Of a stretch of DNA of 35,903 bases, positions 1 to 35,903 are shown one piece after another. The position numbers and the translations under genes are program-made. Location: positions 1-35,903 of the forward strand of contig CAIWRB010000304.1 in the NCBI GenBank assembly GCA_903914955.1. The letters are read 5' to 3'. Origin of the DNA: an uncultured Chloroflexota bacterium. GTDB taxonomy: Bacteria > Chloroflexota > Anaerolineae > Anaerolineales > Villigracilaceae. The notes under the pieces are model-generated. The model did no database searches. It was given only the letters and a program-made list of their open reading frames with translations, and was not told the DNA's origin. Within the stretch, counting starts at the first letter, position 1; every line of letters begins with the position of its first letter.

Positions 1-131
1 CGACTGATTTCCTTCAATCGAATCTCTATGCCGTTCACAAGTACCTTGCGGCGATACTTCGGACAAAAAACAACATGGTACTTACAGGAGTAGAAAATAT
101 GACGATTGCTTTTATAAGTTTGTGCGCTCAT
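1..131 (-). CDS. tnpA: IS200/IS605-family transposase TnpA, N-terminal part (cut by window edge)
   Basis: Reading leftward from an ATG at 131 gives 43 codons that remain open to the window edge. The product contains YHVVFCPKYRRKVL, the hallmark N-terminal segment of the small Y1-type HUH transposase that moves IS200/IS605 elements as single-stranded DNA. The catalytic HUH and tyrosine motifs would lie outside the window, so activity cannot be judged. The gene begins only 7 bp from the end of the IS630 copy, so its native promoter has been pushed 1.2 kb away. The matching left-end hairpin of the element lies on the far side of that insertion, near 1401-1421. Family identity is clear; intactness is unknown. 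Confidence 0.85.
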   Translation of the reverse strand, partial: MSAQTYKSNRHIFYSCKYHVVFCPKYRRKVLVNGIEIRLKEIS

Positions 132-139
132 AACAGCTA

Positions 140-171
140 GTGGTGTGTTTGATAAGTAATGTTACATAGTC
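140..171. repeat. IS630 terminal inverted repeat, left
   Basis: Begins GTGGTGTGTTTGATAAGTAA and is the reverse complement of 1340-1371 except at the fifth base. It is immediately preceded by the TA target dinucleotide. Confidence 0.95.
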
Positions 172-1285
172 AAGACGACTTTTTCTGGACCCAATTATGC
201 AGGTCTCTCCGTGTCCATGACCAATTGATTGGTCGAGCCCAAAGGCGATTATATTCTGGTGTGCTGGCAAAGAGGTGATCAATAAGTTGTTGGCGACTTT
301 CCCATTGGCCACGTTGTAAAAAACCCACATCGAAACTTTTCAGTAGAAGCTCGGCTTGATTCAGCCAAGAAGCATGAGCAGGTGTGAATAAGAGGCGCAA
401 CCGTGAACCATAATGCGATCGCAAAAACGACTGGGTTGCAGCCGCGGTATGACTGGGGCCGCCATCGCAGATCAGATGAATGCGTCGAAAAGAATGAAAA
501 GGTTGCAACAGACGAGGCAGTGCGCGACAAAAATGTTCACTGTCATTTTTGTCCAAACAATTGCTTCGCATCTGGCCATTGTAGAGATTAAGCAAGGCTA
601 GGAAATTGACGACACCATTCCGCTTGTATTCAAATTCTAATCGCTGGATCTGGCCCGTGCACATTGGTTGAGTGGGACGTACTCCTTGCAATGCCTGGAT
701 ATTCGGCTTCTCGTCTAAAGCCAAAACAATTTCACCTTGTGCCTCGAGCGCCTCGACCCTTTCATATATCCACAAAATGCGACTGGCACGATTCAGGAAC
801 TCTGCGTTCAACGTGGGCGTGATCCAATATCGGCTGCGGTGAGGTTGCAAGTCTGCATCCTGAAGGATGAGCGATACTGTCGATTGCGCAATATGAGATA
901 CCAAGCCCCGTTTTATCGCGATAGCCGCCAAGCTGCGGGTAGACCAATGTGTTAGCTCCAGTCCAATACCAGCTGGCTCGCAACAGGCCAGTTGTTCAAT
1001 GCCTACTCGTTGCAACGCCGTGATTGTTCGAGGTCGACCTGAACGAGGTGCATCGTAAATGGCGTCCAATCCTGTGCTCTCATATCGATGACAGAGATGC
1101 CAGATGCCCATGCGCGTCATACCTACTCGCTTGCACAAATCACTTATTATTGTTTTAGAATCCCTCATAACCAACAAAACTTGCCCACGCCGAACAATTC
1201 GTTGTTCGGTCCGACCATCGCGAACTAATTGCTCAATCTCTTGCTGGTCCGATTTACTCAAACGGATCGTTCTGCGTCTTCTCAT
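170..1285 (-). CDS. IS630-family DDE transposase
   Basis: This 371-residue protein is full length for IS630 transposases. The N-terminal part (residues 1-100) is a helix-turn-helix DNA-binding region with the arginine-rich start MRRRR and the GLDAIYDAPRSGRPR linker typical of the family. The RNase-H-fold core shows the DDE triad: D191 in LALDEKPNIQ, D274 in LICDGGPSH and E312 in SWLNQAELLLKSF. The start at 1285 is the first methionine and lies 55 bp inside the right terminal repeat. The stop falls within the left terminal repeat. No frameshift or internal stop is seen, so the element may still be active. Confidence 0.95.
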   Translation of the reverse strand: MRRRRTIRLSKSDQQEIEQLVRDGRTEQRIVRRGQVLLVMRDSKTIISDLCKRVGMTRMGIWHLCHRYESTGLDAIYDAPRSGRPRTITALQRVGIEQLACCEPAGIGLELTHWSTRSLAAIAIKRGLVSHIAQSTVSLILQDADLQPHRSRYWITPTLNAEFLNRASRILWIYERVEALEAQGEIVLALDEKPNIQALQGVRPTQPMCTGQIQRLEFEYKRNGVVNFLALLNLYNGQMRSNCLDKNDSEHFCRALPRLLQPFHSFRRIHLICDGGPSHTAAATQSFLRSHYGSRLRLLFTPAHASWLNQAELLLKSFDVGFLQRGQWESRQQLIDHLFASTPEYNRLWARPINWSWTRRDLHNWVQKKSS

Positions 1286-1339
1286 AAGAAACCCTCCGAT
1301 GGTTTTATATGAGAAGTATATAGTTTTTTAAGGTTCTAC

Positions 1340-1371
1340 GACTATGTAACATTACTTATCAAACACGCCAC
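1340..1371. repeat. IS630 terminal inverted repeat, right
   Basis: Partner of the repeat at 140-171, with one mismatch in 32. The TA at 1372-1373 follows it directly. Confidence 0.95.
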
Positions 1372-1400
1372 TAGTATACAAGCAAAACCGTTCCTTACAT

Positions 1401-1421
1401 CTCCACTGCTAAAGCAGGGAG
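1401..1421. repeat. Probable left-end hairpin of the interrupted IS200/IS605 element
   Basis: CTCCACTGC-TAAA-GCAGGGAG folds as an imperfect stem-loop with one bulged base. Subterminal hairpins of this kind are the TnpA recognition sites in IS200/IS605 elements. It lies upstream of tnpA in the orientation expected for the left end once the IS630 copy is removed. The exact tip, probably between 1421 and 1445, cannot be fixed without an empty site or a second copy. A second small dyad (TTACC...GGTAA, 1424-1441) could be the terminator of the lipoprotein gene or part of the element end. Confidence 0.55.
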
Positions 1422-1453
1422 CTTTACCGAACATTTGGTAATTCCTTGCGCTA

Positions 1454-2824
1454 TTACTTTAGATCACGCGCGGTGGATTCCATTTGAGCCAGTATCTTTG
1501 CCACTTCACCGCTGGGCAGGTTGACTCGATACATTTGAGCGAATCCATCGCCGAGCATGGTCTTCACTTTGCGCCAGGAAGCCAATTGAGGTTGTACCTC
1601 GCCTAGCGGTAGGAATGTGATGGCCTGTGCCCATTGCGGGTGAGTTTTTTTGTAATCAGCAAGCAGGTCTATGGTTGAAGTGCGAAGCGGAAAAAGATGA
1701 GTCGTCTCCACCCAGCGCGCATCCTGTTCATTCTCCAATAGCCAGCGCGCGAATAACCACGCCGCGAGTTGTTCCTCATTAGTTGATTTCAGGATGACAT
1801 ACGAAGAACCGTAAACGACCAACGCATCATTATTTTCTCCGGGGAATGGGATCACTTTCCACGAGTCAGTATTATTTGCGCCGGCAAAAGCACGCGCGAC
1901 CGTCGGAAGATCTTCGAGGCTGGCTGAAATGAAAATGGCTTCATGATTTACGAATGACGTAATCGGAGTGGTTTCAACTGTCTGCCAGGCGCAGTTTTTT
2001 TCAGAAAGTTCGCGCAGGAATTTGAAAGCATCAATATTATTCGGCGTGGAGAAACGATAATCATGGCTTTCCAATACACCGCCTTCAAAAGCAAGCAGCC
2101 AGGCGTACACGGTGGTTGGTGCTGTATCCACGATCCAGCCGCCCATGAAATCATTTTGCGCTGATTCATCTTTTAGCATGGATTGTTGTGCGCGGCAGGC
2201 TTGCTGGCGAAAATCCTCGGGTGCAGCGGGCGGAGAATCAAATCCCAGCTCACCCGCCCAGGTTTCATTCCAAAGTAAAAACCGCGCGCTGCGTTGCGCG
2301 GGGATGGCAACGCGTACGCCATCGGTTACATCCTGATCCCAAAATACGGGCGCAAAATCGTTAGAGTCAATTCCATATATTGGGTCTTCCACATAAAGGG
2401 TCAGGTCAGTCACCACGCCATCTGTATTCCATCCCAACGCATGTTCGGGCAATGCGATCACCAGGTCAGGTTTTTCTGCGGTAGGCAAAGAGGCGGTTAC
2501 GGTTTCATATAAATTGGAAAAGTTGATTTGACTTTGCGCCGTTACTTTGATGCCCCACTCGTTTTTAGAATTGAAATCTTTGACGAATGAATCGAATAGA
2601 CTCGACTCAATGCCATACCACGGAGTCCAGACTGTGATCTCCAGTCCGTTCAATGCTTTTTCATTGACATTGAGTCTGCTGGTTGTTTCGACAGTTGATT
2701 CTACCTTTGGGGTTTTCGTGGAGCCTGCAGTGGAGGTCGGTCTAGCTGTGGATATTACTCTGTTTGCGGAACATGCCGCTACGAGAATGGCTGTAATGCA
2801 TAGCAGCGAAAAAAAATTCTTCAT
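1454..2824 (-). CDS. Extracellular solute-binding lipoprotein (ABC family 1-like), orphan
   Basis: The product of 456 residues starts MKNFFSLLC with a lipobox ending at C18 (LVAAC), so it is a predicted lipoprotein. A Ser/Thr-rich linker follows (residues 22-50), then a periplasmic-binding-protein fold of the kind that binds sugars or oligosaccharides (opening ITVWTPWYG, later NLYETVTASLPTAEKPDLVIALPEH). I chose the start at 2824 because its ATG overlaps the TGA of the upstream M50 gene by four bases and yields a proper signal peptide; a longer reading to 2995 adds residues that do not look like a signal. No permease or ATPase gene is adjacent, so the substrate is unknown. It is probably co-transcribed with the M50 protease gene, which could mean a role in envelope sensing rather than uptake. 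Confidence 0.85.
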   Translation of the reverse strand: MKNFFSLLCITAILVAACSANRVISTARPTSTAGSTKTPKVESTVETTSRLNVNEKALNGLEITVWTPWYGIESSLFDSFVKDFNSKNEWGIKVTAQSQINFSNLYETVTASLPTAEKPDLVIALPEHALGWNTDGVVTDLTLYVEDPIYGIDSNDFAPVFWDQDVTDGVRVAIPAQRSARFLLWNETWAGELGFDSPPAAPEDFRQQACRAQQSMLKDESAQNDFMGGWIVDTAPTTVYAWLLAFEGGVLESHDYRFSTPNNIDAFKFLRELSEKNCAWQTVETTPITSFVNHEAIFISASLEDLPTVARAFAGANNTDSWKVIPFPGENNDALVVYGSSYVILKSTNEEQLAAWLFARWLLENEQDARWVETTHLFPLRTSTIDLLADYKKTHPQWAQAITFLPLGEVQPQLASWRKVKTMLGDGFAQMYRVNLPSGEVAKILAQMESTARDLK

Positions 2825-4005
2825 TTTGCAAGTGTCATGAATGGGACTGGCATCAATACCAAAAAGAAGACAATGATCATTGCAAACCCGAGCAGTCGGC
2901 GGGGCGGGTCGAGCGTGGTGATCTGATCCAATGGCTCCGCGTTCACTCGCCCCAGCCAATAGAGGATGATCGCCCAAAGCCACCAGCCATTCCAAAAATA
3001 TCCGCCGACGATCAGCAATCCGATAATGAAAGGAAATGCTTTTCTAGCCTTGCTTCCAAATAAGCCGTAGATCACATGCCCGCCATCCAATGTGCCTGCG
3101 GGGATGAGGTTCAAGGCGGTGACGAGCAGCCCTGCCCAAGCCGCGAATGCCACAGGATGAATGAAGACATCGACACCGCCAATGGGAGCTGGTTGACCCG
3201 TGAAGAAATATTTGACCCAGTATAAAATTCCCTGTGCATCAACAGGCGCGGGGAGTAGTTTCCCAAACATGACAAACTTTGCGAATAGATAGACCAAAGA
3301 GTTGCCCTCGATAAATCCATTTGGATCTGCTTGTACGGTCCCCAGTTTGGAAAGTGATAATCCTAAAAATAAAACAGGGAGCGCCACGACAAGCCCCGCG
3401 ATGGGACCCGCGACCCCGATGTCAAATAGAACGCGTTTGTTCTTTGGGATTCCGCGCATGATGATCGCGGCGCCCATCGTCCCAAGCAAACCGAGCGGAG
3501 GCGGCAAAGGAATAAAATAAGGCAATGTCGCGGGAGTCTTGTGATAGCGGCTCATGAAATAATGACCAAACTCATGAGCCAGCAAAATGCCCAGCAGACT
3601 CACTGCGAATGGCCAGCCTGTGAGAATACTCTTGAAAAGCATGAGTAATTGCCCGCCAAGATCCGCAGGGAAGGGACCTTCGGGCTGTGCCCCGGCCAGC
3701 AGAACGCTAAGTACGGTCAACACGAAAAGGATAATGTTCGTGTTGATATTATCCTTTTTAGGCTCTGGCGGTTTCGGCGCAAGATAGATCACCTGGCGGC
3801 CGTCTTCGATCTTGAATAATGGGATGATTCCGTATGGGGTGAGTGCGTCAGCCAAACGGTCGTAGAGTGACGCGGAATCTTCATTAAGCAGTTGACCGCG
3901 ATACCGCAGAAAAAAACCTTTGTGCGGGTCTTCGCTGGTTACATCTTCAATACGAAAGACGCGCGCGACAAGATTTGTTAATATTTCAGTTTCGGGAATT
4001 GACAT
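2821..4005 (-). CDS. M50-family intramembrane zinc metalloprotease (site-2 protease type)
   Basis: This 394-residue membrane protein carries the HExxH zinc motif (H144-E-F-G-H148) inside a transmembrane segment. The second family signature, NLIPAGTLDGGH (residues 299-310), supplies the third zinc ligand D307. About 85 soluble N-terminal residues precede the first hydrophobic segment (about 89-105). Site-2 proteases cleave membrane-bound anti-sigma factors or other single-pass proteins. The arrangement without a PDZ domain resembles the compact group seen in many bacteria and chloroplasts (EGY-like). It is the first gene of a two-gene unit with the lipoprotein at 1454-2824. The substrate cannot be read from the sequence. 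Confidence 0.92.
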   Translation of the reverse strand: MSIPETEILTNLVARVFRIEDVTSEDPHKGFFLRYRGQLLNEDSASLYDRLADALTPYGIIPLFKIEDGRQVIYLAPKPPEPKKDNINTNIILFVLTVLSVLLAGAQPEGPFPADLGGQLLMLFKSILTGWPFAVSLLGILLAHEFGHYFMSRYHKTPATLPYFIPLPPPLGLLGTMGAAIIMRGIPKNKRVLFDIGVAGPIAGLVVALPVLFLGLSLSKLGTVQADPNGFIEGNSLVYLFAKFVMFGKLLPAPVDAQGILYWVKYFFTGQPAPIGGVDVFIHPVAFAAWAGLLVTALNLIPAGTLDGGHVIYGLFGSKARKAFPFIIGLLIVGGYFWNGWWLWAIILYWLGRVNAEPLDQITTLDPPRRLLGFAMIIVFFLVLMPVPFMTLAK

Positions 4006-4032
4006 GGGATACCTTTTTTATTATGAATAATT

Positions 4033-4075
4033 GACGATGGACAGCAAAACACTTAATGGTCTGTTGTCCATCGTC
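4033..4075 (-). terminator. Candidate terminator behind tRNA-Sec
   Basis: GACGATGGACA (4033-4043) pairs perfectly with TGTCCATCGTC (4065-4075) around a 21-base loop. In the minus direction the stem follows the tRNA-Sec gene and is followed by an AT-rich tract (AATTATTCATAAT) rather than a clean T-run, so it may be a weak terminator or a dispersed repeat. Confidence 0.5.
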
Positions 4076-4085
4076 CAAATATAGG

Positions 4086-4179
4086 CGGGAGTGGATGGGA
4101 GTCGAACCCACCGCGGCTCGCAACGCGACCCACCACAGGTGTTGAAGACCAGGAGACCCACCGGGACCTAACCACTCCC
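4086..4179 (-). tRNA. selC: tRNA-Sec (anticodon TCA)
   Basis: The minus strand folds as a bacterial selenocysteine tRNA of 94 nt: 8-bp acceptor stem (GGGAGTGG/CCACTCCC), two linker bases, 6-bp D stem (AGGTCC/GGGTCT) closing the 4-base loop CGGT, anticodon loop CTTCAAC with TCA at 4143-4145, a long variable arm (4103-4136 region), a T arm with TTCGACT, and a G discriminator. The 8+5 acceptor/T-stem and the 6-bp D stem exclude ordinary serine or leucine tRNAs. One U-U mismatch is present in the anticodon stem. CCA is not encoded. Its presence means the genome should also encode SelA, SelB and SelD and at least one selenoprotein; none of these is in the window. Confidence 0.94.
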
Positions 4180-4227
4180 ACCTGCAAGGATAACCGAGAG
4201 AAGATAGATTCGCAAGTTGCCAGATGA

Positions 4228-4590
4228 CTAAACATTAAAATTTTGAATAAAAGGAGGCAGGTGAATTGAGTTGGGAGCGAAAACCAAAAATACAAACATT
4301 GCTATGATCATACAGATCACGCAAATCAAAATAAATCCTCCAGCCATGATCCCGATCCATGCCATGGGGCGGCCGGCTTCATTTCGCCTGCGAATTTGAT
4401 TTAAGGAGACCATCCCAAAGACTAGCGCAAGAATCCCAAACAGAAAACTTACTGGAAAGCAAATGATGCTTGTGAACGGAAATGGAATCAACCCCATACA
4501 CATGAACAGGATGGTAATAATCCCAAAAACAATGCTGAGGATGGATTGCGAATTGATGGGCGGGGAGTTGGTTGGTTCGTTCGTTTCCAT
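4228..4590 (-). CDS. Small membrane protein, DUF4190-like
   Basis: The 120-residue product has a short polar N-terminus rich in Asn/Pro/Thr, two hydrophobic segments (about 18-57, broken by Pro/Cys, and 73-105), and a central loop SLNQIRRRNEAGRPMAWIGI. The latter is the signature arrangement of DUF4190 proteins, where a two-helix hairpin carries the AGxxxAxxGI motif. Function is unknown for the family. The gene sits between two tRNA genes, in the same direction; the tRNA-Pro terminator lies just upstream, so it may have its own start within the AT-rich 4591-4604 stretch or depend on read-through. The ATG at 4590 is the first in frame. Confidence 0.75.
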   Translation of the reverse strand: METNEPTNSPPINSQSILSIVFGIITILFMCMGLIPFPFTSIICFPVSFLFGILALVFGMVSLNQIRRRNEAGRPMAWIGIMAGGFILICVICMIIAMFVFLVFAPNSIHLPPFIQNFNV

Positions 4591-4604
4591 AATATTATAA
4601 AAAT

Positions 4605-4632
4605 AAAACCGTCCTTTTGGCTAGACGGTTTT
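4605..4632 (-). terminator. Rho-independent terminator of tRNA-Pro
   Basis: AAAACCGTC (4605-4613) and GACGGTTTT (4624-4632) form a perfect 9-bp stem with a 10-base loop. Read on the minus strand it is followed by TTTTATTTTTATAA, and it starts 10 bp after the tRNA-Pro 3' end. Confidence 0.8.
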
Positions 4633-4641
4633 ATCACTGCT

Positions 4642-4717
<76 letters not shown>

Positions 4718-4809
4718 ATTGAGCGAAGCGGATTATAGCCGTGTTTTATAATTCTGGCAAATCGAAACGACAGATTTATTTATGCTAAAATAGGGCACTG
4801 GAGTTTCCC

Positions 4810-5373
4810 ATGTCAGATATGATTGAAGTAACTATTGATAGCATCCGTGTACATTTAATGACACCTTCACGCGTGGTTGTTCTTAAGCAAACAAACACAG
4901 AGCGCTACCTCGCAATTTGGGTTGGGCCTTATGAAGCAGAAGCCATTACGGTAGCATTACAGGAAGTTGAAAAAGCACGCCCGCTTACGCACGATCTACT
5001 GATGAATGTTTTTTCTTCCTTCAATGCGCGTATCACACGGGTCGAGATCGTCAGCGTACAGGATAATACCTTCTATGGAAATATTGTGGCTGAAGCTGAT
5101 GGCGCTGAGATCAACATAGACTCGCGCCCGTCCGATGCGATCGCGATCGCTGTCCGCGCGCACGTGCCCATCCTGGTTCATCCGGATGTAATGGAAATGG
5201 CAGGCCAGATTCCCGATCAGGATATGCCCGATACGACCACCCCTGCTAATAAAAAAAATCCGCCAGCCCCATTGACTGATGAAGGCAACGATAGATTATC
5301 TATCTTCAAAGATTTTATCGACAAGCTTGATATTGACAATCCAGATGACAAAACCGGATCATCCTCACCCTAA
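4810..5373 (+). CDS. Bifunctional nuclease (BFN/DUF151) domain protein
   Basis: The 187-residue protein has the DUF151 fold over residues 4-135, with the conserved segments LAIWVGPYEAEAI, RPLTHDLLMNVF and the family signature INIDSRPSDAIAIAVRAHVPI. Characterised relatives (plant BBD1, Mycobacterium Rv2466c-neighbour family members) were reported to have DNase/RNase activity, but the cellular role in bacteria is not settled. An acidic, Pro/Asn-rich tail (140-187) follows. TGGAG lies just before the ATG, and TATGCTAAAAT around 4782-4792 could be its -10 region. It is the first gene of a run with dnaB (15-bp gap), suggesting co-expression with replication genes. Confidence 0.88.
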   Translation: MSDMIEVTIDSIRVHLMTPSRVVVLKQTNTERYLAIWVGPYEAEAITVALQEVEKARPLTHDLLMNVFSSFNARITRVEIVSVQDNTFYGNIVAEADGAEINIDSRPSDAIAIAVRAHVPILVHPDVMEMAGQIPDQDMPDTTTPANKKNPPAPLTDEGNDRLSIFKDFIDKLDIDNPDDKTGSSSP

Positions 5374-5388
5374 AGCTGAACCATCTCA

Positions 5389-6771
5389 ATGACAGATTAT
5401 TTCCCCGAAACAGAATCCGCCGCCCCCACCAGCCAGACGCCATCGGTAGTTCCACACAGCCGAGATGCAGAGGAAGCCGTCGTAGGGGCGGTGCTGATTA
5501 ATCCTGAAGCCTATTACGATGTTGCCCAATTCCTCGCGGCGGATGATTTCTACATCCACCGTAATAAATGGATCTGGGAAGCGTTCACACGGCTGCATGA
5601 ACAGCGAATTCCCGTTGACCTGTTGACACTCTCTGAAGAATTGGATCGCGCCAGCCTGCTGGCGGATGTTGGCGGCTCGGCTTATATCACTTCGCTGATC
5701 AATCAGGTGCCATCCTCGCTCAACGCGGAATCTTATGGTCGTATCGTTGAGGGACATTCCGTTCGCCGCAAGATGATCACTGCTGCGAATAAGATCGCGT
5801 CCATTGCTTATAACGAATCATCAACGGTTGATGAGGTAATGAATGAGGCTGAGAAAGCTGTCTTCAATGTCAGTGAACGCCGACTCAAACACGACCTTCA
5901 GCCGATCTCTGCCGTATTGAGCGACTACTATGATCGCATTGATGATCTCGCCAAACGCCCCGAGGAAATTCACGGTGTGCCAACCGGTTTCATTGACCTT
6001 GATAGATTACTTACCGGCCTACAGCCTTCAGACTTGCTTATTATCGCAGGTCGTCCGGGTCAGGGTAAAACAGGCTTTTTGCTTTCCGTTGCCAAGAATG
6101 CCGCGCTGACGCACAAAAAACATGTTGCCATCTTTTCGTTGGAAATGTCTAATGAGCAGGTGGTTCAGCGCTTGATCGCGCAGGAAACAGGTATCGACTC
6201 GCAGCGTCTGCGTAACGGCAGGCTACAGGAAAATGAATGGCCGCTTTTTACGCATGCCATTGAAGTGTTTTCTGATACGCATATCTATCTTGATGATACG
6301 CCTGCCATTACGCCTTTGCAACTGCGCACAAAATGCCGCCGCCTGCACATGGAATTTGGTATTGACCTGATCATCATCGATTATCTTCAGCTGATGGGCG
6401 GGGATTCGCGCAATGATAACCGTGTGCAGGAAGTCTCTCATATCTCGCGCAGTTTGAAAGTACTGGCGCGTGAGTTGAATGTGCCTGTGCTGACAGCCGC
6501 ACAGCTAAGCCGCGCAGTGGAACAGCGCACCGATAAAAAACCCGTTCTTTCAGACCTGAGAGAATCGGGCTCGCTCGAACAGGATGCCGATATCGTGATG
6601 TTCATCTATCGTCCCGATCAATATGAAAAGGATACCGATAAACAAAATATCGCCGAAATTATTATCGCGAAACATCGTAATGGCCCCGTCGGCAGCGTGG
6701 AGTTGATCTTCCGCAGTGCGCTGGCCAAGTTTGAGAATGCAGCTACAAAGGTATTCAGACCCAATGAGTAA
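5389..6771 (+). CDS. dnaB: Replicative DNA helicase DnaB
   Basis: A 460-residue protein, normal for DnaB. The N-terminal helical domain (residues 22-160) begins HSRDAEEAVVGAVLINPEAY, and the RecA-like C-terminal domain starts at GVPTGFIDLDRLLTGLQPSDL. Walker A is GRPGQGKT (221-228), Walker B LIIIDYLQLM (327-336), and the arginine-containing RESGSLEQDADIVMFIYRP segment completes the hexamer ATP site. DnaB unwinds DNA ahead of the replisome and recruits primase. No intein is present. It is followed by a DnaD-domain gene and a DnaC-like gene, so helicase and candidate loader functions are encoded together. Confidence 0.98.
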   Translation: MTDYFPETESAAPTSQTPSVVPHSRDAEEAVVGAVLINPEAYYDVAQFLAADDFYIHRNKWIWEAFTRLHEQRIPVDLLTLSEELDRASLLADVGGSAYITSLINQVPSSLNAESYGRIVEGHSVRRKMITAANKIASIAYNESSTVDEVMNEAEKAVFNVSERRLKHDLQPISAVLSDYYDRIDDLAKRPEEIHGVPTGFIDLDRLLTGLQPSDLLIIAGRPGQGKTGFLLSVAKNAALTHKKHVAIFSLEMSNEQVVQRLIAQETGIDSQRLRNGRLQENEWPLFTHAIEVFSDTHIYLDDTPAITPLQLRTKCRRLHMEFGIDLIIIDYLQLMGGDSRNDNRVQEVSHISRSLKVLARELNVPVLTAAQLSRAVEQRTDKKPVLSDLRESGSLEQDADIVMFIYRPDQYEKDTDKQNIAEIIIAKHRNGPVGSVELIFRSALAKFENAATKVFRPNE

Positions 6772-6792
6772 CGTCTTTGCGATGACGTAAAA

Positions 6793-7452
6793 ATGATGTC
6801 CAATTTCAACGGTTTTAACTCCACTGAAACTTTCACTCAATTACCCGATTCGTTTATTCAGCTCTTAAAAGAGATTGACGACATCGCGGAGTTGAAGGTG
6901 ACGCTATATGCGATCTGGCGCATCGAACATATCGAAGGACATTTCCGCGCTTTGTGTGAAACTGATTTCGAAGCTGAGCCGCTGGGGATGGGTCTTGAGG
7001 AGATCCAGATCGGGCTGGGGAAATCTGTTGAGCGCGGGACCATGCTCAGGTCACAGCATGAAGCGGATGTGTTTTACTTCCTCAATTCCCCGCGCGGACG
7101 TCTCGCTGCTGAGGCGTTTGCGAAAGGCCAATGGCGAGAATCCGCAAAGATATTCTCTGGTTCAGTGAGCAAATCAAATATTTTTAAATTGTACGAAGAA
7201 AACATTGGAGCGCTCACGCCTTTATTATCAGACATGCTGCGTGAAGCGGAAAAAAATTATCCGAGCATGTGGTTCGAAGAAGCGTTTGAAATTGCTGTCA
7301 GCAGGAATGTTCGCAATTGGAAATATGTGGAAGCTATTTTGACGCGCTGGAAGGAAAAAGGGAAAGATGAAAGAAAAGATCAACAAGACATTGTCAAAGA
7401 TGCAAAACGATACACCGACAGCGACTTCTCCGAATTCATCAACCGAGATTGA
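6793..7452 (+). CDS. DnaD-domain protein (probable primosome/helicase-loading factor)
   Basis: The 219-residue product has an N-terminal region (15-110) consistent with the winged-helix oligomerisation half of DnaD/DnaB2 proteins. A C-terminal DnaD-like domain (about 142-205) includes FKLYEENIGALTPLLSDML, EEAFEIAVSRNVRNWKYVEA and ILTRWKEKGK, the classic family motif. In Firmicutes such proteins act in helicase loading together with the DnaC/DnaI ATPase. The tail is charged (KDERKDQQDIVKDAK). The ATG at 6793 is followed by a second ATG, and neither has a strong ribosome site; translation may be coupled to dnaB, 21 bp upstream. Its end overlaps the next gene by 86 bp. Confidence 0.85.
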   Translation: MMSNFNGFNSTETFTQLPDSFIQLLKEIDDIAELKVTLYAIWRIEHIEGHFRALCETDFEAEPLGMGLEEIQIGLGKSVERGTMLRSQHEADVFYFLNSPRGRLAAEAFAKGQWRESAKIFSGSVSKSNIFKLYEENIGALTPLLSDMLREAEKNYPSMWFEEAFEIAVSRNVRNWKYVEAILTRWKEKGKDERKDQQDIVKDAKRYTDSDFSEFINRD

Positions 7453-8890
7453 GAATTCGGTAAAAACGCTGGGCGACCCGAACTGCCCGCACTGTGGAGG
7501 GGTTGGTTATGTGCGCATGGATCTGCCGCTCGGACATGAAAGATTTGGCAAGTTGGAATCGTGCCTCTGCCGCGCGAAGGATGTGGCGCAGGGCGCGCGC
7601 AGTCGTTTATTCGCCTTAAGCAATTTAGATCGGTTAAGCCATTTATCTTTTGAAAATTTTATTCCTTCAGGAAATAAAAAAGCGAAGTTCATGACTCCGC
7701 AGGAAACGGAAAGCCTGCATGAAGCGTACGAAATTTCTGAAAGTTTTGCGCAATTACAAACTGGCTGGCTTTTGCTTGAAGGAGGATACGGCTGTGGAAA
7801 GACTCACCTGGCGGCGGCAATTGCAAACCATTCGGTCAACCATGGAATTCCGACCTTGTTTATCACCGTACCTGATCTGCTCGATTCGCTGCGTTTCGCG
7901 TATGCCGATCCTGAGACAACTTTTGAACAGCGCTTCGAAGAAATACGTAACGCAAATTTGTTGATCATGGATGATTTCGGCACGCAGAACGCCACGGGCT
8001 GGGCGCAGGAAAAATTGTTTCAGATCATTAATTATCGTTACACCAACAAACTGCCGACGGTCATCACCACTAATTTAATGCTCGATCAAATCGAAGGGCG
8101 CATTCGCTCGCGTTTACAGGACGATGGATTTGTAAACCATATCAAGATCAAGGCGCCCGATTATCGTAGACCCGAAGAGACAAGCAATCCTGGTCTCTCG
8201 ATGCTTTCATGGCCTGATATTGCGGAAATGACTTTCGAAAGCTTTGAGCCCAGGGATAATGACCTGGGAAAAGAAATTGTTACAACGGTTGTAACAGAGA
8301 AAGAAACAGGTTATCGAAGCCGTACGAAAGAGAGAGTTGTCACCAAGAAAACCGTTACACAAAATGATATCAAGACTCTGCACGCGGCATTCAACGCTGC
8401 AATTAATTTTGTAAAAGACCCAAAAGGCTGGCTTATATTTTTAGGCGAATCATATTGTGGAAAAACCCATTTAGCGGCAGCGATTGGGCATGACCGCATT
8501 ATTTACGGCGGGCAAGCCATACTTATTGATGTATCTTCGCTGCTGGATTATCTAAAAGAAACATTCACTAAAGATTCTGACGTTACATTCAATCGGCGCA
8601 TCCACGAGATCCGCACGACACCCTTATTAATATTGGATGACATCAAGGAAAGTCAAAAAAATTCGGTTTGGACAGAAGATAAATTACACAGTATTTTAAA
8701 TTATCGATATCACTCGCATTTGCCAACCGTATTAACTTCTTCGATGGATACAAATACATTTGCAATAAGCTATCCAAGTTTATGGCAAAAATTACTTGAT
8801 ACATCACGATGTAAAATACTGGTGATCGATATGCCGCCATATCGCCGTGAAACGAAGGCAGGCAAAGCGAATCCGCACAAGAAGAAATAA
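7367..8890 (+). CDS. DnaC/DnaI-like helicase loader with two tandem AAA+ modules
   Basis: The 507-residue protein contains two copies of the DnaC/IstB-type ATPase; typical DnaC or DnaI has one and about 250-310 residues. A putative zinc site (C40, C43, C66, C68) precedes module 1, which has Walker A GGYGCGKT (139-146), Walker B LLIMDD (198-203), sensor-1 TTN (234-236) and the arginine-rich RIRSR (245-249). Module 2 has Walker A GESYCGKT (360-367) and Walker B LLILDD (420-425), but TSS replaces the sensor and no arginine is found at the RIRSR position (sequence YPSLWQKLLD). Module 2 may therefore bind ATP without completing a neighbour's site. The start at 7367 has AAGGGAAAG before it and overlaps the DnaD-domain gene; an ATG at 7400 is an alternative. 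It probably loads DnaB. Confidence 0.88.
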   Translation: MKEKINKTLSKMQNDTPTATSPNSSTEIENSVKTLGDPNCPHCGGVGYVRMDLPLGHERFGKLESCLCRAKDVAQGARSRLFALSNLDRLSHLSFENFIPSGNKKAKFMTPQETESLHEAYEISESFAQLQTGWLLLEGGYGCGKTHLAAAIANHSVNHGIPTLFITVPDLLDSLRFAYADPETTFEQRFEEIRNANLLIMDDFGTQNATGWAQEKLFQIINYRYTNKLPTVITTNLMLDQIEGRIRSRLQDDGFVNHIKIKAPDYRRPEETSNPGLSMLSWPDIAEMTFESFEPRDNDLGKEIVTTVVTEKETGYRSRTKERVVTKKTVTQNDIKTLHAAFNAAINFVKDPKGWLIFLGESYCGKTHLAAAIGHDRIIYGGQAILIDVSSLLDYLKETFTKDSDVTFNRRIHEIRTTPLLILDDIKESQKNSVWTEDKLHSILNYRYHSHLPTVLTSSMDTNTFAISYPSLWQKLLDTSRCKILVIDMPPYRRETKAGKANPHKKK

Positions 8891-8908
8891 CTCATAAAGG
8901 GTCAATTA

Positions 8909-8934
8909 ATATTTATTAATAATATGATAAATAT
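8909..8934. promoter_or_regulatory. Inverted repeat, candidate operator for the iron permease gene
   Basis: ATATTTAT (8909-8916) and ATAAATAT (8927-8934) are perfect inverted repeats separated by 10 bp. They end one base before the -35 box at 8936. The AT-rich dyad could be bound by a metal regulator of Fur or DtxR type, but it does not match a known consensus well enough to name one. Confidence 0.4.
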
Positions 8935-8935
8935 C

Positions 8936-8964
8936 TTGTCAACCTTTCCCCTCAATGATACAAT
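8936..8964 (+). promoter_or_regulatory. Sigma-70-type promoter for the iron permease unit
   Basis: TTGTCA (8936-8941) and TACAAT (8959-8964) are separated by exactly 17 bp, five of six matches each to the consensus. Transcription would start near 8970-8972, directly before a hairpin with a T-run. Confidence 0.65.
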
Positions 8965-8974
8965 TTTTAAAATG

Positions 8975-9003
8975 AACAGCCGGCGCAAAAGGCTGTTTTT
9001 TTA
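8975..9003 (+). terminator. Rho-independent terminator or leader attenuator
   Basis: AACAGCC (8975-8981) pairs with GGCTGTT (8991-8997) around a 9-base loop, and T's run on to 9003. It would end transcription coming from dnaB-dnaD-dnaC, but also lies within the first 30 nt of RNA made from the promoter at 8936-8964. Confidence 0.75.
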
Positions 9004-9027
9004 ATCCCAAGTTTTTCGTGAGGTACC

Positions 9028-9852
9028 ATGGTCCCCTCTTATCTACTGTCTCTGCGCGAAGGATTGGAAGCAGCGCTCATCATTGGAATTTTATTGGGCG
9101 CGCTTCGTAAGATCCAGCGTGTAGATCTGTTTTTATCCTTATGGCTCGGAGTCCTGAGCGCAGTTGGTGTCAGTGTTTTGGCCGCCGTACTTCTTACTGT
9201 TTTTGGCTTGAACCTTGAAGGCAATGTTGAAAAAATTTATGAAGGGTTTACCATGTTCCTCGCGGCAGGTATTCTTACCTGGATGATCTTCTGGATGAGC
9301 CGCCAGGCAAGTAACCTCAAAGGCGAACTGGAAGATGGCGTGATCAAGGCCGCCGCACACTACGCGTCAGGGAAACGCGCCATGTTTTGGATGGTATTTA
9401 TTGCAGTTGTACGTGAAGGCGTGGAGCTTGCTCTTTTTCTAACCGCTGCATTCTTCGCGGGCAATAACGGCCAGGTCGGTTCAAATACCATTCAAGCGCT
9501 GTCAGGTGCATTGCTCGGTATTAGCACCGCGATTTTGTTCGGTTGGTCATTGCTTGCCAGCACGGTCCGCCTTGACCTGCGCCGCTTCTTTCAGGTCACG
9601 GGGTTATTGTTAATCCTCTTCGCTGCGGGTCTCGTGGCGCACGGCATTCATGAATTCAATGAGATCGGTTGGATCCCGGCCATCATCGAAAATATTTGGG
9701 ATGTAAACGCGTTCATTGATGAAAATTCTATTACGGGTGAGCTGCTCAAAACGCTTTTCGGTTACAACGGCAATCCTGCCCTGACAGAAATGATCGGATA
9801 CTTTGGATATCTCATCGTCGTTCCGATATTATTTCGCCGCAAAGTTAAGTAA
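9028..9852 (+). CDS. FTR1-family high-affinity iron permease
   Basis: The 274-residue polytopic membrane protein has the two iron-binding REGxE motifs of the FTR1/EfeU family: REGLE at 10-14 in the first helix and REGVE at 129-133 in the fourth. Seven hydrophobic segments can be counted, as in EfeU. These permeases move iron across the cytoplasmic membrane, often with EfeO and EfeB partners, neither of which is nearby. GAGG lies 6 bases before the ATG. The gene has its own promoter and a candidate operator upstream, and the next gene follows after 27 bp. Substrate iron is family knowledge; it has not been shown here. Confidence 0.9.
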   Translation: MVPSYLLSLREGLEAALIIGILLGALRKIQRVDLFLSLWLGVLSAVGVSVLAAVLLTVFGLNLEGNVEKIYEGFTMFLAAGILTWMIFWMSRQASNLKGELEDGVIKAAAHYASGKRAMFWMVFIAVVREGVELALFLTAAFFAGNNGQVGSNTIQALSGALLGISTAILFGWSLLASTVRLDLRRFFQVTGLLLILFAAGLVAHGIHEFNEIGWIPAIIENIWDVNAFIDENSITGELLKTLFGYNGNPALTEMIGYFGYLIVVPILFRRKVK

Positions 9853-9879
9853 TCAACACTCGCAGGTTATACTAAGAAG

Positions 9880-10896
9880 ATGAATACTCTTCCAATTCCT
9901 TCTTTTTTTGACTCGTCCCGCGTCGGTGAAATCTGGAAAGTGGATTACGCCGCCCGTGCAGATCAAGCACGCGACTGGGCACATCAACAAAATCTTGCGG
10001 CTGCTTCCGTTTCGAAGGATAGAATCTACCTTTTGCTCGTTGACGTTCAAAATACGTTCTGCATCCCCAACTTTGAACTCTTTGTCGGCGCCTGCAGTGG
10101 ATATGGCGCAGTGGATGATAACATCCGCGTGTGTGAATTTATTTATCGTAACCTGGGGAATATCTCGCACATCACTGCCACAATGGACACGCATCTTTCC
10201 CAGCAAATTTTTCACCCAATTTTTTTTGTGGATAAGAATGGAAATCATCCCGCTCCGTATACTGATATTCATGTCGAAGAACTGCGCGAAAGCAAATGGA
10301 TTTTCAATCCTGCGCTCGCTCCAAATTATCAGATCGCACCCGAATACGGACAGCACATGATGATCCATTATGCCGAAGAACTGGAACGCAAAGGCAAATA
10401 TGCGCTGACCATCTGGCCGTATCACGCCATGCTCGGCGGCATCGGTCACGCACTTGTGCCCTCTATTGAGGAAGCTATTTTTTTTCACTCAATTGCAAGA
10501 CTCGCTCAGCCTGATTTTGAGATCAAAGGTGATAAACCCTTCACAGAAAATTATTCAATCCTTGGGCCCGAAGTGTTGACAGGCCCGATGGGCGAGACTC
10601 TTGGTGTTCGTAATCCAAAATTTATTCAGCAATTACAGAATGTGGATAGATTTTATATCGCGGGACAGGCCAAGAGTCACTGTGTAGCGTGGACAGTTTC
10701 AGATTTGCTTGATGATATTCAAGCCACCGATACTGACCTTGCGAAAAAAGTTTATCTGCTCGAAGACTGCTCATCGCCTGTGGTCGTGCCTGGGGTGGTG
10801 GATCATACCGACGCGGCGAATGAAGCATATGTCCGCTTTGCGAATTCAGGGATGAAGATCGTCAGATCGATGGATGATATTAATTTCCCAGACTAA
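9880..10896 (+). CDS. Isochorismatase/nicotinamidase-superfamily cysteine hydrolase
   Basis: The 338-residue protein has the alpha/beta cysteine-hydrolase fold. The probable catalytic triad is D55 (LLLVDVQNTF), K216 (IKGDKPFTENYSIL, the equivalent of the KGxxxxxDSYSAF motif) and C268 (AGQAKSHCVAWT). The WPYHAMLGG segment parallels the WPxHC motif of nicotinamidases. It is much longer than usual (180-220 residues), with an N-terminal extension of about 45 residues and an insertion near 105-175. The nicotinate phosphoribosyltransferase gene follows after 11 bp, so conversion of nicotinamide to nicotinate is a sensible guess. Substrate specificity is not proven. Confidence 0.82.
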   Translation: MNTLPIPSFFDSSRVGEIWKVDYAARADQARDWAHQQNLAAASVSKDRIYLLLVDVQNTFCIPNFELFVGACSGYGAVDDNIRVCEFIYRNLGNISHITATMDTHLSQQIFHPIFFVDKNGNHPAPYTDIHVEELRESKWIFNPALAPNYQIAPEYGQHMMIHYAEELERKGKYALTIWPYHAMLGGIGHALVPSIEEAIFFHSIARLAQPDFEIKGDKPFTENYSILGPEVLTGPMGETLGVRNPKFIQQLQNVDRFYIAGQAKSHCVAWTVSDLLDDIQATDTDLAKKVYLLEDCSSPVVVPGVVDHTDAANEAYVRFANSGMKIVRSMDDINFPD

Positions 10897-10907
10897 AGGA
10901 TAAAAGA

Positions 10908-12254
10908 ATGTCCACTTTTGATGGCAAACGCCTAACAAACGAAACTTTTAAATTAGATGTTGAACGCATGCGCCTTGGCTGGTATTCGGATAAATATTTC
11001 GAGAATATCAACCGCATGTTGATAGCGCTCTCCAAAGAGGGATATTCTTATAATGGAAAATTTCATAATCTGCCTGCAGGTATTTCAGCGGAGAATATTT
11101 CCGTGGGTGATATTGAAGTGGAAATGCAATGGTTTACGCGCCGCCCGGGAACGACGGTAATCGTTGGTGTGGACAAAGCGCTGGAGATGATCCGCCATTG
11201 TGCGGGATATTGGGACAATGAGCGCTTCATCGAAACCGCAAATGAATTGGAAGTTTGGGCTGTGCAGGACGGGGATATCACTGAGTCGTCGGACGGCAAT
11301 CCGATGAATGTTCAACCCGTCATCAAAGTGCGTGGACGGTACCGTGATCTTGCTTTGCTTGAAACTCCCACCTTGGGAATCTTAACTCGCTCAAGCCGTG
11401 TGGCAACCAATGTGTATGAAACTTTAACCGCTGCGCGCGGCAAGCCAGTTTTGTTTTTCCCCGCTCGTTTTGATCTGCACGAAGTCCAGGCTTCGGATGG
11501 ATATGCCTACAATATCGCTGTGCAGAGATTCAACATGGATTATTCCCAAAAATTGGGACCCTTTGTTTCGACCGATGCGCAGGGAGATTGGTGGGGCGGC
11601 GCTGGCGGTGGGACGGTGGCTCACGCCGCGATTGCATCCTTCCTTGGTGACACTGCCGAGGCGATGATGGAGTTCTCGCGGATCTTGCCCGCGCCTATTC
11701 CACGCATCGCGTTGGTGGATTTCAATAATGATTCTGTCCGCGATACATTGCGGGTGCTGAACGCCATGTTTATAAAGTATCGTGAATTGGTAAATGCTGG
11801 CAATAAGGAAGAAGCGGAAAAATATAAATTATATGGCGTGCGTTTGGATACCAGCGGAACGCTGCGCGATGTATCCGTTCTGCCTCTTGGCGACCCAAGC
11901 TTGGACTTGGGTGTGAATCCACGACTGGTGTTTAACATTCGTCAGGCGTTGGATTCTGCATCAGAAAACTGGAGCCTGCCAGAGGTTTGGCAGAAAACAG
12001 CGCGCGAATATTGTCGCAATGTGAAGATCGTTGTCTCAGGTGGATTCAATCCAGAAAAAATCCGAAAATTCGAAAAACTGGGAGTCCCTGCGGATATTTA
12101 TGCGGTCGGTTCGTATCTGTTCATCAACAATGGTACAACTGCATCAGATTTTACGGCTGATGTTGTGCGCGTCAAAATTCATGGCGAGTGGTTGGATATG
12201 TCGAAGGTGGGGCGCAGGCCGCGCGAGAATGCGAATATGAAAAGAGCTTGGTAG
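10908..12254 (+). CDS. pncB: Nicotinate phosphoribosyltransferase
   Basis: The 448-residue product matches the nicotinate phosphoribosyltransferase family: early DVERMRLGWYSDKYF, the substrate/PRPP region around residues 175-215 (TRSSRVATNVYETLTAARG, FFPARFDLHEVQASDGYAY), VDFNNDSVRDTLRVLNAM, the phosphate-binding GVRLDTSGTLRDVSV and VVSGGFNPEKIRKFEKLG. The enzyme makes nicotinate mononucleotide from nicotinate and PRPP, the committed step of the Preiss-Handler route to NAD. AAAGGA lies 7 bases before the ATG. The preceding gene probably supplies nicotinate from nicotinamide. The reading frame is complete and ends convergent to pstB, 41 bp away. Confidence 0.9.
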   Translation: MSTFDGKRLTNETFKLDVERMRLGWYSDKYFENINRMLIALSKEGYSYNGKFHNLPAGISAENISVGDIEVEMQWFTRRPGTTVIVGVDKALEMIRHCAGYWDNERFIETANELEVWAVQDGDITESSDGNPMNVQPVIKVRGRYRDLALLETPTLGILTRSSRVATNVYETLTAARGKPVLFFPARFDLHEVQASDGYAYNIAVQRFNMDYSQKLGPFVSTDAQGDWWGGAGGGTVAHAAIASFLGDTAEAMMEFSRILPAPIPRIALVDFNNDSVRDTLRVLNAMFIKYRELVNAGNKEEAEKYKLYGVRLDTSGTLRDVSVLPLGDPSLDLGVNPRLVFNIRQALDSASENWSLPEVWQKTAREYCRNVKIVVSGGFNPEKIRKFEKLGVPADIYAVGSYLFINNGTTASDFTADVVRVKIHGEWLDMSKVGRRPRENANMKRAW

Positions 12255-12264
12255 CTTTGATCAA

Positions 12265-12299
12265 GGACCGCGCGGATTGAAGTCCGCAGTCCGAGTTAA
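12265..12299. repeat. Short dispersed hairpin repeat, copy 1
   Basis: GACCGC, then GCGGA-TTGAAG-TCCGC, then AGTCCG and TTAA. A similar arrangement occurs at 16779-16807, also directly behind a pstB gene. Together they look like copies of a REP-like intergenic repeat. No T-run follows, so it is not a typical terminator. Confidence 0.35.
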
Positions 12300-13054
12300 C
12301 CAAACCTGCCCATGACGTAATCTTCGGTTTTCTTCTGCTTGGGATTCGTGAACAGGCTTTTTCCATCACCATATTCAATGAGTTCACCAGTCAAAAAGAA
12401 CGCGGCGTGATCGGCGGTGCGCGCAGCTTGTTGAACAGAATGCGGCACAAGAATAATCGTGTACTCTTTTTTTAATTCAAAAAGCGCGGCTTCCACTTTG
12501 CCAGTTGAGATTGGGTCGAGGCCAGAGGTGGGTTCATCCAGTAGAATTACTTGAGGCTGCAAAGCGATCACACGCGCGAGACAAACGCGCTGTTGTTGCC
12601 CGCCTGATAATTCGATGGCGGATTCATCCAAACGATCTTTTACTTCATCCCAAATCGCAGATAGTTTTAAACTTCGTTCAACGGCTTCATCCAATTTGGA
12701 TTTTCGCTTTTCCCCCGCCAGCTCCAGTCCATAAATAATATTTTCGCGAATGCTCATCGGCAGGGTGACAGGCCGTGCGAAGACCATGCCCACTCTGCGC
12801 CGCAGAGCGATGACATCTGTCTTTGGGTCGAGAATATTTTCACCATCGATCAGGATGCGCCCCGAGCTGGCTTTGATCTCGGTCAGATCATTCAGGCGAT
12901 TAAGACAGCGCAGCAATGTGGATTTCCCGCCGCCCGCTGGACCGAATAAAACTGTCACAGCGTTCTGAGGAATTCCCATGCTGACGTTCCGCAATGACTC
13001 GGTGCCGTCGGAATATTGGAGCGATAAGTTTTCTATGATTATTTTATCTACCAT
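12296..13054 (-). CDS. pstB: Phosphate ABC transporter ATP-binding protein PstB (first operon, divergent)
   Basis: This 252-residue ATPase is clearly PstB by overall sequence ([30 protein letters not shown], ending MGRFG). Walker A is GPAGGGKST (38-46), signature LSGGQ (149-153), Walker B VILLDE (169-174) and the switch histidine is H205. Two oddities stand out: the Q-loop glutamine is replaced by alanine (GMVFARPVTLP, A93, where PstB has FQKPNPFP), and VPHS replaces VTHN at the H-loop. The Q-loop couples ATP hydrolysis to the permease, so coupling may differ. It overlaps pstA by 7 bp and closes the pstS-pstC-pstA-pstB unit. Confidence 0.92.
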   Translation of the reverse strand: MVDKIIIENLSLQYSDGTESLRNVSMGIPQNAVTVLFGPAGGGKSTLLRCLNRLNDLTEIKASSGRILIDGENILDPKTDVIALRRRVGMVFARPVTLPMSIRENIIYGLELAGEKRKSKLDEAVERSLKLSAIWDEVKDRLDESAIELSGGQQQRVCLARVIALQPQVILLDEPTSGLDPISTGKVEAALFELKKEYTIILVPHSVQQAARTADHAAFFLTGELIEYGDGKSLFTNPKQKKTEDYVMGRFG

Positions 13055-13911
13055 TGTCTTTTTGCTCTCGCACGCGAACGGATGACCGTTGCAATAACAT
13101 TCATGGTTAATACAAAAACCAGCAATACAAGCGCTGTCCCATATTGAATTTGGATCGGCATTTCAGGCACTTGTGTCGAAATGACAAACAAGTGATACGG
13201 CAAAGCCATGGTCGCATCAAATGGTGAGTGTGGAAGTTGTGGAAGGAAAAACGCGGCACCTGTGAATAATATCGGAGCGGTCTCGCCTGCGGCGCGTTCC
13301 AATCCAAGGATGATGCCTGTGAGAATGCCTGGCAGGGCTTCCTTCAAAATGATGCGGCTGATCGTTTGCCAGCGTGTCGCACCGAGGGAAATGCTCACGG
13401 TGCGGAAGGCTTGTGGAACGGCGCGCAATGCTTCTTCGGACGTGCTGATGATGACAGGCAGGGTCATGATCGAAAGTGTGAGCGAAGCCGCAAGAATGGA
13501 AGTTCCAAATTTTAGGAATAACACGAACAACCCCAAACCGAACAATCCATAGACTACCGAAGGAATGCCCGCGAGGTTAATAATTGCAAGACGGATGAGT
13601 CTGGTCAACTGGTTATCGCGCGCATATTCAGAAAGATAAATGGCGGCGGCAATTCCCAACGGGACGGAGAAAAGTGCAGTCCCAAGGGTCAGGTAAAGCG
13701 TGCCGATGATAGCGGGCAGAATTCCGCCGGCCCGCATTCCGTCATGCGGAAAGCCCGAAAGGAATTCCAATGAAATGGCTGATCCGCCTTTCACAAGAAT
13801 GAAGGCCACCGTACCAATGATTGGCAGGACGGTAACGAGCGCCATTAGTGTGATGGCGATAAATCCAAGTCGTTGGACTATGTGACGGTTTTGATCGAAT
13901 AGTTTCATCAT
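13048..13911 (-). CDS. pstA: Phosphate ABC transporter permease PstA (first operon)
   Basis: A 287-residue inner-membrane protein of normal PstA size with six predicted hydrophobic segments. The permease coupling (EAA) loop is present as RAVPQAFRTVSISLGATRWQTI, followed by LPGILTGIILGLERAAGETAPILF, diagnostic of PstA. It pairs with PstC to form the phosphate channel. The start at 13911 is the first of two adjacent ATGs; the ribosome site is weak. It lies 70 bp behind pstC and overlaps pstB. Confidence 0.95.
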   Translation of the reverse strand: MMKLFDQNRHIVQRLGFIAITLMALVTVLPIIGTVAFILVKGGSAISLEFLSGFPHDGMRAGGILPAIIGTLYLTLGTALFSVPLGIAAAIYLSEYARDNQLTRLIRLAIINLAGIPSVVYGLFGLGLFVLFLKFGTSILAASLTLSIMTLPVIISTSEEALRAVPQAFRTVSISLGATRWQTISRIILKEALPGILTGIILGLERAAGETAPILFTGAAFFLPQLPHSPFDATMALPYHLFVISTQVPEMPIQIQYGTALVLLVFVLTMNVIATVIRSRARAKRQW

Positions 13912-13981
13912 TGTGTTTTATATAATCTGGTGGTTGAATAGGGCGAATGTACTTTTGCCTGTATCGAATCCACAATCATAG

Positions 13982-14878
13982 TTATGATAATATTCTTTCC
14001 GCTCTCTTCTTGGCGCGGAATACAACAGAGGATGCGATAACGTTCACGATCAAAGAGATGATGAACAGAACCATCCCGATGAAGAACAAGACATGATAAT
14101 GGGTGCTGCCATTTGCAACTTCACCCATTTCTGCGGCGATGGTGGCGGTCATCGTGCGGACGGGGGCGAAGAGACTGCCAAGTCCAGTCGCGAGAACCGG
14201 AGCATTGCCAGTTACCATCATGACGGTCATCGTCTCGCCGATGGCGCGTCCCACGCCGAGCATGACAGCGGTCAATACGCCTGACTTCGCGGCGGGTAAT
14301 GTCACACGCCAGATCGTTTGCCAGCGAGTTGCGCCTAACGCCCAGGCCCCTTCGCGATAGGCGCGCGGAACTGAGTCCAGCGCATCTTCGGCCACCGATA
14401 CCACGGTCGGAACTGCGATCCCTCCCAGAAGGAGAGACCCTGTAAATGCTGTCAGACCAGTTGGCAGATTAAGAAAGACGCGTAGAAATGGGGCGAGCAC
14501 CAGAATCCCAAGAAATCCCAATACAACGGAGGGAAGTCCGCCAAGTAATTCCACCAGCGGTTTTAAAATTTCACGCATCCAGCGCGGAGCGACCTCGGAG
14601 ATATAAACTGCTGTGCCGATCCCAAACGGAACTGCGATGAGCGCCGCGCCGAGCGTTACGATCAACGAACCGCTGATGAGCGGCAGGATGCCGAAATAGC
14701 TTTCAATCGGATACCAGCGAAAATTGAGAAGTGAGGATACATCGACTTCGCCGAGCGCGGGCAAGCCTTCGCGTAAAAGAAAGAAAAAGATAAGCGCAAC
14801 AAATAAGATGGCTGAATAACCAGAAGATTGAATCAATCTGGTGATAATGAATTCACGCCAGGATAAAGATTTTTCCAT
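13982..14878 (-). CDS. pstC: Phosphate ABC transporter permease PstC (first operon)
   Basis: A 298-residue permease with the PstC hallmarks GLPALGEVDVSSLLNFRWYP, ELLGGLPSVVLGFLGILVL, the coupling loop SVPRAYREGAWALGATRWQTIW and VMLGVGRAIGETMTVMMVTG. I chose the ATG at 14878 (MEKSLSWREF) because GGAGA stands 5 bases in front of it; a longer frame to 14920 adds a basic stretch with no support. PstC and PstA form the membrane channel of the phosphate importer. The gap to the upstream pstS gene is 54 bp. Confidence 0.94.
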   Translation of the reverse strand: MEKSLSWREFIITRLIQSSGYSAILFVALIFFFLLREGLPALGEVDVSSLLNFRWYPIESYFGILPLISGSLIVTLGAALIAVPFGIGTAVYISEVAPRWMREILKPLVELLGGLPSVVLGFLGILVLAPFLRVFLNLPTGLTAFTGSLLLGGIAVPTVVSVAEDALDSVPRAYREGAWALGATRWQTIWRVTLPAAKSGVLTAVMLGVGRAIGETMTVMMVTGNAPVLATGLGSLFAPVRTMTATIAAEMGEVANGSTHYHVLFFIGMVLFIISLIVNVIASSVVFRAKKRAERILS

Positions 14879-14932
14879 AATTCTCCATCGTATCATTGCT
14901 TCGGGCTTACGCCGTCGCAATGACTATATTTT

Positions 14933-15808
14933 TTATTTTATCGCAGGCACAAATCCCAGATCCGCGACGATCTGCTGTGCTTCGTCGGAAAGGATCCAAT
15001 CGAGATAATCTTTGATAATGCCAACAGGTGCGCCATTGGTGTACATATAAAGATCGCGCGCGATGGCATAGGATTTATCGTTCACAGTATCAATGGATGG
15101 TAAAACATAAGGTTCGCCAACTTTTTTTGCGATGGCGATCATTTTCAGATCTTTGGGCACATAACCGAGTCCGTCATATCCGATCGCATTCGGGTTATCG
15201 CGCACTTCTGAGATGATCCCTTCCGATGAGGGCAGTAATAACGTGCTTGTTGAAAAAAATGTTTTGTCTTCCTTGTTTCCCAAACGCAAAACAGTTTCCA
15301 AAAAATATACATGCGTGCCTGAATTTGTTTCACGTGACAGCCGTACGATGGGGCGGTCTTCCCCGCCGACCTCATTCCAGTTTTTATATTTACCGCTATA
15401 AATATCCGAGATCTGTTGCAGCGTTAATTCGTTGACAGGATTTTCAGGATTCACGATCACAGCAATCGCATCCCGCGCGATGATGTGTTCAACGGGCGTG
15501 ATCCCATTCGATTGCGCTTCGGATGTTTCTTCATCCTTTATCTTGCGTGACGCGTTGGCGATATCCACTGTGCCATTCACCAGTGCCGCGATTCCCGTCC
15601 CCGACCCGCCGCCTGTTACCGATATGCGCACCTCTGGGTGGTCGCCCTGATATTTCTCCGCCCATGCCAGCGCAAGGTTGACAATGGTATCGGAGCCTTT
15701 GTTCTCAATATAATTCGCGGGCGAATCAGAGCCCGATGAATTGTTGGATTTGCTGCAGGAGGTGAAGATGAAAGATGCAAGAAGGAGGAGGCTGAGGACG
15801 CGTTTCAT
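14933..15808 (-). CDS. pstS: Phosphate-binding lipoprotein PstS (first operon)
   Basis: The 291-residue product has a lipoprotein signal with C18 (FIFTSC), a short Ser/Asn linker, and the type-2 periplasmic binding fold of PstS. The phosphate loop GGGSGTGIAAL and the segments VDIANASRKIKDEE, IYSGKYKNWNEVGG and LSRETNSGTHVYFLE are all typical. It delivers phosphate to PstC/PstA at the outer face of the membrane. There is no ribosome site before the ATG; a perfect TATAAT ends 8 bp upstream, so the mRNA is probably leaderless or nearly so. Unlike the second pstS (21114-22184), no 11-bp phased TT repeats precede it, suggesting different regulation. Confidence 0.94.
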   Translation of the reverse strand: MKRVLSLLLLASFIFTSCSKSNNSSGSDSPANYIENKGSDTIVNLALAWAEKYQGDHPEVRISVTGGGSGTGIAALVNGTVDIANASRKIKDEETSEAQSNGITPVEHIIARDAIAVIVNPENPVNELTLQQISDIYSGKYKNWNEVGGEDRPIVRLSRETNSGTHVYFLETVLRLGNKEDKTFFSTSTLLLPSSEGIISEVRDNPNAIGYDGLGYVPKDLKMIAIAKKVGEPYVLPSIDTVNDKSYAIARDLYMYTNGAPVGIIKDYLDWILSDEAQQIVADLGFVPAIK

Positions 15809-15816
15809 TGGAACGA

Positions 15817-15822
15817 ATTATA
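15817..15822 (-). promoter_or_regulatory. -10 box of the first pst operon (leaderless type)
   Basis: A perfect TATAAT on the minus strand, with TTCATG 17 bp upstream as a poor -35. Only 8 bp separate it from the pstS ATG, so transcription should begin at or within two bases of the start codon. Confidence 0.55.
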
Positions 15823-15950
15823 GCCGAAAGAATTAGTCGCATGAAAAATTGCATCAGCCCCAGATTCACCTAAAGTTGATCCTGTTTCTATGGGCATTTG
15901 CCATCTTCCATCCCGCGCGGAGAGATAGAATTCGTCGCGCTATTTTACAA

Positions 15951-15997
15951 AGCCTTCGGGCTGTTTTTTCATCCTCCATCTTTTTCTTTGATACAAT
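15951..15997 (+). promoter_or_regulatory. Hairpin and -10 region of the solitary pstB
   Basis: AGCC-TTCG-GGCT (15951-15962) with a T-run to 15969 forms a small terminator-like hairpin. TACAAT (15992-15997) follows, 6 bp before the pstB ATG at 16004, with no ribosome site between. This suggests a leaderless transcript insulated from upstream read-through. The rest of 15809-16003 shows nothing else recognisable. Confidence 0.45.
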
Positions 15998-16003
15998 CAC
16001 CCC

Positions 16004-16762
16004 ATGTTTACAGACCACTCCGCTTTTTCCGTTCAACAACTTGATTTTTATTATGGCAAATCAAAAGCGCTTTCAGGAATTAATCTTGAGATCCAGCCGC
16101 AAAAAGTAACCGCGTTGATCGGGCCATCTGGCTGCGGCAAATCCACATTTCTGAGATGTTTGAATCGCATGAACGATACGATTGCGGGCACGCGCGTAGA
16201 TGGAAAGATATTGCTCAAAGGCGAGGATATTTACGACGAAAAAATGGATGTGGTTAATTTGCGTCAGCGGGTGGGCATGGTCTTTCAAAAGCCGAATCCA
16301 TTTCCGCAATCCATTTTTGATAACGTTGCTTTCGGTCCGCGGGTGATGGGGATGGATGTGAATATCGATGAAGTTGTTCAGCGCAGTTTGGAACGCGCCG
16401 CATTGTGGGATGAAGTAAAAGACGATTTGAGGTCCGATGCGTTGGGATTATCCCTCGGTCAGCAACAGAGATTGTGTATTGCGCGCGTTGTGGCTGTTCA
16501 GCCTGAAGTGATCCTGATGGATGAATCCACCTCTGCACTGGATCCGATCGCAACCCTGCGCGTGGAAGAATTGATCGCGGAATTAAAAGAGGATTACACG
16601 ATCGTCATTGTGACGCATAATATGCAGCAAGCCGCCCGCGTTTCAGATTTCACAGGCTTGTTCTGGCTGGGAGAGCTGGTGGAGTTTGCCCCAACGAATC
16701 AAATGTTCACAAGACCCAAAGAGGAATTGACAGAAGCCTATATCACTGGAAGAATGGGATAA
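16004..16762 (+). CDS. pstB: Solitary PstB-like phosphate ABC ATPase
   Basis: A 252-residue PstB homologue, alone on the plus strand between two minus-strand pst operons and without its own permease genes. Walker [10 protein letters not shown] (40-48), Q-loop Q95 (FQKPNPFP), Walker B VILMDE (169-174) and the H-loop VTHNM are intact. The ABC signature reads LSLGQ (149-153) instead of LSGGQ, and DESTSALD replaces DEPTSALD. The signature glycine that is changed lies at the nucleotide sandwich of the dimer, so turnover may be reduced. It could serve either permease pair, form mixed dimers with another PstB, or have a signalling role through PhoU. It likely lacks a 5' leader. Confidence 0.92.
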
Positions 16763-16778
16763 TAGCCCTCGTGAAAAA

Positions 16779-16807
16779 GACCGCAGAGAATTGTCTGCAC
16801 TCCGTTA
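16779..16807. repeat. Short dispersed hairpin repeat, copy 2
   Basis: GACCGCAGA-GAATTG-TCTGC-ACTCCG-TTAA resembles 12265-12299 in order and spacing of its blocks, and it too lies 17 bp behind a pstB stop codon. Confidence 0.35.
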
Positions 16808-16811
16808 ATAC

Positions 16812-16846
16812 AAAAAGTGGACACAAGTTATCTGCGTCCACTTTTT
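16812..16846. terminator. Bidirectional terminator between pstB and phoU
   Basis: AAAAAGTGGAC (16812-16822) and GTCCACTTTTT (16836-16846) form a perfect 11-bp stem. The A-run and T-run at its two ends serve both convergent transcripts. Confidence 0.9.
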
Positions 16847-16861
16847 AGTTATTACTTTTAT

Positions 16862-17542
16862 TTATTGCTTTCCAATCTCTTCTTTTGTATCTTTGATCTC
16901 AGACATCTCCCCTGTGGCAATGAAGATCGTGCGTTCGCAGATATTGGTTACGCGGTCTGCCACGCGTTCCAAATTGTGCGCCACCCATAAAAGCCAGTTG
17001 GCGCGTTCAATGGATTTGGGGTCTTGAATAATGAACAACATCAGCTCGTGGTAGATCTGATTGTAAAGCGCGTCCACTTCGTCGTCTTCAGCGGGAATCA
17101 TTTTTGCGGCTTCCACATCCTCTTTTACGAAGGCCGTCAGCGAACGATGCAGCATGTCCGCACCGATCTGCGCCATGCGTGGGATGTCGATCAGCGGCTT
17201 GAGCAAGGTCTCTTCGCCCATACGGATGTTGATGCTCGCGATACCCTTGGCGTAATCTCCCATGCGTTCCAACTCGGAAATAATTTCCATCGTGGATGCC
17301 AGCAGGCGCAGGTCATGCGCCATGGGCTGCTGTGTGGCGATCAGGATCATTAATTGATTTTCGATCGCGAATCGTTTTTTGTTGATCTCCGCGTCTTCAG
17401 CGATGATTCTTTCCGCGCCTTTGATATCGCGTTTCTTTAAAACATCCACCGAAGCGATGATGGCATGTTCCACCATGCTGCCCAGCAGAAGAACTTCATC
17501 TTTTACCTGTTGTATTTCGTGTTCGAATGTTTTTCGGATCAT
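16862..17542 (-). CDS. phoU: Phosphate transport regulator PhoU
   Basis: A 226-residue all-helical protein of standard PhoU length with the two repeated PhoU halves (about 15-100 and 115-205). Typical metal-site motifs are visible: ERMGDYAKGI in the first half and LERVADRVTNICE in the second. PhoU links the Pst transporter to the PhoR kinase and holds the Pho response off when phosphate is plentiful. It is the last gene of the pstS-pstC-pstA-pstB-arsC-phoU unit, 62 bp behind arsC, and it may also have its own promoter in that gap. GAGG lies before the ATG. Confidence 0.96.
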   Translation of the reverse strand: MIRKTFEHEIQQVKDEVLLLGSMVEHAIIASVDVLKKRDIKGAERIIAEDAEINKKRFAIENQLMILIATQQPMAHDLRLLASTMEIISELERMGDYAKGIASINIRMGEETLLKPLIDIPRMAQIGADMLHRSLTAFVKEDVEAAKMIPAEDDEVDALYNQIYHELMLFIIQDPKSIERANWLLWVAHNLERVADRVTNICERTIFIATGEMSEIKDTKEEIGKQ

Positions 17543-17569
17543 AATTACCTCGGGCGATTTGTGTTTCTT

Positions 17570-17598
17570 ATTTTACTACTGACAATACCATCTGACGA
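17570..17598 (-). promoter_or_regulatory. Possible internal promoter for phoU
   Basis: On the minus strand TCGTCA (17598-17593) and TAAAAT (17575-17570) are separated by 17 bp. The -35 matches at four positions. Two CTGACnAT blocks with a 13-bp period on the plus strand overlap it. Confidence 0.35.
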
Positions 17599-17604
17599 TA
17601 GTGC

Positions 17605-18036
17605 CTACGGCATAATACCTTGTTGAGTCAACCAAAGGTGCAGGCGATCTTCAATTTGATCACGAACCTGTCGGGTGGATGCGAGGCGCTGTTTTCCATC
17701 AAATTTTGCGGGGTCGTCGAACGGCCAGTGTTCGTGCTTGCCCATGTGGAGAAATACCGCGGGACAATTTTCCTCAGCGTTCGCACAAACGGTGATGACA
17801 TATCCGAAATGGACTTTGCCCAAATATTCCGTCACCGACTTGGACCACTGACTTGAAATGTCGATCCTGATTTCGCGCATCGCTTCCACAACCTCAGGAA
17901 GGATGCTGCCTTTTGGTTCAGTGCCTGCGCTGAAAACCTCGAGATGCCCGTCTGCCATCGCGCGCAGGAGTCCTTCCGCCATTTGACTGCGCGCTGAGTT
18001 GCCTGTGCAAAGAAATAATACTTTTGGTTTTGACAT
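17605..18036 (-). CDS. arsC: Arsenate reductase, thioredoxin-coupled (LMW-PTP fold)
   Basis: The 143-residue protein has the LMW-PTP P-loop CTGNSARS with catalytic C10. C84 and C91 (TVCANAEENC, C-x6-C) are spaced as in thioredoxin-dependent arsenate reductases, and the acid loop WPFDDPA provides the catalytic aspartate. It reduces arsenate to arsenite. The gene starts 1 bp after the pstB stop and is followed by phoU, so it is embedded in a phosphate-uptake operon. Arsenate is an unwanted Pst substrate, so induction of uptake would automatically induce detoxification. No arsenite exporter or ArsR is present in the window. Confidence 0.93.
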   Translation of the reverse strand: MSKPKVLFLCTGNSARSQMAEGLLRAMADGHLEVFSAGTEPKGSILPEVVEAMREIRIDISSQWSKSVTEYLGKVHFGYVITVCANAEENCPAVFLHMGKHEHWPFDDPAKFDGKQRLASTRQVRDQIEDRLHLWLTQQGIMP

Positions 18037-18037
18037 G

Positions 18038-18826
18038 TTATCCGAACCTACCTGTCACATAATCTTCGGTGCGTTTGTCTTTGGGGTTGGTGAATATTTT
18101 TTTTGTTTCCGAAAATTCTATCACCGTGCCTGAGCGTGAACCGTCTTTCTCCAGCATCATCATGGCGGTGTAGTCAGATACGCGAGCGGCTTGCTGCATA
18201 TTGTGCGTGACAATGATGATCGTGTAGTTTTTTTTGAGCTCCTGCATGAGTTCTTCAATACGAAGCGTGGAGATCGGGTCAAGCGCGGAGGCGGGTTCGT
18301 CCATCAAAATAATTTCAGGTTGAATGGCGATCGTGCGTGCGATGCATAGACGCTGCTGCTGTCCGCCTGAAAGTTCGTAAGCGCTCTTTTTTAGTTTATC
18401 TTTCACTTCATCCCAAAGCGCCGCCCCGCGCAGGGATTGTTCTACAAGTTCATCCATATTGCCCTTGAAGCCGTTGATCTTCGCTCCCCACGAAATATTT
18501 TCATAAATGGATTTTGGGAACGGATTTGGTTTTTGAAAGACCATGCCGATCTTACGGCGCACTTCCACGGGGTCTATGTTTTTACCATACAGGTTTTGTC
18601 CCTGCAAAAGGATCTCGCCTGTCACATAACTGCTGGGAACAAAATCATTCATGCGGTTGAAAGCCCGTATCAGTGTAGATTTTCCGCACCCCGAGGGTCC
18701 GATAATGGCGGTGACTTTTTGCTTCTCTATCTTAATGTTGACTTCGCTTACTGCGGCGAAACTTCCATAAAAGATAAAGAGGTTTTTTGTTTCAATTGCG
18801 ATATCTGGTGCGTTTATATTATTCAT
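18038..18826 (-). CDS. pstB: Phosphate ABC transporter ATP-binding protein PstB (second operon)
   Basis: A 262-residue PstB with all ATPase motifs in canonical form: Walker [11 protein letters not shown]-loop [14 protein letters not shown], signature LSGGQQQR, Walker B LMDE and the H-loop [18 protein letters not shown]. Only the D-loop neighbour is slightly unusual (DEPASALD). Of the three PstB proteins here it is the least diverged and is probably the main phosphate-import ATPase. It begins 14 bp after pstA and is followed directly by arsC. Confidence 0.97.
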
Positions 18827-18840
18827 GAGTCACTTCCGAG

Positions 18841-20079
18841 TTAATACTTTTTTTGCACGCGGTTGCGTAATAAGATCGCAGCAGCGTTCAAGGTTAACAG
18901 CAGGATGAGCAGGACGATGATGGCGCTGGCCGCGATGGAATGAAATTCAGATTGCGCGCGCGTTGTCCATTGGAAAATTTGAATTGGCAATGCCGTGAAT
19001 TTCGAGAAGGGACCGCTCGGGTCAATGCTGATGAAAGTGGATGCGCCCACTACGATAAGCGGCGCGGTTTCACCAATGGCTCGCGAGACCGCCAAAATAC
19101 TTCCTGTGAGAATTCCTGGCAGGGCATTTGGTAAAACGTGATGCCAGACAGTTTGCCATCTGGTGGCGCCAACTCCAAACGCGGCTTGACGTAACGAATC
19201 AGGCACAGACTTGATGGCTTCCTGTGCGTTGATGATGATCAACGGCAGTACAAGAGTCCCCATGGTCAGCCCTGCGGATAAGATGGTACGACCGTTCGAA
19301 TCCGTGACGCCGAACAGCCTTCCGCTGGTAAACGGTTCCAACGCCCGAACAAAGATCGCGAGACCAAGCATTCCGTACACAATACTGGGCACGCCTGCCA
19401 GATTGTTGATGTTGGTTTGAATGATTCGGTTGAGGAAATTCTTGCTGGCGTATTCCTGAAGATAGATTGCCGCGCCGGTGCCGATCGGCAGCGCGAACAG
19501 AAGCGCAATTCCCACCATCCACAATGACCCGAGAATGGCTGTACGCACGCCAGCGAATTCCGCTTTGGATGACATGGGCGTGGTCAGGAAGACCGGGGTA
19601 AGCCATGAACGAAATTCAAGTTTAGCTTCCGGATATTTTTCCGCAACTTCGGCTTTGATCTTTGCACTACGAAATATGGAATCGGTCATAGACCAGGTTT
19701 CTTTTGTGTCAATTTGAATCAAGCGCTCCAATAGCAATGTGTATAAAACTGACTTGGAACGCGTATCCATTGGTTTTTCATTTTCCAACTTCGTAAATGC
19801 GCCAGAGGAAAGATTGGCTTTAAGAATATCCAGTAATTCCTGTTTGTTCAGAGCGTCTAAAGGTTTCGTGCTGAATTCGGTCGGGTCATTCTTATATTCA
19901 AATGCCACATAACCGAATGCGCCATCAATGACATTGTAGAGCAGGGCGGCCAGGCTTAGGATGGCGATCACCAGCGCAGAGAAGAATAGTGTTTGCCAAA
20001 TGGACGCGCTGCGATAACGCCTGCCGAGGGAACGATGTAAGTCTTCGCCTTTAGGGTAATAGTCACGGTTTGGATTCAT
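18841..20079 (-). CDS. pstA: Phosphate ABC transporter permease PstA with extended periplasmic loop (second operon)
   Basis: At 412 residues this is about 120 longer than ordinary PstA. The C-terminal two thirds carry the normal permease core: NIKNNLAG-like TNINNLAGVPSIVYGML, the coupling loop SVPDSLRQAAFGVGATRWQTVW and LPGILTGSILAVSRAIGETAPL. The extra sequence lies between the first transmembrane segment (about 32-52) and the second (about 182-202): a mostly polar, helical stretch of about 130 residues (KPLDALNKQELLDILKANLS, YPEAKLEFRSWLTPVF) that should face outside. Its ATG overlaps the stop of pstC by four bases. The role of the loop is unknown; interaction with PstS is one possibility. 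Confidence 0.94.
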   Translation of the reverse strand: MNPNRDYYPKGEDLHRSLGRRYRSASIWQTLFFSALVIAILSLAALLYNVIDGAFGYVAFEYKNDPTEFSTKPLDALNKQELLDILKANLSSGAFTKLENEKPMDTRSKSVLYTLLLERLIQIDTKETWSMTDSIFRSAKIKAEVAEKYPEAKLEFRSWLTPVFLTTPMSSKAEFAGVRTAILGSLWMVGIALLFALPIGTGAAIYLQEYASKNFLNRIIQTNINNLAGVPSIVYGMLGLAIFVRALEPFTSGRLFGVTDSNGRTILSAGLTMGTLVLPLIIINAQEAIKSVPDSLRQAAFGVGATRWQTVWHHVLPNALPGILTGSILAVSRAIGETAPLIVVGASTFISIDPSGPFSKFTALPIQIFQWTTRAQSEFHSIAASAIIVLLILLLTLNAAAILLRNRVQKKY

Positions 20080-21020
20080 TCATACCTCTGGCGGAACTTG
20101 TTAATAATTCCCTGGCTGATGAGATTTAAGATCAACGTAACCAAAAACAGCATCAACGCGATCGCGAAGAGACTTGTGTAATCGATCGAGTTGTAGCTCA
20201 AGTCACCCCCGCTGATACGGGCGATGTGACCTGTCATGGTTTCAGCGGCCTTGAATGGATTGAATGTGAAGTTGGGGCCTGATCCTGCGGCAATGGCGAC
20301 GATCATCGTCTCACCGATAGCGCGTGAGATGCCGATGATGAGCGCCGCCCCGATTCCTGATAAGGCGGCTGGCAGAACGACCTGCACGCTGGTTTCAAAT
20401 TTTGTCGCGCCCATTGCGTATGCGCCTTCGCGCAGAGCACGCGGCACTGCGCTTAAAGCATCTTCACTCATGGATGAGATTAGCGGCAGGATCATGATTC
20501 CCATCACAAGGCCGGCGGATGCCATGTTGTACACTTCAACTGTCTGCTTGCCAAAGATACTTTGCAGAAGGGGAGTCATAAAGAGCAGGGCAAAATATCC
20601 GTAAACAACAGTTGGGATTCCAGCCAGAATCTCGAGGATGGGTTTTAACGCTGACCGTGCTTTCGGGGAGGCATATTCACTTAGAAATAAAGCAACTGCC
20701 AGTCCAAGTGGAAGCGAGACAAATATCGCGATGCTGCTTGTGATGAGTGTTGATGTCACCAGAGGCCAGATCCCGAAATGTCCAATGCCTGGCTGCCAGG
20801 TTGTGGTGCCAAAAAATTTTGCAAAGGTTACATCAGGATTCCCAAAGAAAAGCCAGGCTTCCTTGCCCAATTCGTAAACAATGGCGAGTGTGATGAAAAT
20901 GGATCCAAGCCCTGCAATGAACAGCAGGGCTTGGATTACACTTTCGCCAGGACGCATTTTCTTTTTTAGATCGAGCGGGCGGAAAAGTTGATTTTCCATA
21001 ATTGTATTTTCTTGTTTCAT
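20076..21020 (-). CDS. pstC: Phosphate ABC transporter permease PstC (second operon)
   Basis: A 314-residue permease with PstC signatures: GTTTWQPGIGHFGIWPLVTS, EILAGIPTVVYGYFAL, the coupling loop SAVPRALREGAYAMGATKFETS and ISRAIGETMIVAIAAGSGPN, with the long loop after it. An internal ATG at 20999 (MENQLF) is an alternative start; the upstream one at 21020 has a slightly better ribosome site (GAGCG). It is 93 bp downstream of pstS, with a strong hairpin in the gap, and overlaps pstA. Confidence 0.95.
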   Translation of the reverse strand: MKQENTIMENQLFRPLDLKKKMRPGESVIQALLFIAGLGSIFITLAIVYELGKEAWLFFGNPDVTFAKFFGTTTWQPGIGHFGIWPLVTSTLITSSIAIFVSLPLGLAVALFLSEYASPKARSALKPILEILAGIPTVVYGYFALLFMTPLLQSIFGKQTVEVYNMASAGLVMGIMILPLISSMSEDALSAVPRALREGAYAMGATKFETSVQVVLPAALSGIGAALIIGISRAIGETMIVAIAAGSGPNFTFNPFKAAETMTGHIARISGGDLSYNSIDYTSLFAIALMLFLVTLILNLISQGIINKFRQRYE

Positions 21021-21062
21021 TTGCGCTCTATAATTTCACAGGCTTACTTAAAAAGCATGAAT

Positions 21063-21092
21063 GGGCTGGCTCCATTTTTCGGAGGCCAGCCC
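21063..21092 (-). terminator. Hairpin between pstS and pstC (partial terminator or stability element)
   Basis: GGGCTGGC (21063-21070) pairs with GCCAGCCC (21085-21092), extended by TCC/GGA with one bulge. On the minus strand only CTTTTTA follows, several bases away, so read-through is expected. Such elements keep pstS mRNA more abundant than the permease message. Confidence 0.6.
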
Positions 21093-21113
21093 GGTATTGT
21101 TTAGTTTTTCTTA

Positions 21114-22184
21114 TTATTTTCCAGTGGCGGTCTTCCAGGCATCGATGGAAGCCTGAAGGTCAGTAGCAGGAGCGGCGAAGTAACCCACGTCGCTAATTTC
21201 GTTGTCAACATTGCTCAAGTAGAAGTAGATGAAAGCGGCAACCTGTGGTTTCTCTTTCAGAATATTGGCATCTGAGTAGATGAAGAGCGGGCGCGAGATG
21301 GGATAAGTTCCATCATCCACAGTCGCTTTGGAGGGTTCAACGCCTTCAACAGCAACAGCCTTCAACTTGCCTTGGTTTTCATTGAAGTATGCAAATCCGA
21401 AATAACCAATGGCGTACTTGGAACCTTCCACGCCTTGAACGAGCACGTTGTCGTCTTCAGAGAACTGTGCACCGGCAGCGCCAAGTAGGGCAGCTTTACC
21501 AGCAGCGAGATCAGCTTTTCCAGCAGCATCAGGGTAGAGAGGAGCAACAGCTTTTTCGTTGAAGTAATCGAAGGTGCCGCTGTCTGCACCTGGGCCGTAG
21601 ACCAGAATTGTTTCGGCAGGATAGGAAGGATCAACTTCATTCCATTTAGTGTACTGAGCGGTGAATATCTTGCCGAGTTGTTCAAGTGTGAGTGATGTGA
21701 CGAAATCATTTTCGGAACTTACAACTACGGTCAGGGCATCGGTACCAACGCGGAATGCGATCGGTTCACGCGGTGTGGCCAGAGCTTTGCAATTTTCGGC
21801 TTCGGCATCCTTGATCTTGCGGGAAGCGTTCGAGATATCGGTCTCGCCGGTCTTGCAGAAGCGTTCGAAACCAGCGCCGGTGCCAATGCTATCCACGGTG
21901 AGGTTGCCGGTGTAGCCTTCCTGTTGGAAGAGTTCAGACATGCGCTCGGAAAGCGGGAACACAGTGGATGAACCAGCCGTGATGATGTCACCAGTGACAG
22001 CGCCAGGGGCAAACATCGCCATTGGGTCTTCGGTTGGGGCGACAGTGGGTTCAACAACGACAGGGATTTGGGTGGCTGTGGGTTCCACAACAACCGGGGC
22101 TTGGGTGGCTTGGGCGCCACATGCGGCGAGCAAGAGGCTCATAGCTACTACAACAAACAATGATGAACGAACAATTTTGGACAT
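21114..22184 (-). CDS. pstS: Phosphate-binding lipoprotein PstS (second operon)
   Basis: I use the ATG at 22184 (MSKIVRSSLF), which has AAAGGAGA in front of it; a longer frame to 22229 is not supported. The 356-residue product has a lipobox ending at C22 (LLLAAC), a Val/Pro/Thr-rich linker with a repeated PVVVEPT motif (about 30-52), and the PstS fold with GSSTVFPLSERM, the phosphate loop SIGTGAGFERFC, ISNASRKIKDAE and IFTAQYTKWNEVDP. SIGTGAGFERF is the variant phosphate loop of the larger PstS group. It heads the operon pstS-pstC-pstA-pstB-arsC-phoU and has a candidate Pho box upstream. Confidence 0.96.
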   Translation of the reverse strand: MSKIVRSSLFVVVAMSLLLAACGAQATQAPVVVEPTATQIPVVVEPTVAPTEDPMAMFAPGAVTGDIITAGSSTVFPLSERMSELFQQEGYTGNLTVDSIGTGAGFERFCKTGETDISNASRKIKDAEAENCKALATPREPIAFRVGTDALTVVVSSENDFVTSLTLEQLGKIFTAQYTKWNEVDPSYPAETILVYGPGADSGTFDYFNEKAVAPLYPDAAGKADLAAGKAALLGAAGAQFSEDDNVLVQGVEGSKYAIGYFGFAYFNENQGKLKAVAVEGVEPSKATVDDGTYPISRPLFIYSDANILKEKPQVAAFIYFYLSNVDNEISDVGYFAAPATDLQASIDAWKTATGK

Positions 22185-22219
22185 TTCTATTTCTCCTTTA
22201 GATTTTATACGACGATGAG

Positions 22220-22273
22220 ATGATAACAATCCCCTCTTAAGGACAATGGAAGATCAAGTTAACATCTTGTTAA
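22220..22273 (-). promoter_or_regulatory. Candidate Pho-box promoter of the second pst operon
   Basis: On the minus strand four hexamers start every 11 bp: TTAACA (from 22273), TTAACT (22262), TTCCAT (22251) and TTAAGA (22240). Nine bases later comes TATCAT (22225-22220), preceded by TG as in an extended -10. The Bacillus PhoP box is four TTAACA-like direct repeats with 11-bp spacing, so this fits a PhoB/PhoP-activated promoter. The first part (22259-22273) is also a palindrome, TTAACA-TCT-TGTTAA. Confidence 0.7.
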
Positions 22274-22281
22274 GAAAAAAT

Positions 22282-22307
22282 AATGCCCGTCATTTCTGAC
22301 GGGCATT
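22282..22307 (-). terminator. Rho-independent terminator of the PHP-surE unit
   Basis: AATGCCCGTCA (22282-22292) and TGACGGGCATT (22297-22307) form a perfect 11-bp stem with a four-base loop. On the minus strand ATTTTTTC follows. Confidence 0.9.
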
Positions 22308-22352
22308 GTCTTCGCATGGAAGACAATTAAGGAGGAGGAGAATAAACGCTGC

Positions 22353-23177
22353 TTACTTTTCTGCCGCTGCAACAGAAGGTGTAAGCAACGATAATTCAAA
22401 AGGTTGGGAATGCCAGTTCCATGTGTTCAAGTCGGAAATGGCGCGATAGGCTGTCAGATCCAATTGCAGAGGCGTGACCGAGACAAATCCCGCAGCCAGC
22501 GCCCCGACATCTGTCCCTGATTCTGAGACGCCCGTCGGCGCGTCTCCACCGATCCAGTAGTATGGGCGTCCACGTGGATCAATGCGTTCGTCGAGGCGGC
22601 TGTGATATACGCGCAGTCCCTGACGTGTGATGCGAAAACCGTGAATATCTTCCGCTTTGAGAAATGGCACATTCACGTTCAATAATGTATCTTCAGGCAA
22701 TCCATGTGTGATCACGTTTCGGACTGCGATCCCTGCGGCGTATGCGGCAGGTTGAAAATCAATTGCGCCGACATGTCCTTCGGGCATTTCGAGTGAAATT
22801 GCAATGCCTGGTACGCCTGCGATCACGGCCTCCATTGCGGCGGTGACTGTTCCCGAATAGGTGACATCATGCCCGAGGTTTGCGCCAACGTTGATGCCAG
22901 AGACGACCAGATCGAATTTCTCTTTGAAATAACCGAGCATTGCCAGTGCGACGCAATCGGATGGCGCACCATCGCTTGCCAGCGCCTGAGTTCCATCTTC
23001 AAGATGAAATTCACGCAGGCGTAAGGCGCGGTCTAATGTTTTTACATGTCCACTGCCAGACCAGTTTCGGTCTGGTGCGAGGATGGTTACTTTGCCAAGA
23101 GTACGCATTTCATTTGCCAGAGCTAAAAGCCCGGGCGCAAGTATGCCATCATCATTGGTTACTAAAATATTTTTCAT
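22353..23177 (-). CDS. surE: 5'/3'-nucleotidase SurE
   Basis: The 274-residue protein starts MKNILVTNDDGI, with the metal-binding aspartates D9 and D10 of SurE. It contains the further family motifs APDRNWSGSGHVKTL and VVSGINVGANLGHDVTYSGTVTAAMEA, with the metal-ligand asparagine. SurE removes phosphate from nucleoside monophosphates and can act on short polyphosphate. The C-terminal part (TPLQLDLTAYRAISDLNTWNW) is normal. AAGGAAA lies upstream of the ATG. It follows the PHP phosphoesterase gene by 29 bp and ends at a strong terminator. Confidence 0.95.
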   Translation of the reverse strand: MKNILVTNDDGILAPGLLALANEMRTLGKVTILAPDRNWSGSGHVKTLDRALRLREFHLEDGTQALASDGAPSDCVALAMLGYFKEKFDLVVSGINVGANLGHDVTYSGTVTAAMEAVIAGVPGIAISLEMPEGHVGAIDFQPAAYAAGIAVRNVITHGLPEDTLLNVNVPFLKAEDIHGFRITRQGLRVYHSRLDERIDPRGRPYYWIGGDAPTGVSESGTDVGALAAGFVSVTPLQLDLTAYRAISDLNTWNWHSQPFELSLLTPSVAAAEK

Positions 23178-23206
23178 TGTCTAATTTTTTCCTTTTTTAA
23201 CTTTAC

Positions 23207-23917
23207 TTATGCGCGAGCCAAACCTGTAATGCGGATAAACGCGCTTCCCATATAACGGATTCCCCAACTTCCCAAAATCCTGAATGCGCTCCATTCCTTT
23301 TGTTTGCGGACTTTGGTGGTTTTGTTCTTCAACGCGGTCAACAAATCCGCGGCGCTGTTGCCTGCGAATTCCGTTGAACCGAGACCGATCGCATCCACGA
23401 TATGCGCGTCACTGTTGCCTAGCTGGGCAATATCCAAACGATTTGCCAGGATACGGGCGTAATGGTTGCTGATTCGGTCCAATGCGGTGGCGTTGTAGAC
23501 TTCGATGCCAATTAAGGTTTCAGCCACCTGAGGGTTGCGCAATGCTTTTAAAATAGTTCGGGCATTCAGGCTTTTCATTCCCATGCCGCCCGCCATTGGA
23601 TGAGGCGCAACGCAAACGCCGCCGAGTTCACGCACCCGTAAAACGGTTTCGACCAGTGATAGGCCGGCTTCCACTTTTTCTGTGATGAAATATGCCAGCA
23701 GGTCACCATCAGCGGTGGTGATCTCGATTCCGGGAATCAATTCCACGCCGTAGTTGGATGCGATTTCCAGTGCCTTGAGCGCTCCCGCAATTTCGTCGTG
23801 GTCAGTGATCGCGATCACGTCTAATCCCAGTTGTTTTGCGCGGGATAAAACGGCAGCGAGCGATGCGGTGCCGTCGTAACTATAAATTGTGTGTAAGTGT
23901 AAATCTGCGTGTCCCAT
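23207..23917 (-). CDS. PHP-domain metal-dependent phosphoesterase
   Basis: The 236-residue protein opens with the PHP motif HADLHLHTIYSYDGTAS and continues with AITDHDEIAGALKAL, GIEITTADGDLLAYF and CVAPHPMAGGMG, giving the His/Asp metal ligands of the fold; NSDAH near the end is the last ligand. Relatives include 3',5'-nucleoside bisphosphate phosphatases and RNase AM. I chose the ATG at 23917 because AAGGAG stands 7 bases before it. Its pairing with surE points to nucleotide salvage or phosphate release. Confidence 0.9.
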   Translation of the reverse strand: MGHADLHLHTIYSYDGTASLAAVLSRAKQLGLDVIAITDHDEIAGALKALEIASNYGVELIPGIEITTADGDLLAYFITEKVEAGLSLVETVLRVRELGGVCVAPHPMAGGMGMKSLNARTILKALRNPQVAETLIGIEVYNATALDRISNHYARILANRLDIAQLGNSDAHIVDAIGLGSTEFAGNSAADLLTALKNKTTKVRKQKEWSAFRILGSWGIRYMGSAFIRITGLARA

Positions 23918-24009
23918 GTTTTCTCCTTGTTTCAAATACAAGTCTACCCGTTGGCTATTAAGAGCCTGTGAATATTAGTTTAAGAAATGGTATGGGTTTT
24001 ATTAACAAA

Positions 24010-24033
24010 AACCACCCGCCAAAGCGGGTGGTT
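24010..24033 (-). terminator. Rho-independent terminator of the 35-codon gene
   Basis: AACCACCCGC (24010-24019) and GCGGGTGGTT (24024-24033) form a perfect 10-bp stem with a four-base loop. On the minus strand the stem runs into TTTTTGTTAAT; on the plus strand only three T's follow, so it serves the minus-strand transcript. Confidence 0.88.
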
Positions 24034-24034
24034 T

Positions 24035-24050
24035 CCTCAAGGAGGTGAGG
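24035..24050 (-). ncRNA. Hairpin with an anti-Shine-Dalgarno loop in the 3' region of the 35-codon transcript
   Basis: The minus-strand RNA would contain CCUCA-CCUCCU-UGAGG: a 5-bp stem that exposes CCUCCU in a six-base loop, one base before the terminator stem. The wider segment UCACCUCCUU is identical to the 16S rRNA 3' end that pairs with ribosome sites. Loops of this kind are used by several Gram-positive regulatory RNAs to block AGGAGG ribosome sites. Whether it does so here is inference. Confidence 0.45.
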
Positions 24051-24060
24051 AGAAATCCAA

Positions 24061-24168
24061 TTATGTGGATTTTTGTTTCTTAAGGAATTCGCGGCGTTTG
24101 CGAGTCGCGTCCACGCTGAAGACGACGATCATGGACAGGAAAATAACTGAGGGTAGAATTGTTTCCAT
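24061..24168 (-). CDS. Small membrane protein of 35 residues, candidate Pho-regulated
   Basis: An ATG at 24168 with GGAGCG 5 bases upstream opens a 36-codon frame ending in TAA at 24061. The product is METILPSVIFLSMIVVFSV plus the tail DATRKRREFLKKQKST: one hydrophobic segment of about 16 residues followed by a strongly basic end that should face the cytoplasm. It has its own ribosome site, a promoter with the same architecture as pstS, and its own terminator, which together support a real gene. I recognise no family. The same transcript carries the CCUCCU hairpin, so it could act as protein, as RNA, or both. A peptide that modifies the Pst transporter or PhoR is a possible role, with no direct evidence. 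Confidence 0.6.
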   Translation of the reverse strand: METILPSVIFLSMIVVFSVDATRKRREFLKKQKST

Positions 24169-24191
24169 ATACGCTCCGTTTCTTTGTGCCT

Positions 24192-24245
24192 ATCATACAT
24201 CAATCTTTTGAAGAATGACCTAAGAAACACTTAACAACTTGTTAA
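24192..24245 (-). promoter_or_regulatory. Candidate Pho-box promoter of the 35-codon gene (possibly shared with sixA-ppk)
   Basis: Minus strand hexamers at 11-bp steps: TTAACA (from 24245), TTAAGT (24234), TTAGGT (24223), TTCAAA (24212); then TATGAT (24197-24192). The distance from the 15-bp palindrome to the -10 box is 33 bp, exactly as upstream of pstS. The palindrome here (24231-24245, TTAACAACTTGTTAA) differs from the pstS one by a single base. Read on the plus strand the same core gives TTAACA, TTAACG, TTCTCC, so it might also act toward sixA-ppk. Confidence 0.65.
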
Positions 24246-24325
24246 CGTTTTTTTCTCCCCTCACAGGGCTCCTGAGGATGATATTATTGATAAAATATTT
24301 TCAGTCATAGTCAGGAGAATAGACC

Positions 24326-24832
24326 GTGAACTTGTACATCATCCGCCATTCCATTGCCGTAGATGAAGGCACGCCCAAATATGAACAGGATCGCGAACGT
24401 CCGCTCACAGACAAAGGCAAAAAGAAAATGCGCCAGATCGCGAAAGGACTGCGCACCCTCGGTGCTGATTTTGATCTGATCCTTTCCAGCCCATACATTC
24501 GCGCGAAAGAGACCGCCGAAATTCTTGCGGATATTTTCAAAGTTAAGGCAGATGTGGCCTTTAGCAATAATCTCACCCCCATGGGCGACCCTGGCCTGTT
24601 GATCACTGAAATAAATGAAAAATACAGCATAAATAGCATTGCATTAGTGGGGCATGAACCTCAATTAGCTGCTCTAGTTAGTTTGCTGGTGGCTGAAAAT
24701 GCAAATGTGGCTATGACCCTCAAAAAAGGCGGCGTGTGCCGACTTTCCGCTTACAACCTTCCCCATACCCGCAAAGCTACGTTAGAATGGTTGCTTACTC
24801 CAGACATTTTAGTTGAGATTGGTGAAAAATAA
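24326..24832 (+). CDS. sixA: SixA-like phosphohistidine phosphatase
   Basis: The 168-residue protein belongs to the histidine phosphatase superfamily: catalytic RHSIA (R7, H8), RPLTDKGKKKM, SSPYIRAKETAEI (R59) and VGHEP (H110). The compact size without an insertion matches SixA, which removes phosphate from histidine residues of signalling or PTS proteins. GTG at 24326 is the start, with CAGGAG 9 bases before it. The ppk1 gene follows after four bases, so the two are surely co-transcribed; Ppk1 itself works through phosphohistidine, which makes the pairing notable. Confidence 0.88.
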   Translation: MNLYIIRHSIAVDEGTPKYEQDRERPLTDKGKKKMRQIAKGLRTLGADFDLILSSPYIRAKETAEILADIFKVKADVAFSNNLTPMGDPGLLITEINEKYSINSIALVGHEPQLAALVSLLVAENANVAMTLKKGGVCRLSAYNLPHTRKATLEWLLTPDILVEIGEK

Positions 24833-24836
24833 CCAT

Positions 24837-26936
24837 ATGACCGAATCTGTTTCTCCAACTGTTGACCTTACCTCTCCCGCTCTTTATCTTAACCGTGAGT
24901 TGAGTCTGCTTGAATTTCAGCGCCGCGTGCTAGAAGAAGCCTGGGACGAATCCAATCCGCTGCTGGAACGCGCAAAATTCCTCGCTATTTTCGGCTCGAA
25001 CATGGATGAGTTCTTTATGGTGCGCGTCTCGGGTATTCGCAAACAGGTGGAAGCGCGGATCATGGAAGTCTCGCCTGATGGGTTGACTCCGCCGGATCAA
25101 TTGGCGGCAATTCGCAAGTTGGCCCTGGAATTAATGATCGAGGCACAACGCTGTTATCAACGAAAACTTTTACCCAAGCTGGATAAATCGGGAATTCATA
25201 TTATTGAGTATCAAAAATTAAGCGCAACACAAAAAGCCCGCGCAGATGCGTATTTCAAGGATGTGATTTACCCTGTGCTGACGCCACTCGCACTTGACCC
25301 CGGCCATCCATTTCCGCACATTTCAAATTTAAGTTTGAACCTGGCCATCGTGATCCGCGACAAAAAGGGCAATGAAAAATTTGCGCGTTTGAAAGTGCCA
25401 GATACTTTGCCGCGCCTTCTTCCGATCAAGCGTTCTTCGGGCAGTGTTCGCAAAGATGGGACAATTCCGCATCAGCATTATTTTGTCTGGCTTGAGCAGG
25501 TCATCGCCGCCAATCTCGATGATCTCTTCCCCGGCATGGAAGTGACCGCCGCGCATCCCTTCCGCATTGTGCGCGACGCCGACATCGAAATTCAGGAACT
25601 CGAAGCAGATGACTTGCTTGAGACCATGCAGCAGAATATCCGCAAACGTAAATTCGGATCGGTGGTGCAGGTGGCTGTCTATGAATCCATGCCTGAGAAT
25701 ATCCGCGAACTGCTGGTGGATAATCTTGAAGTAACCCGTCATGATGTTTACGCTTTGGAAAGTCCGTTTGGCCTAAGTGGATTGTGGCAGTTATACAGCA
25801 ATGTGGAACGGCATGATCTGAAAGATGCTGTTTATAAGCCGCGGATTCCCAATGCGTTCCGCCATGCCGCAACCGCAAGCGAAATATTTGATGCCATCAA
25901 GAATGAAAATATCCTAATCCATCATCCATATGATTCGTTCAACCCTGTTGTTGATTTCATCAATGCCGCCGCGCGTGATCCGCAGGTGCTGGCGATCAAG
26001 CAAACTCTTTATCGCGTTGGCTCGAACGCACCTGTAGTCGAAGCACTACTTAAAGCCGCCGAGAGCGGCAAGGAAGTGGCCGTGCTGGTTGAACTCAAAG
26101 CGCGCTTCGATGAAGAATCAAATATCAGTTGGGCGCGCGCCTTGGAAGAAGTCGGCGTGCACGTGGTTTATGGACTCGTTGGCTTGAAGACCCATTGCAA
26201 AGTCACCATGGTTGTCCGTCAGGAGGGCGCAGGGATTCGCCGCTATTTGCATCTTGCCACAGGGAATTACAATGCGAACACTTCCCGTATTTATGAAGAC
26301 ATCGGCATTTTTACCTGTGATGAAAACATGGGTGCGGATGCAACCGACCTGTTTAATTATTTAACAGGCTATTCAACAAAACAGGAATATCGCAAATTAT
26401 TAGTTGCCCCCGTTAGCCTGCGAAAGAAATTGGAGAAAATGATCCTGCGTGAAATTGAACATGCACAGCAGGGGCGTAAAGCCCACTTGATCTTTAAACT
26501 TAATTCACTGGTTGACCCGCACATGATCCAGCTTTTATATCAGGCATCACAGGCGGGCGTGCAGGTGGAACTTCTGGTGCGCGGTATGTGCTGCCTGCGC
26601 CCCGGCATAAAAGGTGTCAGTGAAAACATTCGCGTGATCAGCATTGTCGGGCGTTACCTCGAACACAGTCGTTTATTTTATTTCCATAACGACGGCAAGG
26701 AAAATATTTATCTCGGCAGCGCAGACCTGATGACGCGTAATCTCAATCATCGCGTTGAAGTTGTCTTCCCGATCGAAAGCAAGGATCACATAAAATATTT
26801 ACGCCACCATGTTTTGGATACTTATTTGAAAGACAATACCCGAGCCCGTATTCTTCAATCCGACGGAACATACATCCGCCTCGCGCCCGAAGCAGGCAAG
26901 GATATTATTGATGTGCAGGAAAAATTTATGAGTTAA
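24837..26936 (+). CDS. ppk1: Polyphosphate kinase Ppk1
   Basis: The 699-residue enzyme has all four Ppk1 domains, beginning LYLNRELSLLEFQRRVLEEA and FGSNMDEFFMVRVSGI. The two active-site histidines are H453 (GLKTHCKVTMVV) and H610 (YLEHSRLFYF), 157 residues apart as in the E. coli enzyme. The conserved HPYDSF, RRYLHLATGNYN and YLGSADLMTRNLNHRVE segments are present. It makes polyphosphate from ATP. I prefer the ATG at 24837; an in-frame TTG at 24813 would overlap sixA. Its stop codon overlaps the stop of the convergent phoR, leaving no terminator between them. Confidence 0.97.
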   Translation: MTESVSPTVDLTSPALYLNRELSLLEFQRRVLEEAWDESNPLLERAKFLAIFGSNMDEFFMVRVSGIRKQVEARIMEVSPDGLTPPDQLAAIRKLALELMIEAQRCYQRKLLPKLDKSGIHIIEYQKLSATQKARADAYFKDVIYPVLTPLALDPGHPFPHISNLSLNLAIVIRDKKGNEKFARLKVPDTLPRLLPIKRSSGSVRKDGTIPHQHYFVWLEQVIAANLDDLFPGMEVTAAHPFRIVRDADIEIQELEADDLLETMQQNIRKRKFGSVVQVAVYESMPENIRELLVDNLEVTRHDVYALESPFGLSGLWQLYSNVERHDLKDAVYKPRIPNAFRHAATASEIFDAIKNENILIHHPYDSFNPVVDFINAAARDPQVLAIKQTLYRVGSNAPVVEALLKAAESGKEVAVLVELKARFDEESNISWARALEEVGVHVVYGLVGLKTHCKVTMVVRQEGAGIRRYLHLATGNYNANTSRIYEDIGIFTCDENMGADATDLFNYLTGYSTKQEYRKLLVAPVSLRKKLEKMILREIEHAQQGRKAHLIFKLNSLVDPHMIQLLYQASQAGVQVELLVRGMCCLRPGIKGVSENIRVISIVGRYLEHSRLFYFHNDGKENIYLGSADLMTRNLNHRVEVVFPIESKDHIKYLRHHVLDTYLKDNTRARILQSDGTYIRLAPEAGKDIIDVQEKFMS

Positions 26937-28165
26937 TTTTTCGCGAGGGGAATTACAAAATAGAAAACACTTCCATGTCCTTCATCGCTTTCCGCCCAAA
27001 TTTTTCCACTGTGCGCTTCGATGATGTGTTTTGAAATTGAAAGACCAAGTCCCGTGCCAGAACCTGTGCGGGATTTGTCGACTCTATAGAATCTTTCAAA
27101 GATACGCGACAGACTCTCCGCTGGGATTCCGACTCCCGAATCCCGCACAGCGAATCTAATCCCGCCGACCGCTTCGCGTGATCCTGCTTCGATGGAAATC
27201 TCCCCCCCAGGTTTTGTGAACTTGACCGCGTTGTGGATCAAATTGACCAGCACCTGCTCCAGCCGTGATTTATCCGCGCGGATGTTCGGCAGGTCATCAT
27301 CACACTTAATTAATAATTTTAATCCGGCGCGTTCGGCTTGCATTTTCATGCGGTCAGCCGCAGAGTTGATCAAACTCTGCGGCGCCAGCGGCGCGAGAAT
27401 CAATTCCACTTGACCTGATTCGATGCGCGAGAGGTCGAGCAATTCCTGCGCCATCTGCGTCAGCGCGTCTACTTCGATGCTTATCCTGCCTAAGAAACGT
27501 GGGCCCGCATCCGGGTCCGAGAGAGCGCCGTCTTGCAGCGTTTCGGTTAGCGCTTTGAGCGAGGCAAGCGGAGTCCGCAGTTCATGCGAAACATTTGAGA
27601 TGAAATCCCGCCGCACGGTTTCGAGTCTGCGCACGCGGGTCAGATCCTGCACCAGCAGCAGACTTCCGCTCGTGTGGGTGTCTGGGATGGCTATGATCTG
27701 CAAAAATAAACGGCGCGCAGGCAATTCAATTGACTCGCTTTGCATTTCATTCGTTTGCTGACAGCGCCGCCACGCATCTACGAGTTGGTGGTTGCGCACA
27801 ATTTCGGTGACACTATGCCCGATCGCATTTGATGTTTCAAAAAGTTTTTGCGCGGCGGGGTTCGCAAATTGGATCAAGCCATTCGCGTTAGCAATGATCA
27901 CGCCATCGGTGAGTTGTTCAAGCACGGTGGAAAGGCGGGCGTTATCAGAGTCTAAAGTCGCAAGTCGAAGGTCGAAGGTTGAATGTAGTGAGGCGATGGC
28001 ATTGGATAGATTTTCAAGACCTTTTGCATCGGTGGGAAAGTTATCTTGATTGCGAATAAGTTGTGCATAAGCATTCATACGCCGTTTTAAATCATAATAT
28101 AGCCAGGCAAACCACACGGCGATAATAAATAAAACGATAACCAATATCAAAAGAAATGAATTCAT
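26933..28165 (-). CDS. phoR: Phosphate-regulon sensor histidine kinase PhoR
   Basis: A 410-residue kinase: one N-terminal transmembrane segment (about 4-24) with almost no external part, a PAS domain (about 80-175; LEQLTDGVIIANANGLIQFANPAA), the dimerisation/phosphoacceptor helix with H194 (FISNVSHELRTPLASLKAL), and an ATPase domain with N box NLIHNAVKFT, G1 DSGVGIP and G2 GTGLGLSI. This layout without a sensor loop is that of PhoR, which senses phosphate through PstSCAB and PhoU. It lies behind phoB with a 33-bp gap made of 7-bp repeats, and another 7-bp tandem repeat lies inside its coding region (residues about 60-71). Confidence 0.93.
   Translation of the reverse strand: MNSFLLILVIVLFIIAVWFAWLYYDLKRRMNAYAQLIRNQDNFPTDAKGLENLSNAIASLHSTFDLRLATLDSDNARLSTVLEQLTDGVIIANANGLIQFANPAAQKLFETSNAIGHSVTEIVRNHQLVDAWRRCQQTNEMQSESIELPARRLFLQIIAIPDTHTSGSLLLVQDLTRVRRLETVRRDFISNVSHELRTPLASLKALTETLQDGALSDPDAGPRFLGRISIEVDALTQMAQELLDLSRIESGQVELILAPLAPQSLINSAADRMKMQAERAGLKLLIKCDDDLPNIRADKSRLEQVLVNLIHNAVKFTKPGGEISIEAGSREAVGGIRFAVRDSGVGIPAESLSRIFERFYRVDKSRTGSGTGLGLSISKHIIEAHSGKIWAESDEGHGSVFYFVIPLAKN
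27954..27988. repeat. 7-bp tandem repeat inside phoR
   Basis: Five units in a row on the plus strand: AAAGTCG, CAAGTCG, AAGGTCG, AAGGTTG, AATGTAG. It encodes the HSTFDLRLATL stretch of PhoR, in the linker before the PAS domain. Confidence 0.7.
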
Positions 28166-28167
28166 CC

Positions 28168-28195
28168 CGACCTTTGACTTTCTACCTTTGACATT
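28168..28195. repeat. 7-bp tandem repeat filling the phoB-phoR gap
   Basis: Four units: CGACCTT, TGACTTT, CTACCTT, TGACATT. On the minus strand they read AATGTCA, AAGGTAG, AAAGTCA, AAGGTCG, the same heptamer family as at 27954-27988 but in opposite orientation. AAAGG at its end supplies the phoR ribosome site. Confidence 0.7.
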
Positions 28196-28198
28196 TTT

Positions 28199-28909
28199 CT
28201 ACCCTTCAAATCTATACCCGCCGCCTCTGACGGTGACAATGCGCAGCGGATTGGAAGAATCTGTTTCGATCTTTTGGCGCAGCCATCTAACATGCACATC
28301 CACTGTGCGGCTGTCGCCAATGAATTCCCAGCCCCAAACACGCTCAAGGATAAATTCGCGCGAGAGCATTTGGCGGCGATGTTCAGCGAGGAAAAGCAGG
28401 AGCTCATATTCTTTTGGTTTGATCTGAATCGGACCACCATTGAGAAGTACTTCGCGGCGGGTGAGGTCAATGATGAGGTTATCAAATATTAATTTTTCAT
28501 GTGGAGAGTTTGCGTCTTTAGACTTTCCCATTTCTTCGCGCAGTAAGCGTGCCCGCCTAAGTTGTGACTTGACCCGCGCCATCAACTCGCGCATCGAAAA
28601 TGGTTTGCTCATGTAATCATCCGCGCCGACTTCAAGACCGACTACGCGGTCAATTTCATCGTCACGGGCAGTCAGCATCAGAATGGCGGCGGACATTTCC
28701 TTGCGGAGAATGCGCGCCACTTCAAAGCCGTCCATTTCTGGCAGCATGATATCGAGCACGATCAGGTCAGGTTTCAAGCGCCGCGCAATTTCAAGCGCAG
28801 CGCGTCCATCCCCAACAGTTTCCACGGTATAACCTTCTTTTTTTAAGTTATACGCGAGCGTCTCTTGTAAAGAGAGTTCATCTTCAACGATCAGAATTGT
28901 TTCAGGCAT
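28199..28909 (-). CDS. phoB: Phosphate-regulon response regulator PhoB (OmpR family)
   Basis: The 236-residue protein has a receiver domain (acidic ED at 9-10, phosphoacceptor D53 in [22 protein letters not shown] lysine) and an OmpR-type winged-helix domain ([49 protein letters not shown]). The neighbouring PhoR, pst, phoU and ppk genes make PhoB (PhoP in Gram-positive usage) the natural name. It would bind the 11-bp phased repeats upstream of pstS and the 35-codon gene. It is transcribed before phoR. Confidence 0.93.
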
Positions 28910-28972
28910 TGATGGGAATATACCATAAAGAGGCCTTGCACTTATTAAGGGGAGGTTAATGGTATTTACTTA

Positions 28973-29485
28973 TTACCACTTTTCCCAATGCACTATTTCA
29001 TCCAGACTCATCCGTCCGCCCTTCTTTGGCGGCGCAGTCAATGTCTCATCCTCCAGCGGATATCCAAAAGAAAGCGCCACGCGTAAATGCCATTCAGCGG
29101 GGAAGCCTAGAATGGCCCGCGATTTTTCGAATTCATACAAGGATGCGGGCACCGAGCCGACTCCCAACTCCCATGCGGCGAGCTGCATAAATGCCGCGGC
29201 TTGACCTGCATCGAACAGGGTCTGGAATTTCTCCGTCGGATCGGGAGTGAGGATGGCAACGCATAAAGCCGCGCCAGCGATATGTCCCGCCCATTCGCCG
29301 CACTGCGACAATTCCTTCAAAATAGTTTTATCTCGAATGGCAATGAACCGCCACACTTGAGTATTTTTCGATGATTGCGACCTGCGTCCTGCATTCAAAA
29401 TGGAGTGAACCACGTCATCGGGCAGGGACTTGTCTTGAAATTTCCTCACAGCGCGTTTTAATCGAATGGCATCGGATACGTTCAT
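28973..29485 (-). CDS. Nitroreductase-family FMN protein
   Basis: A 170-residue protein of the nitroreductase fold: starts MNVSDAIRLKRAVRKFQDKSLPDD (the RxxRxF FMN-phosphate motif), then ILNAGRRSQSSKNTQVWRFIAI, IAGAALCVAIL, DAGQAAAFMQLAAWELGVGSVP and FPAEWHLRVALSFGYP. Members bind FMN as dimers and reduce nitro compounds, quinones or flavins with NAD(P)H; the exact substrate cannot be assigned. GAGG lies shortly before the ATG. The gene is single, with phoB downstream. Confidence 0.9.
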   Translation of the reverse strand: MNVSDAIRLKRAVRKFQDKSLPDDVVHSILNAGRRSQSSKNTQVWRFIAIRDKTILKELSQCGEWAGHIAGAALCVAILTPDPTEKFQTLFDAGQAAAFMQLAAWELGVGSVPASLYEFEKSRAILGFPAEWHLRVALSFGYPLEDETLTAPPKKGGRMSLDEIVHWEKW

Positions 29486-29748
29486 TGTGGCCTCATTTTC
29501 ATTTTTTTCATATAAGTCTGCACCGCCTCATATTTGGCTTCCCGAGACCCTTCGGTCGCAGCAAACACGCTTTCTCTGAGAGACATGATGATTATATATC
29601 AACCTGTCTCTTGGCACTACCAAAAGGGGAAGATAGTCAATATACACTCCACGTGATTTCCATGATAATGAAATGTGTGATTTGAAAAAGACTTTGTTCA
29701 AGCCGCTGAGAATATATTGCGGCAAAAGAATTCATAGGAGATCGAATT

Positions 29749-31899
29749 ATGGCTACACCTGCATCAACTCTTTTGGGTGAATTCACCTACGAAAAACGTC
29801 CTGTGGAACGCGGTTATGCGGGACGAACCCTTTATATCAATTTGACCGACAACACATTTCGCGAAAAACCTGTCACACAGCAGATGAAGGATCTGTTCAC
29901 TGGCGGGCGAGGATTTGCGCTCAAACTTCTATGGGACGCGGTTACTCCCGAAACAAAGTGGAATGACCCGCTGAATGAACTGGTGATTGCCAACGGTCCC
30001 ATTTGCGGGATCACGGCTTATGCAGGCAGCGGCAAGTCTACAGTAGTGACGCTGAGTCCACTGACCGAAAATGTGATCGACAGCAATGTCGGCGGTTACT
30101 TTGCGCCTTTCTTAAAATTCTCTGGATTCGATGCGCTTGAAATTCAGGGAAAAGCTGCCGAGGATGTGGTCATCTTTATTGATGGAGACACTGGCAGGGT
30201 GACGATTGAGGCGGATGCTCTCGAAGCGATGGATTCGCATGAGATTGGAAACCAGCTCACAGCGTGGTATGGAGGCGATGAAAAAGGTCGGCGCGGAATT
30301 TCGGTGCTGTCTACCGGTCAGGCAGCCGCACATATCCGCTATGCGTTGATCAATTCCAGTTGGTATGATGTGCGCCGCAAAGAAGCGCGTTTCAAGCAGG
30401 CCGGGCGCGGCGGCCCGGGGCGCGTCTTCCGCGATAAGAAGATCAAGGCCATCGTTGTGCGCTACACCGACATGGGTGGCGACAAAAACGGAGTGGCAGA
30501 CATGGCACTCATCCGCAAGGCGGGACAGCGCATCAACAAGGAAATCACTGATTTTGACGACAAGCAGAATCAGATGCGTAAAGTTGGAACGGCTAACATA
30601 GTGGAAGTGATGGATCATTTTGACCTGCTGCCGACTCATAACTATCGTTATGGATCGCATCCCGATACGCATTTGATCGATTCGAAAGTCTGGAAGGAAT
30701 CTTTTACGCAAGGGTTGCCCGACGGCTGCTGGCTGGGATGCACCATGAGCTGCTCACACGGCGTGGATCACTTCCCACTTAAGACTGGACCCTATGCCGG
30801 TCAGTGTGTTCTGGTAGATGGTCCTGAGTATGAAGGCGCAGCCGGACTCGGCTCGAACATTGGCAACTTTGATCCGCAAAAAGTTTTGGAACTCAATTTC
30901 TATTGTGATACCTATGGTGTAGACAGTATCTCATTTGCAAACTGTGTCGCCTTTGCAATGGAATGCTATGAAGAAGGCATTCTTACCAGGGAACAAGCTG
31001 GCGGATTGGAATTAAACTTTGGGAACGGCTCTGCCGCACTGGAACTTCTTCATCAAATGGCGCGCGGCGATGGCTTTGGCGTGATCGTTGGTCAGGGTGT
31101 TCGTTATATGAAGGAGTTATTCGTACGTGAAATCGATGCCGATCCGAAATTTTTGCACGACATTGGCATGGAAATCAAAGGCATGGAAATCTCTGAATAC
31201 CTCACAAAAGAATCACTTGCTCAGCAGGGTGGTTATGGAATGGCAACCAAAGGTCCGCAGCACGATGAAGCCTGGCTGATCTTTATGGATCAGGTGCAGA
31301 ATCTTCTGCCGTCATTCAAGGATAAAGCTGAAGCCCTGCATTATTTCCCGATGTGGCGCACGTGGTTCAGTCTGCATGGATTATGTAAATTGCCGTGGAA
31401 TGATATTTCACCAGAAAACAATAAGCAGACTCCCGAACCAGCCAAGGTGCAGGAGCATGTCGAAAACTACACCTGGATCCATCAGGGTGTGACTGGCAAA
31501 CCAACCAAAGTTGAAGATTTGTTGACTCAATCTGAACGGGTCTACAACTTCCAAAAAGTTTTTGCCCTGCGCATGGGACGAGTTGGACGACAGCATGATG
31601 TTCCGCCTTACCGCGCAATGGGACCTGTCACAGTGGCGGAATACGAATCGCGCCAGGATCGTTACGATGAACAGCTCAAGCGGCTTGTCGAAATTGAGCC
31701 TGAAGGACTTTCCACAAAAGAGAAGATGAAATATTTGCGTAAGTACCGCGAAGGCCAGTATGAGCAGTTGATGGATGCGGTCTATCAGCGCCGCGGTTGG
31801 GACGTGAACAGTATCCCAACGCCAGAAAAATTGCGTGAGTTGGGGATCGACCTGCCTGAAGTGCTCGCAGTGATTGAGAAGGCGAAGAAAAATATTTAA
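29749..31899 (+). CDS. aor: Tungsten-containing aldehyde ferredoxin oxidoreductase
   Basis: At 716 residues the protein is slightly longer than AOR of archaea (about 605). It has the N-terminal pterin-binding domain (GYAGRTLYINLTDNTFREKP, FTGGRGFALKLLWDAV, ANGPICGITAYAGSGKSTVV) and GRGGPGRVFRDKKIKAIVV. The iron-sulfur ligands appear as C327, C331 and C335 (CWLGCTMSC) with a distal C546 (LHGLCKLPW). The family reduces ferredoxin while oxidising aldehydes to acids, or runs in reverse, using a tungstopterin. GGAG lies before the ATG. The preceding 263 bp hold only an inverted repeat (AGAGACA/TGTCTCT, 29579-29611) and AT-rich DNA. No ferredoxin or pterin genes lie next to it. Confidence 0.93.
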   Translation: MATPASTLLGEFTYEKRPVERGYAGRTLYINLTDNTFREKPVTQQMKDLFTGGRGFALKLLWDAVTPETKWNDPLNELVIANGPICGITAYAGSGKSTVVTLSPLTENVIDSNVGGYFAPFLKFSGFDALEIQGKAAEDVVIFIDGDTGRVTIEADALEAMDSHEIGNQLTAWYGGDEKGRRGISVLSTGQAAAHIRYALINSSWYDVRRKEARFKQAGRGGPGRVFRDKKIKAIVVRYTDMGGDKNGVADMALIRKAGQRINKEITDFDDKQNQMRKVGTANIVEVMDHFDLLPTHNYRYGSHPDTHLIDSKVWKESFTQGLPDGCWLGCTMSCSHGVDHFPLKTGPYAGQCVLVDGPEYEGAAGLGSNIGNFDPQKVLELNFYCDTYGVDSISFANCVAFAMECYEEGILTREQAGGLELNFGNGSAALELLHQMARGDGFGVIVGQGVRYMKELFVREIDADPKFLHDIGMEIKGMEISEYLTKESLAQQGGYGMATKGPQHDEAWLIFMDQVQNLLPSFKDKAEALHYFPMWRTWFSLHGLCKLPWNDISPENNKQTPEPAKVQEHVENYTWIHQGVTGKPTKVEDLLTQSERVYNFQKVFALRMGRVGRQHDVPPYRAMGPVTVAEYESRQDRYDEQLKRLVEIEPEGLSTKEKMKYLRKYREGQYEQLMDAVYQRRGWDVNSIPTPEKLRELGIDLPEVLAVIEKAKKNI

Positions 31900-31900
31900 G

Positions 31901-31945
31901 CAGGAAATAAAACAGGCTGGTCAAACCAGCCTGTTTTATTTCCTG
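31901..31945. terminator. Bidirectional terminator between aor and the flavoprotein gene
   Basis: A perfect 21-bp stem (31901-31921 with 31925-31945) with a three-base loop CAA. It starts one base after the aor stop and contains the TAA stop of the convergent flavoprotein gene (31936-31938). Confidence 0.93.
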
Positions 31946-33165
31946 TTCTCCAACCAGCTTGCTACTCCCAGCCCGGCCTTTCTTCCACTTGCAAAACATG
32001 CAGTCAATAGATATCCGCCAGTGGGTGCTTCCCAGTCCAGCATTTCACCTGCACCAAAAATGCCGGGCAACTCGCGTATCATTAAATTTTCATCCAGCGA
32101 CTCAAACATCACACCGCCCGCGGTGCTAATGGCTTCATCCAGTGGACGCGCTGCGATTAATGGTATAGGTAATTGCTTGATATAAAACGCAATTTTTTCC
32201 ATATTTCCGAAATCATCTTTCGAGATAAATTCACGAAGCAATCCCGCCTTCACACCTTTCATCCCAACGGTCTTTTCCAAATGGTTTGCCATCGAACGTG
32301 ATCCGCGTGGCCTGGATAATTTATCAACCAACTGCGATTCCGTTTTGTCTGGCGCAAGGTCAAGGAGCATAACAGCTTTTCCTTTGGCAAGAATTTCATC
32401 CCGCATCAAGGCCGATGCCGCATAGATCAAACTTCCTTCAACGCCTTCTTTTGTGACAATAAACTCGCCCTGCTGATGAAAATTTCCAAATGATAATATT
32501 ACTGATTTGATCGGCTGACCGTCAAATTTTTCCTTGAAGATCGGACTCCACGCCACATCAAATCCGCAGTTGGATGGTTTCAGCGCATCCACCATAACCC
32601 CGGCCTGACTCAGCCAATGGGCCCATGCGCCATCCGAACCGAGCTTTGCCCAACTACCGCCGCCGAGCGCCAGCACCACAGCATCTGCTGTTACAGATTT
32701 GATTCCATTGACCGTTTCAAATTGAACAACGTTCTTACCGCCGGGGACGGCGGCAAGATTTCCATTCCACCGATGCTTCAAATAAAAATTGACCCCCGAC
32801 TCAGCCAGGCGTTTCAGCCACGCCCTCAACAGCGGACTGGCTTTCATCTCCACGGGAAATACGCGGCCTGATGTGCCAACGAAAGTTTCGACTCCAAGTC
32901 TGCGAGCCCACTCACGTAGATCATCGGGTGTGAAATCCATTAACCATTTTTCAATTTCTTTTTTTTGATCTCCATAATGTGAAATGAATTTATCAAAAGG
33001 CTCCGAGTGAGTCAGATTCAATCCGCTCTTGCCAGCCAGTAAAAACTTCCGCCCGAGCGATGGCATGGAGTCATAAACGTCGACTTTCACGCCATACTTA
33101 CTCAACACTTCTGCCGCCATCAGCCCCGCAGGTCCACCGCCAATAATCGCCACCGAATGATTCAT
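31936..33165 (-). CDS. NAD(P)/FAD-dependent oxidoreductase, BaiN/YhiN (HI0933-like) family
   Basis: The 409-residue flavoprotein begins with the dinucleotide motif VAIIGGGPAGLMAAEVL and then the family signature PSLGRKFLLAGKSGLNLTHSEP. ADAVVLALGGGSWAKLGSDG, STAGGVMFESLDENLM and GIFGAGEMLDWEAPTGGYLL (the C-terminal FAD motif) are all characteristic of this HI0933-like group. Members such as BaiN reduce steroid-like enones, but most have no known substrate. The last codons lie in the hairpin shared with aor. A terminator separates it from the next upstream gene, so it is probably monocistronic. Confidence 0.9.
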   Translation of the reverse strand: MNHSVAIIGGGPAGLMAAEVLSKYGVKVDVYDSMPSLGRKFLLAGKSGLNLTHSEPFDKFISHYGDQKKEIEKWLMDFTPDDLREWARRLGVETFVGTSGRVFPVEMKASPLLRAWLKRLAESGVNFYLKHRWNGNLAAVPGGKNVVQFETVNGIKSVTADAVVLALGGGSWAKLGSDGAWAHWLSQAGVMVDALKPSNCGFDVAWSPIFKEKFDGQPIKSVILSFGNFHQQGEFIVTKEGVEGSLIYAASALMRDEILAKGKAVMLLDLAPDKTESQLVDKLSRPRGSRSMANHLEKTVGMKGVKAGLLREFISKDDFGNMEKIAFYIKQLPIPLIAARPLDEAISTAGGVMFESLDENLMIRELPGIFGAGEMLDWEAPTGGYLLTACFASGRKAGLGVASWLENRK

Positions 33166-33181
33166 AAGTTCATTATAAAGA

Positions 33182-33212
33182 AAAAAACTCCTGATTGAGT
33201 CAGGAGTTTTTT
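33182..33212 (-). terminator. Rho-independent terminator of the zinc-ribbon gene
   Basis: AAAAAACTCCTGA (33182-33194) and TCAGGAGTTTTTT (33200-33212) form a perfect 13-bp stem with a five-base loop. A-run and T-run occur on both sides; the minus-strand zinc-ribbon gene ends 25 bp upstream of it. Confidence 0.92.
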
Positions 33213-33236
33213 ACATTCTGCATTTTGCCTTCCGCT

Positions 33237-34280
33237 TTACCTCTCCACGCCGATCACAGCGCCCAAGGCAGTTAGTTTGATCTTCCAAACACTTCCGGTA
33301 TTGAATTGCTGGAATTCAGTCACTGAATCCGGCGAATAAGTTTTCTGTCCGTCAGAGGTGTTGAAGGTTACGGTCAGTACTTCAGTGGTTGAGCCTGTGC
33401 GCTGGTTACTGGTGAGACTGGGGCTTTCATAAACGGGGAAGTTGTCTTCGCCGTCCAATGTATACGTTTGGATGGTGTTCCATTCATCCACGGTGTAATC
33501 ACAATATTGAGTGGTGTCTGTGTGACATTCCTTTACCACTTCTGCGAAACCATTTCCTTTGTCAATGGTCTTATCTTCGCATACTTCTTGAGTTTCATCG
33601 TGGCACGAAAGACTGTAAGCATCAGATGGCGGATTACCGCTTTGATTGGAATAATTCACGGGTTGAATTTCCTGCACCGCTACCGAGGTTTGCCATTGCG
33701 CCTTCAGCACCGTTCCTTCAACAGATTTTGAAGTGGCTCCGAATAAATACCAAATGGCGATACAGGCCGTGATCAGGAATAGAAAAACACCCAAGCTTAT
33801 TTTTTTAGTCGCTCTGATCGCCGGTTGCGCTGGAGTTTTTGTTGACAGTTCTGGAGTTGCCGCCGCTGTTCGTTGCATAGGAGCCCCGCATTCCTTGCAG
33901 ACGCGCGCGCTGCCCAGGTTTTCAGCCCCGCAAGTTGCACAGGCGACCGTCTTCAGCGCTGGAGCCGCCGCTTGTAATGCCTGACCGGCCGCCCGCGTCT
34001 TGCCTTCCTTTAAGTCACCGCCGCATTGTGAGCAGGTTACCGCAGAGCTAGGGTTACGTGTGCCGCAGAATCCGCAATGGATGTCGGCACCCGCTTTCGC
34101 CGCGCCAAGAATTTTTTCATCCGTGATGAGCTTCTCATCAGCGGCGCGTTGGAATTGTACATTATCAGGTTGGGGGGCGCCGCAGCTTTGACAGCTCTTT
34201 ATTGGGCCAGGGTTTCGCCCATCACAATTCGGGCAAACCCATTCAAGTTGAACAAAACCTTTACTTTCTTTTTTATCCAT
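33237..34280 (-). CDS. Zinc-ribbon membrane protein of unknown function
   Basis: The 347-residue product (ATG at 34280 with GGAG 7 bases before; a longer frame to 34313 is less likely) has three zinc ribbons in a row near the N-terminus: CPNCDG..CQSCGAP, CGFCGT..CSQCGG and CATCGAE..CKECGAP. A hydrophobic segment (ISLGVFLFLITACIAIWYLFG) follows at about residues 172-192, then a C-terminal outer region with paired cysteines (SCHDETQEVC, KECHTDTTQYCDYTVDEWNT) and a Thr/Ser-rich end. The orientation implies ribbons inside, cysteine-rich domain outside. Its function is unknown. Confidence 0.85.
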   Translation of the reverse strand: MDKKESKGFVQLEWVCPNCDGRNPGPIKSCQSCGAPQPDNVQFQRAADEKLITDEKILGAAKAGADIHCGFCGTRNPSSAVTCSQCGGDLKEGKTRAAGQALQAAAPALKTVACATCGAENLGSARVCKECGAPMQRTAAATPELSTKTPAQPAIRATKKISLGVFLFLITACIAIWYLFGATSKSVEGTVLKAQWQTSVAVQEIQPVNYSNQSGNPPSDAYSLSCHDETQEVCEDKTIDKGNGFAEVVKECHTDTTQYCDYTVDEWNTIQTYTLDGEDNFPVYESPSLTSNQRTGSTTEVLTVTFNTSDGQKTYSPDSVTEFQQFNTGSVWKIKLTALGAVIGVER

Positions 34281-34339
34281 CTTTCGCTCCTCGAATTTTA
34301 TGCGAGTGTACAACGAAATGATTCTACATCATAATATTC

Positions 34340-35350
34340 CTATTGCGGGATTTCGTGCCATTTTAGAATTTCCTGAATGCGGGATTCGTGATCCACATCT
34401 GCATAAGGTGACGGGTCGTGCGCATCATTCCTGAATTTTGAGTTGGTCAATGCGTCGAAGACAGCCGCCGAGCCATGAGCGACATTGTGCGGGTCATAGC
34501 CGCCTTCGAGTACAAAGATAATTTTGCCATCACAATATTCTTCCGCGATCTCAACCAGTTTTTTAGACATGTTGTAATATCCGCGTGTTGATAATCCCAG
34601 CGAAGTGATCGGGTCATTCCAATGCGCATCGAAGCCAGCTGAAATAAATAACATCTGAGGGTTGAATGATCGGACAAATGGCTTGAAGATTTCATCACTC
34701 ACGCGCGCAAAAGTTTCGTCGCCTGCAAACTCATGCAAGGGCACGTTGACCAACCGTTTCTTTGCATGAGGCGAGTCTGTGATCCAGCCTGTGCCCGGAT
34801 AAATTCCCCATTGATGAGTGGATATAAATCCGACACGTTCTTCATGAAGGAACGCGGCTTGCGTCCCGTTGCCGTGATGGGCATCATAGTCAATGATCAT
34901 CACGCGCTGTAATCCATTTTCCAATGCTTCACGCGCACCAATTGCAATATTATTAAAGATACAAAACCCCATCGCGCGCGCTGGTTCTGCATGATGCCCC
35001 GGTGGGCGGACTATCGCGAAGGCATTCTTTGCATCTCCATTGATAACCGCACGCGTACATGCGATCACACCGCCAGCCGCCAGGAGTGCATCTTGATAGG
35101 ATGTTTGGGTGATGTAAGTGGGGGCGTGGTCAATGATGCCTGGACCATCCTTGCAAGCCTCCGCGATCGCTTGTATCATTCGCGGCTGATGCACCCGCGC
35201 GATCTGTTCGAAGGTCGCGTGGCTTGCCTCGATCCGCTCCGCTTTAAAAGAATTGAGCAATGGCTCGAGTACTTCCAATCTTCCCGGTCTTTCAGGATGA
35301 TCTGGAAATTCATGTCCGCGAGCGGGGATAAAGGTGAATGCGGTTGGCAT
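34340..35350 (-). CDS. Histone-deacetylase-family (acetoin utilisation/acetylpolyamine amidohydrolase-like) hydrolase
   Basis: The 336-residue enzyme (ATG at 35350; an in-frame TTG at 35359 is possible) has the zinc-hydrolase signatures: HPERPGRLEVLEPLL, the active-site histidines in RPPGHHAEPARAMGFCIFNN, the metal ligands in DYDAHHGNGTQ, and SAGFDAHWNDPITSLGLST with GGYDPHNVAHGSA. The family deacetylates histones, polyamines or acetylated enzymes; bacterial members often act on acetyl-CoA synthetase or acetylpolyamines. No obvious operon partner, other than the unknown ORF upstream. Confidence 0.92.
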   Translation of the reverse strand: MPTAFTFIPARGHEFPDHPERPGRLEVLEPLLNSFKAERIEASHATFEQIARVHQPRMIQAIAEACKDGPGIIDHAPTYITQTSYQDALLAAGGVIACTRAVINGDAKNAFAIVRPPGHHAEPARAMGFCIFNNIAIGAREALENGLQRVMIIDYDAHHGNGTQAAFLHEERVGFISTHQWGIYPGTGWITDSPHAKKRLVNVPLHEFAGDETFARVSDEIFKPFVRSFNPQMLFISAGFDAHWNDPITSLGLSTRGYYNMSKKLVEIAEEYCDGKIIFVLEGGYDPHNVAHGSAAVFDALTNSKFRNDAHDPSPYADVDHESRIQEILKWHEIPQ

Positions 35351-35393
35351 ATTTATCAACTTGTTTTTAAATCAAATTATTGGGAAATCCCGA

Positions 35394-35831
35394 TCAATAT
35401 GGTTCTCCGATTAACTGGTGCCAAACATATCGCGCGAAGCCTTCCCAATATACTTCTGGTTCTTCGCCATTTGGAAAACTTAGGTTTGTCGTTAAACGTG
35501 GCGGCAACAGTGTAGGTGTTATCCGGCCATTAGTGAAATCAGGGGGTCTATTATAATTAGGGATAAGTTCAGGGAGAATTCCAATTAGCGGAGGGGCATA
35601 TGAAAATTTCCAGGAATAAGGGCCATTACTGACATTGTCAACAGTAATATGGGGAATAGATAAAACGATGTTTGTATTGTAGGTGGGATCCAGAAGCCAA
35701 TTACATCCATTGCTACTAACTCCCGCCAATGGATATGAGATGAATCCAAAAGCGAATTCAGATGATGAATTCATCGGAAGTTCCAGGTTGTGATCGTCAT
35801 GATTGGGCGGACTGGTTACATCTGAGGACAT
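35394..35831 (-). CDS. Hypothetical protein, unrecognised
   Basis: The frame gives 145 residues, rich in Asn, Pro, Ser and Tyr with single Cys and several Trp (GCNWLLDPTYNTNIVL, YWEGFARYVWHQLIGEP), and without a signal peptide or membrane segment. The base composition is more AT-rich than the neighbouring genes. There is no clear ribosome site at the first ATG (35831); an internal ATG at 35774 with TGGAA upstream is an alternative. It lies 43 bp before the HDAC-type gene on the same strand. I recognise no family; acquired DNA or a fragment of a larger protein is possible. The last 72 bases of the window show nothing more. Confidence 0.45.
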   Translation of the reverse strand: MSSDVTSPPNHDDHNLELPMNSSSEFAFGFISYPLAGVSSNGCNWLLDPTYNTNIVLSIPHITVDNVSNGPYSWKFSYAPPLIGILPELIPNYNRPPDFTNGRITPTLLPPRLTTNLSFPNGEEPEVYWEGFARYVWHQLIGEPY

Positions 35832-35903
35832 CAGTCACAAGTTAAGGAATTGACGGGTCTGTCAAGAGTTTTGGTATAAAGTCCAAGGGCGAAGGGTTAT
35901 CAG

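Follow-up and report, generated by a model that had tools for sequence, protein, structure and literature searches.

A Pho-box-linked small membrane protein gene of Anaerolineae carries a conserved anti-Shine-Dalgarno tract and has candidate small-RNA siblings

C-rich loops of anti-Shine-Dalgarno sequence are a feature of CcsR, a small RNA (sRNA) of alphaproteobacteria. The CcaF1-CcsR (CIN1) locus of these bacteria is reported to consist of a small-protein gene that is co-transcribed with downstream sRNAs (PMC10253847). The Listeria sRNAs LhrC1-5 are described as several siblings under the two-component response regulator LisR, with CU-rich sites that bind the Shine-Dalgarno region and with oppA, which encodes an oligopeptide-binding protein, among their targets (PMC5880928, PMC4132741). 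The csRNAs of the CiaRH regulon of streptococci are likewise described as similar siblings with an unpaired anti-Shine-Dalgarno sequence and stem-loops, and CiaR as acting via the direct repeat TTTAAG-N5-TTTAAG (PMC3091779). Finally, the small, positively charged DUF1127 proteins are reported to bind PhoR and to be linked to the control of phosphate uptake (PMC12501420). Anti-Shine-Dalgarno sibling sRNAs and operons that combine a small protein with an sRNA are known kinds. In a thin search of the literature, judged mainly by titles and the openings of abstracts, we found no base-pairing sRNA described for the Anaerolineae; nor did that search show a description of the sibling family presented below, of its Pho-controlled coding relative, or of the mostly leaderless message.

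The unit described here lies on the minus strand of a 35,903-nucleotide stretch of Anaerolineae DNA, the whole of which we call the window. It is flanked by sixA-ppk on the plus strand and by PHP-surE-pstS-pstC on the minus strand. The original prediction placed on this strand a promoter, a ribosome site, a short membrane peptide gene, and a hairpin with an anti-Shine-Dalgarno loop followed by a terminator, and every one of these parts was found in its place with the sequence described. The reading that we favor, and to which the sequence comparisons lead us to give about an even chance, is that the unit codes for a protein under Pho control and is at the same time a sibling of anti-Shine-Dalgarno sRNAs, a family repressing mRNAs of uptake systems in the manner of LhrC, the csRNAs, and CcsR. 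The likeness to LhrC lies in the siblings, the CU-rich anti-Shine-Dalgarno tract, and candidate targets that encode solute-binding proteins; LhrC pairs with oppA (PMC5880928). Unlike LhrC, the unit and its siblings have no Rfam match, belong to another phylum, and include one sibling-like tract inside a protein-coding Pho unit. They differ from the csRNAs in their repeats, CGTAGGG/CGTCAAG, and again in the absence of an Rfam match. Whereas CcaF1-CcsR has an RpoHI/RpoHII promoter, the unit has a Pho-type box, and its peptide does not match DUF1127 (none at E ≤ 1 for the window peptide or for any of the 45 members that were aligned). The unit resembles the DUF1127 case in that a gene for a small basic protein is found next to pho/pst genes, but differs from it in sequence and in having a hydrophobic segment before the basic tail; by analogy, the binding of DUF1127 proteins to PhoR is a functional precedent for the peptide and not a relative of it.

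The open reading frame (24061..24168, minus strand) has 35 codons and encodes METILPSVIFLSMIVVFSVDATRKRREFLKKQKST, a hydrophobic stretch followed by a basic tail. The best 17-residue hydropathy mean is 2.4, over residues 3-19, and the tail has a net charge of +5. Given one hydrophobic stretch and a basic tail, a single membrane pass with the tail inside is likely. The conservation of the peptide in relatives, proposed earlier as a check, was confirmed by homologues with E-values down to 1.4e-15 in sister genomes. At E < 0.01, homologues occur in 44 of the 101 relatives searched, and the peptide was found in 41 of 57 genomes of the same genus and in 3 of the 4 family members that belong to other genera. 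When a peptide profile was compared with 396 genomes of the class, matches with E < 1e-4 were confined to the peptide's own family. Matches with E > 0.003 outside that family look like chance, except, by its context, one in another family of the order (G066, locus L048; E 0.05), where a similar frame lies directly before surE. Pfam and NCBIfam offered no convincing family, the best single-member E-values being 0.008 and 0.03 and the window peptide having no match.

Forty-six distinct peptides were collected, and 45 were aligned after one was omitted. Residues M1, D20, and K24 are invariant among these 45 members, and E2, A21, R25, R26, and L29 are nearly so. The ratio dN/dS between the window and loci L003, L004, L006, and L007 is 0.015-0.07 at 41-55% synonymous difference, and it is 0.18 against L013; the value of 0.66 against the near-identical L005 stems from few changes and is uninformative. 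Across 166 moderately diverged pairs, drawn from the 35 of 57 units that align without gaps, the median is 0.32. Judged by these substitutions, the peptide coding sequence is under purifying selection.

The setting of the unit is also conserved, as its placing beside PHP-surE-pst and phoR or sixA-ppk recurs in relatives. In the window, the downstream neighbor is a PHP-domain gene (23207..23926, minus strand). A PhoR gene lies at 26933-28165, and at 28199-28969 a Trans_reg_C domain marks a response regulator whose position makes it PhoB-like. In tblastn searches with the window proteins, PHP lies downstream in 26 of 31 named Anaerolineales-type loci and SurE in 23 of 31, and 25 of 31 have PhoR or SixA-PPK on the opposite flank, several of these loci being interrupted by contig ends. 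Free-standing units that bear the tract discussed below also occur in other genera (L028, L065, L066, L069, and one of the L046 pair). An operonic form, with the gene directly before or overlapping surE and with neither CU tract nor hairpin, is seen in nine copies that are more distant or are duplicates. Locus L046 holds the small gene in two tandem copies (G060:C10:127240 and 127652), one free-standing with a CU tract and a terminal hairpin that bears a CCUCCU loop, the other overlapping surE.

Upstream of the open reading frame, the direct repeats GTTAACA-N4-GTTAAGT-N4-CTTAGGT (24218..24246, minus strand) have an 11-bp period and precede a -10 element, TATGAT (24192..24197, minus strand). 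Fifty homologous upstream regions align as GTTTACC-N4-GTTAACT-N4-CTTAAGT followed by TATGAT, TATCAT, or TAAGAT, which holds the same position in most homologues; the GTTAA core is absent in 6 of the 56 units scanned. A search with the exact Pho-box pattern failed as a regulon finder, giving 3 matches in the window's own genome against 11 in the reversed control, and therefore a matrix was applied to the window instead. Built from the 50 regions, the window's own site included, the matrix scores 40.5 bits at the unit, and its next independent match in the window, at 17.8 bits, is a set of Pho-box-like repeats upstream of pstS (22250..22274, minus strand). The claim of a Pho-box-like promoter thus stands, in that 11-bp-spaced repeats are common to the unit and the region upstream of pstS. 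A second run of 11-bp-spaced repeats (23956..24006, minus strand) is a candidate promoter of the PHP gene, a role to be read cautiously given matrix scores of only -0.1 and -4.3 bits.

This second run bears on whether the unit could be a leader-peptide attenuator for the PHP-surE-pst operon. The order of a short open reading frame, a hairpin, and then genes on the same strand would suit such a device, but the amino acid sequence is under selection along the peptide, no run of control codons is visible in the peptides of the window and the printed homologues, and the further Pho-like run, weak as its score is, follows the hairpin. We regard attenuation as highly improbable.

The distance between promoter and start codon differs among units. 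In 28 of 50 units, the closest -10-like hexamer ends 6-7 nt before the ATG; in 17 it ends 18-28 nt before it, and in the remaining 5 none was found. Since it lies so close to the ATG in many units, many members are probably leaderless. The window's subclade is different in having a leader with GGAG, and the ribosome site GGAGCG (24172..24177, minus strand) is present in the window as originally proposed; most homologues, however, seem to be without one, as the -10 spacing in 28 of 50 indicates.

The conserved element downstream of the peptide gene in relatives is a CU tract, UUCUUCUCCUCCUU, mostly predicted to be unpaired, which precedes a covarying GC hairpin. It resembles the anti-Shine-Dalgarno tail of 16S rRNA. 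The first 60 nt after the stop codon contain the 8-mer TCTCCTCC in 30 of 48 free-standing units but in only 8 of 569 control 3' regions from the same neighborhoods, and CCTCC in 42 of 48 units compared with 34 of 569 controls. A CUCC tract is absent in 4 of the 48 (L004, L016, which retains CCCCCC, L045, and L070). Its position is 1-13 nt, once 23 nt, from the stop codon and 0-23 nt before the hairpin, so that the idea of a constant spacing to the hairpin, as opposed to the stop codon, was not borne out. When the 3' part was folded, the tract core had a mean unpaired probability of at least 0.7 in 35 of 44 tract-bearing units. It fell below 0.5 in the window (0.21), L005 (0.06), L013, and L069.

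The window's own 3' region contains TTTCTCCTC and CCTCCT and lacks the 8-mer TCTCCTCC. Its counterpart of the family tract, UUUCUCCUC (24047..24055, minus strand), is mostly paired in a local hairpin, UCCUCA-CCUCCU-UGAGGA (24034..24051, minus strand; loop at 24040-24045). This tract is shortened and the least typical, and by folding it is among the four least accessible of 44, so in the window unit only the CCUCCU loop may be free. The loop-bearing hairpin was part of the original prediction, and the untranslated region does fold as drawn there, at -27.2 kcal/mol. The hairpin proved, though, to be a local variant, its form being confined to the window and L005; what is conserved of the predicted anti-Shine-Dalgarno sequence downstream of the peptide gene is the CU tract. 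L008-L012 have a small hairpin with a different loop at the same position, the CU tract of most other units is free, and loops bearing CCUCCU or CUCCUC recur in the terminal hairpins of one L046 copy and of L069, which represent two other genera.

The terminal GC hairpin, AAACCACCCGC-UUUG-GCGGGUGGUUU (24009..24034, minus strand), was recognized from folding and covariation and is followed by a T-run. The covarying stems sought in homologous units were found here: among the 34 of 42 sequences used, 7 of 10 pairs changed on both sides, and 0 of 500 shuffles scored as high. T-runs of at least 4 after the hairpin are mostly limited to the window's subclade, L036 being an exception. Just beyond the hairpin of the Pho unit stands TTAA, without a long U-run, similar to a TTTAA of the siblings described below. 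By conservation, and assuming a single transcript, the unit has both a coding sequence and a conserved non-coding pairing region.

These features also suit a simpler account, which we consider possible though less than probable: the unit may be the mRNA of a Pho-regulated small membrane protein, with the CU tract and hairpin serving as a signal for the 3' end or stability and having no targets in trans. The peptide is clearly under selection, the tract lies between the stop codon and the hairpin, 0-23 nt before the latter, and the window's tract is poorly accessible. Moreover, hairpins outside the window's subclade mostly lack a T-run, which makes a special 3'-end signal conceivable, and TTTAA or TTAA recurs a few bases past the stem in the unit and sibling families. 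Against this account, stand-alone loci have the tract as well, and few other genes are followed by it (8 of 569), which argues that it is not a general 3'-end signal.

The stand-alone loci, which in our preferred reading are sibling sRNAs, came from a search of two complete relatives with the 13-base complement of the tract. Of its 8 places, two are the unit itself and four are intergenic loci that bear the tract on the opposite strand; a CRISPR spacer and a coincidental match in a coding sequence make up the rest. The exact 18-mer TTTCTCTTCTCCTCCTTT is present in 34 of the 37 genomes of the genus, and 43 of 61 genomes have it when as many as 2 mismatches are allowed; among nine matches inspected outside the genus, only L123 and L124 are sibling-like. 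The window's own genome has siblings L152 (type A) and L153 (type B). Several loci with the same unpaired anti-Shine-Dalgarno tract can occur in one genome, and some genomes show one only. After inspection of their surroundings, L114, L119, L122, L125-L128, L144, L149, L167, and L190 were dropped before alignment, L191 was removed as a duplicate, and the short L186 was left out of the alignment only. Among the 63 aligned copies, UUCUCCUCCUU does not vary and the CU bases on either side hardly do, an identity that is partly due to the selection of rows by 18-mer match (up to 2 mismatches). The terminal hairpin shows double changes at 6 of 11 pairs in these copies.

Among the rejected candidates, L119/L251 reads as a signal-peptide coding coincidence, and a scan of viral contigs with the 18-mer gave 5 places, none with the sibling promoter or hairpin pattern. 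L114 is the CRISPR spacer (L114:1497-1514; G020:C1:35728-35745). It matches about 31 nt of the type A locus L116 of the same genome, which we read as either self-targeting or the trace of a mobile copy.

At E ≤ 0.01, a covariance model of the siblings matched 149 of the 298 genomes of the class that were searched, with 92 of 186 genera represented; these E-values are rough, and a strong locus (G025) scores at about 1e-6 on the opposite strand, so the weaker matches need care. Tandem CGTAG / CGTC[AC]AG repeats accompany 55 of 64 loci of the genus set, compared with 21 of 1780 positions drawn at random from these loci. They also accompany 23 of 25 further loci (L208-L232), a sample that favors the sibling reading since it comes from the best-scoring covariance matches. 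When as many as 3 mismatches are allowed, the box CGTAGGG-N4-CGTAGG-N4-GCGTCAAG has 6 matches in three genomes, all in sibling loci, and none in the reversed control. Upstream of loci A and B, the tandem box stands at G000:C342:6526-6554 and G000:C205:30986-31014 with an 11-bp period, and it is conserved in distant families of the class. Rfam contained no family for the window unit (at gathering scores) or for seven sibling loci (at E ≤ 1), the only match among the seven being an unrelated Thr_leader (E 0.11) elsewhere in L152. About 5 bases past the sRNA hairpin, a TTTAA is conserved without a long U-run (L152:1972-2073, L153:1975-2076, and homologues); TTTAA or TTAA in this position is possibly an unusual 3'-end signal.

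Might the tract be an antisense artefact, with the plus-strand AGGAGGAGAAGA being simply the ribosome site of a plus-strand gene? Some start codon does follow the plus-strand GGAG at 4-13 nt in 38 of 57 units. The resulting frames, however, run from 2 to 81 codons with neither length nor start conserved. Furthermore, four sibling loci were inspected for a start codon within 22 nt of the complement; L115, L116, and L120 lack one, and L121 offers only a 14-codon TTG frame. The sibling promoter box also points the opposite way. This explanation strikes us as scarcely credible.

If the siblings are anti-Shine-Dalgarno sRNAs, their candidate targets should be sought among strong ribosome sites. The sequence AAGGAGGAGAA is rare, with 5, 8, and 8 places in three genomes, sibling loci counted, and 3, 3, and 0 in reversed controls. 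Frames of at least 40 codons at Shine-Dalgarno distance from the remaining sites comprise two orthologous pairs of solute-binding lipoproteins (SBPs), assigned to families 3 and 5 by Pfam, one response-regulator-like gene, and one gene of no assigned function. We compared orthologous SBP starts with the sibling tract, counting a match only if it began no later than the sixth residue and removing repeated upstream sequences. A match of at least 9 nt (9-12) was present at 30 of 30 SBP starts and at 0 of 156 starts of seven neighboring genes. The two SBP genes had themselves been picked by the tract-complement search in three genomes, their orthologues are not independent, and four of the 30 starts are the genes originally found or an identical copy. 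The SBPs were matched in 20 and 39 of 57 genomes, and 20 aaSBP and 30 oppSBP places yielded 15 distinct starts each (15 of 15 and 15 of 15), with mean matches of 10.7 and 9.8 nt. By eye, many SBP starts have an upstream TTTCTC able to pair with GAGAAA, which would place the Shine-Dalgarno sequence in a loop. That the complement of the tract is kept at SBP starts speaks against a tract that serves only the 3' end of its own message.

The match is less telling when taken by itself. Among 537 background genes, from loci taken for other purposes, a match of at least 7 nt is found at 21 of 27 lipoprotein-like genes versus 89 of 510 others, and one of at least 9 nt at 3 of 27 versus 9 of 510, many of the 27 being pstS orthologues, so that these counts are not independent. 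For the family-3 SBP (aaSBP), compared across the class, 7 of 7 starts within the window's own family match over 9-12 nt, compared with 8 of 21 outside it that reach at least 9 (seven a plain AAAGGAGGA, one 11 nt), the other 13 having 4-8. The long match is therefore characteristic of the family, whereas a match of 9 nt has no specificity by itself. Predicted duplexes with the family-5 SBP start of the same genome amount to -18.4 kcal/mol for the window's untranslated region, -19.1 for sibling A, and -22.4 for sibling B. The window's region gives nearly equal values with the starts of PhoR (-17.9) and PstS (-16.0); with this similarity and the tract's poor accessibility, target choice by the window copy is uncertain. 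The non-specific 9-nt match and the poor accessibility led us to lower our confidence in the sibling-sRNA reading from slightly better than even to the even standing given above. Repression of many messages, as first proposed, narrows to candidate SBP mRNAs, with the complement at 30 of 30 starts.

Control could instead be in cis, the tract pairing with a ribosome site in its own or a read-through transcript, at its own start or that of PHP. The window has GGAGCG before its own frame and AAGGAG before PHP, and a duplex of -11.4 kcal/mol is predicted between its untranslated region and the PHP start. On the other hand, the -10-like hexamer 6-7 nt before the ATG leaves 28 of 50 units no room for a Shine-Dalgarno sequence of their own, and units of this kind keep the tract; PHP starts match over a mean of 5.9 nt, 0 of 41 reaching 9 nt. 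We judge control in cis improbable.

The comparisons establish, at the level of sequence, that the peptide, promoter repeats, tract, and hairpin are conserved, that a sibling family exists, and that SBP starts are complementary to the tract. In the mechanism that we propose for the sibling-sRNA reading, low phosphate would turn on the Pho-box promoter of a gene that belongs to the Pho regulon and encodes a small membrane protein with a single pass, and the 3' untranslated region of its message would double as a base-pairing RNA. The translated peptide would probably act at the membrane on neighboring Pho/Pst proteins. The 3' part, a CU tract resembling the 16S tail and ending in a stable hairpin, would pair with strong AAGGAGGAGAA-type ribosome sites and lower translation of ABC solute-binding lipoproteins, as conserved complementarity suggests. 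Since the tract is common to the unit and the sibling family, phosphate hunger may tune the uptake of other nutrients. A more inclusive reading, which we offer only tentatively and consider rather doubtful, is that a class-wide, uncatalogued set of sRNAs mimicking the 16S tail controls nutrient-uptake mRNAs in Anaerolineae, and that a Pho-controlled mRNA for a small protein, mostly leaderless, has as its 3' end one sibling that was captured or that evolved into this role. Phosphate hunger would then yield a Pho-tuning membrane peptide and dampen strong-Shine-Dalgarno translation, the leaderless message escaping the block. Should the favored reading hold, it would provide a large, mostly uncultured class with an sRNA family whose set of targets can be tested, and would connect phosphate hunger with the uptake of amino acids and peptides. 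Existing metatranscriptomes could easily be probed with the 18-base tract.

The window also holds two phosphate-transporter-like gene sets (12296-15817 and 16862-22184, both minus strand), each with a binding protein, a permease, and an ABC ATPase, and with PhoU at 16862-17572. Rfam further identified a selenocysteine tRNA at 4087-4179 and another tRNA at 4643-4717, both on the minus strand.
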